Assembly: GCF_900110075.1 (NCBI RefSeq)
Contig: NZ_FOCJ01000001.1
Span: 620,001 to 684,000 of the forward strand
Source of the DNA: Paenibacillus sp. OV219
Lineage (GTDB): Bacteria; Bacillota; Bacilli; Paenibacillales; Paenibacillaceae
Length of the DNA stretch: 64,000 nt
Direction of reading: 5' to 3'
Position 1 is the stretch's first letter. The number at the start of each line of letters is the position of its first letter. The notes under the pieces were generated by a model. The model saw only the letters and a list, made by a program, of their open reading frames with translations. It had not been told where the DNA came from and made no database searches. The position numbers were made by a program, and so were the translations under genes. This document shows positions 1 through 64,000 of the stretch, piece by piece.

Positions 1-18
1 AGTATTATAACATTTCTT

Positions 19-24
19 TATAAT
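19..24 (+). promoter_or_regulatory. Candidate sigma-A -10 box
   Basis: A perfect TATAAT lies just inside the window edge. Its -35 partner would fall before base 1, so the promoter cannot be completed. It would drive the short leader reading frame and the CNNM gene that follow. Confidence 0.4.
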
Positions 25-57
25 TTTCAATCCCCGAAGGAGGTGCACCTGTTCGTC

Positions 58-105
58 GTGAGCGTAGTTAACGTCAGCTGCGGGCGGCAAACAGGGAATC
101 GTTGA
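58..105 (+). CDS. Possible 15-residue leader peptide
   Basis: A GTG-initiated frame of 15 codons follows the strongest Shine-Dalgarno in the region, AAGGAGG at 37-43. Its TGA stop (103-105) overlaps the TTG start (102-104) of the next gene as TTGA, an arrangement typical of translational coupling. The next gene has only a weak ribosome site of its own. Spacing from the Shine-Dalgarno to the GTG is somewhat long (14 nt). It could be a true leader peptide or a chance frame; no family is recognisable in so short a product. Confidence 0.3.
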   Translation: MSVVNVSCGRQTGNR

Positions 106-1451
106 GTAGTGACCCGTTACCCTTATTTTTAAGTCTTTTATTAATTGTAGTGCTCGTCTTTCTAAACGGATTTTTCGTTGCAGCTGAGTTTGCGATGGTT
201 AAGGTGAGAAGCAGCCGGATCGATACGCTCGTCCTGGACGGCAATCGCCGCGCAAGTTTTGCTTCGCGGCTTACCAACAATTTGGACGCTTACTTGTCAG
301 CCTGTCAGCTCGGAATTACGCTTGCTTCGCTTGGTCTTGGTTGGGTTGGTGAACCAGCGATCGGGCACATTATTGAGCCCTTGCTCAAAAGTCTTCACCT
401 CGGCGAAGTTGCCGTGTCTACAGTATCCTTTGTACTTGCATTCTCGATTATTACGATATTGCACATCGTTCTTGGCGAATTGGCGCCGAAGACGTATGCT
501 ATTCGTAAGGCTGAGCCTGTCACGCTATGGACGGCGATTCCGCTTATCGCATTCCACAAGCTGATGTACCCGTTCATCTTCTTGCTGAACGGAACGGCAA
601 ACTGGTTGCTGAAGCGTATTGGCATTGAGCCAGCAGCTGAGCATGAATCGGCGCATACCGAGGAAGAAATTCGGATCCTCATGAAAGAAAGCCATAAATC
701 CGGACTAATTGATAATACTGAGCTTACGCTTGTCGATAATATATTTGATTTTGCGGAGACGCATGCGAGAGAGATTATGATTCCGCGGACAGAGATGATC
801 TGTCTATATGCGAACCTATCGTTCGAGGAGAACCAAGCGATTGCGCTCAAGGAGATGCATACACGCTACCCGGTTTGTGACGGCGATAAAGATAACATCA
901 TCGGCTTCGTGCACATTAAAGATTTGCTCAAGGTTACTCAGCAGGGACTATCCGATTTCCGCATCATTACGCGTCCAATGACGACGGTGCCTGATTCGAT
1001 GCATATTAGCGCACTGCTGAAGCTGATGCAGAAGAAGAAGACGCAGATCGCCATACTTATTGATGAATATGGTGGTACCTCTGGTCTTGTAACGCTGGAG
1101 GATATCATGGAAGAAATCGTCGGTGAAATTCAGGATGAATTCGATGAGGAACGCCCTGATATCGAGCCGCGCGAGGGCGATTCACATTCGATTAACGGCA
1201 TGATGTTGATTGAGGAAGTGAACAGCTATTTTGGTCTCGAAATCGAGAGCGACGACTATGACACGATCGGCGGCTGGATGTACGCACAGATCGAGAACCC
1301 GCCTACGAAGGGCGAACGGGTCGTTCATCCGGACGGCATCGAATTTGTAATCGAAGAGACCGATCATCTGCGCATTTCACGTATCGTCATCCGTAAACAG
1401 ACGGAGAACGAAGAGCTTGAGGATGAAGAGCTGCGAGCTGAAACGGGCTAA
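102..1451 (+). CDS. CNNM/CorC-type hemolysin-family membrane protein
   Basis: This 449-residue protein matches the CNNM (DUF21) plus CBS plus CorC_HlyC layout. It has an N-terminal membrane domain with about four hydrophobic segments (residues 6-30 and roughly 60-160), starting with the family signature NGFFVAAEFAMVKVR. Two CBS domains lie near 215-340 and a C-terminal transporter-associated domain near 350-435. Homologues handle Mg2+/Co2+ or membrane ion balance; the old name hemolysin is misleading. The TTG start at 102 is the only one available, since an in-frame stop lies at 69-71. A rho-independent terminator closes it at 1464. The substrate is not shown by the sequence. Confidence 0.88.
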   Translation: MSSDPLPLFLSLLLIVVLVFLNGFFVAAEFAMVKVRSSRIDTLVLDGNRRASFASRLTNNLDAYLSACQLGITLASLGLGWVGEPAIGHIIEPLLKSLHLGEVAVSTVSFVLAFSIITILHIVLGELAPKTYAIRKAEPVTLWTAIPLIAFHKLMYPFIFLLNGTANWLLKRIGIEPAAEHESAHTEEEIRILMKESHKSGLIDNTELTLVDNIFDFAETHAREIMIPRTEMICLYANLSFEENQAIALKEMHTRYPVCDGDKDNIIGFVHIKDLLKVTQQGLSDFRIITRPMTTVPDSMHISALLKLMQKKKTQIAILIDEYGGTSGLVTLEDIMEEIVGEIQDEFDEERPDIEPREGDSHSINGMMLIEEVNSYFGLEIESDDYDTIGGWMYAQIENPPTKGERVVHPDGIEFVIEETDHLRISRIVIRKQTENEELEDEELRAETG

Positions 1452-1463
1452 TTGAAATAGGTG

Positions 1464-1495
1464 GCACTCGAACTTTGGTTCGGGTGCTTTTTTTT
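1464..1495 (+). terminator. Rho-independent terminator of the CNNM gene
   Basis: GCACTCGAAC pairs with GTTCGGGTGC across a 4-base loop, followed by eight Ts. It begins 12 bases after the stop codon of the CNNM gene. Confidence 0.85.
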
Positions 1496-1534
1496 ATAGC
1501 GCCGCTGCAGAGCTACATCATGAGCTCAACTTCC

Positions 1535-1569
1535 AAAAAAAAAAATACCCCACGTCATCCGACGAGGGG
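1535..1569 (-). terminator. Rho-independent terminator of mnmA
   Basis: On the minus strand a GC-rich stem (CCCC-T-CGTC paired with GACG-T-GGGG, one T-T mismatch) is followed by a run of eleven Ts. It sits just past the mnmA stop and faces the terminator of the convergent gene. Confidence 0.82.
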
Positions 1570-1579
1570 CTCCATAACT

Positions 1580-2683
<1,104 letters not shown>

Positions 2684-2751
2684 TTAGACACCTTCCTTTA
2701 GTTCCGGCCCATCTTCCAAACTAACGCGAAGTAAGCCGCTTGCGTTTTTAT

Positions 2752-2757
2752 ATTGTA
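2752..2757 (-). promoter_or_regulatory. Candidate extended -10 for mnmA
   Basis: On the minus strand TGCTACAAT gives an extended -10 (TG-n-TACAAT) about 75 bases before the mnmA start. The -35 region is poor, which is usual for extended -10 promoters. This is inference from consensus only. Confidence 0.35.
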
Positions 2758-2920
2758 GCACATTTTGCAAATGATTTTCATGAAAACGCCATGTTTTCAC
2801 AACATAAAACTCGTCTAATATGTTAACATAGATATGATATGGGAATACCATGGATTGTGATTTCTTGATTGCATCAGCCTTAAAATAGGATTAAGTTTTG
2901 CTTGGGAAGAGGTGCAGCAG

Positions 2921-3340
2921 TTGAAAATTTCTACTAAAGGCCGCTACGGTCTAACGATTATGATGGAGCTTGCAGGCAAATTCGGTGAAGGACCTACATC
3001 GCTTAAAAGTATAGCGGAACGTAATCATTTGTCGGAGCATTACTTGGAGCAGTTGATTGCCCCTTTGCGCAACGCAGGTCTTGTAAAGAGCATTCGCGGA
3101 GCATATGGCGGCTATATTTTGTCCAGAGAGCCAGTAGAAATTACTTCGGGCGACGTCATTCGAATTCTAGAAGGGCCAATCTCTCCGGTTGACTTCACTG
3201 AAGAAGATGATCCAGCCAAGCGCGATCTATGGCTTCGTATTCGCGACAGCATTGCGGAAGTGCTAGACTCGACGACACTTGCAGATCTCGTCTCGTTTAA
3301 GGAAGAGGGTCCGAAGGACTCCTACATGTTCTATATTTAA
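2921..3340 (+). CDS. cymR: Rrf2-family regulator, CymR type
   Basis: A 139-residue winged-helix regulator beginning MKISTKGRYGLTIMMEL, the typical start of B. subtilis CymR. It contains no cysteine, so it cannot carry the Fe-S cluster of IscR or NsrR; this fits CymR, the repressor of cysteine and methionine uptake genes, which acts with CysK. The TTG at 2921 is preferred over the upstream GTG at 2912 because AGAGGTG lies six bases before it and because family members start there. It is followed 13 bases later by the cysteine desulfurase, the same order as in Bacillus. The HTH lies near residues 25-50. Confidence 0.88.
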   Translation: MKISTKGRYGLTIMMELAGKFGEGPTSLKSIAERNHLSEHYLEQLIAPLRNAGLVKSIRGAYGGYILSREPVEITSGDVIRILEGPISPVDFTEEDDPAKRDLWLRIRDSIAEVLDSTTLADLVSFKEEGPKDSYMFYI

Positions 3341-3353
3341 GGATGATGTGCGA

Positions 3354-4511
3354 ATGGAACGGATTTATTATGATCATGCGGCTTCCACGCCGGTACACCC
3401 TGAAGTAGTGAGTGAAATGATGTCTGTCTACACGGGCACATTCGGCAATCCGTCCAGCACACATGCATATGGTCGCGGTTTACGACAGCTGCTAAATCGT
3501 GCGCGTGACATACTTGCATCGAGCATCGGTGCTACACCGGCAGAGATTGTGTTCACTGGAGGCGGAACCGAGAGCGACAACATGGCGCTGATTGGTGCGG
3601 CCAGAGCAGTTCGTAAACAACACGGCAAAACCCATATCATCACGTCTGCGACGGAGCATCACGCTATCCTTCACGCAAGTGAAGCGCTCGAAGAAGAGGG
3701 ATTCCGCGTAACGATATTACCAGTGGACGAGCAAGGAATCGTATCGCCCGCTGATGTGGCAAACGCAATTGAAGCGGAAACCGCGATTATAAGCATCATG
3801 TATGTGAATAATGAGACCGGAACCATTCAGCCGATCCATGAGATTGGCGAACTGGCCCGGTCTCACGGTGTGCTCTTTCATGTTGATGCCGTACAAGCGC
3901 TAGGTACGCTTGCTATTGATCTTAAGCAGTTGCCTGTTGATCTTATGAGCTTCTCCGCCCATAAGATTAATGGGCCGCAAGGCGTTGGCGCACTCTTCGT
4001 GCGTAAAGGTATAACGCTCGAGCCATTCTCACACGGCGGTTCGCAAGAACGAAGTAGACGTGCGGGCACAGAGAATGTTGCCGGCATTGTCGGATTTGCG
4101 AAAGCAGTTGAACTTTCTGTGAAATCAATCGATGAACGGAAACTTTTGCTCAGTCAGCTTCGTCTTAAATGGATAGAGCGGATGATTGAAACGGTAGGAG
4201 CAGATCAGATTGCAATTAACGGTCATGATACGATGCAAGCGCCGCACATTCTAAACATGAGCTTTATCGGCATCAGCTCGGAGACGATGCTCATGAATCT
4301 GGATTTGGCCGGCGTTGCGGCATCTGGCGGATCGGCTTGCACATCAGGTGCGCTTGAACCCTCGTATGTGCTTAGTGCGATGGACGTTTCTATCGAAAGA
4401 CAAGCATCTGCTGTACGATTTAGCTTCGGATTGGGAAATACTATGGAGGAACTCGAGCAGGCCGCAAAAAAAGTTGCAACTTTTATAGGCCGTGTTCGTA
4501 CTAATGCCTAG
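3354..4511 (+). CDS. iscS: Cysteine desulfurase (IscS/YrvO type)
   Basis: A 385-residue class V aminotransferase-fold enzyme that uses pyridoxal phosphate to take sulfur from cysteine as a persulfide. The PLP lysine is K204 in SFSAHKINGPQG, H-V-D-A-V-Q at 176-181 contributes cofactor contacts, and the catalytic cysteine is C329 in SGGSACTSG. The start ATG at 3354 has AAGGATG upstream and gives the normal N terminus (YYDHAAST). Context with cymR and divergent mnmA points to the YrvO role: a dedicated sulfur donor for tRNA thiolation. A general Fe-S or NAD role cannot be excluded. Confidence 0.92.
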   Translation: MERIYYDHAASTPVHPEVVSEMMSVYTGTFGNPSSTHAYGRGLRQLLNRARDILASSIGATPAEIVFTGGGTESDNMALIGAARAVRKQHGKTHIITSATEHHAILHASEALEEEGFRVTILPVDEQGIVSPADVANAIEAETAIISIMYVNNETGTIQPIHEIGELARSHGVLFHVDAVQALGTLAIDLKQLPVDLMSFSAHKINGPQGVGALFVRKGITLEPFSHGGSQERSRRAGTENVAGIVGFAKAVELSVKSIDERKLLLSQLRLKWIERMIETVGADQIAINGHDTMQAPHILNMSFIGISSETMLMNLDLAGVAASGGSACTSGALEPSYVLSAMDVSIERQASAVRFSFGLGNTMEELEQAAKKVATFIGRVRTNA

Positions 4512-4528
4512 GAGGCTTTCCTAATACG

Positions 4529-5080
4529 GTGCTAAGACTACAGCATGTGATCGGGCTTCCGGTCGTTGAGATGAGTGCCGGCAAGCAGGTCGGCCATGTG
4601 AAGGATGCATGGTTTGACGAACACTGGCAGCTCGGCGGAATTATTTTGGACGCCGGCAGACGATTCTTGACCGCAATGAAAGCAGTGCTCTGGAGTGAAG
4701 TGCTCGTCTGCGGATCGGATACCGTTATTATTATGAATACGGCATCTGTACGGAAGACGAAGCAAGCAGAAATTCAGCGTTCGTTCCATACTGGAATGAT
4801 CCGTTTGAAAGATTTACCCGTCGTGACTACTGATGGTGAACAACTTGGCCGAGTATCCGATGTTTATTTTGATCAATTACAGGGTACACAAATAGTAGGC
4901 TATGAGTTGACTGATGGTTTTATAGCGGACATGATGGAAGGCCGTAAGTGGCTTCCGGTGCCGCGACTAACAGAGGAAGTCATGCTCGGAGAGAATGTCA
5001 TAATTGTACCGGCCGGCAGCGAGGCATACCTTACCCCGGTCGCAGTTTCTGAGTCGGATATAGGGAGAAATGAACGATGA
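4529..5080 (+). CDS. PRC-barrel domain protein (YrrD-like)
   Basis: This 183-residue soluble protein contains two PRC-barrel repeats, near residues 5-75 (GLPVVEMSAGKQVGHVKDAWFD) and 90-165 (DLPVVTTDGEQLGRVSDVYFD). PRC barrels are small beta domains found in the photosynthetic reaction centre H subunit and in the ribosome maturation factor RimM; the family in Bacillus is YrrD, of unknown function. The GTG start follows AGGAGG within the end of iscS. It overlaps the next small gene by four bases (ATGA), so the two are probably translated together. Confidence 0.8.
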   Translation: MLRLQHVIGLPVVEMSAGKQVGHVKDAWFDEHWQLGGIILDAGRRFLTAMKAVLWSEVLVCGSDTVIIMNTASVRKTKQAEIQRSFHTGMIRLKDLPVVTTDGEQLGRVSDVYFDQLQGTQIVGYELTDGFIADMMEGRKWLPVPRLTEEVMLGENVIIVPAGSEAYLTPVAVSESDIGRNER

Positions 5081-5271
5081 AATGCCCAAATTGCAGTTCC
5101 AAGGATATCGGTAAAATCGGATCGCACCAGTATTATTGCTGGGGCTGCTTCATTGAATTGACGGTGAATGGCGAGAAGATGTCTGTGTACCAGGTTGAAG
5201 AAGACGGTACGCTGAGCTCGCTGGACGATCTATTCTTTGAAGATGATATGCCGCAGGTGCATGCGAATTAA
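5077..5271 (+). CDS. Small zinc-ribbon-like protein
   Basis: A 64-residue protein with a CPNC pair at residues 3-6 and a CWGC pair near 21-24, which together would form a one-metal zinc ribbon. The remainder is acidic. It overlaps the PRC-barrel gene by ATGA and ends the operon before a strong terminator. The function is unknown; the pairing with a PRC-barrel protein suggests a shared role. Confidence 0.75.
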   Translation: MKCPNCSSKDIGKIGSHQYYCWGCFIELTVNGEKMSVYQVEEDGTLSSLDDLFFEDDMPQVHAN

Positions 5272-5290
5272 TGCATCATAAGGAACAGTT

Positions 5291-5321
5291 AGACGACCTC
5301 TGGCGAGAGGTCGTCTTTTTT
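5291..5321 (+). terminator. Rho-independent terminator
   Basis: AGACGACCTC pairs perfectly with GAGGTCGTCT over a six-base loop and runs into six Ts. It closes the cymR-iscS-PRC-zinc-ribbon cluster. Confidence 0.9.
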
Positions 5322-5449
5322 ATGAACCTTGAGCGATATTGATCTATCACTTTAGGTTCTCTTTGCTTAAGGGGATGAAAACGACAGCCTGTACATATAC
5401 TGTTAGTACGTTTGCTATTTTTTGCGCGTCCAAGGGAGGAGTCAGTGCC

Positions 5450-6520
5450 GTGGAACGCTTTACGAACAATCGTCTATTTGTATGGCTCGTCTATCTGATT
5501 CTTGGGCTGGTTGCCCTTTATTTGCTGCTGCTGCTGAAGCCGATTATCGTACATATTTATGTTTTTCTGCGCGCGGTATTTGCACCGTTCTTAATTGCAA
5601 TGATTATTTCATATGTGCTCAATCCGATTGTCAGTCTGCTGAACGAACGCAGAGTACCTAGGACGATCGCGGTTCTGCTCATCTATGCGGTGTTCTGTGG
5701 GACGTTAACCGTCATACTGATGAACGCCATTCCGATGTTTCTGGAGCAGCTGCAGGAGCTGAATGAGCATATGCCGGATTTGACGATGAAGGCGCAGGGG
5801 ATCGTGAATGACCTGAACAATTCATCGTTTCTGCCCGAGAGCATTCGCGGCGGGATTAACAAGTCGATATACAAGCTGGAGAAGCAGAGCTCAGACGCAA
5901 TTTTCAGCTTCATTAATAACATCGGGGCGATGATCAACATCGTATTTATTGCGTTCATCATCCCGTTTCTGGCGTTCTATATATTGAAAGACTTCGAGGT
6001 GTTTGAGCGGACGCTGCTGACCTATGTGCCCAAATCGCATCGCAAGCATGCCGTCAGGCTGTTAAAAGATATCGACAATGCGCTTGGCAGCTACATTCGT
6101 GGTCAGTTTCTCGTCTGTGTCATTGTAGGCACACTCGCTTATGTAGGATATTTGATTATCGGTATGCCATATGCGCTGCTGCTCGCAAGTGTAGTAGCTG
6201 TGACGAACATTATCCCGTATCTAGGTCCGTTCTTCGGCGCAGCGCCTGCGCTTGTAATGGCCTCAACGGTTTCTGTCAAAATGATGCTGCTCGTCGTTGT
6301 CGTCAATACCGCCTGCCAAATCCTTGAGGGCAACATTATTTCGCCGCAAGTGGTGGGCAGAACGCTGCATATGCATCCACTGTCGATTATATTCGTGCTG
6401 CTCGTCGGTGGCGAGCTGGCCGGTATTGTTGGCATGATTCTAGCGGTTCCGATTTTCGCTGCGCTAAAGGTTATCATTCAGCATTTCTTCGCTTATTACG
6501 TTAGGCGAAAGACGGTTTGA
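5450..6520 (+). CDS. AI-2E family transporter (YrrI-like)
   Basis: A 356-residue membrane protein with about seven to eight hydrophobic segments in the pattern of the AI-2E exporter/TqsA family: a paired N-terminal hairpin, a long soluble stretch (residues 100-160), then a C-terminal bundle containing the GQFLVCVIVGTLAYVGYLIIG and NIIPYLGPFFGA motifs. The GTG at 5450 is preferred over upstream in-frame starts because GGGAGGAG lies just before it. The same gene (yrrI) precedes alaS in B. subtilis. The substrate is unknown; autoinducer-2 export is demonstrated only for some relatives. Confidence 0.85.
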   Translation: MERFTNNRLFVWLVYLILGLVALYLLLLLKPIIVHIYVFLRAVFAPFLIAMIISYVLNPIVSLLNERRVPRTIAVLLIYAVFCGTLTVILMNAIPMFLEQLQELNEHMPDLTMKAQGIVNDLNNSSFLPESIRGGINKSIYKLEKQSSDAIFSFINNIGAMINIVFIAFIIPFLAFYILKDFEVFERTLLTYVPKSHRKHAVRLLKDIDNALGSYIRGQFLVCVIVGTLAYVGYLIIGMPYALLLASVVAVTNIIPYLGPFFGAAPALVMASTVSVKMMLLVVVVNTACQILEGNIISPQVVGRTLHMHPLSIIFVLLVGGELAGIVGMILAVPIFAALKVIIQHFFAYYVRRKTV

Positions 6521-6546
6521 CATTGTATGCCTCTTATGGATATACT
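6517..6546 (+). promoter_or_regulatory. Sigma-A promoter of alaS
   Basis: TTGACA at 6517-6522 and TATACT at 6541-6546 are separated by 18 bases. The -35 box overlaps the stop codon of the preceding permease gene. It would start transcription near 6553, at the head of the T-box leader. Confidence 0.75.
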
Positions 6547-6552
6547 AATGGC

Positions 6553-6850
6553 AACTACGTCAACCGAATATCGAAATCGTAGATGAAACATAAAGTAAGT
6601 CATAGACCGCTGCCCAGAGATAGAATTTCTTCGTGTGTGCTGTAAGGCGCCCACGTCGGCTGTGAGAATTCTAACGGCGAAGGATGGCTGAAAGCTGGTT
6701 TCGGAGAGTGAATGAACTTCACCGGGTGGACCCGTTAACGTCTAACTAAGGAGATTGCTTTGCTAATCGCGGGTAGATGCGAATATGCATGCAATAACCA
6801 GGGTGGTACCGCGAATGATTCGTCCCTGTTTTTTAGGGGCGTTTTTTTTA
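6553..6850 (+). ncRNA. T-box leader riboswitch of alaS
   Basis: The leader senses uncharged tRNA and lets transcription pass into alaS. The conserved antiterminator element AGGGTGGTACCGCG is at 6800-6813, and the terminator stem (CGTCCCT paired with AGGGGCG, 6821-6841) ends in eight Ts at 6842-6849. A Stem I is visible around TAGAATT (6621-6627) pairing with AATTCTA (6667-6673), with a nearby AGAGA motif. GCT triplets are present at 6687-6689, but I could not place the specifier loop with certainty by eye. Alanine specificity is therefore inferred from the downstream gene. Confidence 0.92.
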
Positions 6851-6881
6851 TTTTCTATTAAATTTTGGGGGTTGAACGATT

Positions 6882-9518
6882 ATGAAAGCAAGTGAAATCC
6901 GTTCGAAGTGGCTCTCTTTCTTCGAGAGCAAAGGCCATAAAATTGAGCCGAGCGCTTCCTTAGTTCCGCATAATGATCCTTCATTGCTCTGGATTAACGC
7001 AGGTATGGCGCCGTTAAAGCCTTATTTTGACGGTCGTGTCATCCCTGACAATCCGCGTATTACGAACTCGCAGAAATGTATCCGTACAAATGATATCGAG
7101 AATGTCGGCAAGACTCGCCGTCACCAGACGATGTTTGAGATGCTCGGAAACTTCTCGATCGGCGATTATTTCAAAGAAGAAGTCATCACTTGGGCATGGG
7201 AGTTCCTGACTAGCCCACAATGGATTGGCTTCGATCCAGAACGTCTGTCCGTTACGGTTTATCCAGAGGACGAGGAAGCATTCCGCTATTGGAATGAGAA
7301 GATCGGCCTTCCTGCAGAGCGTATTTACCGCTTGGAGGAGAACTTCTGGGACATCGGCGAAGGCCCTTGCGGACCTTGTACGGAGATCTTCTATGACCGC
7401 GGCGATGCGTTCGGTGACCTGAATGATCCGGAATGCTGGCCTGGCGGAGAAAACGAACGGTTCCTTGAAGTATGGAACCTTGTATTTTCGCAATATAATC
7501 ATAATAAGGACGGCAGCTACACGCCGCTGCCTAATAAGAATATCGATACAGGCGCAGGTCTTGAGCGTTTGACTTCGATTCTGCAAAATGTCGATTCAAA
7601 CTTCGATACGGATCTGTTCCGTTCGATCATTGATCGTACTTGCCAAATCGCAAATGTAACGTACCACACCGATGCAGAGAACGACATCGCGCTGAAGGTC
7701 ATTGCTGACCATATTCGTACGGTGGCATTCGCAGTTGGCGACGGCGTTATGCCTTCTAATGAAGGCCGCGGTTATGTTATCCGCCGCTTGCTCCGCCGCG
7801 CGGTTCGTTACGGCAAGACGCTTGGCGTTGATCGTCCGTTCCTGTTTGAGCTCGTTAGCGTGGTAGGCGAGATTATGGGCAGCCATTACCCAGAAGTTGT
7901 CGATAAGCGCGAATTCATCGAGAGAGTCATCCGTACCGAAGAAGAGCGTTTCCATGAGACACTTTCCGATGGTCTGGCGTTGCTCGGTGACTTGGTTAAA
8001 ACAGCCCAAGCAGGCGGCATCACACAAATTAGCGGACCGGATGCATTCAAGCTATATGACACGTATGGCTTCCCATTCGATCTGACGGAAGACTTTGCTG
8101 CTGAGCAAGGAATGACTGTTGACCGTAATGGCTTTGACGTTTCGATGGAAGAGCAGCGTACTCGTGCGCGTGCAGCGCGCCAAGACACTGGCGGCATGAA
8201 TGTTCAAGGCGGACCGCTTGCTGATTTCACGACGAAATCCGAATTTGTCGGTTACCAGGATCTGACGATTGAAGGCGCAACAGTCGTTGCGATCGTAAAC
8301 GGTGATGCGCTTGATGATTCTGCTTCTGAAGGAAGTGACGTGCTTGTCATTCTTGATCGCACGACGTTCTACGCAGAGAGCGGCGGTCAAATCGGCGACA
8401 GCGGTACGATTACAGGCGAAGGCTTCACGCTCACAGTAGAAAATGTGACGAAAGCACCACATGGTCAGCCCGTACACCACGCTGTTGTCACGAGCGGAAC
8501 TGTTAAAGTTGGTGACCAAGTACAAACAGCTGTATCGACGCAATCACGTGAAGATACAATCAAGAACCACACGGCAACGCACTTGCTTCACCGCGCTCTG
8601 AAAGATGTGCTCGGCGAGCATGTTAACCAAGCTGGTTCCCTCGTTGAGCCAGATCGTCTTCGCTTCGACTTCTCGCACTTCGGCAGCATTACGCCGGAAG
8701 AACTGACGGAGATCGAACGCCGCGTCAATCAGCAAATTTGGCTTGGCACTGCGCTTGAGATCGACTACAAGACGCTTTCGGAAGCGAAGGAAATGGGCGC
8801 AATGGCTCTATTCGGCGAGAAGTACGGCGATGTTGTCCGCGTTGTTCGTGTCGGTGGCTACAGCCTAGAGCTATGCGGCGGCTGCCACGTAGTGAACACT
8901 GCGCAGATCGGTCTGTTCAAGCTCGTCAGCGAGAGCGGCATCGGATCTGGCGTTCGCCGGATCGAAGCTGTAACTGGCCGTAACGCGTACCTGTATATGG
9001 AAGGTCAGCTGGATCAGCTGAAGCAAGCGGCTTCGCTGCTGAAGACGAACTTGAACGATGTGCCTAAGCGTATAGAAGCGCTACACGTCCAAGTGAAGGA
9101 GCTCGCTCGCGAGAACGAATCGCTGCAAGGCAAGCTGAGCCGGATCGAAGCGGGCTCGCTTGAATCTCAGGTGAAGGTCGTTAATGGCGTAACTGTGCTC
9201 GCTGCACAAGTAAATGCTCCGTCCATGGACGCGCTTCGCGGCATCGTGGATGAGCTGAAAGTGAAGCTGCAAGGCGCAGTTATCGTACTCGGTGCTGTTG
9301 CTGAAGACAAAGTTAACCTCGTCGCAGCAGTTGCTCCAGAGCTTGTGAAGCAAGGCTTCAACGCAGGAAAGATCGTCAAAGAAGCGGCTGCAGCATGCGG
9401 CGGCGGCGGCGGCGGACGCCCGGATATGGCGCAAGCAGGCGGGAAAGATCCGTCAAAACTGGGCGAAGCGCTCCAAATTGCCGAAGAACTGGTTCTCTCG
9501 CAGGCAAATGTGATATGA
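6882..9518 (+). CDS. alaS: Alanyl-tRNA synthetase
   Basis: Full-length 878-residue AlaRS. The class II catalytic domain occupies about the first 240 residues with motif 2 near [18 protein letters not shown]. The editing domain carries the zinc ligands H563 and H567 (HTATH) and C665 and H669 (CGGCH), which remove mischarged serine and glycine. A coiled coil and the C-Ala domain follow, ending in a glycine-rich loop ([16 protein letters not shown]). The ATG follows the T-box terminator by 30 bases. The downstream ireB and ruvX genes probably share its transcript. Confidence 0.98.
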
Positions 9519-9567
9519 TAGCAATATTAAACGGCTGTTAAGCGGCTTGGAAAGTGAGGTGCTGGCG

Positions 9568-9831
9568 ATGAATTCAATGGACAAGACAATGAAATTTGAC
9601 GTGAAGGCGGAAGGGCTGGAAGCTTCTTCGAAAGAAATTATGCTTACGGTGTATGATGCACTGCTTGAGAAGGATTACAATCCGATTAACCAGATTGTCG
9701 GTTATCTATTGTCCGGAGATCCCGCATACATTCCGCGGCATAACAATGCTCGAAGTTTAATTCGAAGGAAAGAACGAGACGAGCTCATTGAAGAGCTGGT
9801 ACGTTCCTACTTAAGTCAGCACAGCAAATAA
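9568..9831 (+). CDS. ireB: IreB-family regulatory phosphoprotein (YrzL)
   Basis: An 87-residue protein matching the UPF0297/IreB family, including [20 protein letters not shown] and [13 protein letters not shown]. In Enterococcus IreB is phosphorylated by the serine/threonine kinase IreK and affects cephalosporin tolerance; in Bacillus it is YrzL. The ATG at 9568 has GAGGTG nine bases before it and gives the usual family N terminus, better than the TTG at 9547. The alaS-ireB-ruvX order is conserved across Firmicutes. Confidence 0.93.
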
Positions 9832-9862
9832 TGAAGCTCATGGAAAAGAGGCACCAGGTCGT

Positions 9863-10279
9863 ATGCGTCTGATGGGATTGGATTACGGCGACCGCCGAAT
9901 TGGCGTAGCCGTCAGCGATGCATTCGGCTGGACCGCGCAAGGCGTCGGTGTCGTGGAGAAACGTCGCGACAACGGTGAGGTTGGAGTCATTGCCCAGCTT
10001 GTGAAGGAACACGAAGTTTCTGAGATTGTAGTCGGTCTGCCCAAGAACATGAATGGCACTATCGGGCCGCGTGGCGAAATTTGCATCGCATTCGCAGAGG
10101 ATTTACAGCAGAAGCTAAATTTACCCGTACACCTTTGGGACGAACGGCTAACGACCGTGGCCGCAGAGCGCACATTGCTTGAGGCAGACGTTAGCCGTAA
10201 GAAGCGAAAGTTAGTGGTGGACAAAATGGCGGCAGCGCTAATTTTGCAAAATTATCTCGATTCTAAAACGAAAAGGTGA
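9863..10279 (+). CDS. ruvX: Putative pre-16S rRNA nuclease / Holliday junction resolvase RuvX
   Basis: A 138-residue RNase H-fold protein of the YqgF family. The first catalytic aspartate is in MGLDYGDRRIGVAVSD, the second acidic site in VHLWDERLTTVAAER, and the third near VVDKMAAALILQ. E. coli YqgF processes the 5' end of pre-16S rRNA; resolvase activity was proposed from fold similarity. Normal length, in the conserved order after ireB and immediately before a DUF1292 gene. Confidence 0.93.
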   Translation: MRLMGLDYGDRRIGVAVSDAFGWTAQGVGVVEKRRDNGEVGVIAQLVKEHEVSEIVVGLPKNMNGTIGPRGEICIAFAEDLQQKLNLPVHLWDERLTTVAAERTLLEADVSRKKRKLVVDKMAAALILQNYLDSKTKR

Positions 10280-10287
10280 GGGTAACG

Positions 10288-10599
10288 ATGACAAAGGACG
10301 ACATGCAGTTTGAAGAGCCGGAAATCATCTACATTCCAGATGAAGATGGCAACGAAGAAGAATTCGAGGTAGTCATGAAGTTCGAAGTAGACGGCTCCGA
10401 TCAGAAATATATGATGGTCGTGCCGCTTAATGTCGAAACAAGCGAAGAAGATGATGAGGATTCTGATGAGGTTTACGCCTTCCGTTATGAGGAAGACGGC
10501 GACGATCTGAAGCTCTACACCATCGAAGACGAAGAAGAGTGGAACATGGTTGAAGAAACGTTCAACACGCTTCTCGCTGAGATCGACGATAACGACTAA
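10288..10599 (+). CDS. DUF1292 protein (YrzB-like), copy 1
   Basis: A 103-residue very acidic protein with the DUF1292 signature (IIYIPDEDGNEEEFEVV and YMMVVPL). The ATG at 10288 has AAGGTGAGGG upstream that overlaps the end of ruvX. This is the partner gene yrzB in the Bacillus alaS cluster; its function is unknown. It is followed by a second, shorter homologue, suggesting a tandem duplication. Confidence 0.85.
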   Translation: MTKDDMQFEEPEIIYIPDEDGNEEEFEVVMKFEVDGSDQKYMMVVPLNVETSEEDDEDSDEVYAFRYEEDGDDLKLYTIEDEEEWNMVEETFNTLLAEIDDND

Positions 10600-10633
10600 C
10601 AGCCATCCGTGTGGTTGAAGGGAGCTCTAAACA

Positions 10634-10933
10634 GTGTCTGAAGTGAAAAGCATTTCCGTGCTGAAAGCGATTTATGGCACAGAAGTAGATTTGATTGGCG
10701 AAGAAGGGGCGGCAGAGCCGTTTCAAATCGTCGCTGAATTCCAGCTGGGTAATCACTCCTATGCCGGATTGCAGTCGCATGATATGCAGAAAGAAGATGA
10801 AGTCGCTTTCTTCCGAATTACGATTCAGGATGGCGCCGATCCGGAGCTGGAATCGATCGAGGATGACGAGGAATGGGAAGCCGTCGCTGAAGCATACGAT
10901 GATTTGATGTTCGCAGGCGATGAACAGCCTTGA
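10634..10933 (+). CDS. DUF1292 protein, copy 2
   Basis: A 99-residue acidic protein with the same organisation as the preceding gene: an N-terminal strand region, a central hydrophobic strand (HSYAGLQSHDM) and an acidic tail (SIEDDEEWEAVAEAYDDL) that aligns with TIEDEEEWNMVEETFNTL of copy 1. The GTG start has GAAGGGAGC 11 bases upstream. The pair most likely arose by duplication and has diverged strongly. Function unknown. Confidence 0.8.
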   Translation: MSEVKSISVLKAIYGTEVDLIGEEGAAEPFQIVAEFQLGNHSYAGLQSHDMQKEDEVAFFRITIQDGADPELESIEDDEEWEAVAEAYDDLMFAGDEQP

Positions 10934-11005
10934 TTAGCGATTCTCTTGCATTAAACCGGGGCGGATCCATAAAGTGAAAGCTCGGTTTTACTTATAGGAG
11001 TACGG

Positions 11006-11031
11006 AAGGGGCGGCTTATACCGCCCTTTTT
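11006..11031 (+). terminator. Rho-independent terminator
   Basis: GGGCGG and CCGCCC flank a six-base loop, with flanking A-T pairs and a run of Ts. It ends the alaS-ireB-ruvX-DUF1292 transcript before mltG. Confidence 0.85.
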
Positions 11032-11063
11032 CCGCGCTGATTCGGAAACGGAGGATACGTCGG

Positions 11064-12173
11064 TTGCACTCATCAGAAGAACAGTCAGCTCAATATCGCC
11101 CTGCAGGACCTAGGCGGGGACGCATAACTTTCTGGGTCATAACAACAATTATCGGCCTAATGGTTATTTCGGTAGGCAGTGTGTACTTGTATATTTGGAA
11201 CGGTTTACGACCTGCATCTTCCGGGGACGCCGTTCAAGTAGAACTCAAGAAGGGTGCTTCACCGTTCGAGTTCGCTGAAGTGCTTAAAGAGCAGGGCGTT
11301 ATTCGCAATGCATTTATTTTTAAATATTACTTACGCTATAAGCATGAAGGTCCGAAGTTCCAAGCGGGCGTTTATGAACTTAAGCCTGGCATGACGAAGG
11401 AAGAAATTATCGCTAAGCTCAATGCTGGCGAGACGAAAAAGGAAGAAACCATTCGCTTTACGATTCCGGAAGGCTTCACTGTAGAGCAGATTGCGGATAC
11501 GTTAAGTAAAGCGGGTTATGTCGATAAAGCAGCATTCATCGCACTTACTGATAAGGATCAAGTATGGAGCGATGTGGATGAAGTGAAGAATATACCGAAG
11601 GATGCTAAGCTGCGCCACCGGCTTGAAGGGTATCTGTTCCCGGAGACGTACGAGATGGTGAAGAGCAGTAAGCCTGAAGATATTATTACGCGCATGCTGC
11701 AGGAGCTCGATCATAAGCTCGATACGCTCCCTGACAATTGGGAAGAATCACTCACCGAGCATGATATTTCTATGCACGAAATGCTGACGATCGCTTCACT
11801 TGTGGAGCGGGAAGTGGTCATTGACGAAGAGCGTCCGATAGTGGCTGGTATTATCTATAACCGGCTGAAGAAAGGGATGCCGCTGCAGATCGACGCAACG
11901 GTGCAATACTTGCTTGATAAGCAGAAGGAGCGATTGCTTCTGACTGATCTGGATGTGGACAGCCCTTACAACACGTATAAGGTGAAAGGATTGCCGCCAG
12001 GTCCAATCGCATCGCCGAGCATCAAATCGATTGACGCAGCTCTGTTCCCGAAACAAACCGATTATTATTACTACGTGACGAAGAAAGATGGCAGTCATGA
12101 GCATCTCTTCGCCGAAACGCTTAAAGAGCATAATCGCAATATTGAGAAAAGCAATGAAACGGCAAAGCAATAG
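11064..12173 (+). CDS. mltG: Endolytic murein transglycosylase MltG
   Basis: A 369-residue YceG-like protein that cuts nascent glycan strands and so sets their length at the membrane. One transmembrane segment lies at residues 21-44, followed by a LysM-like subdomain (about 55-125) and the catalytic domain. The catalytic glutamate is E248 in TIASLVERE, and the family motif YNTYKVKGLPPGPIASPS is present. The TTG start is preceded by ACGGAGGAT. The gene corresponds to yrrL in Bacillus, also upstream of yrrN and yrrO. Confidence 0.94.
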   Translation: MHSSEEQSAQYRPAGPRRGRITFWVITTIIGLMVISVGSVYLYIWNGLRPASSGDAVQVELKKGASPFEFAEVLKEQGVIRNAFIFKYYLRYKHEGPKFQAGVYELKPGMTKEEIIAKLNAGETKKEETIRFTIPEGFTVEQIADTLSKAGYVDKAAFIALTDKDQVWSDVDEVKNIPKDAKLRHRLEGYLFPETYEMVKSSKPEDIITRMLQELDHKLDTLPDNWEESLTEHDISMHEMLTIASLVEREVVIDEERPIVAGIIYNRLKKGMPLQIDATVQYLLDKQKERLLLTDLDVDSPYNTYKVKGLPPGPIASPSIKSIDAALFPKQTDYYYYVTKKDGSHEHLFAETLKEHNRNIEKSNETAKQ

Positions 12174-12184
12174 GAGGACTTACC

Positions 12185-13132
12185 ATGGCAACAAAACCGG
12201 AGCTGCTCATTGATGCAGCATCCCTTGCCGACATGGAGCGGTTAATTACAGCGGGCGCGAATGCGATCGTTGTTGGTGAATCGCGCTATGGCATGCGGCT
12301 CCCGGGAGAATTTGATTTGGCGATGATTGCGGAAGCAGTGAATCTCGCGCATTCGCGAGGAGCCAATGTCTATGCAGCAGTGAATAACGTAATGGACAAC
12401 GCTACGGTCGATTCGCTTCCGGGCTACATTCGCGGCTTGGCAGAAGCTGGCGTACACGGAATTATTTTCGGAGATCCCGCTGTATTGATGATAGCGCGGA
12501 CGGAAGCGCCAGATATGAAATTGCACTGGAATGCAGAGATGACGTCGACAAACTATGCGACCGCCAATTATTGGGGCCGCCGAGGTGCGACAAGAGTGAT
12601 TCTCGCGCGTGAGCTGAATATGGATCAAGTACTTGATGTGAAGGCGAATACGGAGATGGAGGTTCAAGTTCAAGTCCATGGCTTGACGAATATCTATCAT
12701 TCCAAACGTCCGCTTGTGCACAATTACTTCGATCACCAGGCGAAGGATAGCGAAGTTCTACAAGATGTGCCCATTAATGGAACCATTGAGAATGGTTTGT
12801 ATTTGGTGGAAACCGAGCGTCCGGACGAACGCTACCCGATCTATGAGGATGCGAACGGTACGCACATTATGAGCTCCGACGATCTCTGCATGATCGAGAA
12901 CTTGCATGAGCTAATGGAAGTTAATATGGATAGCTTTCGGATCGAAGGCCTGCTAAAATCAATAGCATATAACGAAGCTGTCGTACGTGCATATCGCGCT
13001 GTTATTGATGCTTATTATGCGGATCCGGAAGGCTACGCATTTAATGAAGAATGGCTCGATTCCATCCGAGAATTGCAAGATCCGGCACGTGAATTGTCGT
13101 ACGGATTCTTCTATAAGGAACAGGTTTACTAA
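12185..13132 (+). CDS. trhP1: U32-family protein, tRNA hydroxylation subunit TrhP1 (YrrN-like)
   Basis: A 315-residue peptidase U32-like TIM-barrel protein. In B. subtilis the pair YrrN/YrrO (TrhP) is needed for prephenate-dependent formation of 5-hydroxyuridine at tRNA position 34. Motifs include GANAIVVGESRYGMRLPG, a VQVHGLTNI stretch where active U32 members have HGAMC, and SFRIEGLLKS near the end. The cysteine cluster of the longer partner is absent here, as in YrrN. It begins 11 bases after mltG and is followed directly by the second subunit. The old peptidase label is probably wrong. Confidence 0.85.
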   Translation: MATKPELLIDAASLADMERLITAGANAIVVGESRYGMRLPGEFDLAMIAEAVNLAHSRGANVYAAVNNVMDNATVDSLPGYIRGLAEAGVHGIIFGDPAVLMIARTEAPDMKLHWNAEMTSTNYATANYWGRRGATRVILARELNMDQVLDVKANTEMEVQVQVHGLTNIYHSKRPLVHNYFDHQAKDSEVLQDVPINGTIENGLYLVETERPDERYPIYEDANGTHIMSSDDLCMIENLHELMEVNMDSFRIEGLLKSIAYNEAVVRAYRAVIDAYYADPEGYAFNEEWLDSIRELQDPARELSYGFFYKEQVY

Positions 13133-13162
13133 TTGTCACCGAAGGAAGTGGAGGTGAAGCTG

Positions 13163-14419
13163 GTGACTTCAACAACGAAAGTATCTCCCCGTTACACGGG
13201 AAAAAGAAACCGACTGGATAAGCCGGAGCTGCTGGCACCTGCTGGAAATTTAGAAAAATTAAAATTTGCCGTTCATTATGGAGCGGATGCGGTTTATATC
13301 GGCGGGCAGAAGTACGGTCTGCGTTCCAATGCCGATAACTTCAGCTTCGCTGAGATGAAGGAAGGCGTAGAGTTTGCGGAGAAATACGGCGCTAAAGTAT
13401 TCGTCGCAACGAACATCTATGCTCACAATGAGGATATCGCGGGGCTTGAAGAATACTTGCGCGAGCTAGAGAATGCTGGCATCGCGGCGATTATTGCTGC
13501 AGATCCGATTATCATCGAAACGGCGCAGCGCGTAGCGCCTAAGATGGAAGTTCACCTTAGCACACAGCAATCGACGATGAACTGGCAAGCGGTCAAGTTC
13601 TGGAAGGACGAAGGCCTACCGCGTGTCGTATTGGCGCGTGAAGTGAGCTTGGAAGAAATTCAAGAAATTAAAGAACACGTCAATATTGAGATCGAAGCGT
13701 TCATTCATGGCGCAATGTGCTCTTCCTACTCTGGACGCTGCGTATTGTCGAACCATTTTACAGATCGTGACTCAAATCGTGGGGGCTGCTGCCAGTCGTG
13801 CCGTTGGAAGTACGATATTTACGAGGATGACCTTCAAATGGTCGGCATGGACGCAGATAAATTCACGATGGGATCCAAGGATCTCTGTATGCTTGAGAGC
13901 ATCCCGGATCTGATTGATGTTGGTGTGGACAGCTTCAAGATTGAAGGCCGAATGAAGAGTCTTCATTATGTAGCGACAGTTGTCAATGCATATCGTCAAG
14001 CTATTGATTCGTATATGGCTGATCCAGAGAACTATGTGCTGAAGCAAGTATGGCTGGATGATATTCAGAAGGCGGCTAACCGTCCGGTGAATACCGGCTT
14101 CTTCTACGATACGCCAGGTGCAGAAGATCATATTTATGTACCAGAAGATAAGGCTACGCCTTATGACTTCGCAGGCGTTGTTATCTCGTACGATGAGTCG
14201 ACAGGTCATGCGGTTATTCAGCAGCGTAACCATTTCAAGCCTGGTCAAGAGGTAGAATTCTTCGGTCCGAACGGGACGTTCTTTAAGCAGGTAGTCGGCG
14301 AAATTAAAGACGAGAGCGGTAATGTACTTGACGCAGCAAGACATCCGTTACAATATATCGTCATGAAGACCGAACAACCGGTTAAGCCTATGGACATGAT
14401 GCGGAAGAAAGTGCGTTAA
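13163..14419 (+). CDS. trhP2: U32-family protein, tRNA hydroxylation subunit TrhP2 (YrrO-like)
   Basis: A 418-residue U32 protein with the signature EAFIHGAMCSSYSGRC and further cysteines in NRGGCCQSCRW, likely Fe-S or metal ligands in this family. The C-terminal third (from about residue 330) carries a small beta-barrel extension. The GTG at 13163 is chosen because GGAGGTG lies seven bases upstream; a TTG at 13133 would add ten residues not typical of the family. With the preceding gene it forms the TrhP pair. The methyltransferase gene trmR (yrrM), which lies between mltG and yrrN in B. subtilis, is missing here. Confidence 0.87.
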   Translation: MTSTTKVSPRYTGKRNRLDKPELLAPAGNLEKLKFAVHYGADAVYIGGQKYGLRSNADNFSFAEMKEGVEFAEKYGAKVFVATNIYAHNEDIAGLEEYLRELENAGIAAIIAADPIIIETAQRVAPKMEVHLSTQQSTMNWQAVKFWKDEGLPRVVLAREVSLEEIQEIKEHVNIEIEAFIHGAMCSSYSGRCVLSNHFTDRDSNRGGCCQSCRWKYDIYEDDLQMVGMDADKFTMGSKDLCMLESIPDLIDVGVDSFKIEGRMKSLHYVATVVNAYRQAIDSYMADPENYVLKQVWLDDIQKAANRPVNTGFFYDTPGAEDHIYVPEDKATPYDFAGVVISYDESTGHAVIQQRNHFKPGQEVEFFGPNGTFFKQVVGEIKDESGNVLDAARHPLQYIVMKTEQPVKPMDMMRKKVR

Positions 14420-14447
14420 TGTACACCATAAGTCTAATGACCTGATT

Positions 14448-14483
14448 TAATCCTAACTGAGTAATCAGTTAGGATTATTTTTT
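14448..14483 (+). terminator. Rho-independent terminator of the mltG-trhP operon
   Basis: A 13-base-pair perfect stem (TAATCCTAACTGA with TCAGTTAGGATTA) around a GTAA loop is followed by six Ts. Confidence 0.92.
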
Positions 14484-14505
14484 ATGAAGATTTTTAAAGA
14501 AATGC

Positions 14506-14533
14506 TAACATCTTGGAGATCAGTTGCCGATAT
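14506..14533 (+). promoter_or_regulatory. Candidate sigma-D promoter of the chemoreceptor gene
   Basis: TAAC at 14506-14509 and GCCGATAT at 14526-14533 are separated by 16 bases. The B. subtilis sigma-D consensus is TAAA-N15-GCCGATAA, so both boxes differ by one base and the spacer by one. Chemoreceptor genes are classic sigma-D targets. Confidence 0.65.
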
Positions 14534-14643
14534 TAACGATACTATTGTTTAAGTAAAAATAGACAAAAATGGCGAAATATCCGCAGAATTGGTGGTGTCG
14601 GGCAGTGAAGTTGAAATTCAAGATGAACGCGAACAAGGAAAAA

Positions 14644-16782
14644 ATGAAAACGCAATCAGAAGGTGAAAAACGGACTCCGAATGTCAAAGATCTGTACAGT
14701 AGCTCTGTGAACGGAATTAAGAATGTGAAGATGACGAACCCGATCAAATCGGTCGGCCTCATGCTCTTCTTAATTATTTTCAGTGCAATTCTAGTGTGCG
14801 TTCTTGTGGTTGGATTATTCTCCTATTCGACATCCAAGAGCATCATTAAGGATAAGGTAACTGAATCGAGCGCCGTGGCCATTGAGCAGTCGTCGGGTAA
14901 GCTCGACATGATGTTCAAGAACTACGAAGCGCTTTCCATGCAGATATTGCTCGATAAGACGGTTCAAGATAATTTGAGCGCTTTGGATGTTGTGTCAGAC
15001 GATTATGAGAAATTCGATACGATGAAGAAGCTTAGCGATTCGTTGCAGTCTTATATTCTTGGTAACCAATCCATTCTTGGCGCAGCGATTATCCCGATTA
15101 AGGGAGATGTGACTTCTGTCTCGACAGGCTCTTCTGCCATGTCGACGGAGCTCGCTCAGAAGTCGGATTGGATGAAGAAGGTTGTGGAAGGCAAAGGTCG
15201 TCTTGTATGGCTTCCAGCACAAGCTAAAGGATACAGAGGCGATGTACCAGAGGCAACTTTTGCAATGGGCCGCGTGATGAAGAACACGGTTACGAATGAA
15301 GGCAATTTTGTTATGATTATTGAGATTTACTTGAGAGAGCTTAGCGAAGTGCTTTCAAGTGTGAAGCTAGGTGACGACAGTAGCATTACCATTGTTGATA
15401 GTGCTGGTAACTACGTACTTCCAAGCAATCCTTCAAGCAAGCCTGAAGATATCGGAAAGCCTTCGCCAATTGCACTTCCGAAGGAAGGCAAAGCTGCAAA
15501 GAGCGGCTCGAAGACAGCGACAGACGCAAACGGCAAAGAAGTGCTTGCGATCTACAATCAGTTTGAGAATGTGGACTGGAAGCTCGTTGGATCGGTACCG
15601 GTAGATGAGCTGGTGAAGGACGCTAAACAGATTTTGAATACGACGTGGATCATCGCAGGTATTGCAGCGTTGCTAGCCATTGGTATCGGCTTACTTGTTA
15701 TCCGGATGGTTGCGATTCCACTCGTGAGATTGCGTAACCTGATGAATGAAGGCGAGCGCGGTAACCTGACTGTCCGTTCTACGATCAACAAGAAAGATGA
15801 GATCGGTCAGCTCGCGCAAAGCTTTAACCAGATGATGTCTCAGATTACAACGCTTGTAAATCAGTCGAATCAATCAGCACAGGACGTACTAGTTACTGCT
15901 GGAGAATTGTCCGACGCATCGAAGAAGACTGCAATTTCGGCACGTGAAATCGCGGTTGCGACCGAAGAGATAGCGAACGGCGCTTCGAGCTTGGCGACTG
16001 AAGCCGAGAAGGGCAGTGACCTGACCGGCGAGATCGGCGAACAGATGCAGCAGGTCATGATGTCGAACCAAGAGATGGGCGTTGCAGCATCTGAAGTAGA
16101 GAAAGCAAGCCGTCAAGGTACTTCGTATATGAACAGCCTCATCGAGAAGACGGGTATGACTGAAGAGATGACGCGCTCCATGGTGGAGAAGGTTGACCGC
16201 CTGAAAGAAAGCACGCGTTCCATTCGTAAAATTCTCGATGTGCTCAATAACATGACGAAGCAGACGAATATTCTTTCCTTGAATGCGACGATTGAAGCTG
16301 CTCGTGCTGGCGCAGCCGGCAAAGGCTTCATGGTCGTAGCGGATGAGATTCGCAAGTTGGCGGATCAATCCCGTCAATCTATTGATGTTGTTGGTCAAAT
16401 TACAGAGACCATCCAGAAAGAAATCGACGAGACCGTAAACGTATTGTCGACGGCTTATCCGATCTTCCAGGAACAAATTCAATCCGTAAAAGAAGCAAAC
16501 CAAATCTTCTTAACCGTACAAGGCCAAATGGGTGATTTCGTTGGTCGCCTCGGTACAGTAACGGAGTCGATCAGCAAGCTGGAACGTTCGCAGGTTGTAT
16601 TGTCTGAAGCAATGAGCAATGTTAGCGCGGTAGCCGAGGAGTCTTCTGCTACTTCGGAAGAGGTTGCATCCCTAAGCACCGAGCAGAACAGCATCAGTGA
16701 AGGACTTGTTCGTCTGTCCGATAAGCTTGAAACCGTATCTTCGGGTCTCAAAGAAACGCTTGCCCGTTTCCGTACGGAATAG
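14644..16782 (+). CDS. Methyl-accepting chemotaxis protein
   Basis: A membrane chemoreceptor of about 712 residues. From this start, one transmembrane segment lies near residues 38-60, a periplasmic-side sensor of about 270 residues in the dCache range follows, then a second segment ([22 protein letters not shown]), a HAMP domain and a long cytoplasmic signalling helix with the tip [15 protein letters not shown]. Several in-frame starts exist (14569, 14605, 14623, 14644); 14644 is preferred because AAGGA lies just upstream. No che genes adjoin it, so it is an orphan receptor for kinases elsewhere. The ligand is unknown. Confidence 0.9.
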
Positions 16783-16793
16783 TATTAGACAGA

Positions 16794-16824
16794 AGACCGG
16801 CGCCCCCTCGGGCGCCGGTCTTTG
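16794..16824 (+). terminator. Terminator of the chemoreceptor gene
   Basis: An 11-base-pair stem (AGACCGGCGCC with GGCGCCGGTCT) is followed by a short T run. The weak tail makes this a moderate terminator. Confidence 0.7.
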
Positions 16825-16831
16825 TATATAC

Positions 16832-16859
16832 AAAAAGGCGAGGAGCTAAGCTCCTCGCC
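16832..16859 (-). terminator. Terminator of the merR-yugP operon
   Basis: On the minus strand GGCGAGGAGC pairs with GCTCCTCGCC around a three-base loop and is followed by five Ts. It lies 21 bases after the yugP-like stop codon. Confidence 0.85.
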
Positions 16860-16880
16860 CTTCATTCATACACATGTTAA

Positions 16881-17564
16881 TTAATCGCGATCCGATTGCG
16901 TAAAGATAAGAATGTACTTTAGCAATTCAAGCAGTGAGATAAGCGCTGCGGCGACGTACGTGAGCGCTGCGGCATTCAATACTTTGGCAACGCCGCGTTC
17001 TTCATCGTTCGTAATAAATCCTTCAGAGACCATGATTTCACGTGCCCGGTTGCTGGCATTGAACTCGACCGGCAATGTAACGAGCTGGAATGCGACTGCG
17101 CAAGAGAAGAAGATAATGCCTAACCCGATGAGGCCTGTCGCATGGAACAGGAAGCCTGCAAGCAGCAAGAAAGGCGCTGCACCGGATGCGATATTCACGA
17201 CCGGGAAGATCTTATGGCGAACAACGAGCATCGGGTAATGGACGCTATGCTGAATCGCATGACCAACCTCGTGACACGCCACAGAAACGGCCGAGATTGA
17301 ATTCTCGTAATAAACGTGTTCTGACAGTCTGACGACGCGGTGGATCGGGTCGTAGTGGTCGGAGAGCGTGCCAGGGACCGGCTCAATCGGCACATCATGC
17401 AGACCGTTGCGGTCGAGCATCATCCGTGCTGCCTGGTAGCCTGTAAGCCCGCTCGCTGTATGAACTTCAGACCAGCGGTTGAATGTACCACGAACGCGGA
17501 ACTGGGCCCAGAGCGACAATAGGAATGCAGGTAAGATTAGAATATCCAGCGGGTGAAAAAACAT
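16881..17564 (-). CDS. Neutral zinc metallopeptidase, YugP family
   Basis: A 227-residue membrane-embedded peptidase of the DUF2268/YugP-type zinc family. The metal-binding motif HEVGH is at residues 98-102, with about three to four hydrophobic segments (residues 4-22, 117-165 and 200-222). The distal part contains PVEFNASNRA, conserved in YugP. The ATG at 17564 is chosen because GGAGGG lies just before it; a TTG further upstream would lie inside this ribosome site. It is cotranscribed with the MerR regulator 27 bases upstream. The substrate is unknown. Confidence 0.87.
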   Translation of the reverse strand: MFFHPLDILILPAFLLSLWAQFRVRGTFNRWSEVHTASGLTGYQAARMMLDRNGLHDVPIEPVPGTLSDHYDPIHRVVRLSEHVYYENSISAVSVACHEVGHAIQHSVHYPMLVVRHKIFPVVNIASGAAPFLLLAGFLFHATGLIGLGIIFFSCAVAFQLVTLPVEFNASNRAREIMVSEGFITNDEERGVAKVLNAAALTYVAAALISLLELLKYILIFTQSDRD

Positions 17565-17590
17565 CGTTGTTCCCTCCAATTAAATAAATG

Positions 17591-18037
17591 CTACATAATA
17601 CCGCCCTTATTAAGCAGAAGCATGAGTGCTTCGACGCAAGCTGCCGTTTGAGGTACAAGACGTTTGAAGACCTGCTTGGCCTGCTGCGGCTTCAATTGAC
17701 TGAGCACAGGTTCAATCTCCTGCACCTCGCGCTGCAGCTGCTCGAGATGAAGCTGCAAGTCCATCAGCTTGTCGGATACTTGCTCCTCTGATGAAACTTT
17801 ACGCCAGATCGCCATACTCGCTTTAATTTCGTCGAGCGATAATTTGTCTTTCTTCAATTGATCAATACGTTTGAGCCGATGCAAAGTTTCATCATTATAG
17901 AGACGATAATTTTTGGCGGAACGGCGTTCCGGCTCGATCAGTCCGAGCGACGTGTAGAAATCAATTGTACGGGGACTTACACCAGCCATTTTGGATAATT
18001 CACCAATCCGGTATAACGGCAATGACAAATCGGACAT
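17591..18037 (-). CDS. MerR-family transcriptional regulator
   Basis: A 148-residue regulator with an N-terminal winged HTH (YRIGELSKMAGVSPRTIDFYTSLGL at about residues 8-32) and a coiled-coil dimer helix (about 75-115). The effector part is short and has one cysteine (in TAACVEALM), so it does not look like a metal sensor with a paired-cysteine site. The ATG at 18037 has AGAGGTG upstream. Being first in an operon with the YugP-type peptidase suggests it controls that gene, but no operator could be assigned. Confidence 0.85.
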   Translation of the reverse strand: MSDLSLPLYRIGELSKMAGVSPRTIDFYTSLGLIEPERRSAKNYRLYNDETLHRLKRIDQLKKDKLSLDEIKASMAIWRKVSSEEQVSDKLMDLQLHLEQLQREVQEIEPVLSQLKPQQAKQVFKRLVPQTAACVEALMLLLNKGGIM

Positions 18038-18199
18038 TGGAATCACCTCTTTCATTTCATCAGTATGTACCGCATAAGCTTCTAGTTCCTATGATACAGA
18101 AAGTTGAACCATACAGTCAAACGTAATGCTTTGGTGAATTTTCCATGTAGGAAACCTAACATCGAATCGGCGGATGTCCATATGAGGGGGTGATAGGAG

Positions 18200-18235
18200 A
18201 TGATGGGAGCAAAATTAGAGGTATTAGAAGGTTGA
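18200..18235 (+). CDS. Possible 11-residue peptide upstream of amtB
   Basis: An ATG-ATG start preceded by GGGGGTG seven bases upstream opens an 11-codon frame that ends at TGA. It lies in the otherwise empty divergent region. The Shine-Dalgarno is good, but the frame is too short for coding statistics, and no promoter was recognised before it. Confidence 0.15.
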   Translation: MMGAKLEVLEG

Positions 18236-18303
18236 GTGAAAGGTGCGATACAGCTCTAAATGCGAAGGATTTTCCATTGGGACGGGTGTTTTGACATGGA
18301 ATT

Positions 18304-18320
18304 CGTTAAAAAACTTAACA
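18304..18320 (+). promoter_or_regulatory. GlnR/TnrA box, upstream site
   Basis: CGTTA-N7-TAACA matches the GlnR/TnrA consensus TGTNA-N7-TNACA with one change in the first base. Its centre lies about 100 bases before the expected amtB transcription start. The right half site also forms the left arm of the adjacent hairpin. Confidence 0.6.
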
Positions 18321-18358
18321 TTCGATTCGTTTGGAGAGACGAATGTTAGATTTTTTTT
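18316..18358 (+). terminator. Hairpin with T run between merR and amtB
   Basis: TAACATTCG at 18316-18324 pairs with CGAATGTTA at 18340-18348 over a 15-base loop, followed by eight Ts at 18351-18358. It has terminator form but no clear plus-strand gene before it. It could insulate the amtB promoter or end a short transcript. Confidence 0.5.
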
Positions 18359-18378
18359 AGTAAATTAGGAAAAATGTA

Positions 18379-18407
18379 TTGTCAAAATGAATACTCCAAC
18401 CTATAAT
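18379..18407 (+). promoter_or_regulatory. Sigma-A promoter of amtB
   Basis: TTGTCA (18379-18384) and TATAAT (18402-18407) are spaced by 17 bases, close to the ideal. Transcription would begin near 18414, about 50 bases before the amtB start codon. GlnR boxes lie on both sides. Confidence 0.85.
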
Positions 18408-18428
18408 GACATTAAGTCTTTCTTATCA

Positions 18429-18445
18429 TGTCAAGAAACATAACA
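18429..18445 (+). promoter_or_regulatory. GlnR/TnrA box, downstream site
   Basis: TGTCA-N7-TAACA is a perfect match to TGTNA-N7-TNACA. It sits between the expected transcription start and the ribosome-binding site, where a bound repressor would block transcription. Confidence 0.78.
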
Positions 18446-18462
18446 TTAGGGAGTGGTCGTTC

Positions 18463-19833
18463 ATGGTCAAAAAGTTAATCATGTCACTAGGAGCTCTTTC
18501 GCTGTTATTCCCCGCTATGGCTTTTGCAGACGACCCGTCTGCAGCAACGCTCAATATGGGGCTCAACTCCATCTGGGTGCTCGTTGCAGCAGTTCTTGTC
18601 ATTCTGATGCAAGGCGGTTTCATCCTACTGGAAGCCGGTTCGACCCGAATGAAGAACGCAGGTCACATCGCAGGTAAAACGGTGTTCACGTTAGGCCTTT
18701 GTACATTGGTTTATTGGGCAGTCGGTTATGCAATTGCTTTTGGCTCTGATAACGCGGAGAACTCGATCAGTAAGATCATCGGCTGGGGCAGCTACCTCTT
18801 TGCTCCGACAGTAGCAGCTGCTGATGGCGAGTCGCTTCCTTCAACCATCTTCTTCATTTTCCAACTGGCTTTCGCAGCTGTATCGCTGTCGATCGCATGG
18901 GGCGGCTTCGCAGAACGCGCTAAACTGTCCGCATATCTCGTATTTACAATATTGTTCACAGCAATTGTTTATCCGGTTATCTCCCACTGGATTTGGAGCC
19001 CAACAGGCTGGTTGTTCGCGAAAGGCGCGCAAGACTATGCAGGCTCCACGGTCGTACATTTAACAGGTGCGCTTGCAGCCTTTGCCGCAACCGTACTGCT
19101 CAAACCGCGGATCGGCCGCTTCAATAAAGACGGTTCCGCTAACGAAATTCTTGGTCACAACCAAGTATTCGGCGCATTGTCTGTACTTCTTCTGTGGGTT
19201 GGCTGGTTCGGATTTAACGCTGGTAGCGCGCTTGGCGTAGGCGATGGGTTCTTCGGCTATGTAGCATTCAACACACAGCTCGGCGCAGCTGGCGGCGCGG
19301 TTGCAGCACTGTTGATCTCCTGGCTCGTAAATGGTAAAGCTGATATCACAACAACGTTGAACGGCGGCTTAGCTGGTTTGGTTGCCATTACAGCAACTTG
19401 CGCATTCGTTGATCCTTGGGCAGCGGTTGTTATCGGTTTGATCGCAGGTGTGCTCGTATTCTTCAGCGCGAAGTTCTTCGAGAAAATTAAAGTCGATGAT
19501 CCAATCTATGCACTTTCTGTGCACGGTGCTGCAGGAGTTTGGGGTACACTCGCGAATGGTATCTTTGCAACGGATGTACTTGCGAAGAAGCTGAACGTTG
19601 GTCAAGGCGGTATCATTGATACAGGCAATTGGCACCAAATGTGGGTACAGCTTGAATCGGTACTTGTGTGCGGCGGTTATGTGCTGGCTGTATCCTTCAT
19701 CATCCTCGGTGTAATGAAGGTTGTTATGGGTCTTCGTGTAACAGAAGAGCAAGAGATTATCGGTCTTGACCTCTCTGAGCATGGTGCATTCGGATATCCG
19801 GAACAAATGAAAAAAGCACAAAGCAGCATGTAA
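18463..19833 (+). CDS. amtB: Ammonium transporter AmtB (NrgA)
   Basis: A 456-residue Amt/Rh channel. It begins with a signal-like hydrophobic segment ending at FPAMAFA and then has about eleven transmembrane helices. Typical Amt stretches include GFILLEAGSTRMKNAGH, the pore region WSPTGWLFAKGAQDYAGSTVVH and SVHGAAGVWGTLANG with the conserved pore histidines. The ATG at 18463 has AGGGAG upstream; earlier in-frame codons would lie within the promoter. The promoter and GlnR boxes point to induction under nitrogen limitation. Unlike most Amt genes it is not followed by a PII gene (glnK) but by a GlnD-like nucleotidyltransferase. Confidence 0.96.
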   Translation: MVKKLIMSLGALSLLFPAMAFADDPSAATLNMGLNSIWVLVAAVLVILMQGGFILLEAGSTRMKNAGHIAGKTVFTLGLCTLVYWAVGYAIAFGSDNAENSISKIIGWGSYLFAPTVAAADGESLPSTIFFIFQLAFAAVSLSIAWGGFAERAKLSAYLVFTILFTAIVYPVISHWIWSPTGWLFAKGAQDYAGSTVVHLTGALAAFAATVLLKPRIGRFNKDGSANEILGHNQVFGALSVLLLWVGWFGFNAGSALGVGDGFFGYVAFNTQLGAAGGAVAALLISWLVNGKADITTTLNGGLAGLVAITATCAFVDPWAAVVIGLIAGVLVFFSAKFFEKIKVDDPIYALSVHGAAGVWGTLANGIFATDVLAKKLNVGQGGIIDTGNWHQMWVQLESVLVCGGYVLAVSFIILGVMKVVMGLRVTEEQEIIGLDLSEHGAFGYPEQMKKAQSSM

Positions 19834-19880
19834 GACCTACTATTCGTCGCTTCTATTACTAGGGCAGGGGTGAGCACAGC

Positions 19881-20957
19881 ATGGGCGATTCAGTTCGTGC
19901 AAAGCTGTTCACACGCATCGGGACTACAGATGATGTGATTGCGCTGCGCGGCTTGCGGGATCAAATCCATGAGCAAATGGCTGTACTGCAGGCCGAGCAG
20001 CCGATCGAACAATTTTATACGGATCTGAATGAGGTACATGATGCGTTAATTCGCCAGGCGATCTCACTTTCAGAAGCGAAGCTGGCACGGATGGGGCATG
20101 GATCCCCACCCGTGCCTTACGCGTATCTATTGTTCGGCAGCGGTGGCAGACAAGAACAAACATTATCCAGCGACCAAGACAGCGGGTTGATCTATGAGAA
20201 TCCGGTGGAAGAAGCGGAGCGGGAAGAGGTAGAGGAATATTTTCGTATACTAAGTGCTACGGTCGTTGCGACATTGCAAGATATCGGATATCCGCCGTGT
20301 GAGGGGAATGTCATTAGCTCTAATCCGCTTTGGTGCCAATCGCTCTCAGGCTGGCAAGCGAAGCTCGATGGCTGGTTTCAAGAGCCGAACTGGGAGTGTG
20401 TCAGGTATCTTCTCATTGTCGCAGATTGCCGGTGCGTATACGGTCAAGAAACATTGCTGCACGCGCTAAAAAGCCATTATTATTCCGATACGCTCGTAAA
20501 CCAGACGATTGTTCAGCACATGCTTAACAATACGATGCGCCATAAAGTGCTGATTGGAGTATTCGGTCAGCTGCTCAAGGAGCAATATGGCGAAGAGGCG
20601 GGAAGTCTGGATTTGAAATATGGGGCCTACATCCCGATGGTCAATGCAATTCGGCTTATGAGCATTAAAGCAGAGGTGAGGGAAACTTCAACATTATCCC
20701 GAATCGCAATGCTGAGCGAGCGTGGCGTCATTGCAGGGCTGGATGGTGTGGAGTATAAAGGTGTCTTCAATCTGTTTATGCGCCTTCGGCTGATGACGAT
20801 GACTCGCGCCGAGGACGGAGTGTATACAAACAGCGGCAAGCTGCCGCAGGCGAAGCTGTCGAAAGAATTAATTGACGAGCTTAAAGCTGCGCTCCGAGTC
20901 GTGAAGAAGTTGCAGCGACAGGTGCAGAAGCAAACGAAAGGCAGGCTCTTAAAGTAA
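19881..20957 (+). CDS. DUF294 nucleotidyltransferase-like protein (GlnD N-terminal homologue)
   Basis: A 358-residue protein with a DUF294 nucleotidyltransferase domain and the DUF294 C-terminal helical domain. The polymerase-beta-type active-site motif is visible as GSGGRQEQTLSSDQDSG with acidic residues D98 and D100. GlnD uridylylates PII; DUF294 proteins lack the HD and ACT domains of GlnD, and their substrates are unknown. It starts 48 bases after amtB and is followed 27 bases later by an exonuclease gene. The position suggests a role in nitrogen signalling, which is inference. Confidence 0.87.
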   Translation: MGDSVRAKLFTRIGTTDDVIALRGLRDQIHEQMAVLQAEQPIEQFYTDLNEVHDALIRQAISLSEAKLARMGHGSPPVPYAYLLFGSGGRQEQTLSSDQDSGLIYENPVEEAEREEVEEYFRILSATVVATLQDIGYPPCEGNVISSNPLWCQSLSGWQAKLDGWFQEPNWECVRYLLIVADCRCVYGQETLLHALKSHYYSDTLVNQTIVQHMLNNTMRHKVLIGVFGQLLKEQYGEEAGSLDLKYGAYIPMVNAIRLMSIKAEVRETSTLSRIAMLSERGVIAGLDGVEYKGVFNLFMRLRLMTMTRAEDGVYTNSGKLPQAKLSKELIDELKAALRVVKKLQRQVQKQTKGRLLK

Positions 20958-20984
20958 GGCTGAGGTTTGACGGAGGGGAGAAGT

Positions 20985-21719
20985 ATGAAGGAACAGCGCA
21001 GCATGGGTAGAATGTGGCATTTGTACAAAATGGGCGGACTTACGTCAGCGATTGCCGGCGCGGTCGGTGCTCAAAATGCGCAACAGATGGCCTTCATTCG
21101 CTCGATGTCTAAGGAGCAGCGAAAAGATTCCATTATGGATACGCCGCTAAGTGACATGGAGGTGGTCGTCTTCGACCTGGAGACGACGGGCTTCTATCCG
21201 ACGAACGGCGATGAGATTATATCGTTCGGCGCCGTCTTGCTGAAAGGCGAAGAGTTGGTGCCTGAGCAGACATTCTACAGCCTCGTCAATCCGAAGCGGA
21301 GAGTGCCGAAGCATATTACGGAGCTGACCGGCATCACGAATGCGATGACCGAGGATGCCCCAGATCTGATGCAAGTGCTGCATGATTTCATGGAGTTCGT
21401 CGGCAAAAGAATGCTGATCGCGCATGCGAGCGGTCATGATAAACAGTTTCTAAACGCTGCCCTTTGGCGGACGTCGAAGGTTAATTTGACGCATCGGGTA
21501 CTTGATACAATGCTTGTGGCAAAGTGGTTGGAGCCAAATCGCGAGAGCTATAGCCTCGACGATCTGCTGGAGCATAGCGGCATTGAGATCACGACGCGGC
21601 ATCATGCCTTGGAGGATTCGATTATGACCGCGAAGCTGTGGCAGAATTACTTGCGGCGAATTCTAAGCCGGAATGTCATTACTCTTGGGGACTTATACGC
21701 GTATCTCAGTAAGCATTAA
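20985..21719 (+). CDS. DnaQ-like 3'-5' exonuclease (DEDDh)
   Basis: A 244-residue exonuclease of the DNA polymerase III epsilon family. Exo I is DLETTG (D64, E66), Exo II lies near IAHASGHDKQFL, and Exo III is HHALEDS. An N-terminal extension of about 55 residues precedes the fold. The ATG at 20985 follows GGAGGGGAG. The combination DUF294 plus DnaQ-like exonuclease also occurs beside transport genes in other bacteria, so the pair may act together. Its 3' end overlaps the convergent JAMM gene by 27 bases, and no terminator is visible. Confidence 0.88.
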   Translation: MKEQRSMGRMWHLYKMGGLTSAIAGAVGAQNAQQMAFIRSMSKEQRKDSIMDTPLSDMEVVVFDLETTGFYPTNGDEIISFGAVLLKGEELVPEQTFYSLVNPKRRVPKHITELTGITNAMTEDAPDLMQVLHDFMEFVGKRMLIAHASGHDKQFLNAALWRTSKVNLTHRVLDTMLVAKWLEPNRESYSLDDLLEHSGIEITTRHHALEDSIMTAKLWQNYLRRILSRNVITLGDLYAYLSKH

Positions 21720-22241
21720 TGGACTGCAGCATAGCTGGCCGTGCGGGTCGTTATGGATCCAGTAAGGCTGAACGACTGGGTGGCGAGCCGAATTGGCTAG
21801 CGAAATAATCCAATACGACGTATCACGCGCAGCAGCAGTCCGAATGCCGATCATATCGGCAGCGCTCGGTAGTGGCATCGATGTAGGATGAGAATGGTAG
21901 TAACCGACAAGTGATTGTCGGTTTTTTTGCATGTGATAAAGGGCTTGGATCCACGAAGCGGGTTCGAACGCGAATTGGTTGTTCAAACGGGAAACTGCTT
22001 CTGCATTGTTTACCGGATATACATGGGTGACGCTCACGAGAGGTACGCCGTCGATATGTTCGAGCGTTCCCGCCAAGACGCCGCATGCTTCGCTAGGCAT
22101 GGCATCAGAGCAGCTGCGCAATAGCTGCTCATGTGCCTCTAGAGCCAACCTGGCGGCTGTTGGCATTGAAACGAATGTTCGATTCGGTACTGCATTCGGC
22201 TGATCGTTATCGGGCGTTAGTTCGGTATTTCTGTATGACAT
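21693..22241 (-). CDS. JAMM (Mov34/MPN/PAD-1) metalloprotease-like protein
   Basis: A protein of about 182 residues with a JAMM zinc-site: a glutamate in SEACGVLAG and the motif HSHPTSMPLPSAAD, which matches H-x-H-x(7)-S-x-x-D. Bacterial JAMM proteins remove C-terminal extensions from ubiquitin-like sulfur carriers such as ThiS or MoaD; none is nearby. The longest frame starts at 22289, but that ATG lies inside the -10 box, so a downstream start is needed; I chose 22241 although its Shine-Dalgarno is weak. The tail encodes a GQLCC motif of unknown meaning. Confidence 0.8.
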   Translation of the reverse strand: MSYRNTELTPDNDQPNAVPNRTFVSMPTAARLALEAHEQLLRSCSDAMPSEACGVLAGTLEHIDGVPLVSVTHVYPVNNAEAVSRLNNQFAFEPASWIQALYHMQKNRQSLVGYYHSHPTSMPLPSAADMIGIRTAAARDTSYWIISLANSARHPVVQPYWIHNDPHGQLCCSPLMLTEIRV

Positions 22242-22315
22242 ACGAATGCGAGGCCTCATTCCTGAATGGTGATGGTTGACTCCATTCATTATAAGTGTTC
22301 ATGCCTCGCATTCGT
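22242..22315. repeat. 13-base inverted repeat around the JAMM gene promoter
   Basis: ACGAATGCGAGGC at 22242-22254 and GCCTCGCATTCGT at 22303-22315 are perfect inverted copies, 48 bases apart. One arm touches the JAMM start codon and the other overlaps the end of the promoter's -35 box. A second inverted pair, GGTTGAC (22274-22280) and GTCAACC (22314-22320), overlaps it. Confidence 0.85.
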
Positions 22316-22318
22316 CAA
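22288..22318 (-). promoter_or_regulatory. Sigma-A promoter of the JAMM gene
   Basis: On the minus strand TTGACG (22318-22313) and TATAAT (22293-22288) are separated by 19 bases, or 18 if TGACGA is used. The -35 contains the stop codon of the upstream MFS gene. Confidence 0.65.
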
Positions 22319-23682
22319 CCGCTGTCTCCCGCTTTCTGAGGCGGGTGAACGAGGAAGATGATGATGAGCAGCGCGCATGCGGAAAGCGCGGATACGACGC
22401 TATACAGTAATGTGTCTGAGCGTGAAGCCATCCATCCAAACAATGGCGGACCGAAGGCTACGCCGAGGAAACGAAGGCTGCTGTATAGCGATGTAACCAT
22501 GCCGCGATGAGGCCGATCAACAGCGCCGGTAATGAGCGTGTTCAGGCAGGGCAGGAGCATTCCCGTGCCGAGGCTGCTGAGCGCAGCGAAGCCAATCAGC
22601 GCGTAGATGTTATGATGCAAGAATGCTGCAGCGGCTAGTGCGCCGCTCATGACAGCGAGCCCAATAATCATGAGTCGGCGCATGAGGGTGCCGTTGTTCT
22701 TAATGCGATGCCCCGTGATGTATGCCGTGATGACGAGGAAAAGGAGCGGTATGGCGAGCACGCCGCCTTTGGCAACGCCGTCAATATGGTAAGGAGCCTT
22801 CTCGAGCAGATCGGACAACCGGAAGAGCACGCCGAACAAGATAAAGAGTCCAAGTGAACCCGCAATAAAGGACGAGATGAGCCAGCGGCCTTTCTCGCGG
22901 AACACCTTCTTAATGTCTCCGACATATTGTTTGACGGGAACCGCTTCTTTGCTCGCTTTAGGTGGTTCCTTAATGAGCAGCATCATGGCAAAGAAGGAGC
23001 CTGCGCAGAACAGTGGGAACGCGAATAGCGGCATATACCAGGCGATGAGCGCCAACAGAGAGCCTATGATCGGGCTGACCACCTTGCCAGCGCCATTGGA
23101 AGCTTCAATAAGGCCGAGCGCTTCGCTTTCGGTACCGTCCTTGTACATGTCGCCGACTAGCGCCATCGCAATAGGTGAAGTGCCGGCTGCTCCTATCCCT
23201 TGCAGTGCGCGAGACGCGATGAGCAGCCAGTAGGAGTGCATTACAGCGCCAATGCCTGCGACGATGCCGGCTATGCCATATAGCGCGAGCGAAGGTAAGA
23301 TGACGGCTTTACGTGAATAACGATCGGATAAATAGCCGGATATGGGAATAATGAGACCAGCAGATACGGAAAATAATGTGATGACAAGGCTTGATTGGAA
23401 GCTCGTAATATGTAGCTTCTTCTCCATATCCGGGAGAATCGGAACAAGCATGGAATTGCCTAGAACGAGGACGAGCGGCACGGTGGCGAGTGCAATATAC
23501 TCCAGCCATTTTCTACCTCCGGCTTGCTTCTGCTTCTTCGTATCGTCCTTGCTGCGGCTGCTATGGTCTGCTGTACGCAGCTTGCCAGGCTTATTCGCAG
23601 CCCATTTCGATGTTGTTGATTGCTTCATTCGCGCGGATGCCCCCATGCTTGTGGTTTGACCTTCGCCCTGTAATGTGCCCAT
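22315..23682 (-). CDS. MFS multidrug-type exporter
   Basis: A 455-residue major facilitator with 12 predicted helices after a basic, hydrophilic N-terminal tail of about 58 residues. The loop 2-3 motif (GYLSDRYSRKAV) and the helix 4-5 region (ASRALQGIGAAGTSPIAMALVGD, an antiporter motif C-like context) place it with the drug:H+ antiporter families. Several in-frame ATGs (23682, 23646, 23628) could be the start; none has a strong Shine-Dalgarno. The substrate is unknown. No terminator separates it from the JAMM gene. Confidence 0.88.
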   Translation of the reverse strand: MGTLQGEGQTTSMGASARMKQSTTSKWAANKPGKLRTADHSSRSKDDTKKQKQAGGRKWLEYIALATVPLVLVLGNSMLVPILPDMEKKLHITSFQSSLVITLFSVSAGLIIPISGYLSDRYSRKAVILPSLALYGIAGIVAGIGAVMHSYWLLIASRALQGIGAAGTSPIAMALVGDMYKDGTESEALGLIEASNGAGKVVSPIIGSLLALIAWYMPLFAFPLFCAGSFFAMMLLIKEPPKASKEAVPVKQYVGDIKKVFREKGRWLISSFIAGSLGLFILFGVLFRLSDLLEKAPYHIDGVAKGGVLAIPLLFLVITAYITGHRIKNNGTLMRRLMIIGLAVMSGALAAAAFLHHNIYALIGFAALSSLGTGMLLPCLNTLITGAVDRPHRGMVTSLYSSLRFLGVAFGPPLFGWMASRSDTLLYSVVSALSACALLIIIFLVHPPQKAGDSG

Positions 23683-23765
23683 GAGCTTGAGCTACCATTC
23701 TCAGACATGGTAACATGTAGGGAGGCAACCTCGAGCTAACGTAAAATGTAGAAAGAAGGCGCAAT

Positions 23766-24332
23766 ATGAAACGTTCAATCGTCTTGATCGTCATCGTGCT
23801 CGCACTCGCAGGTGCGGCCATTTATCAGAATACAGGGAAGCATGACAAAGCGCTTGCCGCTTCTAGCGATATGCTGCCAAAGCCGGGCTACACAGCGCCG
23901 ACGCTGCAGCTGCCGAATTTGGATGAACAGCCCGAGAATATCGGTGGCAAGCGGGACAAGCTGCTGCTGCTTAATTTCTGGGCTTCCTGGTGCGGACCTT
24001 GTGAGCTGGAAGCTCCTGACCTACAGGCGTTGTCGAAGAAGTACGGCGATAAGCTGGAGCTGTATGGCGTGAATGCAACGAGTATGGATAAAGAGCGGCA
24101 GGCGCGAGAGTTTGTCGATCAGCAGCAATTTACGTTCCCGATACTCATGGACCGAGACGGCAAAGCGACAGATTTGTACAAGGTCAATCAATTCCCGACA
24201 AGCTTGCTTATTGATAGCAATGGAGTCGTGAGGGAGCGGGTCACAGGGGTGATCTCGAAGAGCAAGTGGGAATCAATGATTGATAAGTGGATTGCGGTTC
24301 AGGAAGAGACAGAGCAGAAGCCGAGCGCATAA
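23766..24332 (+). CDS. TlpA/ResA-type thiol-disulfide oxidoreductase
   Basis: A 188-residue thioredoxin-fold protein anchored by an N-terminal hydrophobic segment (residues 4-20). The redox motif is WCGPC with C76 and C79, followed by the AlkC/ResA-like insert ELEAPDLQALSKKY and the cis-proline region FPTSLLID. It should act outside the membrane, reducing or exchanging disulfides, as ResA does in cytochrome c maturation. No cytochrome genes are close, so the partner is unknown. A bidirectional terminator follows immediately. Confidence 0.9.
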   Translation: MKRSIVLIVIVLALAGAAIYQNTGKHDKALAASSDMLPKPGYTAPTLQLPNLDEQPENIGGKRDKLLLLNFWASWCGPCELEAPDLQALSKKYGDKLELYGVNATSMDKERQAREFVDQQQFTFPILMDRDGKATDLYKVNQFPTSLLIDSNGVVRERVTGVISKSKWESMIDKWIAVQEETEQKPSA

Positions 24333-24336
24333 TAAC

Positions 24337-24380
24337 AGAAACGCCAGATCAGCTAATCAAGCTGATCTGGCGTTTCTCGT
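24337..24380. terminator. Bidirectional rho-independent terminator
   Basis: A 17-base-pair perfect stem (24337-24353 with 24361-24377) separates the convergent thioredoxin-like gene and cimA. It has A/T-rich ends on both sides, so it can serve both transcripts. Confidence 0.88.
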
Positions 24381-24390
24381 TTAATGAATA

Positions 24391-26004
24391 TTAGTGATTA
24401 ACCAATCCGTGCTGCTCGCGCGGCTCTTCGTGGGCATTGTCAATCTTATTCATGCTAAGCAGCGCATATCGGATACTATCAACAAGCGCTTCCCAGCTCG
24501 CTTCGATGACGTTGTTCGAGACGCCAACTGTGTTCCAAGTCGTCTTGAAGTCGGTTGATTCGATAAGTACGCGGACTTTGCCTGCTGTCGCGCCTTTCTC
24601 GTCGATCACGCGAACCTTGTAATCAGATAGGTGGAAATCATTAATGCTCGGATAGAATGGCTCCAATGCTTTACGCAGAGCGTTATTGAGTGCATTAACT
24701 GGACCGTTGCCTTCCGCGGCTGTGTAGATCGGCTGGCCGTCGACATTCACTTTCACAATCGCTTCCGCGTTCATGCAACCGTTCGTTTTCTCAACGAGCA
24801 TCTTCATCGATTCGAGCTTGAAAATTTCTTTCATCTCACCGAATGCGTCTCGGAGCAGCAACTCCAGTGAAGCATCTGCGCCTTCGAACTGATAGCCTTG
24901 ATGCTCCAGTTCTTTAATGCGTTCCATAATTTCCTTCGTCTTCTCGTTGCCAGTGTTCACGTCGAGACCGAGCTCTTGTGCCTTGGAGATAATATTGCTC
25001 TGGCCTGCCAGCTCGGAGACGAGTACGCGCTGTTTGTTGCCGACCAATTCAGGGCGAATATGCTCGTACGTCTTCGAGTCTTTCATAATCGCGGAGACGT
25101 GGATGCCGCCTTTGTGCGCGAACGCAGCGTTGCCGACATAGGGTTGTGCGACAGGCATGTGCACGTTAGCGATCTCGCTAATATAACGAGCTGTCTTCGT
25201 GAGCGATTGCAGTTGATCGTCGCTTACGCAGCGATAGTTCATTTTGATTTGCAAATTCGGGATGATCGAGCACAGGTTTGCATTGCCGCAACGCTCACCA
25301 TAACCGTTAATCGTACCTTGTACTTGACGCGCACCGGCTTGAACGGCTGCCAATGTATTCGCAACAGCAAGCTCGCAATCATTATGCGTATGGATACCAA
25401 GCGGCGCATTCAGCTCTGCGCGGATGCGGGAAACAATGTCATTCACTTCTGTCGGCAGCGTGCCGCCATTCGTATCACAGAGTACGATCCAGTCTGCGCC
25501 AGCATCCTGGGCTTTGCGCAATACCGCAAGCGCATACTCCGGATTATGCTTATAACCATCGAAGAAATGCTCCGCATCGAAGATCGCTTCAACATCGTTC
25601 CGTTTCAGAAAAGCAAAAGAATCATAGATCATCGAGAGATTCTCTTCAAGTGTCGTTTGAAGAGCGGTATGTACATGGAAATCCCAAGACTTGCCTACGA
25701 GAGTTGCCGCCGGAACGCCGGATTCGACAATACGCAGCAAGCTGCTGTCTTGCTCTGCAAGGCTGTTCTTCCGTCTTGTGCTGCCGAAAGCGGTAATCTT
25801 CGCGTTCAGCTGTAAGCCTTTGGCGCGCTGGAAGAACTCGATATCCTTGCTGTTGCTGCCCGGATTTCCGCCTTCAATATAATGTACGCCGAGCAAATCG
25901 AGCTTCTGGGCGATTTTTATTTTGTCGTCTGCTGAGAGGCTGATGCCTTCGCCTTGCGTGCCGTCTCGCAGCGTCGTGTCAAAGATGGAGATAGTGTTTG
26001 CCAT
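24391..26004 (-). CDS. cimA: Citramalate synthase
   Basis: A 537-residue homologue of 2-isopropylmalate synthase. It condenses pyruvate and acetyl-CoA to (R)-citramalate, the threonine-independent entry to isoleucine. The first motif is FDTTLRDGTQGEG, metal-binding histidines are in GIHTHNDCE, and AFAHKGGIHVSA follows. The stretch VGKSWDFHVHTALQ and the overall length are typical of the CimA (rather than LeuA) branch. A C-terminal LeuA-dimer regulatory domain (about residues 400-520) suggests feedback by isoleucine. Start ATG with AAAGGAGCTC upstream. Confidence 0.93.
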   Translation of the reverse strand: MANTISIFDTTLRDGTQGEGISLSADDKIKIAQKLDLLGVHYIEGGNPGSNSKDIEFFQRAKGLQLNAKITAFGSTRRKNSLAEQDSSLLRIVESGVPAATLVGKSWDFHVHTALQTTLEENLSMIYDSFAFLKRNDVEAIFDAEHFFDGYKHNPEYALAVLRKAQDAGADWIVLCDTNGGTLPTEVNDIVSRIRAELNAPLGIHTHNDCELAVANTLAAVQAGARQVQGTINGYGERCGNANLCSIIPNLQIKMNYRCVSDDQLQSLTKTARYISEIANVHMPVAQPYVGNAAFAHKGGIHVSAIMKDSKTYEHIRPELVGNKQRVLVSELAGQSNIISKAQELGLDVNTGNEKTKEIMERIKELEHQGYQFEGADASLELLLRDAFGEMKEIFKLESMKMLVEKTNGCMNAEAIVKVNVDGQPIYTAAEGNGPVNALNNALRKALEPFYPSINDFHLSDYKVRVIDEKGATAGKVRVLIESTDFKTTWNTVGVSNNVIEASWEALVDSIRYALLSMNKIDNAHEEPREQHGLVNH

Positions 26005-26055
26005 GATTGCTTAGAGCTCCTTTCTATGTGAAACAATGCATTGTGATAATTTTTT

Positions 26056-26083
26056 ATTATATCATTACTTATCCAGTGCGTAA
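26056..26083 (-). promoter_or_regulatory. Candidate sigma-A promoter of cimA
   Basis: On the minus strand TTACGC (26083-26078) and TATAAT (26061-26056) are 16 bases apart, about 50 bases before the cimA start. The leader is too short for a T-box. Confidence 0.5.
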
Positions 26084-26170
26084 ATGCGACTTTCTTTCTG
26101 ACAGAGTCGGTGTTGGATCAGAATGCGAAGTTGACGGTGATTTTCGCCAAAGGTATGCTGAAATGAGTTC

Positions 26171-27493
26171 ATGAGTGAGTGGGAAGAGGGGGTTTGTTCA
26201 GCGGTGGATAAGGAGACGGGGCAAGAGAAAACAGGGAAAAACCGCGTTATTCTTCACTTGGATATGAACGCCTTCTACTGCTCGGTGCACGAAGCGGAGG
26301 AGCCTCATCTCTATAAAGATAAACCGACCGCTGTCGCCGGAAGCGTCGAGCAGCGCAGAGGCATCATTGTCACCTCGTCCTATGCCGCCCGGAAGCTAGG
26401 CGTTAAGACAGGCATGACGGTTCGCGAGGGGCTGCGTCGCTGCCCGGATCTTCTATTGATCAAGCCGGATTTTCAGCTGTACCGTAAGTACTCGCAAGGG
26501 TTTATGTCGATTGCGAAGCAGTATACACCGCTTGTAGAAGCCATGTCGATAGATGAGTGCTACTTGGATATTACGGGCTCGTCCACCTTCGGCGAACCGC
26601 TCGAAATCGCACACCAAATACAGGATCGAATCCGGTCCGAGTGGAACCTGCCCAGCTCGATAGGAATCGCGCCGAATAAGCTCCTTGCGAAGATGGCCTC
26701 TGATATGCAGAAGCCGAACGGGTTCACGGTATTGCGCATTCGCGATGTGCCCAGGCTTCTATGGGACAAGCCGTGTGACACCCTGTTCGGGATTGGCCGC
26801 AAGACGGCAGAGAAGCTGACGAAGCTGAATATCAGAACGATCGGGCAGCTCGCGGATACGGACGAAGCGATGCTGAACAAGCATTTTGGCGTGATCGGCT
26901 CTTGGATGAAAGCGGCAGCACATGGCCACGATAGTTCGCAGGTCAACGCTTCAAGGGAACGCAACAAGTCAATCGGACACACAACGACGCTGCCGAAAGA
27001 TGTGAAGGAACGCGAGGATGCGCACAGGGTTCTGCTCAATCTAGCGGACCAGACAGGTCGTAGAATGCGCCACCAGAAGATGATGGCCTCTACCATTCAG
27101 CTTGTAATGAGGCGATCGGATATGTCGACGTTTAATCGATCCGTTACGCTAACATCGCCTACGGATTCGGCATATGATATTCACAGAGAAGCTTGCAAGC
27201 TGTTCGATAAACATTGGAAGGAAGGCGAACCGCTTCGGCTGCTCGGCATCACCCTTCAAAATCTATCACTTCAATCAGAGACTGCGGTCCAGCTTGATCT
27301 ATTCGATTATAAAGAGCAGCCTCGAAAGGATGCTTTGACGAAGACAATGGATATGCTGCGAGACAAGTTTGGCGAGGATGCAGTGCTCACTGCAGGAATG
27401 CTTGGCGACGATCCTTCTGCGCTCATTCGCAACAAACGAATTAGAGGGACATCCTTGCAAACTGACGATCATATGTTATATAGTGATGAGTGA
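26171..27493 (+). CDS. dinB: DNA polymerase IV (Y family)
   Basis: A 440-residue translesion polymerase. The catalytic acidic residues are in LHLDMNAFYCSVHEAEEP and SIDECYLDITGS, with the little-finger domain in the last third. A beta-clamp-binding peptide QLDLF is at residues 374-378. A GTG at 26204 with AAGAGGGGG upstream is an alternative start and has the better ribosome site; the ATG at 26171 has none. I see no clear LexA box upstream, so SOS control is unproven. The C-terminal tail past the clamp motif is about 60 residues. Confidence 0.93.
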   Translation: MSEWEEGVCSAVDKETGQEKTGKNRVILHLDMNAFYCSVHEAEEPHLYKDKPTAVAGSVEQRRGIIVTSSYAARKLGVKTGMTVREGLRRCPDLLLIKPDFQLYRKYSQGFMSIAKQYTPLVEAMSIDECYLDITGSSTFGEPLEIAHQIQDRIRSEWNLPSSIGIAPNKLLAKMASDMQKPNGFTVLRIRDVPRLLWDKPCDTLFGIGRKTAEKLTKLNIRTIGQLADTDEAMLNKHFGVIGSWMKAAAHGHDSSQVNASRERNKSIGHTTTLPKDVKEREDAHRVLLNLADQTGRRMRHQKMMASTIQLVMRRSDMSTFNRSVTLTSPTDSAYDIHREACKLFDKHWKEGEPLRLLGITLQNLSLQSETAVQLDLFDYKEQPRKDALTKTMDMLRDKFGEDAVLTAGMLGDDPSALIRNKRIRGTSLQTDDHMLYSDE

Positions 27494-27531
27494 AGGTTGT
27501 TCGCTAATTTGTTTGCACAAGCAACAAGTAA

Positions 27532-27804
<273 letters not shown>

Positions 27805-27826
27805 GAGCGCTTCATAGGATCGCACT

Positions 27827-27866
27827 AAAGTCCCATTCCTTGTTACGACAAGGGATGGGACTTTTC
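27827..27866 (+). terminator. Rho-independent terminator of fer
   Basis: A long stem (AAAGTCCCATTCCTTGT with ACAAGGGATGGGACTTT) around a TACG loop is followed by Ts. Confidence 0.9.
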
Positions 27867-27973
27867 TTGTTTTTTCGACAATTATGATTGCCATTGGCTG
27901 TAAAACTACAATAGAATAGAAGAAAAGAATGAGAGGTAATATTATCCGTTCCAAAATAGAATAGGAGGTAATT

Positions 27974-29878
27974 ATGCGAAAGCGCAAATGGTTGTTGACA
28001 ACCGCGGCAGCACTGGTCATTTGCTTGTTCTGGTCCTTCCTTAGCAGCTTGGGAACTGGCGGCTCATTGAACCGGATGGAGTCCTTTCTACAGGACAAAG
28101 TAACCCAGCAAACAGACGCGGAGAGAGCGCCTAACGTCAACATTAAACTGATCAAGATTGACCAGACGTCACTCGATAATTTAGGTCAATTTCCATGGGA
28201 CCGAAGTCTCTACGCGCAGCTCATCTCGATGCTTGCGGATGCTGGGGCGAAAGCGATTGCGCTCGACGTTGTGCTTGCAGAGCCGGGGAAGGAGCCCGAG
28301 AGCGATGCGCTGATGGCGGAGACGATGAAGAAGTACCCTAACGTCATTCTGCCGGTTATCTTCAATTTCAAAGCAAGGCAGGACGAGGCTGGAGAGCTGG
28401 AGACAGAGTCGATCTCCTATCCAGCGGATACAATCGGGGCAAGCCAAGAACAGCTCGGCCATATCAATGTCATGCAGGACCAGGACGGTACGGTCCGTAA
28501 ATTGACTGTCGGCCTTAAGAATGATGATGAGCAGATGATTCCGGCATTCAGTGTCAAGCTCGCGAACTATTTGCTTGATAAGGATCAACAAATTACCTGG
28601 AATGTAGACAAGTCCGGCTGGTACCGGGGCAGCCAGCATATTCCTGTGGACAAACGCAATCAGATTGCAACAGAGTTCTATACGATGCCAAGGGAAGAGA
28701 TGAGCGCTGATACAGGCTATGATTCGCAATCGTTCTTCGATGTGCTCTCAGGCAACGTGCCTGCGGATTACTATAATGGGGATGTTGTTTTAATCGGCCC
28801 GTACGCGCCTGGCCTACAGGACGAATATTTAACACCACTCAGTACAACGCTCAAGATGTATGGAGTCGAAATTCACGCCAATATGGTGCAGTCGCTCGTA
28901 GCAGGCAAGTTCTCTACGAAAGCAACACCTGCCGTAAATTACGCCTTGATTGTGCTGCTTTCGCTGCTCACGATTCTTTTATTTGAAAGAGTAACTGGCG
29001 GCAAAGCGTTTCTCGTATACGGTGCGCTGGCAGCAGGTTATGTTCTGACATGGATTGAACTCTATCAATTTAAATCTCTATTTATTACGATTACATATCC
29101 TTTCCTCGCGATGACCACAGCCTTTGTCTGGTCAGTCGTCAGCCATTATGTTACTGAACGGCGTGAAAGAAGCCGTGTGACTAACATCTTCGGTCGATTC
29201 GTTCCGCGTACCGTTGTGGATGAAATGCTGGCTTCCGGCGAAGAAGTGACCGTGGGCGGACAGCGCCGCGATATTAGCGTGATCTTCGTCGATATCCGCG
29301 GCTTCACCCCAATGTCCGAGAAGCTGCAACCAGAGCAGGTCATTCAAGTCTTGAATGAGTATTTGGATATCTGTACGAAAGCGGTCTTCAAATGGAATGG
29401 CACGCTCGACAAGTTCATTGGCGACGGCGTTATGGCGATCTTCGGGGCTCCGATCTCGCAGCCGAATCATCCGGAGCTAGCGGTTTTGGCGGCTCTTGAG
29501 ATGAAGCGCCAATCGGCGGAGCTGGAGGAGCGCTGCTTGCGTGAGATCGGCGTACCGGTAAGGTTCGGCGTCGGTGTAAACAGCGGTCCGGCGGTCGTTG
29601 GCAACATCGGCTCGCAGATGCTTCGACTCGACTATACAGCGATCGGTGATACGGTTAACTTGTCGGCGCGGCTTGAGGCCAATGCGAAGCCAGGACAAAT
29701 CCTTATTAGTGAAGAGACGCTTGCTCGCGTGAAAGGCAAATTTATTACGCAGAGCATCGGTGAAATCAAAGTAAAGGGTAAGGAACTGCCTGTACTCGTA
29801 ACGGAAGTGCTCGGCGTTGCCGAGGAACAACCGGAAGATGAGCAGGAATTACTACATGTGGGGAGAGAAGGAGCATGA
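27974..29878 (+). CDS. CHASE2-domain adenylate cyclase
   Basis: A 634-residue membrane sensor cyclase. One N-terminal transmembrane helix (residues 7-27) leads to an extracytoplasmic CHASE2 domain (about 40-310), then about three helices (320-395) and a class III cyclase domain (430-615). Metal aspartates are in SVIFVDIRGFT and DKFIGDGVMAIFG. The K in LDKFIGD and D in LDYTAIGDTVNLSARLE fit ATP rather than GTP, so the product should be cAMP. Start ATG with AGGAGG. It overlaps the FecR gene by ATGA, so sensing and the secreted partner are coupled. Confidence 0.92.
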   Translation: MRKRKWLLTTAAALVICLFWSFLSSLGTGGSLNRMESFLQDKVTQQTDAERAPNVNIKLIKIDQTSLDNLGQFPWDRSLYAQLISMLADAGAKAIALDVVLAEPGKEPESDALMAETMKKYPNVILPVIFNFKARQDEAGELETESISYPADTIGASQEQLGHINVMQDQDGTVRKLTVGLKNDDEQMIPAFSVKLANYLLDKDQQITWNVDKSGWYRGSQHIPVDKRNQIATEFYTMPREEMSADTGYDSQSFFDVLSGNVPADYYNGDVVLIGPYAPGLQDEYLTPLSTTLKMYGVEIHANMVQSLVAGKFSTKATPAVNYALIVLLSLLTILLFERVTGGKAFLVYGALAAGYVLTWIELYQFKSLFITITYPFLAMTTAFVWSVVSHYVTERRERSRVTNIFGRFVPRTVVDEMLASGEEVTVGGQRRDISVIFVDIRGFTPMSEKLQPEQVIQVLNEYLDICTKAVFKWNGTLDKFIGDGVMAIFGAPISQPNHPELAVLAALEMKRQSAELEERCLREIGVPVRFGVGVNSGPAVVGNIGSQMLRLDYTAIGDTVNLSARLEANAKPGQILISEETLARVKGKFITQSIGEIKVKGKELPVLVTEVLGVAEEQPEDEQELLHVGREGA

Positions 29879-31725
29879 GGTTTCGCAGAAGCATAAATAT
29901 CCGTTCGCTCCTAATGCTGCTATGCCTACTGCTTATTATTGGGCCAGGCTCGTTACTAGCAGGTGTGGGACATGCCTCCGCGCAAGTGATGCGCGTAGCT
30001 GTCGTCAAAGAGATGAGCGGTACGGTGAACGTACTCAAATCAGGTGGAGCGAAGTCGTTTAAGGCATTCCGCAATATGAGCTTGAACGAGGGAGATCAAA
30101 TTGCAACAGGCAAAGACGGTAAAGTCACACTAACGCTGTCGAGCAGCGCTGCAGATACAGACGAGATCAATATTAGTAATGGCTCGCAAGTCACGTTCTC
30201 GAAGATGAAGGACAGCAGCGGTGCGAAGACGAAGATGAGCGTTTGGGCCGGTTCACTCTGGGTGAAGGTGAAATCCGTCTCCAACGCGAGCGATCAGTTC
30301 GAAATCGAAACGCCAACGTCCATTATGGGTGTACGTGGAACACATTTCTTCGTGAAGGTGAATCCATTGACAGGTGAGACGAGTGTATTCTTGGCAGCAG
30401 GCGTAGTCGAATCGAGCACGAATAAAGACCGGCATAATACTGACATCGACTCGGGTATGTCGAACACGGTAACGATCTATCCGTCGCAGCAGTTAGGTGA
30501 AGCGAATGGCGAGGATGGGGTTGAAACTTCCATTTCTATTGTAGACCTCGCTACTTTTGTTAACGGGGCCTCACCGGACGTGGTGAAAGCGATTCTGCAA
30601 GATGCGGTATCCATTGCTGCGGAACAGAAGCAGATGATTGAGAAGGCGAAAGAGAGCTTGAATACAGAGCAGAACAAGGATAACTTTGGCGGCCTCATTC
30701 AAACACCTGAAGATTTGCGGCGCATGACTGATAATTTAACAAACCTAGTATCTATTATTGCAAAAGAAGCGATCGCGCAGAAAAAGGTAACTCAAGACGT
30801 GATCGATCAAATTAATAAAGACGCTGGCACTAAGTTGATTGATTCGAAGACGACCAGCGAACTCCAGCTGACCGATATCGAGAAGAAGGCGCAGGAGCAA
30901 GCGAAAAAATTCGAAGAGCTTCAGAAGCAGCTGGCTGACAAAAAGGCGGAAGAGCAGAAGAAAAAACAGGAATTGCTGCAAGAAGCCATCAAGAAGGCCC
31001 AAGAGCTGAGAGACAAACTGGAAGAAGCGAACAAGCAAGCACAGCAAAAGCAAAAAGAGAAGGATAATCAAACCTACTACAATCAACAAACACTTGAAGA
31101 ACAGAAGCGAATTGACGAAAATCGTAATACTGCCGGATTGCCAAGTATTCCGACGACCGGTGGAACGAACAGCGGATCAGGAAGCGTAGGCACGAATTCG
31201 ACGGTAAGCTTGCAGGCGACTGCGAATGGGACAATTTCGTCTGGTTTCATCGACCTCGGCGTCGTGTTTAAGGGATTCACAGGATCGAAGAAAATTATGG
31301 GCTATCAAATTGAAGTGGAATATGACAATCAGCTTGCTCAGTTTGCGACTGGCGCGTTTGACAGTGGAGAATCGCTTATGTACCGCGGCGGTGGTACTTC
31401 CGGCTTTGTCGTTGAACCGGAGAACCAAACTGTAGAAGAGGCGAACAGCGTTGATGATTATCGTATCATCGAAGGAACTAACCATCACTCAACATTGCTA
31501 TATACCGTTGTGAAAATCAGCGGCAGTTCGGTAGAGATCAACGAGGAGACAACAGTTGTCCGGCTTCCGTTCCTACTAGGCATGCATACCGAGTTTCCAC
31601 CTGCGCCAGCAACGGTGCCAGTGACGTTCAAAATCAAATCTGTAACGGCTGTAGATCAGAACGGCAATGCAGTCGCAGTTATTAAAGGTTCAGATCTAAC
31701 TGTGCAAGTGGCGCAAGTATTATGA
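29875..31725 (+). CDS. Secreted FecR-domain protein with coiled coil and C-terminal beta domain
   Basis: A 616-residue exported protein. A signal peptide (about residues 1-37, cleavage near ASA) precedes a FecR domain (about 55-165: LNEGDQIATGKDGKVTLTL and TPTSIMGVRGTHFFV). Next is a charged helix region (about 240-405) very rich in K, E and Q, likely a coiled coil. The C-terminal 170 residues (about 440-610) look like a cohesin-type beta sandwich. It overlaps both neighbours by ATGA. It has no sigma factor partner, so it is not a FecIR system; the CHASE2 cyclase is the likely signalling partner (inference). Confidence 0.88.
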   Translation: MRFRRSINIRSLLMLLCLLLIIGPGSLLAGVGHASAQVMRVAVVKEMSGTVNVLKSGGAKSFKAFRNMSLNEGDQIATGKDGKVTLTLSSSAADTDEINISNGSQVTFSKMKDSSGAKTKMSVWAGSLWVKVKSVSNASDQFEIETPTSIMGVRGTHFFVKVNPLTGETSVFLAAGVVESSTNKDRHNTDIDSGMSNTVTIYPSQQLGEANGEDGVETSISIVDLATFVNGASPDVVKAILQDAVSIAAEQKQMIEKAKESLNTEQNKDNFGGLIQTPEDLRRMTDNLTNLVSIIAKEAIAQKKVTQDVIDQINKDAGTKLIDSKTTSELQLTDIEKKAQEQAKKFEELQKQLADKKAEEQKKKQELLQEAIKKAQELRDKLEEANKQAQQKQKEKDNQTYYNQQTLEEQKRIDENRNTAGLPSIPTTGGTNSGSGSVGTNSTVSLQATANGTISSGFIDLGVVFKGFTGSKKIMGYQIEVEYDNQLAQFATGAFDSGESLMYRGGGTSGFVVEPENQTVEEANSVDDYRIIEGTNHHSTLLYTVVKISGSSVEINEETTVVRLPFLLGMHTEFPPAPATVPVTFKIKSVTAVDQNGNAVAVIKGSDLTVQVAQVL

Positions 31726-31745
31726 TAAGGAGGGACAGAGCCTTC

Positions 31746-33350
31746 ATGCAGAATAGAATAAGAGGTGCCGCACTGCTGCTAGCCGCAGCGGTGTCGGTTG
31801 GTACGTTTAGCAGCAACAGCTTCGCTGCAGCAGGCAATGCCGCGCAGCCTTCGATTGGTAATATGGACTTATATGAAGTACATACTTTAGCTGGCTCTGG
31901 TGCTTTTGATCGGAATGACGGGAGTTCAGCTTCATCTGCATTCCGCGAGCCGACTTCACTGCTCTACTCCGCGAAGTCGGGCAGTTATCTCGTCGCAGAT
32001 GCTCGCAACCAGATGCTTCGAGGTGTAACCGCTGCAGCAACGACTACTACTTCAGGGCTGTACATCGGAGCCGATGAATATAACGCTCCGCTCGGCAGCT
32101 TGCTTGACGGAGACGCAGCGAAAGCGGCGTTCAACCTGCCGTCGGGGCTCGCAGCAGATAGCGATGGCGTGGTGTATATCGCGGATACAGGCAATAACAG
32201 CATTCGGAGTTTATCAGCTACTGGTGTCGTTAGGACTGTTGCAGGGACCGGAGGGATAGGTTCGGATAATGGCGCTGCAGCGAACGCGAGCTTCTATCAT
32301 CCGCTTGACATTGCGGTGAATAAGGAAGGCGTCATCTATGTCGCAGACACGCTCAACCATGTCATCCGTCAGATTAAAGATGGTCAAGTAACGACATTGA
32401 ACGCACCGTCGAAACGAATTATCGAGTATTATCCGGGGGCCATTGAAGCTGTCGGCGATTATGCGGACGGGCCGCTTGCCCAAGCGAAATTCAATGAACC
32501 TAGCGGCTTGGCGCTCGACTCCAGTGGCAATCTGTATGTCAGCGACACAGGAAATAATCGCATTCGATACATTGATTTCAAGACGAATTCGGTCACGACG
32601 GTAGCTGGCGGGGTAACTAGTGAGAAGCTTAATTATGATGCGGGCTCGCCGTACTCAGAAGGCGGCTTTGCAGATGGAGCTGCTGCAACAGCGGAGCTGC
32701 ATGCACCGCGCGGACTTGCTGTAACGCCGGATGGCGGATTGCTCATCGCTGATTCATTGAACCATGCGATTCGTTACCTCGCGAGCGGAAAAGTAACAAC
32801 ACTTGCCGGTACACCTCAGGAAGAAGGTATTGTTGACGGCATTGCTCGCTATTCCGCTTTTAACCGGCCAACAGACGTTGAATGGGTTGGCGGTGGTGCT
32901 TTCGCGGTTGCAGATTCCGGCAGCAACACCGTTCGTATTGTTGCTCCCTATGCCTCTCCGACAGGTGTCAAGGCAGATGGCAGCATACACCTTTTGTATA
33001 ATAGCGTGGAGCTGAACAGCGATGTAACGCCTGTTATTCAAAACAATGTAACATTCGTGCCTGTCCGCGTGCTGACGGAGAAGCTCGGCTTCAAAGTGCA
33101 ATATGCGAATGGTCAAACGGTGCTTGGGTTTGCAGGTACAACTTATACCGTGAAGAATGGCTCCACTCAAGTGGTCAAACAGGTGGAAGGCGGATCGACA
33201 ACTACGGTGACGCTACCGAAAGCGCCAATCATCTCCAATAACCGGCAGTTCCTGCCTGTTCGCTTCTTCGCAGAAGAGTTGGGACTTGATGTGCAATGGC
33301 TATCCGATCTACGCGCAGTTCTCCTCCGTGATAAGCAGTTCACGAAGTAA
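31746..33350 (+). CDS. Secreted NHL-repeat protein with copper-amine-oxidase-type N-terminal domain
   Basis: A 534-residue exported protein. After a signal peptide (about residues 1-28) come several NHL-type repeats (GLAADSDGVVYIADTGNN, DIAVNKEGVIYVADTLNH, GLALDSSGNLYVSDTGNN, GLAVTPDGGLLIADSLNH) that should fold as a beta propeller. The C terminus (about 420-530) is a Cu_amine_oxidN1 domain (NNVTFVPVRVLTEKLGF, NNRQFLPVRFFAEELGL), which in Firmicutes is a cell-wall module and not an enzyme. AAGGAGGG supports ATG 31746; an ATG at 31722 overlaps the FecR stop. It ends the operon before a terminator. Confidence 0.88.
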   Translation: MQNRIRGAALLLAAAVSVGTFSSNSFAAAGNAAQPSIGNMDLYEVHTLAGSGAFDRNDGSSASSAFREPTSLLYSAKSGSYLVADARNQMLRGVTAAATTTTSGLYIGADEYNAPLGSLLDGDAAKAAFNLPSGLAADSDGVVYIADTGNNSIRSLSATGVVRTVAGTGGIGSDNGAAANASFYHPLDIAVNKEGVIYVADTLNHVIRQIKDGQVTTLNAPSKRIIEYYPGAIEAVGDYADGPLAQAKFNEPSGLALDSSGNLYVSDTGNNRIRYIDFKTNSVTTVAGGVTSEKLNYDAGSPYSEGGFADGAAATAELHAPRGLAVTPDGGLLIADSLNHAIRYLASGKVTTLAGTPQEEGIVDGIARYSAFNRPTDVEWVGGGAFAVADSGSNTVRIVAPYASPTGVKADGSIHLLYNSVELNSDVTPVIQNNVTFVPVRVLTEKLGFKVQYANGQTVLGFAGTTYTVKNGSTQVVKQVEGGSTTTVTLPKAPIISNNRQFLPVRFFAEELGLDVQWLSDLRAVLLRDKQFTK

Positions 33351-33364
33351 AAAATATAAAAATT

Positions 33365-33395
33365 GCCGTCCGGTGCAAACCAGGCGGCTTTTTTT
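33365..33395 (+). terminator. Terminator of the cyclase-FecR-NHL operon
   Basis: GCCGTCCGGT pairs with ACCAGGCGGC (one mismatch, one wobble) around GCAA, followed by seven Ts. Its distal half overlaps the candidate sigma-D promoter of the next gene. Confidence 0.85.
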
Positions 33396-33403
33396 GCCGA
33401 TAT
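33376..33403 (+). promoter_or_regulatory. Candidate sigma-D promoter of the L,D-transpeptidase gene
   Basis: CAAA (33376-33379), a 16-base spacer and GCCGATAT (33396-33403) resemble the sigma-D consensus TAAA-N15-GCCGATAA. The -10 box and the spacing are the same as in the promoter before the chemoreceptor at 14.6 kb. The -35 element lies in the loop of the upstream terminator. Confidence 0.5.
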
Positions 33404-33436
33404 AGTACCTACATAAAGTAAATGGAGGTCCTACCT

Positions 33437-34900
33437 GTGCAGCTGCAAGAAGACACTATGAGCTATTTAAAGCGCTACGTGCAGAACCATCCGAAGAATC
33501 GAATGGCATGGTATTTGCTAGGCAAACAGTATTTGCTCGAAGGGAAAGAAGGCAAAGCAAACTACTGTTTCTTGCAATCAGGCAGTGTATACGATGCTTA
33601 TGAACGTAAAGAGCATCCACTGGCGAATCGGCCGAAAGAATTGATAGCCAATTGGAACCGCAAGCAGAAGCTCATGATGCTCGCGGCTCGCGCCTCGACA
33701 GCGATGTTGTTGCTGCTGGGTCTCATGCTTGTACTGCCAGTCAGCGGGGAGAAGGATGAAGCAGATTCGCTAGCCGATATGGCTACGAATACAAGCCCGA
33801 AGGGGAATAATTCGCAGCAGCAGCAAGCAAGTGCGCCGCAGAGCAATCAGCCGGGGATAAACGTTGCGATCGTAAAGCCAGCCGGTGACAATACAATGGG
33901 CAAGGCGCTAAGTAGCTTATTGAAAGGAACAGGGGCTAAACAGCAAACCGGCATAGCCGCGATGCTTCAGCAAGCCGGCAAGTGGCGTAAATGGACGGGA
34001 GAGACACGTCTGCTTGCGATGACGAAGCGGCAAGGCGAAGCGGATCCGGTCGCAGTCAGTTTGCTTGATGGCGCTGCATGCGACTGTCAGCCAGGCGATT
34101 CTAGTACGGCATATAAGTTATATGAGAAATGGAGCGCACAGCAAGAGCAGCAATGGACGCTGCGCAGCGCGATTGCACAGTATCGTGCTATCAATAAAGT
34201 GTGGCCATCCGGTATGGATGATCTGACACGTCCGTACCCGGACAACGTGCTGGCAGGTACTTCGCCAGCAATGAAGCAACTGTTCCCGAAACTGCTTAGA
34301 GAGCTGAAAGCCGGGGCACGTCCTGATGCGTCAGAAGGCAATAAAGAAGATAAGCCGTCGTCTGGAAATGGGTCAGCGGCGGGAGGTGCGAGTGACGCGT
34401 CGGGGGCAGGAACGAAGAGTGAAGCAACCTCTGGAGAAGCGGATACGAAGCTGCCGTCAGAGCCGCTCTCGATCGTAATTGATAAAGATAGTCACCAGCT
34501 CGCCGTAATCAGCGGAGATGTCATTGTGCGTAGCTATAACGTAGGGCTAGGTGGCGAGAAGACGCCAGCTGGAAGCTTTACTATTAGTGAGAAGGTCCGT
34601 CACCCGAACGGGCGGGATGATAGCGAATTCGGCAGCAGGGGGATGACAATGTCGAAGACGTTGTACGCCATTCACGGAACGAATGATCCAGATAGCATCG
34701 GGAAGGATGAGTCGCATGGCTGTGTACGGATGAATCAGAAGGATCTCGAGGAGCTGTATGATTTGGTGCCGCTGGGCACGAAGGTGACAATAAAAAGCGG
34801 CGTTCTCCCCGCCGGAGCACCCCAGGCTTCCGAGCGTTTCCGCTTGAAGCCGGTGCAGGACGAAACGAACACCGCTGTTGTTTATAAGTGGCTTGATTAG
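33437..34900 (+). CDS. Membrane-anchored L,D-transpeptidase (YkuD domain)
   Basis: A 487-residue protein. The first 80 residues are cytoplasmic with a TPR-like stretch (HPKNRMAWYLLGKQYLLEGK). One transmembrane helix (about 83-102) is followed by a low-complexity, Ser/Gly/Gln-rich linker, and the C terminus (about 340-455) is a YkuD catalytic domain with the histidine in AIHGTNDPDSIG and the nucleophile cysteine in SHGCVRM. It should form 3-3 cross-links or attach peptides in peptidoglycan. The GTG at 33437 is supported by GGAGGT seven bases upstream. It is monocistronic, behind a possible sigma-D promoter. Confidence 0.88.
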   Translation: MQLQEDTMSYLKRYVQNHPKNRMAWYLLGKQYLLEGKEGKANYCFLQSGSVYDAYERKEHPLANRPKELIANWNRKQKLMMLAARASTAMLLLLGLMLVLPVSGEKDEADSLADMATNTSPKGNNSQQQQASAPQSNQPGINVAIVKPAGDNTMGKALSSLLKGTGAKQQTGIAAMLQQAGKWRKWTGETRLLAMTKRQGEADPVAVSLLDGAACDCQPGDSSTAYKLYEKWSAQQEQQWTLRSAIAQYRAINKVWPSGMDDLTRPYPDNVLAGTSPAMKQLFPKLLRELKAGARPDASEGNKEDKPSSGNGSAAGGASDASGAGTKSEATSGEADTKLPSEPLSIVIDKDSHQLAVISGDVIVRSYNVGLGGEKTPAGSFTISEKVRHPNGRDDSEFGSRGMTMSKTLYAIHGTNDPDSIGKDESHGCVRMNQKDLEELYDLVPLGTKVTIKSGVLPAGAPQASERFRLKPVQDETNTAVVYKWLD

Positions 34901-34911
34901 AAGCGCAGGTG

Positions 34912-35052
34912 TTACTTATCAATTACAAGTAGTACGGCCATAATGATAACGATGACGATAAAAATAGTTCCGATCCATATGAGCGCCTTCTTGTTAATTT
35001 GTTCCTTCTGCTGCTTCTTCATAATCGGTGGCTTCTTCTTCGCTTGACTCAT
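34912..35052 (-). CDS. 46-residue membrane protein
   Basis: A small minus-strand gene with an ATG preceded by AAAGGT nine bases upstream. The product has a lysine- and glutamine-rich N terminus (MSQAKKKPPIMKKQQKEQ) and one strong transmembrane helix (WIGTIFIVIVIIMAVLLVI), ending IDK. It lies tail to tail with the L,D-transpeptidase gene. The layout resembles many single-span small proteins of Paenibacillaceae. No family function is known to me. Confidence 0.72.
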   Translation of the reverse strand: MSQAKKKPPIMKKQQKEQINKKALIWIGTIFIVIVIIMAVLLVIDK

Positions 35053-35147
35053 GTGGATCAACCTTTCTCTCACAATGAATGGGTTTGTACCTATATTGTA
35101 ATCGTTTTCTTATGCGGGCACAACTGATCAGCCTCGCGAAAATGTTA

Positions 35148-35187
35148 AGCTAGCCCCTAATGAATGCAGGGGCTGGCTCTTTCTTTT
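35148..35187 (+). terminator. Plus-strand terminator downstream of the small membrane gene region
   Basis: AGCTAGCCCCT pairs with AGGGGCTGGCT over a nine-base loop, followed by TTTCTTTTT. It is oriented for plus-strand transcripts, yet the nearest plus-strand gene upstream ends at 34900. Read-through from that gene would be antisense to the 46-residue gene. Confidence 0.75.
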
Positions 35188-35246
35188 TCCTGCCTAACGC
35201 GTTAAACTGTTCGATAGAGCTAACACGAAGAACGGAGTGAACGTAA

Positions 35247-36347
35247 GTGTTGTATACGAAATTGGCCAAGCCTTATTTCTTCCGAATGGATGCTGAGAAG
35301 GCCCACCACATGGTAATTGATGGTTTACATACGGCAAGCGGGGTCCCTGGAATCCCCGCACTCATGCGTACGATGTACGGTGTAGAGAAAGCGAAAGAAC
35401 TGGCCATTGACCTGTTTGGCCTCCATTTCGCCCATCCGATTGGACTTGCGGCAGGCCTTGATAAGAACGCGAAAGCGGTTGATATGTTTGCAAATATCGG
35501 CTTCGGATTCGCCGAAGTTGGAACTGTAACACCGAAGGGACAAGCAGGCAATGACTTGCCTCGCCTATTCAGGCTTCCTTCTGACGAAGCGCTCATTAAC
35601 CGCATGGGCTTCAATAACGATGGAGCCGACGCGATGGCGGAGCGGCTTGCAAAGGATACGAAGCGCCGTATTCCGATTGCAGTGAACATCGGCAAGAACA
35701 AAACGACTCCGAATGAGCTTGCGCATGAAGACTATCGCACTTGTTTGCAGAAACTGTATACATATGGCGACTTCTTCGTCGTCAACATTAGCTCGCCGAA
35801 TACACCGGATCTTAGAGCGCTCCAGCATGGCGATGAGCTGCGGCTGCTGCTCCAGACGGTTATGGACGAAATGAACGTCCAGGCGAAGCGGGCAGGCGCG
35901 GCGCGAAAGCCGGTACTGGTTAAGATCGCACCAGACATGTCGAATGAGCAGCTTGCGTATACGGTCGATACGATTGTAGCAAGCGGAGTAAATGGCATTA
36001 TTGCTACGAATACGACGATCAGCCGAGACGGACTGCAGCATCCGAACGCGAAGGAAACCGGCGGTCTGAGCGGCAAGCCGGTGAAGGAACGTTCGACAGA
36101 AGTTATCCGCGAGGTGTACCGCCAAACAAGCGGCAAATTGCCCATTATTGGTTCAGGCGGCATCTTTACGGCTGCTGATGCATACGATAAAATTCGCGCA
36201 GGCGCAAGTCTTGTAGAAATCTACACAGCGCTCATCTACAAAGGGCCGGAGCTGCTGCGTGAAATTGCGGGCGGCTTGAAAGACGCACTCCGCAAAGATG
36301 GATTTAAATCAATTAGTGAAGCAATAGGAGCAGATCATCGGTCTTAA
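35247..36347 (+). CDS. pyrD: Dihydroorotate dehydrogenase (quinone), class 2
   Basis: A 366-residue class 2 enzyme that oxidises dihydroorotate to orotate with quinone as acceptor at the membrane. An N-terminal extension (about residues 1-45) provides the membrane and quinone contacts. Motifs include GLAAGLDKNAKAV, the catalytic region VNISSPNTPDLRALQ and the FMN-binding IGSGGIFTAADAYDKIRAGAS. The TTG start follows CGGAGTGAAC. Most Bacillus use class 1B PyrD with PyrK inside the pyr operon; a class 2 enzyme outside a pyr operon is typical of other Firmicute lineages. relQ follows 16 bases later. Confidence 0.94.
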   Translation: MLYTKLAKPYFFRMDAEKAHHMVIDGLHTASGVPGIPALMRTMYGVEKAKELAIDLFGLHFAHPIGLAAGLDKNAKAVDMFANIGFGFAEVGTVTPKGQAGNDLPRLFRLPSDEALINRMGFNNDGADAMAERLAKDTKRRIPIAVNIGKNKTTPNELAHEDYRTCLQKLYTYGDFFVVNISSPNTPDLRALQHGDELRLLLQTVMDEMNVQAKRAGAARKPVLVKIAPDMSNEQLAYTVDTIVASGVNGIIATNTTISRDGLQHPNAKETGGLSGKPVKERSTEVIREVYRQTSGKLPIIGSGGIFTAADAYDKIRAGASLVEIYTALIYKGPELLREIAGGLKDALRKDGFKSISEAIGADHRS

Positions 36348-36363
36348 GATAGGAGGCGGCCGG

Positions 36364-37167
36364 ATGGACGGAAGAGACTGGGGACTATTTTTACAGCCAT
36401 ATGAGCAAGCAGTAGAAGAATTGAAGGTCAAGCTAAAGACGTTGCGTACGGAACTGAAGAATCGAGAAGCATATTCGCCGATGGAGTTCGTAACCGGGCG
36501 GGTAAAGCGTATTTCTTCCATATTGGAGAAAGCGAAGCGTTTATCCGTACCGATGGAGAAGATTGATACGGGGATTGAGGACATTGCGGGCATTCGCATT
36601 ATGTGTCAATTCGTCGATGATATTCACCGTGTTGCAGGGTTCATTCGTATGCGTAAAGATTTGAAGCTCGTATATGAAAAGGATTATATTACGAATTTCA
36701 AAGAAAGCGGCTATCGCAGCTACCATATGATTGTCGAATATCCGGTTCAGACGGCGATTGGCCAGAAACATGTGCTGGCAGAAATTCAAATTCGTACGCT
36801 TGCGATGAATTTCTGGGCGACAATCGAACATTCGCTGAACTACAAATATAAAGAAAGCTTGCCCGACGTTGTGCGCGGCCGATTGAAGAAGGCAGCAGAA
36901 GCAGCATCCGTGCTTGATGCGGAGATGTCGAGCATTCGCAACGAAATATTGGATGCACAGCGGGAATTTGAAGAGAAATCGAATATGTTCTCGAGCGTAT
37001 TGAGTGATATTCAAGAGCTGTATTTCTTCCATCGCGTACGCGAGGCGGTACAGTTCCAGCTGCGATTCAACGAGCTGTGGGAGCAAGAGGATACATTCGG
37101 TATCCGTATGCTGTCAGATGAAATCAGATCGTCCCTTTACAGAGCGAAGAAGGGCGGTACGACATAA
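36364..37167 (+). CDS. relQ: Small alarmone synthetase RelQ (YjbM)
   Basis: A 267-residue (p)ppGpp synthetase. The N terminus (FLQPYEQAVEELKVKLK) closely resembles B. subtilis YjbM. Synthetase motifs include DIAGIRIMCQFVDDI, FKESGYRSYHMIVEYP and AEIQIRTLAMNFWATIEHSLNYK; no HD hydrolase domain is present. YjbM is about 211 residues, so this protein has a C-terminal extension of roughly 55 residues containing ELYFFHRVREAVQFQLRF. It follows pyrD closely and abuts the DUF309 gene without a gap. Confidence 0.93.
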   Translation: MDGRDWGLFLQPYEQAVEELKVKLKTLRTELKNREAYSPMEFVTGRVKRISSILEKAKRLSVPMEKIDTGIEDIAGIRIMCQFVDDIHRVAGFIRMRKDLKLVYEKDYITNFKESGYRSYHMIVEYPVQTAIGQKHVLAEIQIRTLAMNFWATIEHSLNYKYKESLPDVVRGRLKKAAEAASVLDAEMSSIRNEILDAQREFEEKSNMFSSVLSDIQELYFFHRVREAVQFQLRFNELWEQEDTFGIRMLSDEIRSSLYRAKKGGTT

Positions 37168-37608
37168 ATGGCGGTGCATGGAGAGCGTTCATATGATGAG
37201 CGGTTTGTCCATTTTGTCGTGCTGTTTAACGTGGATCTCGATTACTTTGAATGCCATGAGGTGATGGAGGAGCTGTGGCTTGAAGAAGGCCGCAATCTCC
37301 TTTATCAAGGGCTGCTGCAGGCTGCAGTTGGCCTTCATCATTGGCGCAATGACAATTTCTCGGGAGCCGTTAAGCTGTTCAACCAAGCACTGCAGAAGCT
37401 GGTGCATTATCCCGATGCCAAGATGGGCCTTGATCTTCGGCAGCTTCGTATTGATGTGGCGAGAAGTCTGACTTTGCTAGGCAGCGGTGCGGATCCTCGT
37501 CCAGCCTTCGTTCCCTTCGAGGTTGTCGTAGAGGATGATCAGCTGCGTCTGCTGGCGAAAGCGCTTGCGGAAATTCCGCTTGAATTGCGTCTTCATGAAG
37601 GAGATTAG
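37168..37608 (+). CDS. DUF309 protein
   Basis: A 146-residue protein with the DUF309 signature F-x-C-H-E-V-M-E-E-L-W (residues 27-37) and LLQAAVGLHHWRNDNFSGA. Family members are small helical proteins of unknown function, and the conserved histidine and glutamates suggest a metal site. It starts at the base after the relQ stop codon, so it is in the same operon. The C-terminal half is shorter on conserved residues. Confidence 0.85.
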   Translation: MAVHGERSYDERFVHFVVLFNVDLDYFECHEVMEELWLEEGRNLLYQGLLQAAVGLHHWRNDNFSGAVKLFNQALQKLVHYPDAKMGLDLRQLRIDVARSLTLLGSGADPRPAFVPFEVVVEDDQLRLLAKALAEIPLELRLHEGD

Positions 37609-37642
37609 ATCCCTTGTCCCGAGTCCGGGGCAGGGATTTTTT
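37609..37642 (+). terminator. Terminator of the pyrD-relQ-DUF309 operon
   Basis: ATCCCTTGTCCC pairs with GGGGCAGGGAT over a six-base loop and runs into Ts, starting at the base after the stop codon. Confidence 0.85.
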
Positions 37643-37666
37643 GTTCCCTTGAAACGTTAGCTTGGG

Positions 37667-37696
37667 TTGGTCAATAGAGCGGACTTATTATACAAT
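37667..37696 (+). promoter_or_regulatory. Candidate sigma-A promoter
   Basis: TTGGTC (37667-37672) and TACAAT (37691-37696) are 18 bases apart, about 40 bases before the pseudouridine synthase start. Confidence 0.5.
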
Positions 37697-37735
37697 AGGA
37701 TGAAGTGCGTAAGACGTCTGGAGGAAATGAATGAC

Positions 37736-38479
37736 ATGGCAAAACGAATGCGGCTGGATAAGCTGCTGTCTAATATGGGCTTTGGAACGCGCAGTGAGAT
37801 TCGCAAGGTTGTCAAGCAAGGACGGGTTACTGTCGATGGCGTGATTGTAAAAGATTTCGGGATGCTGCTGGACCCGGAAGCTCAAACGGTTATGTTCGAT
37901 GATGAAACGGTTATATACAAGGATACGATCTATGTCATGCTGAATAAGCCTCAGGGAGTCATCTCCGCGACAGAGGACAAGCGTGAGCGGACAGTGCTTG
38001 ATCTGCTCGACCCAGAGGATCAGGTACTGCAGCCATTCCCTGTTGGCAGGCTCGACAAGGACACCGAAGGTCTGCTGCTTCTAACGAATGACGGGAAGCT
38101 TGCCCATGAGCTGCTGTCGCCGAAGAAGCATGTGCCGAAGACGTATGAAGCGCTTGTGCATGGTGATGTTGATGCGAGTGACCAGGATGCTTTTGCACAA
38201 GGTGTTACGCTTGAGGATGGTTACGAGACGATGCCGGCGAAGCTTATCATTGGCGAGAAAGAGAGCCGTGAGGATGGCGTCTACAGCAGCATCACGCTAA
38301 CGATTCATGAAGGCAAATTCCATCAAGTGAAGCGGATGTTCGAGTCCGTCGGCAAGAAGGTCGTTTATTTGCGCAGGATTTCGATGGGACCACTTCTCCT
38401 TGACGAGTCGCTTCCGCTTGGCGCATATCGCCCGCTTACAGAGGCGGAGCTGGAATCGCTTCAAAATGCGCACCGTTAG
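37736..38479 (+). CDS. RsuA-family 16S rRNA pseudouridine synthase
   Basis: A 247-residue enzyme with an N-terminal S4 RNA-binding domain (about residues 4-60, MRLDKLLSNMGFGTRSEIRK) and a pseudouridine synthase domain with the catalytic aspartate in VGRLDKDTEGLLLLTNDG. By family it should modify U516 of 16S rRNA, but RluB/RluE-type targets in 23S rRNA cannot be excluded. The ATG at 37736 follows GGAGG by 11 bases and is downstream of the promoter; the upstream in-frame start at 37667 would lie in the -35 box. Confidence 0.9.
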   Translation: MAKRMRLDKLLSNMGFGTRSEIRKVVKQGRVTVDGVIVKDFGMLLDPEAQTVMFDDETVIYKDTIYVMLNKPQGVISATEDKRERTVLDLLDPEDQVLQPFPVGRLDKDTEGLLLLTNDGKLAHELLSPKKHVPKTYEALVHGDVDASDQDAFAQGVTLEDGYETMPAKLIIGEKESREDGVYSSITLTIHEGKFHQVKRMFESVGKKVVYLRRISMGPLLLDESLPLGAYRPLTEAELESLQNAHR

Positions 38480-38510
38480 TGTAGTGGTAGTGTAGTGTAG
38501 GATAGGACAC

Positions 38511-38534
38511 AGAGATAGAGATAGAGATAGAGAT
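38511..38534 (+). repeat. Hexanucleotide tandem repeat (AGAGAT)4
   Basis: Four perfect copies of AGAGAT lie in the 72-base gap before the HAD gene, 17 bases before its start codon. Just upstream is a less regular repeat of GTAGTG/GTGTAG units (38479-38500). Such purine-rich repeats next to a ribosome site could vary in copy number. Confidence 0.9.
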
Positions 38535-38551
38535 AGGATGGTGGGAGAGAA

Positions 38552-39355
38552 ATGAGCAAACTGAACTATGATTTAATTGCGCTAGATATTGATGGGACGC
38601 TGTTAACCGATGACCATGTGCTGACAGAAGGTGTACGTGAGGCTGTGCGAGAAGCGGCCAGTCTTGGCGCGGAGATCGTGCTATGCACGGGGCGAGGCCC
38701 TGGCTCTGCGCTTCCGGTGCTGGATGCGCTCGGATTGTCCGGCACGATGATTACGCATAATGGAGCCGCGACGATCGACGCCGCTAGTCGTGAGGTTCTG
38801 CACCAATATAGCATTGACGCGCATGAAATAGCACGGTTCCGCGATTACTGCAAGAATAGCGAATTGCACTATGACTTTAATACGGCCTTCCAGATGTTGA
38901 TCGACGGCATTACGCCGGAAGCGGAAGAGATGTACAAGATGTTTGAGGCGAAGCCGGTCATGCGCAGCGCGAATGAGCCGTTGCCGAATGATCTCGTAAA
39001 GTTCACATTATTTGGAGAAAAAGCCGACCTTGATCGTGTTGAAGCAGAATGGAACGGCTGGACTCACGGCCTGTCGCATATCCGCAGTGGTGAATTTTTT
39101 ATTGATGTGATGCATAAAGAAGCAAGTAAGGGAACAGCGCTGCGTCAGCTCGCGCTCGCAAGAGGCATTGACCCGAGCCGTGTCATGGCGATCGGCAATT
39201 ATTTTAACGATCTGGGGATGCTTGAATTCGCAGGCCTGGGCATCGCAGTAGCGAATTCGCCCGATGGCGTCAAGGAAGCGGCAGATCAGGTGACACTCTC
39301 CAACGAAGAAGACGGCGTCGCTCATGCCCTCTATACGTATGCATGGCAGCGCTAG
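38552..39355 (+). CDS. HAD-superfamily Cof-type phosphatase
   Basis: A 267-residue Cof/IIB-type HAD hydrolase. Motif I is ALDIDGTLLT with the nucleophile and acid aspartates, motif II is LCTGRGP, the lysine is in HKEASKGTALRQL, and motif IV is IGNYFNDLGML. The last has asparagine where many relatives have the first aspartate of GD; this variant is also seen in other Firmicute Cof proteins. Substrates are usually sugar or nucleotide phosphates. The ATG has GTGGGAGAG upstream, next to the hexanucleotide repeat. Confidence 0.9.
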   Translation: MSKLNYDLIALDIDGTLLTDDHVLTEGVREAVREAASLGAEIVLCTGRGPGSALPVLDALGLSGTMITHNGAATIDAASREVLHQYSIDAHEIARFRDYCKNSELHYDFNTAFQMLIDGITPEAEEMYKMFEAKPVMRSANEPLPNDLVKFTLFGEKADLDRVEAEWNGWTHGLSHIRSGEFFIDVMHKEASKGTALRQLALARGIDPSRVMAIGNYFNDLGMLEFAGLGIAVANSPDGVKEAADQVTLSNEEDGVAHALYTYAWQR

Positions 39356-39362
39356 GAAACCG

Positions 39363-39399
39363 AAAAACCGTCGAGAGGTCAAGCCTCTCGACGGTTTTT
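39363..39399. terminator. Strong bidirectional terminator
   Basis: A 16-base-pair perfect stem (AAAAACCGTCGAGAGG with CCTCTCGACGGTTTTT) lies between the convergent HAD and YjcZ-type genes. It has T runs in both directions. Confidence 0.95.
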
Positions 39400-39424
39400 G
39401 CAATATCGGATCAGAGGATGTTGT

Positions 39425-39517
39425 TTACAGGAACAATCCGCGGGTTACGATGACCAGCAGGATAAACAACACCAAGATCACGCCAGCAGAAGTGAAACCA
39501 CCGTGCATACCGGACAT
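39425..39517 (-). CDS. YjcZ-family sporulation peptide
   Basis: A 30-residue peptide, MSGMHGGFTSAGVILVLFIL at the N terminus and then LVIVTRGLFL. This is the tiny single-helix YjcZ/YoaR-type spore coat-associated family (glycine-rich start followed by VLFILLVIV). The ATG has an excellent GGGAGGAAG upstream. It marks the organism as a likely spore former. Confidence 0.85.
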   Translation of the reverse strand: MSGMHGGFTSAGVILVLFILLVIVTRGLFL

Positions 39518-39856
39518 GCAACTTCCTCCCTTGAAAGGTATTTCCGGTGCCCTGGCTGCGATTAACCATTATGTTCGGCACCCGGTATACAACATAGTAT
39601 GAAAAACAGGGCTAAACGATTGGACAGATGTCCCGTTGCATTTACAATTAGGCACTTGTATGAGGAAGGATGTCCCGAATATGAGATGATTGCCGGGGAG
39701 TGATTTGCCACGGAGTTCCCGCCTATAGCCGAATGCCTTATCTATGACTGAGCTGTGCTGGAGGTACTGGACTGGATACAAAAGGGAAAAGATCGCCTGA
39801 TGTCGAATGGGTAGAGAAATTGAGGTAATGGAAGCAGGATTAGGGGGAGGTCGAAG
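39518..39856. other. Intergenic region, no further gene seen
   Basis: About 340 bases between the YjcZ-type gene and the broken GNAT gene. Besides the spore gene's ribosome site and possible -10 box I see no convincing reading frame, structured RNA or repeat. Confidence 0.5.
39595..39601 (-). promoter_or_regulatory. Candidate forespore (sigma-G-like) -10 box
   Basis: CATACTA on the minus strand equals the sigma-G -10 consensus and lies 78 bases before the YjcZ-type gene. No good -35 TGAATA is seen at the right distance, so this is weak. Confidence 0.25.
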
Positions 39857-40367
39857 ATGGGTGAAACCATAATAAGAACGGAAGCAGACGCGGATTATGC
39901 CATCGTTCGCGTAGTGAATTATAGTGCGTTCGGCAACCGAGATGATGAGGCGGATTTGGTCGAGCGCATCCGAGCGTCAGCGGAGTTCCTTCCCGAGCTG
40001 TCGCTTGTGGCGGAGCAAGGCGGCAGTATCGTAGGTCATTTGCTAATCAGTAAAGCTTCTATAGAAAGCGGGAGTGCTCGTACTTGCTCCAATAGCTGTG
40101 CTTCCTGCTTATCAGAGGCAAGGTGTGGGTGGAGAGCTTATGCGAGAAGGGATGAAGAGGAGTATAGCACTAGGCTATCCAGCTGTTCTGCTTATTGGAC
40201 ATCCGACCTATTATCCTAAATATGGCTTTATACCTGCGAGCAGCTTAGGCATAGAGCTTAAACAATTTCCGGTGCCCGATGAAGTGTTCATGGCCTTCGA
40301 GCTTCATGATGGCGCGCTTAACGGGGTTGTTGGCGAGTTAAAATATCCGTCGGCCTTCTCAGGCTAA
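39857..40367 (+). pseudogene. GNAT acetyltransferase broken by a frameshift
   Basis: Two overlapping frames together make one GNAT protein of about 170 residues. The first (from ATG 39857, good AGGGGGAGG site) supplies the N-terminal half up to GGSIVGHLLISKASIESG; the second frame, one base further on, continues VLVLAPIAVLPAYQRQGVGG with the acetyl-CoA loop (QRQGVGG) and runs to 40367. The switch must occur between about 40064 and 40080 (AAAGCGGGAGTGC). A one-base insertion, a sequencing error or a recent mutation would explain it. Its closest type is the YhbS-like acetyltransferase. Confidence 0.85.
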
Positions 40368-40389
40368 CGGTGGTACGAGGAGCAAAGCG

Positions 40390-40845
40390 ATGGTTACGGT
40401 CGAGACAGTAGTGAGAATCAACGCGCCACTCGAGCACTGCTTCGATCTGGCACGAAATATAGATGTGCATACCCGCACGGTTTGGCCGCATACGAAGGAG
40501 CTTGCCGTTGCCGGTGTTACAACCGGACATATCGGGCTTGGTGAGACGGTTACGTTCGAAGCGACACATCTTGGCGTGAGGCAGCGGCTGACGTCACGAA
40601 TAACGGATTTTCGTGCTCCACATTATTTTGTGGATGAAATGCAGCGGGGCGCTTTCAAATACTTGCGGCATGAGCATCATTTTGAACGAGTGGATGGGAT
40701 GACGCTCATGCGAGACCGGTTAACATTCTCCGCACCGCTAGGTGTCATTGGCTGGATTGTCGAACGGGCCGTCTTGCGTAGGTATATGAGGAGCTTCCTT
40801 ATGTATCGCAATGAACAAATGAAGGTGCTGGCAGAAAGAAACTAG
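40390..40845 (+). CDS. SRPBCC-family protein
   Basis: A 151-residue START/Bet v1-like fold protein: an N-terminal strand (VETVVRINAPLEHCFDLARNI), a long beta sheet, and a C-terminal helix (RAVLRRYMRSFLMYRNEQMKVL). Such proteins bind hydrophobic ligands in a deep cavity, and the typical cyclase/dehydrase label is by fold only. ATG with GAGGAGC upstream. It lies between the broken GNAT and an alpha/beta hydrolase gene, in the same orientation. Confidence 0.82.
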   Translation: MVTVETVVRINAPLEHCFDLARNIDVHTRTVWPHTKELAVAGVTTGHIGLGETVTFEATHLGVRQRLTSRITDFRAPHYFVDEMQRGAFKYLRHEHHFERVDGMTLMRDRLTFSAPLGVIGWIVERAVLRRYMRSFLMYRNEQMKVLAERN

Positions 40846-40863
40846 CCAAGGAGATGATAGGCA

Positions 40864-41607
40864 ATGAACATGGAGCATCTTTCTAGTCATGTTAATAACA
40901 AAGGTGTCCTTATTCATTATTTGGATTCGATTCAAGCTGCTGATCCTAGGCTGACTCCGCTGCTCATTTGTCCGGGCCTGTCGGAGACGGCCGAAGAATA
41001 TGCGGACTTGCTAGAGTATCTGCTTCCTCGGAGATGTGTTGCGCTTTCTTTCAGAGGCAGAGGCGGGAGTGATACTCCAATGAGCGGATATAATCTGGAT
41101 TCGCATCTTGCTGACTTGGAAGGTGTAATCCGCGCAGCTGGCTTAGAGCGATTCCATCTATTCGCGCATTCAAGAGGCGCCTCTTACGCACTGGGATATG
41201 TACAGCAGCAATGTCAGATCGGCAGTTCGTCAGTCGTTTCACTGATTCTCAGTGATTACCCACCGGAGCATCGCCAAATGCCTGAAGACTGGGCGAACGA
41301 TTATATAACGAATTATCTCATTCCGTTCGAGCGAACAGCCAATATCCGTCCAGAAGCAGTGTGGGGCATCCAACATGAAGCGAAACAGATTGCACTCACC
41401 GCACCGCTAGACACCGTGCATAATGCGCTGATTTTAAGAGGAGCGCTAGAGGACTCGCTGCTAAGTGACACGGACACGGAGAAGTATAATTCGATGTTCA
41501 CGCATTGCCGAGTAGAAGTGCTTGAGCAGTCTGGTCATAACTTGATGGATAATGAGCGAGAGGGTTGCTTCCGGTTGATTCGCGGCTTCCTTGACGAGAA
41601 GATTTAG
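40864..41607 (+). CDS. Alpha/beta hydrolase
   Basis: A 247-residue alpha/beta hydrolase. The oxyanion region is LLICPGLSETAEEY, the nucleophile elbow is FAHSRGASYALGY (serine in a H-S-R-G rather than the classical G-x-S-x-G context), and the catalytic histidine is in EQSGHNLMDNE. The acid residue is probably D or E near ALEDS or EVLEQ. The substrate cannot be told. AAGGAG upstream of ATG 40864; a small membrane protein gene follows closely. Confidence 0.85.
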   Translation: MNMEHLSSHVNNKGVLIHYLDSIQAADPRLTPLLICPGLSETAEEYADLLEYLLPRRCVALSFRGRGGSDTPMSGYNLDSHLADLEGVIRAAGLERFHLFAHSRGASYALGYVQQQCQIGSSSVVSLILSDYPPEHRQMPEDWANDYITNYLIPFERTANIRPEAVWGIQHEAKQIALTAPLDTVHNALILRGALEDSLLSDTDTEKYNSMFTHCRVEVLEQSGHNLMDNEREGCFRLIRGFLDEKI

Positions 41608-41623
41608 AAGGAGACGATTGAAC

Positions 41624-41779
41624 ATGAGCGTTGTCATCGTCATTATGCTAGGCATCATTATCATATTGCTGCTTGAAATCAACAGTAAACTACCGAAAAA
41701 AGATCCAGGCAAGGAAGCGTTAGCCCGTGACATGCAGCTTAGGCAGAGCGGAGAGGATTATCCTTCCAGCGAAGTCTGA
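41624..41779 (+). CDS. 51-residue single-span membrane protein
   Basis: A small protein that starts with a transmembrane helix (SVVIVIMLGIIIILLLEI) followed by a charged tail (NSKLPKKDPGKEALARDMQL). AAGGAGA lies 11 bases before the ATG. It fills the gap between the hydrolase and the FMN-binding protein and overlaps neither. The function is unknown; its shape fits a membrane anchor or small regulator. Confidence 0.7.
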   Translation: MSVVIVIMLGIIIILLLEINSKLPKKDPGKEALARDMQLRQSGEDYPSSEV

Positions 41780-41807
41780 GCTTACTATTATCCAAGAGGT
41801 GATTCAG

Positions 41808-42377
41808 ATGGGAACTGCTTATTCAACGATACTGCCAGAGCATGAACAATTTATCCGTGAGCAGAAGCTGTTCTTTGTCGGTACGGCAGCGCAGGAAGGG
41901 CATGTGAACTTATCTCCGAAAGGACATGATGCGTTCCGGATACTATCGCCGAACCAGGTCGCTTATCTGGATTTGACTGGAAGCGGCAACGAGACGAGCG
42001 CCCACTTGTCGGCAGTGAATCGCATTACATTCATGTTCGTTGCATTCGAAGGAAAGCCGCTCATTCTTAGGTTGTATGGAACTGGAAAAGTCATTCTTCC
42101 AAGTTCACCGGAGTGGGAAGACATTGCAGCGCATTTTAACCTCTATCCCGGCTACCGGCAAATTATCGTTTCAGACATTGATATTGTGAAAACCTCGTGC
42201 GGATTCAGCGTGCCCTACTATTCGTATGAGGGAGAACGCGACCTGCTGCTGAAATGGGCGACAAACCAAGGTGAGGAGAATTTAATCGATTATCGCAAAA
42301 GGAAAAATTCCGAGAGCATGGACGGCTTCGTCACGCCAATCGGCAAGGAGTTCGACGCCGATGGGAAGCTAGGTTAG
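41808..42377 (+). CDS. Pyridoxamine 5'-phosphate oxidase-fold protein
   Basis: A 189-residue split-barrel flavin- or F420-type protein. It has the start FVGTAAQEGHVNLSPKGHDAFRIL and GNETSAHLSAVNRITFMFVAFEGKPLILRLYGTG halves typical of the pyridox_oxidase family, and a C-terminal tail GLVTPIGKEF-like ending. Members bind FMN or heme; the reaction is unknown. The ATG at 41808 is supported by AAGAGGTGATTCAG directly upstream; a longer frame upstream overlaps the small membrane gene and is unlikely. Confidence 0.85.
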   Translation: MGTAYSTILPEHEQFIREQKLFFVGTAAQEGHVNLSPKGHDAFRILSPNQVAYLDLTGSGNETSAHLSAVNRITFMFVAFEGKPLILRLYGTGKVILPSSPEWEDIAAHFNLYPGYRQIIVSDIDIVKTSCGFSVPYYSYEGERDLLLKWATNQGEENLIDYRKRKNSESMDGFVTPIGKEFDADGKLG

Positions 42378-42414
42378 GTAGACTATCAAGCGCAAAGGAG
42401 GCGAAGTAACGAGC

Positions 42415-42981
42415 ATGCAAGCCGAAGAACGAATTCTAGAGCAAAGGCTGATCGATCTACTCCTGGAGCATGGATCACTCATGGATGAACTGCGTCTCGT
42501 GAGAAGCTTGCAGCTGCCTCAGTGCTACATCGCCGCCGGCTATATTCGCAATTATGTCTGGGATCGGATATGTGGCTATAGCGGCCGCTCTCTTCATGAT
42601 GACATCGACTTGGTGTACTACGACAGCACCCATCTCTCACCTGTGCGGGATCATGAGCTTGAACAATACCTCATCGCTGTTACAGGCAACCCAAAGTGGT
42701 CAGTTAAAAATCAAGCGAGAATGCATACTCGGAATGGAAATCCAATTCCTTATCAGTCCACCTCCGATGCGCTAAGCCGATGGCCGGAGATGGTCACTGC
42801 GATCGGAGTCCGATTGAGTGAAGAGGACCAGCTGGAGTTTTGCTGCCCACATGGACTTGTCGATCTGTTTGGGATGCGTGTACAGCGCAGCCCTTACTTC
42901 TCGGATCACGTTTATTATCTAGAGAGAATTTCGAGGAAAGCTTGGAATCAGCATTGGCCGAATTTGACCATTATCAGCTGA
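42415..42981 (+). CDS. Nucleotidyltransferase-fold protein (DUF925)
   Basis: A 188-residue protein of the DUF925 nucleotidyltransferase family. The active-site-like motif is AAGYIRNYVWD followed by SLHDDIDLVYYDS, with paired acidic residues for metal. The C-terminal part (CPHGLVDLFGMRVQRS) is characteristic of the family. The substrate is unknown. The ATG has AAAGGAGG upstream. Confidence 0.85.
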   Translation: MQAEERILEQRLIDLLLEHGSLMDELRLVRSLQLPQCYIAAGYIRNYVWDRICGYSGRSLHDDIDLVYYDSTHLSPVRDHELEQYLIAVTGNPKWSVKNQARMHTRNGNPIPYQSTSDALSRWPEMVTAIGVRLSEEDQLEFCCPHGLVDLFGMRVQRSPYFSDHVYYLERISRKAWNQHWPNLTIIS

Positions 42982-43079
42982 AATTTGATGGTGGGCGAGA
43001 CGTAGTTAAATCGGTTAAACTAGGATAGTGCAGCAAAGCCTAACAGGGCAACTAGAGAGTAGAAGGGTATGTCATTGTC

Positions 43080-43682
43080 ATGTTGGTTTGGAAAGGTATT
43101 GTTATTGGTTTATCGATCGCGGCCCCAGTAGGTCCGATCGGTGTATTATGCATGAAGAGAACAATTAATCAAGGCAGGCTGTACGGCTTCTTCGCCGGGC
43201 TAGGCGCTGCGACTGCAGATGGGTTATACGGCTTGATTGCCGCTTTTGGCTTCAATTTAATTACGAGCGGATTGCTCGCACAGCAGTTCTGGATTAGCCT
43301 CATAGGCGGTTTGTTTCTATGCTACTTAGGCATTCAGTCCATCCGTTCCAATGCCGCTCCTGGTGCGGAAGCGGTAAAGAGTCGTAACATAGCTACGGCT
43401 TACTTGACAACATTTCTACTGACGATAACGAACCCGATGACAATTCTGTCGTTCCTTGGCATTTTTGCGGGACTTCAAATAACTAGCGCAACAACGGGAG
43501 ATTCACTGCTGCTTGTGCTAGGCGTTTTCACAGGGTCGATGCTGTGGTGGCTGTTCCTCAGTGTTGTTATCGGCGCGTTCCGCAAGACGTTAAGCGGCGG
43601 AGCGATGAGGTGGATCAACCGGCTATCCGGGCTCGTACTGCTCGGATTTGGGATCGCCTCTATCTGGCATGTGATTAAGTAA
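43080..43682 (+). CDS. LysE-family amino acid exporter
   Basis: A 200-residue membrane protein with about six helices and the LysE/RhtB family signature near the N terminus, GLSIAAPVGPIGVLCMKRT. The second repeat starts with TFLLTITNPMTILSFLGIF. These proteins export basic amino acids, threonine, homoserine lactones or leucine; the substrate here is unknown. A weak Shine-Dalgarno (AAGGG) is 12 bases upstream. Confidence 0.88.
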   Translation: MLVWKGIVIGLSIAAPVGPIGVLCMKRTINQGRLYGFFAGLGAATADGLYGLIAAFGFNLITSGLLAQQFWISLIGGLFLCYLGIQSIRSNAAPGAEAVKSRNIATAYLTTFLLTITNPMTILSFLGIFAGLQITSATTGDSLLLVLGVFTGSMLWWLFLSVVIGAFRKTLSGGAMRWINRLSGLVLLGFGIASIWHVIK

Positions 43683-43703
43683 TAGCAAGAAGGATGAGAG
43701 ATA

Positions 43704-44285
43704 ATGACTGGACGTTCTGAACACGCGCCTACACTCCGCACGAAACGGCTTGTGCTGCGCACGATTGATGAGACGTTTGCGGAGCAAGCGCTGGATTTTG
43801 TGCTGCGTAACAGGGAAGCGCTCATCGAATGGGAGCCTGCAAGAAGTAAAGAGTATTACACATTAGACGTTCAGAAGCGGTTCATCTTGGATGATTTGCA
43901 TGGTGTCCGCAGTGGGCAAATCGCGAAGTTCTGGTTCAGTGAATCGGATCAGCCAGGCGCTCCACTGCTCGGCACGGTTACGCTGAATAATATTGTGAAA
44001 GGCGCGTTTCAGTCCTGCCATCTCGGATACCGGACAGATGCAGCTGTGCGCGGTAAAGGTTATATGACCGAAGCACTTGCACAAGTAATCAGTTATGCTT
44101 GGAAAGAGTTGAATTTGCACCGGATTGAAGCGAATATTATGCCCCGTAACGCAGCTTCGCTGAAGGTTGTAGAGAAGCTGGGCTTTAAGCACGAGGGAGT
44201 AGCCCGTGACTATTTGCGTATTAATGGCAAATGGGAGGATCACATCCACATGGTGCTGCTCAATCAGGCGTGGGAAGAACGGTGA
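43704..44285 (+). CDS. GNAT acetyltransferase (RimJ/RimL type)
   Basis: A 193-residue acetyltransferase. The start LRTKRLVLRTIDETFAEQALDF and the acetyl-CoA-binding stretch AVRGKGYMTEALAQVISYAW are those of the ribosomal-protein acetyltransferase branch, with the later HRIEANIMPRNAASLKVVEKLGF motif. The acceptor could be a ribosomal protein, a small amine or an antibiotic. AAGGATGAG upstream of ATG 43704. Second of the GNAT genes in this stretch. Confidence 0.88.
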   Translation: MTGRSEHAPTLRTKRLVLRTIDETFAEQALDFVLRNREALIEWEPARSKEYYTLDVQKRFILDDLHGVRSGQIAKFWFSESDQPGAPLLGTVTLNNIVKGAFQSCHLGYRTDAAVRGKGYMTEALAQVISYAWKELNLHRIEANIMPRNAASLKVVEKLGFKHEGVARDYLRINGKWEDHIHMVLLNQAWEER

Positions 44286-44395
44286 GCCTAGTCTTCAGCT
44301 TTATTTGATGCGGATATTTCAGAACCTCATAGGATCGTGGTAAACTATAGGTTATATTCATTTTTGCTTTAAACGGAAGGTGAGTGCAGCTAGAC

Positions 44396-44887
44396 ATGCT
44401 GACTATGATTCGGTCTTGTAAGCCTGAACATATCGAGCACGAGCTTGATATTTTTAATACCAACCCCCAATTCAATTTGATTTCCAAAGATAAATCGACA
44501 CTAACTGCCGAAGACATTGCTGCCGAGCTGAAGGATGCTGAACAAGCCGGGGCTGAACGATATTTGCTTCACGATAATGATCAATTTGTAGGCATTCTTG
44601 AGCTGCTCATGCACAATCCCAAAGATAGTTGCACTTGGATTGGACTGCTCATTATTAACGGTCGCTGCCATGGGCAAGGTTACGGCAGTGCTGCACTTGA
44701 GCTGTTTGACAGCGTCATGCGCGAACGCGGCGTACAGTCGCATCGGCTCGGCGTGCTTGTGAACAATCCGAATGCGCATCGCTTCTGGCAGCGGCATGGC
44801 TGTGTAGAAGTCCGTCCAGCTGAGCTGCCGGATGGAAAAGCAATTATGATTTATGAACGTGCTGTAGGAAGTGAAATTAATAATTAA
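44396..44887 (+). CDS. GNAT acetyltransferase
   Basis: A protein of about 163 residues with the acetyl-CoA loop GRCHGQGYGSAALELFDSVM and the C-terminal NPNAHRFWQRHGCVEVRP. The N terminus is of its own type. GTG 44384 and ATG 44396 or 44405 are all possible starts; AAGGTGAG lies 12 bases before 44396. It runs between the RimL-like gene and a lipoprotein gene. Acceptor unknown. Confidence 0.82.
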   Translation: MLTMIRSCKPEHIEHELDIFNTNPQFNLISKDKSTLTAEDIAAELKDAEQAGAERYLLHDNDQFVGILELLMHNPKDSCTWIGLLIINGRCHGQGYGSAALELFDSVMRERGVQSHRLGVLVNNPNAHRFWQRHGCVEVRPAELPDGKAIMIYERAVGSEINN

Positions 44888-44905
44888 AGACGGGAGAATA
44901 CAACC

Positions 44906-45382
44906 ATGTACAGAAGGGCGACGCTCGGCGCGCTGCTGAGCATGATGCTGCTGGTAAGTGCCTGTACAGCCAAAGATGAACCGAGATCAGAAGGTACTGC
45001 GCTCGGGGAACAGATGGATTACTCGAAGTCAGGCGCCAATCGGACGATGAATGCGTATGAAGAGTCGATGGTGGAGGCGATCAATAAGAACCGTTTCTCT
45101 CTTGTGGAAGGGCTGCTTGATCCGGCTGGACCGCTCTATAGGCAGCAGGAAAGCTTGGTTCGCAGGCTCAGCTCTAAGAATATCAAGGAGAAGCTGATCC
45201 GCTATCAGATCATGAATATCCAGAAGATGAATGGGAACTACAAGTTTTATATTATCGAGAAAATCGGCGTCTACTACCCGGATGGCCGTGTCGATATGAA
45301 TGAATACGAGTGGATCTATACCGTGACAGAAGATTCGGGAACAGCCCAGACGAAAGTATATAGCATCGAACGATGGGTCTAG
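44906..45382 (+). CDS. Small lipoprotein
   Basis: A 158-residue secreted lipoprotein with a signal peptide and the lipobox LVSAC (cysteine near residue 20). The mature part is hydrophilic with an NTF2-like or TcaA-like middle: NAYEESMVEAINKNRFSLVEGLL and later YYPDGRVDMNEYEWIYTV. The fold assignment is by impression only. ACGGGAG is upstream of ATG 44906. No clear partner gene. Confidence 0.78.
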   Translation: MYRRATLGALLSMMLLVSACTAKDEPRSEGTALGEQMDYSKSGANRTMNAYEESMVEAINKNRFSLVEGLLDPAGPLYRQQESLVRRLSSKNIKEKLIRYQIMNIQKMNGNYKFYIIEKIGVYYPDGRVDMNEYEWIYTVTEDSGTAQTKVYSIERWV

Positions 45383-45426
45383 CAGTAGATAACGACAACC
45401 AGATACGAGGATGAGGTGCAAGATTG

Positions 45427-45924
45427 ATGTCAGAGTTAACGTTTGAGAGTTATTCAGATACTTACTTGGAAGCAGTTTGCAATACTTATAATTACTATGT
45501 GGAACGTACTACGGTTACGTATGACTTGTGTCCGTACACAACAGATCAGATGAAGCAGCTTATTGAACCGCTCTCGGATTTGTACCGCTCGTATGTCGTT
45601 CTCGTAGATGGTCAATATGCGGGGTATGTGCTTCTTACTCAGCATAAGAAGCGTCCGGCATTTAACGTAACGGCGGAAGTGAGCATTTATCTGGACCAGG
45701 CGTTTATCGGTCAAGGGATCGGTCGCAAAGCAGCGGAGTTCATCGAGCGCGTGGCGCGCGAGCTGAATTTCCACTCCTTGCTTGCGGCGATTTGTACGGA
45801 GAACACAGGCAGCGTAGCCCTGTTCGAGAAGCTCGGCTACAAGCAAGTGGCGTACTATCAAGAAATCGCACGCAAGTTTGACCGCTGGCTGGACTCGGTT
45901 TCTTTCCAGAAAATTTTAGCCTAA
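45427..45924 (+). CDS. GNAT acetyltransferase (phosphinothricin-acetyltransferase-like)
   Basis: A 165-residue acetyltransferase with the start VCNTYNYYVERTTVTYD, the acetyl-CoA loop IGQGIGRKAAEFIERVA, and the C-terminal CTENTGSVALFEKLGYKQV and YYQEIARKFDRWLDSV. These resemble the PAT/Bar branch, which acetylates amino acid-like compounds. GAGGTG is upstream of ATG 45427; the neighbouring TTG 45424 is less likely. No resistance phenotype is implied by the sequence alone. Confidence 0.86.
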   Translation: MSELTFESYSDTYLEAVCNTYNYYVERTTVTYDLCPYTTDQMKQLIEPLSDLYRSYVVLVDGQYAGYVLLTQHKKRPAFNVTAEVSIYLDQAFIGQGIGRKAAEFIERVARELNFHSLLAAICTENTGSVALFEKLGYKQVAYYQEIARKFDRWLDSVSFQKILA

Positions 45925-45962
45925 TCTGAGTTTCTACCACCGATAAAAGGCGGGATGGACGG

Positions 45963-46601
45963 ATGCACTGGCAAACGAAGCTGCGAATTGTAGTTGCAGT
46001 TGTTATTGTTGCTGTTATGTTCTCAAGTAACATCCACCGCAGCAATATGATGCAGCAGCGGCTGAATACCCAGGAAATGCAACTGACTGCGGAGCTGGAG
46101 AGAAGTAAGCATCTGCAGACACAGCTCGACGTGCTGAACGGCCAACTAAATGTTGAGCGGACGAATGTAAGCGAATTAACTACGAAGCTAAATACGGCAA
46201 CGGACAAGCTAAAGCAGAATGAGACTGCATCTACTTCGCAGGCTACAAGCGCGGGAGAGCAAACAGGGCCAATTATCCGCATTGACTCGCAAATCCCGGC
46301 TGACGCCGTCGCGTTTCTATTTGCTTTTATCGATATCGTTCATCAGCAGCCTAAGCCTGAAGCGAAGGTATGGGACGACTATCTCGCCGACAGCAGCCGT
46401 CTTCGTTGGCTGATCGAGGCCGTGAGGAAGCAGCCGGATTTGACATATACAGAGCTGCAATATAAAGGTGAGACCACCTACAAGAAGCCCGGCAAGACGA
46501 ATGTGATCATTGGTGTGTACGGGGTTAATGGGGATCGCACAGATGCTTATGCCCTAAGCAATATTAACGGAGCAGGGTGGAAGATTACCGACGTCGACTA
46601 A
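45963..46601 (+). CDS. Single-span protein with coiled coil, function unknown
   Basis: A 212-residue protein. An N-terminal transmembrane helix (residues 8-22) is followed by a coiled-coil stretch of about 60 residues (QRLNTQEMQLTAELERSKHL onwards), a Ser/Thr/Ala linker, and a C-terminal folded domain (about 110-210) with IDIVHQQPKPEAKVWDDYL and VIIGVYGVNGDRTDAYAL. I do not recognise the family. It may be anchored at the membrane with the domain outside. GGCGGG upstream of the ATG. Confidence 0.7.
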   Translation: MHWQTKLRIVVAVVIVAVMFSSNIHRSNMMQQRLNTQEMQLTAELERSKHLQTQLDVLNGQLNVERTNVSELTTKLNTATDKLKQNETASTSQATSAGEQTGPIIRIDSQIPADAVAFLFAFIDIVHQQPKPEAKVWDDYLADSSRLRWLIEAVRKQPDLTYTELQYKGETTYKKPGKTNVIIGVYGVNGDRTDAYALSNINGAGWKITDVD

Positions 46602-46652
46602 GCATAAGGCATTCGGAAGAGCCTTCGCTCGCAAGGGGAACCGTGCATATTC

Positions 46653-47066
46653 ATGAAGAAACTATACGGACTTATTTTGTTTGGTTATACGTTATTACTC
46701 TTTTACTCGATGTTTATCGGTTTTGGCCGGTCAGCGGTTCATTCGACGGAATACCGATACAACGTCATTCCGTTTCAAACTGTCCGCTTATACTTTGAGC
46801 ATGCGGACAGCTTCGACGCGAAATATTGGATCGTCAATATGGTAGGCAATGTGGCGGTGTTCATGCCGTTCGGGCTCATGCTGCCGTACTTGCTGGGAAT
46901 GAAGCTTATCCGATTTTCGCTGCTGTTTATTACGTCGCTCTTCGTGCTGGAGCTGTTGCAGCTACTACTTCATCGCGGTAGCTTTGATATTGACGATGTC
47001 ATTCTCAATACGATCGGTGCGTGGCTAGGATACTTGCTATATCGGATAAGTGTGAAGCGGAGCTAG
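46653..47066 (+). CDS. VanZ-family membrane protein
   Basis: A 137-residue protein with about four transmembrane helices and the VanZ landmarks NVIPFQTVRLYFEH, NMVGNVAVFMPFGLMLP and FDIDDVILNTIGAWLGYLL. VanZ proteins confer low-level teicoplanin resistance in some hosts, but most homologues have no known function. AAGGGGA upstream of ATG 46653. The HisA gene starts 33 bases later. Confidence 0.88.
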   Translation: MKKLYGLILFGYTLLLFYSMFIGFGRSAVHSTEYRYNVIPFQTVRLYFEHADSFDAKYWIVNMVGNVAVFMPFGLMLPYLLGMKLIRFSLLFITSLFVLELLQLLLHRGSFDIDDVILNTIGAWLGYLLYRISVKRS

Positions 47067-47098
47067 AAGCTAGAGCTAACGAGAGAAGAGGGAACATA

Positions 47099-47863
47099 AT
47101 GAAATTCAGACCTTGTATCGACCTACATAAAGGGAAAGTGAAACAAATTGTCGGTGAGACATTAAGCCAGAACGATGATCAGCAAGTCGTCGAGAACTTC
47201 GTATCGGAGCATGATTCAGCGTATTATGCCGACATGTTCAAGCGTGATCAGCTTACTGGAGGTCATGTCATCATGCTCGGTGGCGGCAATGAGGAAGCGG
47301 CGTTGGCAGCGCTTCGCGCGTATCCAGGCGGACTCCAGATCGGCGGAGGCATTCGCGCCGAGAATGCCGCGCAGTATCTCGAAGCAGGCGCTTCGCATGT
47401 TATCGTCACCTCCTATATTTTCCGCGACGGCGAGCTTGATATGGACAACCTGCAGCGTATCGTCTCTGAGGTCGGCAAGGAGAGGCTGGTCATTGACCTG
47501 AGCTGCAAGAAGCGGGATGACAAATGGTTCGTCGTTACGAATCAATGGACAACCTTCAGCACCTTTGAAGTGAAAGCCTCACATCTTGAAGAGCTTGCGC
47601 AATATTGCGATGAATATCTCGTTCATGCCGTTGATGTTGAGGGCAAACGGAGCGGAATTCTAACAGATCTAGTAGAGCAGCTGGCTCAATGGGTGACGAT
47701 TCCGACGACATATGCAGGCGGTGCCCGTTCATTCGACGATCTCGAATTGTTCCGCAAGCTCGCCGCTGGCAAGCTTGATATTACTATCGGCAGTGCGCTT
47801 GATATTTTTGGTGGCTCAATGTCCTATGAGGATGTTGTAGCTTTCTGTAAACCGCGTGCGTAG
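47099..47863 (+). CDS. hisA: HisA-type isomerase, eukaryotic HIS6-like
   Basis: A 254-residue TIM barrel that should isomerise ProFAR to PRFAR in histidine synthesis. Several stretches look like fungal His6 rather than bacterial HisA: CIDLHKGKVKQIVGETL, a loop around EHDSAYYADMF, IVIDLSCKKR-like LVIDLSCKKRDDKW, and TIGSALDIFGGSMSYEDV. The usual bacterial start with a D at position 8 is present as PCIDLHKG. AAGAGGG supports ATG 47099. No other his gene is in the window, so it stands alone. Confidence 0.85.
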   Translation: MKFRPCIDLHKGKVKQIVGETLSQNDDQQVVENFVSEHDSAYYADMFKRDQLTGGHVIMLGGGNEEAALAALRAYPGGLQIGGGIRAENAAQYLEAGASHVIVTSYIFRDGELDMDNLQRIVSEVGKERLVIDLSCKKRDDKWFVVTNQWTTFSTFEVKASHLEELAQYCDEYLVHAVDVEGKRSGILTDLVEQLAQWVTIPTTYAGGARSFDDLELFRKLAAGKLDITIGSALDIFGGSMSYEDVVAFCKPRA

Positions 47864-47917
47864 TGGTACGCCATAAAGAGACACCTTGCAAGGATTGAGC
47901 GTGGATCATCTAGTACG

Positions 47918-47962
47918 AAAACAGCCCTAAATTGCTGGAAATAGCAGCCAGGGGCTGTTTTT
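47918..47962 (+). terminator. Rho-independent terminator
   Basis: AAAACAGCCC pairs with GGGCTGTTTT, with an inner GCTGG/CAGC stem, followed by Ts. It ends the hisA-like transcript. Confidence 0.85.
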
Positions 47963-48059
47963 GTGCATATTTGTGGTTGCGCTAACACTTTCCAAATAAA
48001 ATCGTTCCAAAATCACACAATCCAAACGATCATTAAGAACTTACCAAATACTTAGCCCT

Positions 48060-48065
48060 TATAAT
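48060..48065 (+). promoter_or_regulatory. Candidate -10 of the chemosensory operon
   Basis: A perfect TATAAT precedes the operon by about 70 bases. The -35 at the right spacing (GAACTT) is poor, so the promoter may need an activator. No sigma-D-like box was seen here. Confidence 0.5.
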
Positions 48066-48098
48066 CAGTGTAGCGGTATTACGAAGGAGGAACGCAAC

Positions 48099-48137
48099 TT
48101 GGGACAGACAACGATGCGAATAGGTGATCATACATGA
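48099..48137 (+). CDS. Possible 12-residue leader peptide
   Basis: A TTG start lies eight bases after a perfect AAGGAGG (48084-48090). The frame MGQTTMRIGDHT ends at TGA (48135-48137), overlapping the ATG (48134) of the next gene as ATGA. This is ideal for translational coupling. The frame is short, so its expression needs evidence. Confidence 0.45.
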   Translation: MGQTTMRIGDHT

Positions 48138-48571
48138 TGAAACTACTCGAATTTTATAAAGAATTGTTCGAAGACTCTACGAGCCGATTTGAGCCTGTAT
48201 GGCAAGCCGATCTTGCTTACGCACATGGTTTCCGTTGGACAAAAGATAACTATCCAATACAAGAGCAGTTTCGTATCACTGATATGGGGGATGAGCCCCC
48301 TGTCATTATGTTCTCAGTTGTTCTCCCAGACATGTACTCGGAAACGAATGTTTTTGACGAAGTGTACCGGTATCCGTCGCATAACGATATGTCGATTGTG
48401 CTGATGAGTCAGCAGATCTGGGTAAACGCTTCACTCTGTACGAGCAAGCTGGAGCAATCGGTGCTTGGATTCATTCATCAGGCTCGAAGTGAGATTATGA
48501 ATATTTTTGATTGTGTCATTTTGAAGACAGATGTTGTTCATACAAAAGAAACGGAACGACATATCCGATAA
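48134..48571 (+). CDS. Unknown protein at the head of the chemosensory operon
   Basis: A 145-residue soluble protein that I do not recognise. The N-terminal half contains EFYKELFEDSTSRFEPVWQ and a GFRWTKDNYPIQEQF segment; the middle is VIMFSVVLPDMYSETNVFDEVYRYPS; two cysteines lie in the C-terminal half. No membrane helix or signal peptide is seen. AGGTGATC lies just before the ATG, and the 12-codon frame upstream overlaps it. It precedes cheW by 34 bases, so it is probably an accessory of the chemosensory cluster. Confidence 0.75.
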   Translation: MMKLLEFYKELFEDSTSRFEPVWQADLAYAHGFRWTKDNYPIQEQFRITDMGDEPPVIMFSVVLPDMYSETNVFDEVYRYPSHNDMSIVLMSQQIWVNASLCTSKLEQSVLGFIHQARSEIMNIFDCVILKTDVVHTKETERHIR

Positions 48572-48605
48572 ACATTATAGAGAGATGAACAAGGAGGTCC
48601 GAGCG

Positions 48606-49031
48606 GTGGCCAATTACATCGTAGTAGGGTTGAATGAGGAGAAATTTGCACTCCCAATCACAGACATTCAAGAGATTATCAAAGACATGCCAATCACCGA
48701 AATACCGGCCGCGAGGGCACATGTGAAAGGCGTTATTAATTTGCGAGGTACGATCGTTCCAGTTATCGGGCTTCGCTCGAAGTTTCGCATGATGGAGAGC
48801 CATTCGACGACTTCCTCCCGTATTGTCATCGTCCAGACGCCGGAAGGCGAGCCAGTTGGATTGTATGTGGACCGTGTTGAGCAAGTGGCGTTTTTCTCGG
48901 AAATTTTACCTACTCCAGATGGTATTGGCGGCGCGCAATCAGGCAACTTGTCAGGTATCGGGAAGATTAATGACCAGCTTGTCAGCATTCTGCACTTGCC
49001 GTCTATCTTGAATACTGGAGGAGGTCTATAA
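48606..49031 (+). CDS. cheW: CheW coupling protein
   Basis: A 141-residue CheW. It has the typical start NYIVVGLNEEKFALPITDIQ, the conserved VKGVINLRGTIVPVIGLRSKF, and LYVDRVEQVAFFSEILPTPDG. It links receptor tips to the kinase. The GTG at 48606 has AAGGAGG nine bases upstream and gives the usual N terminus. Its stop overlaps the CheA start as TAATG. Confidence 0.93.
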   Translation: MANYIVVGLNEEKFALPITDIQEIIKDMPITEIPAARAHVKGVINLRGTIVPVIGLRSKFRMMESHSTTSSRIVIVQTPEGEPVGLYVDRVEQVAFFSEILPTPDGIGGAQSGNLSGIGKINDQLVSILHLPSILNTGGGL

Positions 49032-51625
49032 TGAACGAATCATTCGCACTTACATATCTAAGCGTTTTTCTAGATGAATTAGAAGAACAGCTGCAAGTTC
49101 TGGATGAGTCGATTCTAGAGCTCGAGAACGGTGGCAATTCACCGGAAACGATACAGACGATCTTCCGCGCTGCACACACGCTCAAAGGTTCTTCCGCAGC
49201 AATGGGCTTCCAATCGATGAAGGAAGTAACGCATAAGGTTGAGAGTGTATTCGAGCTGCTTCGTCAGAATCGGCTGCAAACGAGCAAGCCGCTCATCAAT
49301 GTGCTGTTCAAATGTATTGATTATTTGAAGGCGAAGAAGGAAACGCTGCGCAAAGGCGATTTCAATGATGAGCCGATTGAAACGCTCGTTGAGCTGCTGA
49401 ACGGCATATTGACCGACCAGCCTGCAGAAGAAACGATAGCGGCGAACGCTGCTGCAAGTGAGGCGGTTAAGGCCATATCGGCGCAGGAGACAGCGATGTA
49501 TGACGGCTGGACCGAAGCCGTGCTTGCCGCTAAAGCGCAGAAACTGGCTGAAGGACTCCATTCATACGAGATTAGTGTGACGCTCGCTGCAGATGTTGAG
49601 ATGCCTACGGTAAAAGCAATGGTTATTCTACGCAATCTGGGCGAGCTCGGCGAAGTTGTCGGCACATCGCCGGAAATCGGCTTGTGGGAGCAGGAACAGC
49701 TTCTTACAGCTGGACCGATCCATTTCTTGCTTGCAACGAAGCATACAGAAGCGCAAATCGTTCGCAAAGTGGAGGAAGCGTCGCAGATTGAGAGCTTCAC
49801 CGTGAAGCAGCTTCAAGTTTCAGGCGGCATTCAGATTGGGACCAAAGCGTCCGTCGTATCTGTGAATAAACAAACAACGGCTTCAGCTCCACCTGCTGTC
49901 AGCGTGTCGCAAATAAGCTCAGAACAAGGGGCAGCAGGACAATCCGACGCCAAAGTGCACATTCAGCAAACCGTACGGGTCGATGTGAACCGCTTGGAGC
50001 ATTTGCTGAACCTTGTCGGAGAATTGATTATTGATAATACACGGATTCGCGAAGTGCGTAGACGGTTCGAGGATCGGTTTAAGCAAGAACCGGAAACGCT
50101 GCTGCTCGGTGAAATTACGGACCACCTGGGCCGTGTCGTTGCAGAGCTGCAAGAAGGTACGATGAAGACGCGGATGATGCCAATCGAGCAGTTGTTTAAT
50201 CGTTTCCCGCGTATGGTTCGCGACGTTGCGGAGCAAGCCGGCAAAGAAGTGACCTTCCAAGTGGAAGGTAAAGAAACGGAGCTGGACCGCACATTGATCG
50301 AAGAGATCAGCGATCCGCTTATCCATATTATCCGTAATGCGATCGACCACGGCTTGGAGCCGCCGGATGAGCGCGAGAAGCTGGGCAAGAACCGCAAAGG
50401 TAATTTACTCCTGCGTGCAAGCCATCAAGAGAACGCAATCGTTATTACGCTTGCCGATGATGGTCGCGGTATTGACTTGCAACGGATTAAACAGAAGGCC
50501 GTTCAGAAAGGTTTCATCGGTGCGGAAGAGGCGGAAGCGTTAACGGATAAAGAAATCATAAGTCTTATCTTCCATTCAGGCATGTCAACTGCGGAGAAAG
50601 TAACGGAGCTTTCCGGTCGCGGTGTAGGGATGGACATCGTCCGCTCCCATATTGAGAAGCTGAACGGTATTATTAACATTGAGACGACAGCTGGCGAAGG
50701 CACCGTATTCACGATAAAGCTTCCGCTTACACTCGCAATTTCTCGTTCGCTCCTCGTGCAGCTTGGCAAGCATACAATTGCGATTCCGCTCACGAATGTG
50801 ATTGAGACTTTCCGTTTGACGCCTGAAGATGTTCAAATCGTGAACAGTGAAGAGGTCTGTGTCGTTCGCGGAGAAATATTGCCGCTCGTACGGATGCACA
50901 GAAGACTTGGCACAGCAGAGAACGATACTGATTCCAAGGGTTACGCAGTTATGATCGGACTTGCAGAGAGACGCGTATGCCTCTATGTCGACAAGCTGGT
51001 TGCGAACCAGGAGATCGTAATGAAGTCGCTTGGCAATTACTTGGGGCAAGTCGCATACGTATCCGGCGCTACCATTATGGGAGACGGCCGCATCGCTCTC
51101 ATTCTAGACGTGAACGCGGTCATCCGCGACTCCGGTGCAACCATTAGCAAGACGAATGCGAATGAGCAGAAGGTATCTGGACGCAAAGTGAAGCTTGTGA
51201 CTTTCGATCTCGAAGATGAGCATTATGCACTCGACATTAATCAAGCGAAAGAAATCATCAAGGTTCCTTCTATACTGCGGATGGCGAACGCACCGGTAGA
51301 AGTGTTGGGACTTATGAATTTACGGGGCGAGTTGATGCCGGTTGTCGATATTAAGTCATGCCTTGGCATGCGCCATACCGAGCCGGATCAGCATTCACGC
51401 GTCATTATTCTGAACGAAGACGGCCGCGATATCGGTATTCTCGTTGATCGCGTTCGTGAAGTCATTCATGTGACCCATAGCCAGATCGAATCGGCTCCGA
51501 AGGATGTTACGATGATCTCCGACCAATACATCGGAGGTATTTGCAAGACAGACGAGCAGCTTGTAATTGTACTTAAGCTTGACAAAATGCTCCGATCAAG
51601 GGGTTGGGACACGATTCATGCGTAA
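49031..51625 (+). CDS. cheA: Chemotaxis-type histidine kinase CheA with an extra CheW domain
   Basis: An 864-residue CheA. The phosphoacceptor is H49 in AAHTLKGSSAAMG. After P1 (1-125) come a P2-like region (about 160-275), a Q/S/A-rich linker, P3 (about 320-385), the ATP domain (about 395-545: RNAIDHGLEPPDER, DDGRGID, GRGVGMDIV), a CheW-like P5 (about 555-705), and a second CheW-like domain (about 715-860: KLVTFDLEDEHYALDINQ). Standard CheA ends after one such domain. Its stop overlaps the next gene's start by eight bases. The usual cheB, cheR and cheY are absent. Confidence 0.93.
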   Translation: MNESFALTYLSVFLDELEEQLQVLDESILELENGGNSPETIQTIFRAAHTLKGSSAAMGFQSMKEVTHKVESVFELLRQNRLQTSKPLINVLFKCIDYLKAKKETLRKGDFNDEPIETLVELLNGILTDQPAEETIAANAAASEAVKAISAQETAMYDGWTEAVLAAKAQKLAEGLHSYEISVTLAADVEMPTVKAMVILRNLGELGEVVGTSPEIGLWEQEQLLTAGPIHFLLATKHTEAQIVRKVEEASQIESFTVKQLQVSGGIQIGTKASVVSVNKQTTASAPPAVSVSQISSEQGAAGQSDAKVHIQQTVRVDVNRLEHLLNLVGELIIDNTRIREVRRRFEDRFKQEPETLLLGEITDHLGRVVAELQEGTMKTRMMPIEQLFNRFPRMVRDVAEQAGKEVTFQVEGKETELDRTLIEEISDPLIHIIRNAIDHGLEPPDEREKLGKNRKGNLLLRASHQENAIVITLADDGRGIDLQRIKQKAVQKGFIGAEEAEALTDKEIISLIFHSGMSTAEKVTELSGRGVGMDIVRSHIEKLNGIINIETTAGEGTVFTIKLPLTLAISRSLLVQLGKHTIAIPLTNVIETFRLTPEDVQIVNSEEVCVVRGEILPLVRMHRRLGTAENDTDSKGYAVMIGLAERRVCLYVDKLVANQEIVMKSLGNYLGQVAYVSGATIMGDGRIALILDVNAVIRDSGATISKTNANEQKVSGRKVKLVTFDLEDEHYALDINQAKEIIKVPSILRMANAPVEVLGLMNLRGELMPVVDIKSCLGMRHTEPDQHSRVIILNEDGRDIGILVDRVREVIHVTHSQIESAPKDVTMISDQYIGGICKTDEQLVIVLKLDKMLRSRGWDTIHA

Positions 51626-53807
51626 ACTTCTAGGCTTGGCCGATCCGCCTGCTCCATACGGTGTGCTCGTCGTCGATGATTCTGCCGTCATGCGGCAGAT
51701 GATTAGCAGGCTGATCGAAAAAGACCCTAAGCTATGGGTGATGGGGACAGCATCCAATGGTCAGGAGGCGCTTGAGAAATTAAAGGTCATGCGCCCTGAC
51801 CTCGTTACAATGGATATTGAAATGCCAGTGTTGGATGGCTTATCTGCGCTTAGCCAGTTGATGGTTGAGAATCCGATGCCGGTCATTATGCTAAGCAGCT
51901 ATACGGATGAAGGCGCTTCCCCGGCAATTGCTGCGCTTACGAATGGCGCGGCAGACTTTTTCCACAAAGACAGCTTGTTCCAGTTCCCAGCCAATGCACA
52001 AATGGAAGAAGAGTTTTTACTACGCTGTCATGCAGCAATTGAGTCCAAGCCGTTCTGGAAAACACTTGACCAAGAGGATCTCGCCAATCACGAGATGAAG
52101 GTGCTGTTAGAGTTCATGACGGGGTGCCTTGCATCAGAGCATACGATTCACGAAGAGCTGAATCAGACGCTGCAGCAGCTAAACGGCTTTTATTGTTCGT
52201 TGATTAAGCAAGCTAATGAGTTCATTGTTACGGAATGCAAAGGCGAGCTGTTAACTCGATTTGGACAATTGAGCCAGAGCCTCATAGGCCACTCGCTTGA
52301 ACATATTGTACCGGCTGAAGTGATGGCGCAGCATTCGGAGTATCTGACTAGAGTGTGGAACGGTGAAGATTGCGTCAGTTACGATACAGAATGGCGGAAG
52401 TATCACTTTACGACCGTTGCTCGTCCGGTCCGTGTTAACGGCATCGTAAAAGAAATTATTGTCGTCACCTTCGAAGTTACAGACCGGAAGCGGATGGAAG
52501 AGAAAATTAAGTTTCTGCTGAACCACGACCAGCTGACGGGGCTGCCGAATCAGAATCAGCTCTTGACGGAGATGGATCGCGCAAAAACGAAATATGGACG
52601 GTTTGCAGTTTTATTCTTCAAATTCGATCATTTCAAACAAATTAATGACTCCATGGGCCATGAAAAGGGCGATTCGCTGCTTCAGCTTATGGCTAGAAGA
52701 TTGAAGCGATTTACTTCTGAAGACACGACGATTATCCGCGCTGGCAGTGATGAGTTCATTTGTGTGATGGGCGGAGCGACCTTCGATACGATTGAACGGT
52801 ATGCCGAGCGGCTGCTGGATGCGATTCGTCAGCCTATTATACTGGACGGATTAGAGATTCATATGACATCAAGTCTCGGCATTAGCCAATACCCAGACAA
52901 TCATACGAATATCGAGCACATCATCCGCTATGCGCATATGGCGATGAATATTGCGCAGACAGAAGGCGGCAACCTGATTCAGTTCTATGAGGCGCGTTTC
53001 CAAGAAGAGATTCACCGCAAAATGGAGATTGAGCGCAGATTGCGTAAAGCGATTGATCGTGAAGAATTTTATTTAAACTATCAGCCAGTCTTTAACGGGA
53101 TTGATCGGACAATTAAAGGCTTGGAATGCTTAATCCGTTGGCAAAGTCCAGAGCTTGGACGCGTGTCGCCTGCGGATTTTATCCCGATTGCTGAGGAAAC
53201 AGGTTTGATCCATGCCATTGGCGAATGGGTCATGCTTGAAGCATGCCGTACGAATAAGCGTTGGCAGGATGAAGGGCTAATGAAGATTCCGGTCGCTGTT
53301 AACCTTTCGACACAGCAGTTCAATGATGGGAAGATTATCGAGCGGATCGAGAACATTCTTCAGGAGACCGGACTTGATCCGAAGTATCTCGTCGTAGAAA
53401 TTACCGAGAGCATGACGATGAACAAGCATCACGCGCTTATGATGCTGAAGAACTTGAAGCGCATTGGCGTATCTATCGCAATTGACGACTTCGGTACAGG
53501 CTACAGCTCTTTAAGTTATTTGAGCGAGCTGCCGATTGACAAGCTGAAGGTTGACCAGTCGTTTGTGAAGAAGATGGACACACACGGCGTGAATGCTTCC
53601 ATTGTCCATACGATCATCACGATGGCGGAAAATTTAAAGCTTGAAGTTATTGCAGAAGGCGTGGAAACTGAAGCGGAATTCGGATTGCTGCTGCGTTATG
53701 GCTGCAATACGATGCAAGGCTACTTGCTTGGTCGTCCGATGGAAGCGGCTCAAATTGCCGAGGAACTCAAATTGAGCAAACCAATTAAAAAGATGAGGAT
53801 CCAGTAA
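51618..53807 (+). CDS. CheB-like receiver fused to PAS, GGDEF and EAL domains
   Basis: A 729-residue response regulator. The receiver (about 15-135) resembles that of CheB: VLVVDDSAVMRQMISR, with phospho-acceptor D66 in TMDIEMPVLDG. A PAS-like region is near 185-295. The GGDEF domain (about 300-465) is degenerate: AGSDEF at 375-380 and K335 in FFKFDHFK where a metal aspartate is expected. The EAL domain (about 475-720) keeps the key residues: E503 (ECL), N562, E594, D623-D624, K644, E680 and Q700. The likely activity is c-di-GMP hydrolysis under CheA control. The ATG is inside the cheA 3' end. Confidence 0.92.
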   Translation: MRKLLGLADPPAPYGVLVVDDSAVMRQMISRLIEKDPKLWVMGTASNGQEALEKLKVMRPDLVTMDIEMPVLDGLSALSQLMVENPMPVIMLSSYTDEGASPAIAALTNGAADFFHKDSLFQFPANAQMEEEFLLRCHAAIESKPFWKTLDQEDLANHEMKVLLEFMTGCLASEHTIHEELNQTLQQLNGFYCSLIKQANEFIVTECKGELLTRFGQLSQSLIGHSLEHIVPAEVMAQHSEYLTRVWNGEDCVSYDTEWRKYHFTTVARPVRVNGIVKEIIVVTFEVTDRKRMEEKIKFLLNHDQLTGLPNQNQLLTEMDRAKTKYGRFAVLFFKFDHFKQINDSMGHEKGDSLLQLMARRLKRFTSEDTTIIRAGSDEFICVMGGATFDTIERYAERLLDAIRQPIILDGLEIHMTSSLGISQYPDNHTNIEHIIRYAHMAMNIAQTEGGNLIQFYEARFQEEIHRKMEIERRLRKAIDREEFYLNYQPVFNGIDRTIKGLECLIRWQSPELGRVSPADFIPIAEETGLIHAIGEWVMLEACRTNKRWQDEGLMKIPVAVNLSTQQFNDGKIIERIENILQETGLDPKYLVVEITESMTMNKHHALMMLKNLKRIGVSIAIDDFGTGYSSLSYLSELPIDKLKVDQSFVKKMDTHGVNASIVHTIITMAENLKLEVIAEGVETEAEFGLLLRYGCNTMQGYLLGRPMEAAQIAEELKLSKPIKKMRIQ

Positions 53808-53892
53808 CGTATGTTAGCTGAATCCTCTTCTTCACTTTTAAAGACTATTGTCAGAATATAACGACTTTTCCAAAATAGCTCAAAGGCTATTG

Positions 53893-53900
53893 GCCTATAT
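53893..53900 (+). promoter_or_regulatory. Weak sigma-D-like -10 box before the chemoreceptor
   Basis: GCCTATAT resembles the sigma-D -10 (GCCGATAA) with two changes; the upstream AAAATA at roughly 17 bases gives only a poor -35. It lies 22 bases before the receptor start. Confidence 0.25.
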
Positions 53901-53921
53901 TTAGAGAGGGGATCAGCAGTC

Positions 53922-55613
53922 ATGAATATTCGAACGAAGCTTTTCAGTTGTTTTGCCTTTATTATTCTGTTAATGGGTTTACTTGGTTATGTTGCTTACG
54001 ATCATACGAATAAGACAAGATCGGCCTACACGGAAATGCTGCAGGACAATGCAGTTCAACTACAATTGCGAGAATTTCAGTTCAAGGTTGCTGGTATTTC
54101 GAACGATGAGCGGGGTTATCTGTTGACGAAAGAGAAAACCTATCTCGATGAAATTGCAGCGAAGGACAAGGAGGCTAGAGCGATCCTGGGCTCCATGCTG
54201 ATTAATCCGACGCTGACGGCTGAGAATAGGAAACAAGTCGAACAGTTGAAAACTGACTATGATCCATTTATAGGCGACAGTGAGAGAGCTAGAGCATTAA
54301 TGGATCAGGGGAAAGCTCAGGAGGCTTACGCACTCCACTTCGGCGATGAGCGCTCTGCCCGCAAAACGATGGATAAGCTCAACAGTGATATGCTCACTAG
54401 CATCACACAGGAGCTTGAAGGTGATAAGAAGCAGCGGGTTGAGGAGTCAGATCAGCAGAACATGATTATGGCGATTCTCGTAAGTATTGCACTGCTACTT
54501 GCAGCTATTCTCGGAGTTCTGCTCACCCGTTCGATTGTGAAGCCGATCAAGATCATCAACCGACAACTCCATGAAATTGCTGAAGGGAGAGGGGATTTAA
54601 GCAAGGAACTGACGATTCGGTCGAAGGGGGAGCTTGCAGAGCTGGCCGGTGCTTTCAACAAGATGTTGGCAAATCTCCGGACGATTCTATCTAAGGCGTT
54701 AAACACAGCTAATCTCGCAGCAAACTCGTCGGAGCAGCTGAGTGCTAGTGCGGAGCAGACGACACGCGCAACAGAGCATATTGTGGAGGCGACGCAGTTC
54801 ATCGCTGTTCGCGCTGATCAAGAGCAGGAGCAGCTTGGTGAAGCGATCCGTGCGATTACGCAGATGTCAGAGGACATCAGCGCCGTGTCAGCCGGCAACG
54901 AAGTGGTCGCGAAGCTTGCTTCTTCTGCTTCTGATGCTTCGAAGCAAGGAGCGCAATCTGTCAATGAAGTGCTTCATGAGATGGAGACGATACATGAAAC
55001 GGTGCAGCATGCGACGGAAGTGATGCAGCTGCTTGAACAGCAGTCCCAGCAAATTGGGGGAATTACGGAGATGATTACCGAAGTGGCAAACCGCACTAAT
55101 CTGCTCGCGCTTAATGCATCCATTGAAGCTTCACGGGCAGGAGAGCACGGCAGAGGCTTTGCCGTAGTCGCTCTGGAAATTCGTAAACTGGCGGAGCAGT
55201 CCAAACTGTCTGCGCAGCAAATTAGCGAGCTTATTGGAGATGTGCGTCTTCGTGTAAGCCAGGCAGCTACCGGGATGAAGACGGTGTCGGCGCAAGCGGC
55301 AAGCGGGCTAGTGCGTACGAATCAGGTAAATCAGATGTTCCAAACGATTGAAGGAAGTATCGAAGCGGTATCCACGCAAGTAAGCGACATCTCGCAGACG
55401 ACGATGGCGCTCTCCGATTCGGGAAGACAGGTGGTCGAGATGGCACAGAGCGTTGCGGAAGCGAGCAATCAAGTCGTCGCATCTTGCCAGAACAACTCGG
55501 CAGCGACGGAAGAGCAGCTTGCGACGATGGAGGAGATTACGTCGTCAACGCTGGAGCTTCGGAAACTAGCGGAGGATTTGAATGATGTTCTTCATGGCTT
55601 CAAGCTTAACTAA
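53922..55613 (+). CDS. Methyl-accepting chemotaxis protein, partner of the CheA cluster
   Basis: A 563-residue receptor. Two transmembrane helices (about 9-27 and 185-206) border a four-helix-bundle/CHASE3-like sensor of about 155 residues containing [24 protein letters not shown] (about 205-260) and the signalling domain follow, with the tip [30 protein letters not shown] is upstream of the ATG. The 114-base gap after the receiver gene has no terminator, so it may share the operon transcript. It is the likely receptor of this CheA. Confidence 0.92.
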
Positions 55614-55634
55614 TGAAGCCATATAGATGTATCC

Positions 55635-55668
55635 AGAGAAGCTGCCTCGCCCGGAGCTTCTTTTTTTT
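55635..55668 (+). terminator. Terminator of the chemosensory operon
   Basis: AGAAGCT pairs with AGCTTCT over an eleven-base loop, with eight Ts behind. It closes the receptor gene. Confidence 0.78.
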
Positions 55669-55781
55669 GCACGTAGGTATTATTTTAGAAAAACAGGATA
55701 GCTTTTCAATCTGCAAGCGATTACAATGAGGGAGTGTGAACAAGCAGTAAACTATTTTCTTGAAAGAGGAGAGGCTGACTA

Positions 55782-56999
55782 ATGGCAGGGAATCGTGCGA
55801 TAGTCTTTGTAGAGCCCGGTAAAGTTGAGGTACGGGATATTTCGTATCCTGATTTGATTTTGCGTGACGGGCCTGGCGTTAACCCACTTAATGTTGGCAG
55901 AAAATGCGAACACGGCGTCATTATTAAAGTCATTACTACAAACATTTGCGGCAGCGACCAACATATGGTGCGTGGGCGGACGACAGCTCCTAGCGGGCTC
56001 GTGCTCGGACACGAAATTACAGGTGAAGTCATTGAGGTTGGGCGTGACGTTGAATTTATTAAGAAAGGCGATCTCGTCTCCGTTCCATTCAATATCGCAT
56101 GCGGACGTTGCCGGAACTGTCGCGAGCGGAACACGAATGTGTGTTCAAACGTGAATCCGGATCGTCCGGGCTCTGCTTATGGTTATGTCGATATGGGCGG
56201 CTGGGTTGGCGGTCAATCCGAGTATGTAATGGTTCCTTACGCAGACTTCCAACTGTTGAAGTTCCCGGATAAAGAACGTGCGATGGAGAAAATTCTCGAC
56301 CTCACGATGCTATCTGATATTTTCCCAACTGGTTATCATGGTGCTGTGAGTGCGGGCGTGAAGCCAGGCTCTACGGTCTACGTGGCAGGGGCAGGTCCAG
56401 TCGGCCTTGCTGCGGCACACTCCGCTCAGCTGCTTGGCGCGGCAGTGGTAATCGTCGGAGACCTGAACAGTGAGCGTCTGGCGCAAGCGAGAAGCTTCGG
56501 TTGCGAGACGGTCAACCTTCGCGAGCATCCGAACCTTGGCGAGCAGATCGACCAGATTCTCGGCGTTCCTGAAGTGGACTGCGCCATTGACTGTGTAGGC
56601 TTCGAAGCGCATGGTCATGGACATGCTCATGGTGAAGCACCGGCAACGGTACTGAACTCCATCATGCAAGTCACGCGTGCCGGCGGACGTCTCGGTATCC
56701 CTGGTCTCTACGTAACAGGCGACCCAGGTGCGGTTGACGATGATGCGAAGGTCGGTACGTTGAAGATTCGCTTCGGCCTCGGCTGGGCGAAATCCCATAC
56801 TTTCGTAACAGGTCAGACGCCGGTTATGCAATACAACCGCGAGCTGATGACAGCAATATTAAGCGGCAAAGCGCAAATTGCGAAAGCCGTTAACGCAACG
56901 CTTATTTCGATCGACCAAGCTCCTGGAGCGTATACGGAATTCGATCGCGGCGCATCGAAGAAGTTCGTCATCGATCCGCATGGCTCGGTAAGACGCTAA
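55782..56999 (+). CDS. fdhA: Glutathione-independent formaldehyde dehydrogenase
   Basis: A 405-residue zinc-dependent medium-chain dehydrogenase of the Pseudomonas PFDH type. It oxidises formaldehyde to formate with NAD+ without added glutathione. The catalytic zinc site includes C in TTNICGSDQHMVRG and GHEITGEVIEVG; the structural zinc cysteines are in CGRCRNCRERNTNVCSN. The NAD site is VYVAGAGPVGLAAAH. A short His-rich loop (HGHGHAHGE) lies in the later half. AGAGGAGAGG is upstream of the ATG. A terminator follows, and it is probably a single-gene transcript. Confidence 0.94.
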   Translation: MAGNRAIVFVEPGKVEVRDISYPDLILRDGPGVNPLNVGRKCEHGVIIKVITTNICGSDQHMVRGRTTAPSGLVLGHEITGEVIEVGRDVEFIKKGDLVSVPFNIACGRCRNCRERNTNVCSNVNPDRPGSAYGYVDMGGWVGGQSEYVMVPYADFQLLKFPDKERAMEKILDLTMLSDIFPTGYHGAVSAGVKPGSTVYVAGAGPVGLAAAHSAQLLGAAVVIVGDLNSERLAQARSFGCETVNLREHPNLGEQIDQILGVPEVDCAIDCVGFEAHGHGHAHGEAPATVLNSIMQVTRAGGRLGIPGLYVTGDPGAVDDDAKVGTLKIRFGLGWAKSHTFVTGQTPVMQYNRELMTAILSGKAQIAKAVNATLISIDQAPGAYTEFDRGASKKFVIDPHGSVRR

Positions 57000-57007
57000 T
57001 TGAACGA

Positions 57008-57056
57008 AGAAGGTGACACAGGAGAAGCAATGCTTCAGGTGTCACCTTCTTTTTTC
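57008..57056 (+). terminator. Terminator of fdhA
   Basis: AGAAGGTGACAC pairs perfectly with GTGTCACCTTCT and contains an inner GAAGC/GCTTC hairpin, then six Ts. It lies between convergent fdhA and a GNAT gene. Confidence 0.9.
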
Positions 57057-57063
57057 TCGATCA

Positions 57064-57618
57064 TTAGGACTGCCATTCCCTCTTCAGAATGGAGTACATT
57101 TTGAGGTCGATCAAGTTGCCTTTAACTAGCATCTGCTCTCTCAGGAGACCTTCGTATTGCAAGCCTACCTTTTGCATGACGCGTTCAGAAGCGGTATTTT
57201 CCGCAAAACATCTTGCTTCGATTCGATTCAAATTGAGATCTTGGAAACCAAACTGTAGAATCATTGTTACGGCTTCAGACATGTAGCCTAGATTCCAGTA
57301 GCTCCGTGACAGCACATACCCAATTTCCGCCCGACGATGGTTCTCATTAACGTATACCCATCCGCATGCTCCGATTAGCTTGTTCGTTACTTTATCAATG
57401 ATGCCCCAATCGCTTGGCTGGTTATTGTCGTATTTCTGCCTAACAACATTCACGAAGGAATGTGAATGATCGATCGTTTGATGCTGTACCCAAGACGTGA
57501 ACCTCGACACCTCATAATCACTCGCATACTCAAATATATCATCTACGTCGTCAGGCGTAATTCTACTCAGTTGCAGGCGATTGCTCTCTAATTGCTTATT
57601 GAAATCAGTCACTTCCAT
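57064..57618 (-). CDS. GNAT acetyltransferase (RimJ/RimL type)
   Basis: A 184-residue acetyltransferase with the start LESNRLQLSRITPDDVDDIFEYA, the motif RRAEIGYVLSRSYWNLGYMSEA, and NRIEARCFAENTASERVMQKVGL. Convergent with fdhA. AAAGGAATGATCCC lies before the ATG. The substrate is unknown; this branch includes ribosomal-protein acetyltransferases and antibiotic modifiers. Confidence 0.88.
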   Translation of the reverse strand: MEVTDFNKQLESNRLQLSRITPDDVDDIFEYASDYEVSRFTSWVQHQTIDHSHSFVNVVRQKYDNNQPSDWGIIDKVTNKLIGACGWVYVNENHRRAEIGYVLSRSYWNLGYMSEAVTMILQFGFQDLNLNRIEARCFAENTASERVMQKVGLQYEGLLREQMLVKGNLIDLKMYSILKREWQS

Positions 57619-57846
57619 GGGATCATTCCTTTATCTTGTTATATTGAATGTTAGGCACTGGAACGGAGCAGTGGCAGCGGCTCAAATGTTCACTGAAACA
57701 TGTAATTCGAACTTTATGCGTGATCTCCTTTACTTTGAATAAATATAATTGGCAACAAATAGATACCAAACAAGCTCTCGATCATGGTAAACTGATAACG
57801 GGTTAACCTATAGCTTCTACTCAAACTTTGCAGGAGGTTATTCGCG

Positions 57847-58299
57847 ATGGATAATTGCACATTAGTTACGAAACCTGCCTTGAACGTGGTTGGAATTAGC
57901 TATTGCGGTCCTTACTCGTCTTTCCCTGATGAAGCTATTCTTCTGCAAAGCGCATTCCTTCAAAGGAAGCATGAGATTGAAGGAGAAGTAAAGACAACTG
58001 TGCTTTACAGCCCGTATTTCGGCAACGAAGTATTTGCTACATATTGGGCTTGCTTTGAGGTGCCCCATCTGGAGCAGGTGCCGCCAGGCATGGTGCAATT
58101 TACGGTTCCGCAGCGCACCTATGCAATGGCCGCTTGCACAAATAAACGAATCGGTGAAGGCTATGAGCAGCTCTCGGCATGGATCAACGAGCAGAAGCTG
58201 ACGAGACGGGAAAATGCGGTTTCCCTTGAAATTTTTTATATTGACGAGCATTTGGAAGAGGAGCAGGTTGAACTGCTTATCCCCATTGAAGAGCAATAA
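57847..58299 (+). CDS. GyrI-like effector-binding protein
   Basis: A 150-residue stand-alone GyrI-like/AraC effector-binding domain. The fold landmarks are VVGISYCGPYSS, VLYSPYFGNEVFATYWACFEV and a LEIFYIDEHLEE end. Homologues bind drug-like small molecules or, in GyrI, DNA gyrase. Excellent ribosome site GCAGGAGG. It comes 54 bases before the DMT exporter and may act with it. Confidence 0.82.
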   Translation: MDNCTLVTKPALNVVGISYCGPYSSFPDEAILLQSAFLQRKHEIEGEVKTTVLYSPYFGNEVFATYWACFEVPHLEQVPPGMVQFTVPQRTYAMAACTNKRIGEGYEQLSAWINEQKLTRRENAVSLEIFYIDEHLEEEQVELLIPIEEQ

Positions 58300-58352
58300 A
58301 AGTTTCACATGAAGTGGCTGCCTGCACCGAAGAAGGAGAAACGAATAAAGCT

Positions 58353-59300
58353 ATGAACGCAGCCAAATTTTTCACCAATCCATTAGGTATTATTGGAGCT
58401 TCTATCAGCGCGACTCTGCTCTGGGGGAGCTCTTATCCGTTTATTAAGCTTAGCTACGAGAGGCTTGGCATTGGCTCTGGAGATACGCTCCAGCAGCTGC
58501 TCTTCGCAGGCTACCGGTTCACGCTGGCCGGCGTGCTTATTCTGCTGTATATGCTTATTAGGCGTGAGCGACTCAGCTATCAGCGAGGCAGCGGAGGTAT
58601 GGTAAGCACGATCGCGCTACTGCAAACGGTATTGCAATATACATTCTTCTACGCAGGCTTATCGATGAGCGCAGGCGTCGTAGGAGCAGTCATTGCGGGG
58701 ACGATCTCATTCTTCCAGATCGTAATCGCGCATTTCCTGTACAAGAATGACCGGATTAACGGGGCAAAAGGACTTGGGCTCATTGTTGGCTTTGTCGGCT
58801 TGCTCGTGCTCGGATTATCCAAGCATGACGGCAATTCTGGCCTCCATTTCTCAGTGGGCGAGCTGCTGCTGATGGCGGCGACGCTCTTCAATGCATGCGG
58901 TAATTTGCTGTCTCGCAAGGCGTCGGCTTCGTACAGCATCTCGTATATTAACGGCTACCAAATGCTGCTCGGAGGCGTTATGTTGTGCGTCATCGCAGCT
59001 TGGAGTACGGGCCTTACGCCGTTTCATTTTGACGGGATTGCGCTGCTAATGCTTCTGCACCTTGCCCTTGTTTCGGCGCTGGCGTTTACGCTTTGGAACA
59101 ATGTGATGAAGTACAACCAAGTCGGCAGCGTATCCATGTATTTGTTCCTCATTCCGGTATTCGGAGTGCTGCAGTCCGCTCTCTTCTTGAATGAGCCGCT
59201 TTCAGGCGCTGTTATTGGCGCGCTTGCGCTTGTCAGTAGCGGAATTATTATTGTTAACCGCAAGAAGAAACAGAAGTTGCTCACGCCGTCCGAGGCGTAA
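58353..59300 (+). CDS. EamA/DMT-family exporter
   Basis: A protein of about 315 residues with ten transmembrane helices in two EamA halves. The first half starts ISATLLWGSSYPFIKLSYERLG; the second includes GNLLSRKASASYSISYINGYQMLLGG and ALAFTLWNNVMKYN. Such proteins export metabolites or amino acids; the substrate is unknown. Start ATG 58353 has AAGGAGAAACG upstream at a rather long spacing; a GTG at 58314 is possible. A terminator-like hairpin follows. Confidence 0.88.
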   Translation: MNAAKFFTNPLGIIGASISATLLWGSSYPFIKLSYERLGIGSGDTLQQLLFAGYRFTLAGVLILLYMLIRRERLSYQRGSGGMVSTIALLQTVLQYTFFYAGLSMSAGVVGAVIAGTISFFQIVIAHFLYKNDRINGAKGLGLIVGFVGLLVLGLSKHDGNSGLHFSVGELLLMAATLFNACGNLLSRKASASYSISYINGYQMLLGGVMLCVIAAWSTGLTPFHFDGIALLMLLHLALVSALAFTLWNNVMKYNQVGSVSMYLFLIPVFGVLQSALFLNEPLSGAVIGALALVSSGIIIVNRKKKQKLLTPSEA

Positions 59301-59312
59301 TAACGACGAATG

Positions 59313-59344
59313 CCGAACCGGATAAGCTCCGGGATCGGCTTTTG
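59313..59344 (+). terminator. Weak terminator after the DMT exporter
   Basis: GCCGAACCGGA pairs with TCCGGGATCGGC around TAAGC, followed by only four Ts. It may be an attenuator before the PhzF gene. Confidence 0.5.
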
Positions 59345-59369
59345 TTACATAGAGGAGGAACATAATAGG

Positions 59370-60179
59370 ATGAATCGTTCCATTTCAATTCCGATAGCGC
59401 TAATTGATGCTTTTACAAGCAAGCCGTTTAAAGGTAACCCGGCCGCAATCTGCCTGCTGCAAGAGGAGCGGGATGCAGAATGGATGCAAAGCGTTGCTTC
59501 TGAGATGAACCAGTCGGAGACGGCTTTCCTCGTTCGCCGCGAAGACGGCAGCTATTCACTTCGCTGGTTTACGCCAACGATTGAGGTCGACCTGTGCGGT
59601 CATGCGACTTTGGCGAGCGCGCATTACTTGTGGGAGAACGGGCATCTTCCAAGCAGCAGCCAGGCAAGATTCCATACGCTCAGCGGTCTGCTGACAGCAG
59701 ATCTTTCGGTGGAAGGCATTATGCTTAACTTTCCGGCAGAGCCGGCAGCACCTGTGACAGCGCCGGAAGAGTTGATTCAGGGGCTTGGACTCATTCCGAG
59801 ATATGTAGGTAAGAACCGCATCGACTATCTCGTTGAAGTCGACAGTGAAGAGACGGTGCGAACGCTGAAGCCAGACTTCGCTATGCTCGCGCGTGTTGAG
59901 GCACGAGGTGTTATCGTGACGAGCAAAGCTGGCAACGGCAGCGAATATGACTTCGTATCGCGAGCATTCTATCCGGCGACCGGATGCGATGAAGACCCGG
60001 TAACCGGCTCTGCACATTGCGCACTCGCGCCGTATTGGCAGCGTAGGCTGCGCAAGGATGATTTCCTTGCGTACCAGGCTTCTGCAAGAGGCGGGGAGCT
60101 GCAGCTTGCGATTGTTGGGAGCCGAATTCTAATTTCGGGAAAAGCGGTAACTGTTTTGAACGGACATCTTTCCGTATAA
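59370..60179 (+). CDS. PhzF-family isomerase/epimerase
   Basis: A 269-residue member of the phenazine-biosynthesis PhzF family (diaminopimelate-epimerase fold). Visible motifs are DAFTSKPFKGNPAAICLL, the base glutamate near NQSETAFLV, WFTPTIEVDLCGHATLASAH, and the C-terminal GCDEDPVTGSAHCALAPYW. Most members have unknown substrates; phenazine synthesis is not implied, since no other phz gene is present. GGAGGAAC supports the ATG. Confidence 0.9.
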   Translation: MNRSISIPIALIDAFTSKPFKGNPAAICLLQEERDAEWMQSVASEMNQSETAFLVRREDGSYSLRWFTPTIEVDLCGHATLASAHYLWENGHLPSSSQARFHTLSGLLTADLSVEGIMLNFPAEPAAPVTAPEELIQGLGLIPRYVGKNRIDYLVEVDSEETVRTLKPDFAMLARVEARGVIVTSKAGNGSEYDFVSRAFYPATGCDEDPVTGSAHCALAPYWQRRLRKDDFLAYQASARGGELQLAIVGSRILISGKAVTVLNGHLSV

Positions 60180-60188
60180 TGCAAGTTG

Positions 60189-60197
60189 TGCTATAAT
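60189..60197 (+). promoter_or_regulatory. Extended -10 promoter of the queDEC operon
   Basis: TGCTATAAT forms an extended -10 (TG-n-TATAAT) 39 bases before the queD start. The leader is about 30 bases, too short to hold a preQ1 riboswitch. Confidence 0.6.
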
Positions 60198-60235
60198 ACT
60201 ATATTGCAATTGCATAAGAGGAGAAGGTGTAAAAC

Positions 60236-60718
60236 GTGACTTACGAGATTCCGAAGCACATTGAGCAGTTCGGGACCGATATTGAGGAGCAACAGCTTCG
60301 TTATCATAATAGGCGCGTGCTCGTTTCGAAGGAATTTACTTTTGACAGTGCGCATCATTTGCATTTATACGAAGGCAAGTGTAAGAGCTTGCACGGCCAT
60401 ACTTATAAACTTCAAACGATTATGTCCGGGAAAACGGATAAACGCGGGTTGACGATTGATTTTGCCGATATGAAGCGGATTGCCAAAGAGCGTGTCATCG
60501 ACAAGCTGGACCATCGTTACTTGAACGAGGTACTGCCGCCGATGAATACAACGGCTGAGAATATGGTCGTCTGGATTTATGAACAAATTCACGAAGCGCT
60601 TGTTGAGGAAGGTCACTACCCGGCTATCCGGATCGAAGAGATTCGCCTATGGGAAACGCCAACCAGCTTCGCCGCTGTCACTCGTGAATTGATGGAGGCG
60701 GATGAGCATGCAGAATAA
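60236..60718 (+). CDS. queD: 6-carboxy-5,6,7,8-tetrahydropterin synthase QueD
   Basis: A 160-residue queuosine-pathway enzyme that makes 6-carboxytetrahydropterin from dihydroneopterin triphosphate. Zinc histidines occur in FDSAHHLHLYEGKCKSLHGH, which also supplies the catalytic cysteine (CKSLHGH). The GTG start has GAGGAGAAGG upstream. An N-terminal extension of about 30 residues compared with the shortest family members resembles Bacillus YkvK. It overlaps queE, whose ATG at 60708 lies inside its 3' end. Confidence 0.94.
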   Translation: MTYEIPKHIEQFGTDIEEQQLRYHNRRVLVSKEFTFDSAHHLHLYEGKCKSLHGHTYKLQTIMSGKTDKRGLTIDFADMKRIAKERVIDKLDHRYLNEVLPPMNTTAENMVVWIYEQIHEALVEEGHYPAIRIEEIRLWETPTSFAAVTRELMEADEHAE

Positions 60719-61418
60719 CACTGCAGAGCAAGAGAAGCGCTCCATTCGTCTGCCCATGGTTGAGATTTTTGAAACGGTCGAAGGCGAAGGCACACGTGCC
60801 GGGTTCCCGACCGTTTTTGTACGTCTGTTCGGCTGCAACCTCCGTTGTGTCTGGTGCGATACGAAATATAGCTATCCACCTGCCGAAGCGGAATTTACAA
60901 TGACCATTGAGGATATTGTTGCCGAAGTTACGCAGAAGTATAAAGCGGAGCATATTTGCATGACAGGCGGCGAGCCGCTGCTGTATGGCAGCCGTTCAGG
61001 CGCACTGCTGCAGGCGCTATGCGATATTGATCGCATGAAGGACGTGCATGTGGAGACGAACGGGGCGATTGATCTGGCACCATTCCTTCGCGACATCGCA
61101 TCGCCTAAAGCGAGGTACATTATGGATTACAAGCTGCCGGACTCCGGCGAGAATGAAACGATGATTCATGAGAACTTCGCCCTGTTGCGCGAGCAGGATG
61201 AAGTCAAGTTCGTAATCGCAAGTGACCGCGATTTCGATGCAGCGGTGGAGACACTTGCGAAATATCCGACGAAGGCACTCGCGATGTTCAGCCCGGTATG
61301 GGAGTCAATGCCGCCAGCGCGTCTTGTTGAGAAGATGCTCGCAAGCGGGCTTACTGGCGTTAAGCTGAATATGCAGCTACACAAAATTATTTGGGATCCA
61401 GCTAAGAGAGGTGTGTAA
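60708..61418 (+). CDS. queE: 7-carboxy-7-deazaguanine synthase QueE
   Basis: A 236-residue radical SAM enzyme that converts 6-carboxytetrahydropterin to CDG. The [4Fe-4S] cysteines are in RLFGCNLRCVWCDTKYS (C-x3-C-x2-C), SAM contacts in MTGGEPLL. ATG 60708 is nine bases after GGAGG; ATG 60702 is too close. It overlaps queD and is followed four bases later by queC, so the three are cotranslated. Confidence 0.95.
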   Translation: MQNNTAEQEKRSIRLPMVEIFETVEGEGTRAGFPTVFVRLFGCNLRCVWCDTKYSYPPAEAEFTMTIEDIVAEVTQKYKAEHICMTGGEPLLYGSRSGALLQALCDIDRMKDVHVETNGAIDLAPFLRDIASPKARYIMDYKLPDSGENETMIHENFALLREQDEVKFVIASDRDFDAAVETLAKYPTKALAMFSPVWESMPPARLVEKMLASGLTGVKLNMQLHKIIWDPAKRGV

Positions 61419-61422
61419 GTAA

Positions 61423-62112
61423 ATGAAAAAAGCAGTCGTTATTCTAAGCGGCGGTTTGGATAGTACAACTTGCATGGGATATGCGAAGGAAGCGGGATAT
61501 GAGCTGTACCCGATAACGTTCGACTATGGCCAGCGCCATAAAATCGAATTGAACAACGCGCGTGCAGTTGCGGAGCACTACGGCGTGAGCGACCGGTTCA
61601 GACTGGTCGAGCTCGGCTTTTTGCGTGATTTCGGCGGCAGCGCGCTGACTGATGACAGCATTGACGTGCCAAAGGTTGGCACAGATCCTGTGCCGGACGA
61701 AGTTGGCGAGATTCCAGTTACGTATGTGCCTGGACGGAACCTGTTGTTCCTGTCCATTGCAACATCGTTCGCGGAGACGGTAGGCGCTGAAGCCATTTAT
61801 ATCGGCGTGAATGCACTGGACTACAGCGGTTATCCGGACTGCCGTCCAGAGTTTATCGCGAAGGTGGAAGAAGTAATCGCCATCGCGACGAAGATCGGTG
61901 TAGAAGGCAGACCGATCTCGATCGAGACGCCGCTCATCCACTTGACTAAAGCTGATATTGTCAAAGAAGGTACGAGGATGGGCGTTCCATATCATCTGAC
62001 AACATCGTGCTACAATGGCGAGCCAGATGCTTGCGGCGAATGCGACAGCTGCAGACTGCGATTGAAAGGCTTTGCTGAAGCGGGTATGAAAGATCCAATT
62101 CCGTATAAATAA
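61423..62112 (+). CDS. queC: 7-cyano-7-deazaguanine synthase QueC
   Basis: A 229-residue PP-loop enzyme that converts CDG to preQ0 with ATP and ammonia. The PP-loop SGGLDSTTC is at the N terminus, and zinc cysteines are in TTSCYNGEPDACGECDSCRLR. The operon order is D-E-C rather than the Bacillus C-D-E-F, and no queF gene is seen before the terminator. preQ0 can also be exported or used for other 7-deazapurines. Confidence 0.96.
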   Translation: MKKAVVILSGGLDSTTCMGYAKEAGYELYPITFDYGQRHKIELNNARAVAEHYGVSDRFRLVELGFLRDFGGSALTDDSIDVPKVGTDPVPDEVGEIPVTYVPGRNLLFLSIATSFAETVGAEAIYIGVNALDYSGYPDCRPEFIAKVEEVIAIATKIGVEGRPISIETPLIHLTKADIVKEGTRMGVPYHLTTSCYNGEPDACGECDSCRLRLKGFAEAGMKDPIPYK

Positions 62113-62124
62113 TAGGTTGGGAAG

Positions 62125-62160
62125 AACCAAACCGCCCTTTTCGAGGGCGGTTTGGTTTTT
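62125..62160 (+). terminator. Terminator of the queDEC operon
   Basis: AACCAAACCGCCC pairs perfectly with GGGCGGTTTGGTT around a seven-base loop, followed by Ts. Confidence 0.92.
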
Positions 62161-62522
62161 ATTGCATAGGGTTACTTGCGCGTTGGCGAGTTAGTGAGTG
62201 GGCTCACGAGAGGTACGGAGAGTCGGCGGTTCGCGCAGCCGAGGACAGGCTTGAAAGGTCTTGGAAAAGAGGCTGAGAGAGTAAATAGGCACTCAGCACC
62301 ATATTCGCTGGCTTACGCTAGGGAACTCTCTCAGCTCAACTTTTGCCAAATGGAGTTGCTGGGAAGTCTGAAAGTTGGAAAACACTACTCTCAGACCCAA
62401 AACAGCCACAGTTCTGCTCCGAGAGGCGGAGAATCCGGCTCTCAGCGCCAAAGTCCCTCCGAAAAAAAGTAAAGAGCAGATAAATCAGATGGTCACTATA
62501 CGATGTCCGCTGAAGTAAAATA
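62161..62522. other. Intergenic stretch with repeated CTCTCAG motifs, no gene assigned
   Basis: About 360 bases between two terminators. The inverted pair GCTGAGAGAGT (62272-62282) and ACTCTCTCAGC (62325-62335) could form an RNA or DNA hairpin. CTCTCAG recurs at 62328-62334, 62388-62394 and 62439-62445. A 98-codon open frame (62176-62472) has no ribosome site and an odd Ser/Gly/Arg-rich composition, so I do not call it a gene. Confidence 0.5.
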
Positions 62523-62562
62523 GCCGCCTCGTGAGCCACTACCTTTGGCTAACGAGGGCGGC
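62523..62562. terminator. Hairpin terminator downstream of the diguanylate cyclase
   Basis: GCCGCCTCGT-GAGCCA pairs with TGGCT-AACGAGGGCGGC. On the plus side it is followed by TTGTTTTT, and on the minus side by TATTTTAC. It lies 22 bases past the diguanylate cyclase stop. Confidence 0.7.
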
Positions 62563-62584
62563 GCTTGTTTTTACAAAATAACCG

Positions 62585-63784
62585 TTATGCTTGCTTGCTG
62601 CGCTTCGCTCCTTCACCTTCCGAACGGGATCGCTTCTGCACGGACGGGTGCAGCGAAACCTTGTTCTTGCCGGTCGTTTTGGACTGGTACATTGCTTCAT
62701 CCGCTTGCTTGACGACTTCGGCAATTGTTGTACCTTCGCGGGAAACGCTGACACCAACGCTGATTGTTACCATCGTTTCTTTCTCGACGCGGCTCCGGAT
62801 AGCTTCCGCCACATCCTCCGGCTTGACGCCAGGTGCTGCGACGAGCCCTAATAGTTCTTCGCCCCCGTAACGTCCTGCTGTGCCGATGCCTGCTGTCTCT
62901 TCTTTAATGATATCGGCGACGTGCTTCAGTACGCCGTCCGCTTTATGATGGCCTTGCGTATCGTTCAGCTTCTTGAAATTGTCGATATCGCAGAAGATGA
63001 TGGCGATCCGATTCATCTCGCGCAGCAGCTGCTCCGCTTTCTTGTTGAAGTGCCGCCGGTTGTACAGGCTGGTCAGACCGTCGGTAATCGACGACTGGAA
63101 CGTCATCATAAGCCGTTCAAGCACCCATTCGAACAAGAGCAGAAACAAGAGCGTATAATAGACGATAGGCAGCAAATGTATGAAGATGACCAGTATCGGT
63201 TTGTCTCCATGGAACACATAGCTGTCGGCCATAGCTGAGAGCTGATAAACGAAATAAACGATCAGGCTGGCGGAATAGTTGAATCGCTGGTCGATACCGC
63301 GCAGGTTGAGCAGAATAGCAAAGTTTAGAATGAGTCCATAGAAATCAAGCGCAAGTAGATCAACACTACCTGCGGCGATTGGATTGCTTAGCATCTCAGG
63401 TTTATATGCAATTTGAGCAGCGGTAACGAGTCCTAAGCCGATCATCATCAATAAGAAGGGCATGCCCTTCAATCTTGCGGCTGGGCCGGTATATAATTTC
63501 ATGAAAACAAAGTTTATAATGATAAAAGAGAGTAAGCTGACAAACGAGTATCCAATATGTAAGTATGGCGAGGCTGACCAGTCGGGAACAGATAGGCTGA
63601 TGAGTGCCCCGTTCTGGATAATGACGAGCGGAAGTACGATAATGAGCAGAAGATGCGTCTGGTTTCGTCTGTAGCTCTTGTACAGCTTTATCGCCATGAA
63701 GAGCATGAGTACGAGAATTGTCATCACGCAAGCGGATGTGAAGGTTTGTCCGGCTTGTCCGGCGAGCCAATTAACAAATGTCAT
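62585..63784 (-). CDS. Membrane diguanylate cyclase (GGDEF)
   Basis: A 399-residue protein with about seven N-terminal transmembrane helices (residues 15-225) that resemble a 7TM-type sensor, then a GGDEF domain. Active-site features are intact: FCDIDNFKKLNDTQGHHKAD and RYGGEEL, with GGEEL a functional variant. It should make c-di-GMP from two GTP. AGGTGG precedes ATG 63784. Its product is the substrate of the EAL protein at 51.6 kb, though the two genes lie 9 kb apart. Confidence 0.93.
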   Translation of the reverse strand: MTFVNWLAGQAGQTFTSACVMTILVLMLFMAIKLYKSYRRNQTHLLLIIVLPLVIIQNGALISLSVPDWSASPYLHIGYSFVSLLSFIIINFVFMKLYTGPAARLKGMPFLLMMIGLGLVTAAQIAYKPEMLSNPIAAGSVDLLALDFYGLILNFAILLNLRGIDQRFNYSASLIVYFVYQLSAMADSYVFHGDKPILVIFIHLLPIVYYTLLFLLLFEWVLERLMMTFQSSITDGLTSLYNRRHFNKKAEQLLREMNRIAIIFCDIDNFKKLNDTQGHHKADGVLKHVADIIKEETAGIGTAGRYGGEELLGLVAAPGVKPEDVAEAIRSRVEKETMVTISVGVSVSREGTTIAEVVKQADEAMYQSKTTGKNKVSLHPSVQKRSRSEGEGAKRSKQA

Positions 63785-63855
63785 GTTTGAACCACCTAAT
63801 TATGAGAGTAGACGCACGGTGCAGAATAGAGTCGGTTAAGCCCGGCACATCAGCT

Positions 63856-63884
63856 TTACAGAAACGTATGTTCTAGTATATCAT
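63856..63884 (+). promoter_or_regulatory. Sigma-A-like promoter before the glycosyltransferase
   Basis: TTACAG (63856-63861) and TATCAT (63879-63884) are 17 bases apart, about 55 bases before the glycosyltransferase start. Confidence 0.5.
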
Positions 63885-63940
63885 GTTTTTGGCAGGTCGA
63901 GAAGTAAAATGCAGGTTTGTTTGAGGAGGTTCGCGGGCAC

Positions 63941-64000
63941 ATGAATATTTTGCAGGCATTGTTTTTTCCACCGGAGCAACCGGGCGGCGTGTCCTCAATG
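63941..64000 (+). CDS. Start of a glycosyltransferase (partial)
   Basis: Only the first 20 codons are in the window. They read MNILQALFFPPEQPGG and then VSSM, resembling the N terminus of GT4-type glycosyltransferases, in which a G-G-V-S loop after the first strand is typical. GAGGAGGT is a strong ribosome site 11 bases upstream. The rest lies beyond the window, so the specificity cannot be judged. Confidence 0.65.
   Translation, partial: MNILQALFFPPEQPGGVSSM

Follow-up and report, generated by a model that had tools for sequence, protein, structure and literature searches.

Which signals feed a chemosensory operon that contains a c-di-GMP enzyme, and what does its kinase control? The question is raised by a region (G000:C34:620001-684000) of the 6.1-Mb genome of Paenibacillus sp. 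OV219. The window, i.e., the whole stretch of 64,000 nucleotides analyzed here, has five plus-strand genes in series, encoding a small protein of an unnamed family, CheW, CheA, a REC-PAS-GGDEF-EAL protein (hereafter the phosphodiesterase, after its predicted activity) and a chemoreceptor. We favor, with moderate confidence, the existence of a second, non-flagellar chemosensory pathway, whose output would be the breakdown of c-di-GMP through putative phosphotransfer and a predicted enzyme activity.

Layout of the operon and its genomic setting

The features of the operon and its borders, in window coordinates, are as follows.

47912-47966, plus strand: strong hairpin followed by a T-run, in the gap separating hisA from the operon (RNA fold -31 kcal/mol, z -7.4)
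48134-48571, plus strand: small protein, 145 aa, unnamed family, predicted type III-chaperone/YbjN fold
48606-49031, plus strand: cheW, 141 aa from GTG 48606 (48531 in the ORF list), PF01584 at 107.7 bits
49031-51625, plus strand: cheA, with Hpt-P2-dimerisation-ATPase-CheW-CheW domains, His49 codon at 49175-49177
51618-53807, plus strand: REC-PAS-GGDEF-EAL response regulator, Asp66 codon at 51813-51815, GSDEF motif, EAL catalytic residues kept
53922-55613, plus strand: chemoreceptor of the long length class, 4HB_MCP-HAMP-MCPsignal
55622-55672, plus strand: hairpin followed by a T-run, 3' of the receptor gene (RNA fold -15 kcal/mol, z -2.7)

The domain scan agreed with the original prediction that CheW, a CheA with two CheW domains, a REC-PAS-GGDEF-EAL protein and a chemoreceptor are encoded on one strand. 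The protein said to open the operon has the 145 residues claimed, and its gene starts at 48134 rather than 48099; the frame from 48099 has 12 codons only. Overlapping or close starts had also been proposed; cheW and cheA overlap by 1 base and cheA and the phosphodiesterase gene by 8 bases, and the receptor gene lies 114 bases downstream of the phosphodiesterase gene. The most likely start of CheW, judged from the sequence, is GTG 48606, because a ribosome-binding-like GGAGG precedes it; with this start, cheW does not overlap the first gene. The upstream hairpin, which was not listed by the consensus terminator scan, is probably the terminator of the upstream gene, and the downstream hairpin, equalled by 1 of 200 shuffles, is probably a terminator as well. 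Note that promoter and terminator scans of the window gave no more matches than those of shuffled sequences.

The seven proteins that were scanned from 47021 to 56999 include no CheY, CheR, CheB methylesterase, CheC/D or flagellar protein. The absence of these genes, as originally predicted, thus holds for the neighborhood but not for the genome, where they are present elsewhere. Specifically, the one other CheA (C27:649933) is encoded in a flagellar cluster together with FliM, a FliY-like protein, FlhB, FlhA, a CheY-like receiver, CheB methylesterase, CheW, CheC and CheD, and a single CheR is encoded outside the window cluster; methylation enzymes are therefore present in the genome, and none is in the window cluster. 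In addition, the genome has 10 EAL and 4 PilZ matches, indicating that c-di-GMP signaling is likely in use. As a separate observation, the stretch 27974-34900 of the window encodes, on one strand, a CHASE2-nucleotide cyclase, a FecR-domain protein, an NHL-repeat protein with Cu_amine_oxidN1 and an L,D-transpeptidase (YkuD), and the first three frames of this run overlap end to end.

The kinase, the output protein and their co-location

We compared 51 CheAs in a phylogenetic tree, from which the broken CheA of G335 and the C81 CheA of G200 (a mismatch between trimmed query and frame) were left out. All 25 intact cluster CheAs in the tree formed one group with support of 100/99, on the other side of the branch from 19 CheAs that include the flagellar CheA of the window genome; four further CheAs formed a nearer group that was still apart from the cluster CheAs. 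The window CheA is thus not in the flagellar CheA lineage, nor does it lie beside flagellar genes, and the separate tree group ruled out that it is a recent duplicate of the flagellar CheA. The His and ATPase boxes were intact in all 16 cluster CheAs tabulated.

The phospho-acceptor of the output protein is D66, as had been predicted, when counted from ATG 51618, and this residue was kept in 19 of 19 full-length phosphodiesterases. In a tree of 36 receivers, which has some long branches and a root for drawing only, the phosphodiesterase receivers formed one group (86/92) that was joined with six CheB receivers (87/87), and CheY, OmpR-type and hybrid-kinase receivers were placed apart. The window receiver scored 140 bits against the NCBIfam model of CheB and 57.5 bits against that of CheY, both under the curated whole-protein cut-offs. 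The receiver alone was 56-60% identical to frames of 371-391 aa in G344, G327, G313 and G298, which are located directly upstream of a flagellar-type CheA, in the place of cheB. A simple history suggested by these sequences is that a CheB-type receiver apparently gained a PAS-GGDEF-EAL output.

As for the output itself, the EAL catalytic residues were kept in all 21 sequences tabulated (including a REC-EAL protein of G298 and a GGDEF-EAL protein of G003). The GGDEF domain of the window protein was recognized at 116 bits with the motif GSDEF; among the 19 full-length homologues, the motif was altered in 18 (GSDEF, GTDEF, SSEEF, GNDEF or GGDTF) and intact in one (G326). The presence of the domain and the intact motif of G326 would fit an enzyme that makes c-di-GMP or switches between synthesis and breakdown, but with the motif altered in nearly all homologues and the EAL residues invariant, we regard such an enzyme as very improbable. 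The output protein looks built to destroy c-di-GMP.

A single-sequence search of 245 genomes of the family detected the small protein in 20, and a profile search of 392 genomes of the order detected it in 27; together, these searches gave 47 loci from 41 genomes. In the DNA retrieved around these loci, whose coverage differs, so that absences hold for the stretch only, CheA was found at 22, a receiver-GGDEF protein at 24 (including the split ones of G352 and G354), both at 19 and a receptor at 25, and 12 loci had no part scored. The joint presence of CheA and phosphodiesterase at 19 of 47 loci is more than chance. Next to six of the 12 part-less loci (G335b, G348b, G309, G332b, G316b and G308b) lies a receiver-containing frame of ~1090-1100 aa, and the one profiled, that of G335b, is a hybrid kinase.

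The original prediction depended on an operon order conserved in relatives, and the order small protein-(receptor)-CheW-CheA-phosphodiesterase was indeed kept in 16 of the 19 loci with both CheA and phosphodiesterase; G335 has the same order with broken CheW and CheA frames, and G057 and G067 are rearranged, with CheW-CheA upstream, beyond a hybrid kinase. G284 and G357 have receptor-CheW-CheA-phosphodiesterase without an adjoining small protein, which is encoded elsewhere in G284 and was not found in G357 by the order-wide profile search. CheW and CheA were lost and the phosphodiesterase was reduced to a remnant in G022, and the small protein alone was kept in G066. The order-wide search detected a nearly complete receiver-PAS part in 19 of 392 genomes. 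The small protein is present in 27 of the 392, and in 18 it co-occurs with this part; the hypergeometric p of this co-occurrence is 2e-23, kinship ignored.

Five f6 genomes lack a cluster CheA but retain both the phosphodiesterase and the small protein, with a hybrid kinase and an OmpR-type regulator as neighbors. Three of them were searched for CheA, and each encodes a single one at a distant site. Two of the five, G352 and G354, have a split phosphodiesterase frame (L183:7494-9444 and L184:2466-4585), perhaps as decay in progress. Since the phosphodiesterase is kept in these genomes, the link to CheA is not obligatory, and another kinase may serve the receiver there. Conversely, the Cohnella loci have CheA and the small protein with the phosphodiesterase absent from the stretch, indicating that the output of that CheA is another or a distant one. 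The five f6 loci, together with the CheAs of G141, G239, G318 and named Cohnella that have no phosphodiesterase in the stretch, would be explained if a hybrid kinase or the flagellar CheA served the receiver and the cluster CheA had another target. We consider this quite unlikely, given that the receiver grouped with CheB and not with hybrid-kinase or OmpR-type receivers, that the CheA and phosphodiesterase genes overlap in the window, and that this CheA lies beside the phosphodiesterase in 13 of 19 order-wide loci. The separate CheA group, the co-location at 19 of 47 loci, the CheB-like receiver and the kept EAL residues make control of a c-di-GMP phosphodiesterase by CheA the best reading. 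The wiring first proposed, from CheA through the receiver to the c-di-GMP enzyme, is thereby supported indirectly, by receiver type and kept order, with phosphotransfer as its presumed step.

In a separate observation, the cluster is repeatedly accompanied, in three genera, by a large hybrid kinase (~1080-1100 aa) and an OmpR-type regulator (L122:3223-7213, L130:4798-8787, L028:725-4737 and L177:967-5136); the hybrid kinases profiled have two receivers and an Hpt domain.

Receptor length classes and the input of the kinase

Receptor arrays are held to form only within one length class, according to excerpts of PMC9855816, PMC6759762 and PMC7534058. The receptor encoded at 53922 belongs to the long class, with 138 residues from HAMP to tip and 161 from tip to end; a short receptor (L088) has 117 residues from HAMP to tip, so that the window receptor is three heptads longer per arm. 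Among 24 membrane receptors from such clusters, a count that leaves out two globin receptors without a tip match and the receptor of G335, 20 were short (tip to end 139-146), three were long (the window gene and its orthologues in G077 and G001) and one was truncated. The window genome has 24 matches to the receptor signaling domain (two of them adjoining pieces at C28), of which 8 are short (tip to end 139-141), 5 are long (160-161) and 11 have no match to the tip pattern. The eight short receptors have dCache-type sensors in five cases (one below the Pfam cut-off), 4HB sensors in two and no recognized sensor in one. The window also encodes a second chemoreceptor at 14569-16782 (dCache-HAMP-MCPsignal, 737 aa), whose tip fits neither receptor class.

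We then searched for short-class receptors with a query calibrated on the window genome (short receptors at 207 bits or more, others at 96 bits or less). They were present in all 14 genomes tested of the 24 known to have this CheA, in 2 of 10 genomes with a CheA of the flagellar lineage only (a single one in each of G022 and G171) and in 3 of 5 genomes with further CheAs; the difference between 14/14 and 2/10 has a Fisher p of 6e-5, kinship ignored. With up to six candidates scored per genome, short-class receptors were present in at least 199 of 392 genomes across the order, which ruled out that they occur only with this CheA; since most of these genomes lack this phosphodiesterase, the class is not private and other systems must use it. 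As for the 19 genomes of the order with the phosphodiesterase, short receptors were found in 13 of 13 with CheA beside it, a figure that is partly built in because the only short receptor found in several f6 genomes is the cluster's own. They were found in none of the five without a cluster CheA (G352 and G354, judged from the best six candidates each, G313, G344 and G327), and they were present in the nineteenth, G318, whose CheA is on another contig.

Because the short class accompanies this CheA in 14 of 14 genomes, as opposed to 2 of 10 with the flagellar CheA only, the inputs of this CheA are probably the eight short receptors encoded elsewhere in the genome. By the same token, the scarcity of short-class receptors in genomes where a flagellar CheA was the only one found suggests that the long class serves that kinase, and the receptor at 53922 probably signals to the flagellar CheA. 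Note that two CheAs of Azospirillum share receptors of two classes (an excerpt of PMC6759762), and length class therefore does not settle which receptor pairs with which kinase.

The original prediction had treated the operon as self-contained, with its own receptor as the input of CheA. This became doubtful, as the length class of the receptor differs from that of most cluster receptors elsewhere (long here, short in 20 of 24). A one-receptor circuit of this kind would account for the adjacency of the receptor gene on the same strand, which is kept in G077 and P. taihuensis, and placement beside core components has been used as evidence of pairing (an excerpt of PMC7534058); moreover, its 4HB sensor resembles that of WspA (an excerpt of PMC8846402). 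However, the stretches of G194, G056 and G033 contain no receptor gene, and in Shewanella a single operon encodes two receptors that act in different systems (an excerpt of PMC9855816). We thus consider the one-receptor circuit unlikely.

In the pathway that we favor, short-class membrane receptors would form an array with this CheW and the two-CheW-domain CheA, which would pass phosphate from His49 to Asp66 of the CheB-type receiver. The receiver would in turn control the C-terminal EAL phosphodiesterase; the degenerate GGDEF domain probably binds nucleotide in a regulatory role, and PAS would supply a second input. A stimulus would thereby change c-di-GMP levels and, through them, surface, biofilm or motility behavior, and the receptor encoded at the operon end would more likely serve the flagellar CheA.

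In Cohnella-type genomes, the small protein is encoded beside or near soluble protoglobin-MCP receptors (L035:8457-9467, L036:2681-3700 and L032:2221-3237), which suggests an oxygen or redox input there.

The small protein and comparison with known systems

The small protein is 92% identical to its counterpart in the close relative Paenibacillus taihuensis and has no credible match in Pfam or NCBIfam; hmmscan of 20 members at E-values up to 5 yielded nothing beyond three other families, each matched by a single member at E 0.11-0.16. Relationships by sequence to YbjN and CheW were rejected by hhalign (0.4% probability with E. coli YbjN and 0.2% with CheW, one sequence each). A phylum-wide search of 398 genomes, with at most nine candidates scored per genome, found it in one, the genome of the window; among the genomes sampled, it was found only in the window's order. 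A match of 42 residues in a Flavobacteriaceae bin (L057, E 3e-4) was discarded, as the family profile found nothing there. The link between the small protein and CheA is loose, since the presence of a neighboring CheA, mapped as a label on the small-protein tree, has to change 10 times.

The structural model, of moderate confidence (72.4 at best, with three of five models below 40), has a helix, three strands, a helix, two strands and a helix, and matches the fold of class I type III secretion chaperones and the YbjN/AmyR family. AmyR and YbjN affect exopolysaccharide or multicellular behavior, according to excerpts of PMC5398634 and PMC3181261. Unlike YbjN and the type III chaperones, the small protein has no sequence match and lies beside chemosensory and c-di-GMP genes in a Gram-positive order. 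The model suggests that it is probably a dimeric adaptor that would hold or sequester a segment of a partner protein, the likeliest partner being the phosphodiesterase or its kinase. More tentatively, and on balance we lean against it, the family may be a new class of adaptor with a type III-chaperone-like fold, taken into use by a Gram-positive order, that binds an extended segment and couples whichever partner is present, be it a kinase, a receptor or a c-di-GMP phosphodiesterase, with no known role in secretion. The small protein would then stay while CheA, the phosphodiesterase, the globin receptor and the hybrid kinase come and go.

The Wsp cluster of Pseudomonas contains methyltransferase and methylesterase genes, whereas the window cluster has neither CheR nor CheB. 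The two differ further in that Wsp has a REC-GGDEF protein with an active cyclase and the present cluster has an EAL phosphodiesterase on a CheB-type receiver, with GSDEF; in addition, the window CheA has two CheW domains and no receiver, and the small protein is extra. Wsp is the best-studied case of chemosensory control of c-di-GMP, and its enzyme makes c-di-GMP (excerpts of PMC8846402); in both cases an array whose CheA-type kinase controls, or here would control, a receiver-fused c-di-GMP enzyme is involved, and 4HB receptors occur in Wsp and in several clusters of the present type. By analogy, the pathway would work like Wsp with the opposite enzyme, but it is not Wsp.

Receivers fused to GGDEF/EAL outputs, with both domains in two cases, are also described for ACF-type clusters with CheR-TPR in excerpts of PMC3447774; these clusters share such a fusion with the window cluster, but CheR-TPR is their defining feature and they occur almost exclusively in Gram-negatives, whereas the window cluster has no CheR. 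CheAs with two CheW domains make up ~8% of the CheAs in excerpts of PMC10782961, almost all of class F5 and some of F1, and the window CheA shares their C-terminal duplication but differs in having a P2 domain. Two-CheW CheAs and REC-GGDEF-EAL fusions in chemosensory clusters are thus already known (PMC10782961 and PMC3447774, as excerpted). Among the matches listed in the open-licence literature, in excerpt, none described a system of this kind in Paenibacillus or Cohnella; the P. vortex excerpt mentions cheA, B, C, D, W and Y as well as further receptors, and neither shows nor excludes this system.

Within single genera, the array, the short receptors and the phosphodiesterase have been lost naturally in different combinations, so that the pairing of receptor, kinase and output is testable by genetics. 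If the small protein belongs to a new class of coupling adaptor, the more tentative reading above, the output of the array would be adaptor-gated and not a plain CheA phosphorelay. Within the scope of the searches described here, the small protein would be a first chaperone-fold family associated with genes for chemosensing and c-di-GMP turnover. A Gram-positive order seems to have evolved a chemosensory array that would destroy c-di-GMP, apparently by placing a new output on a CheB-type receiver.
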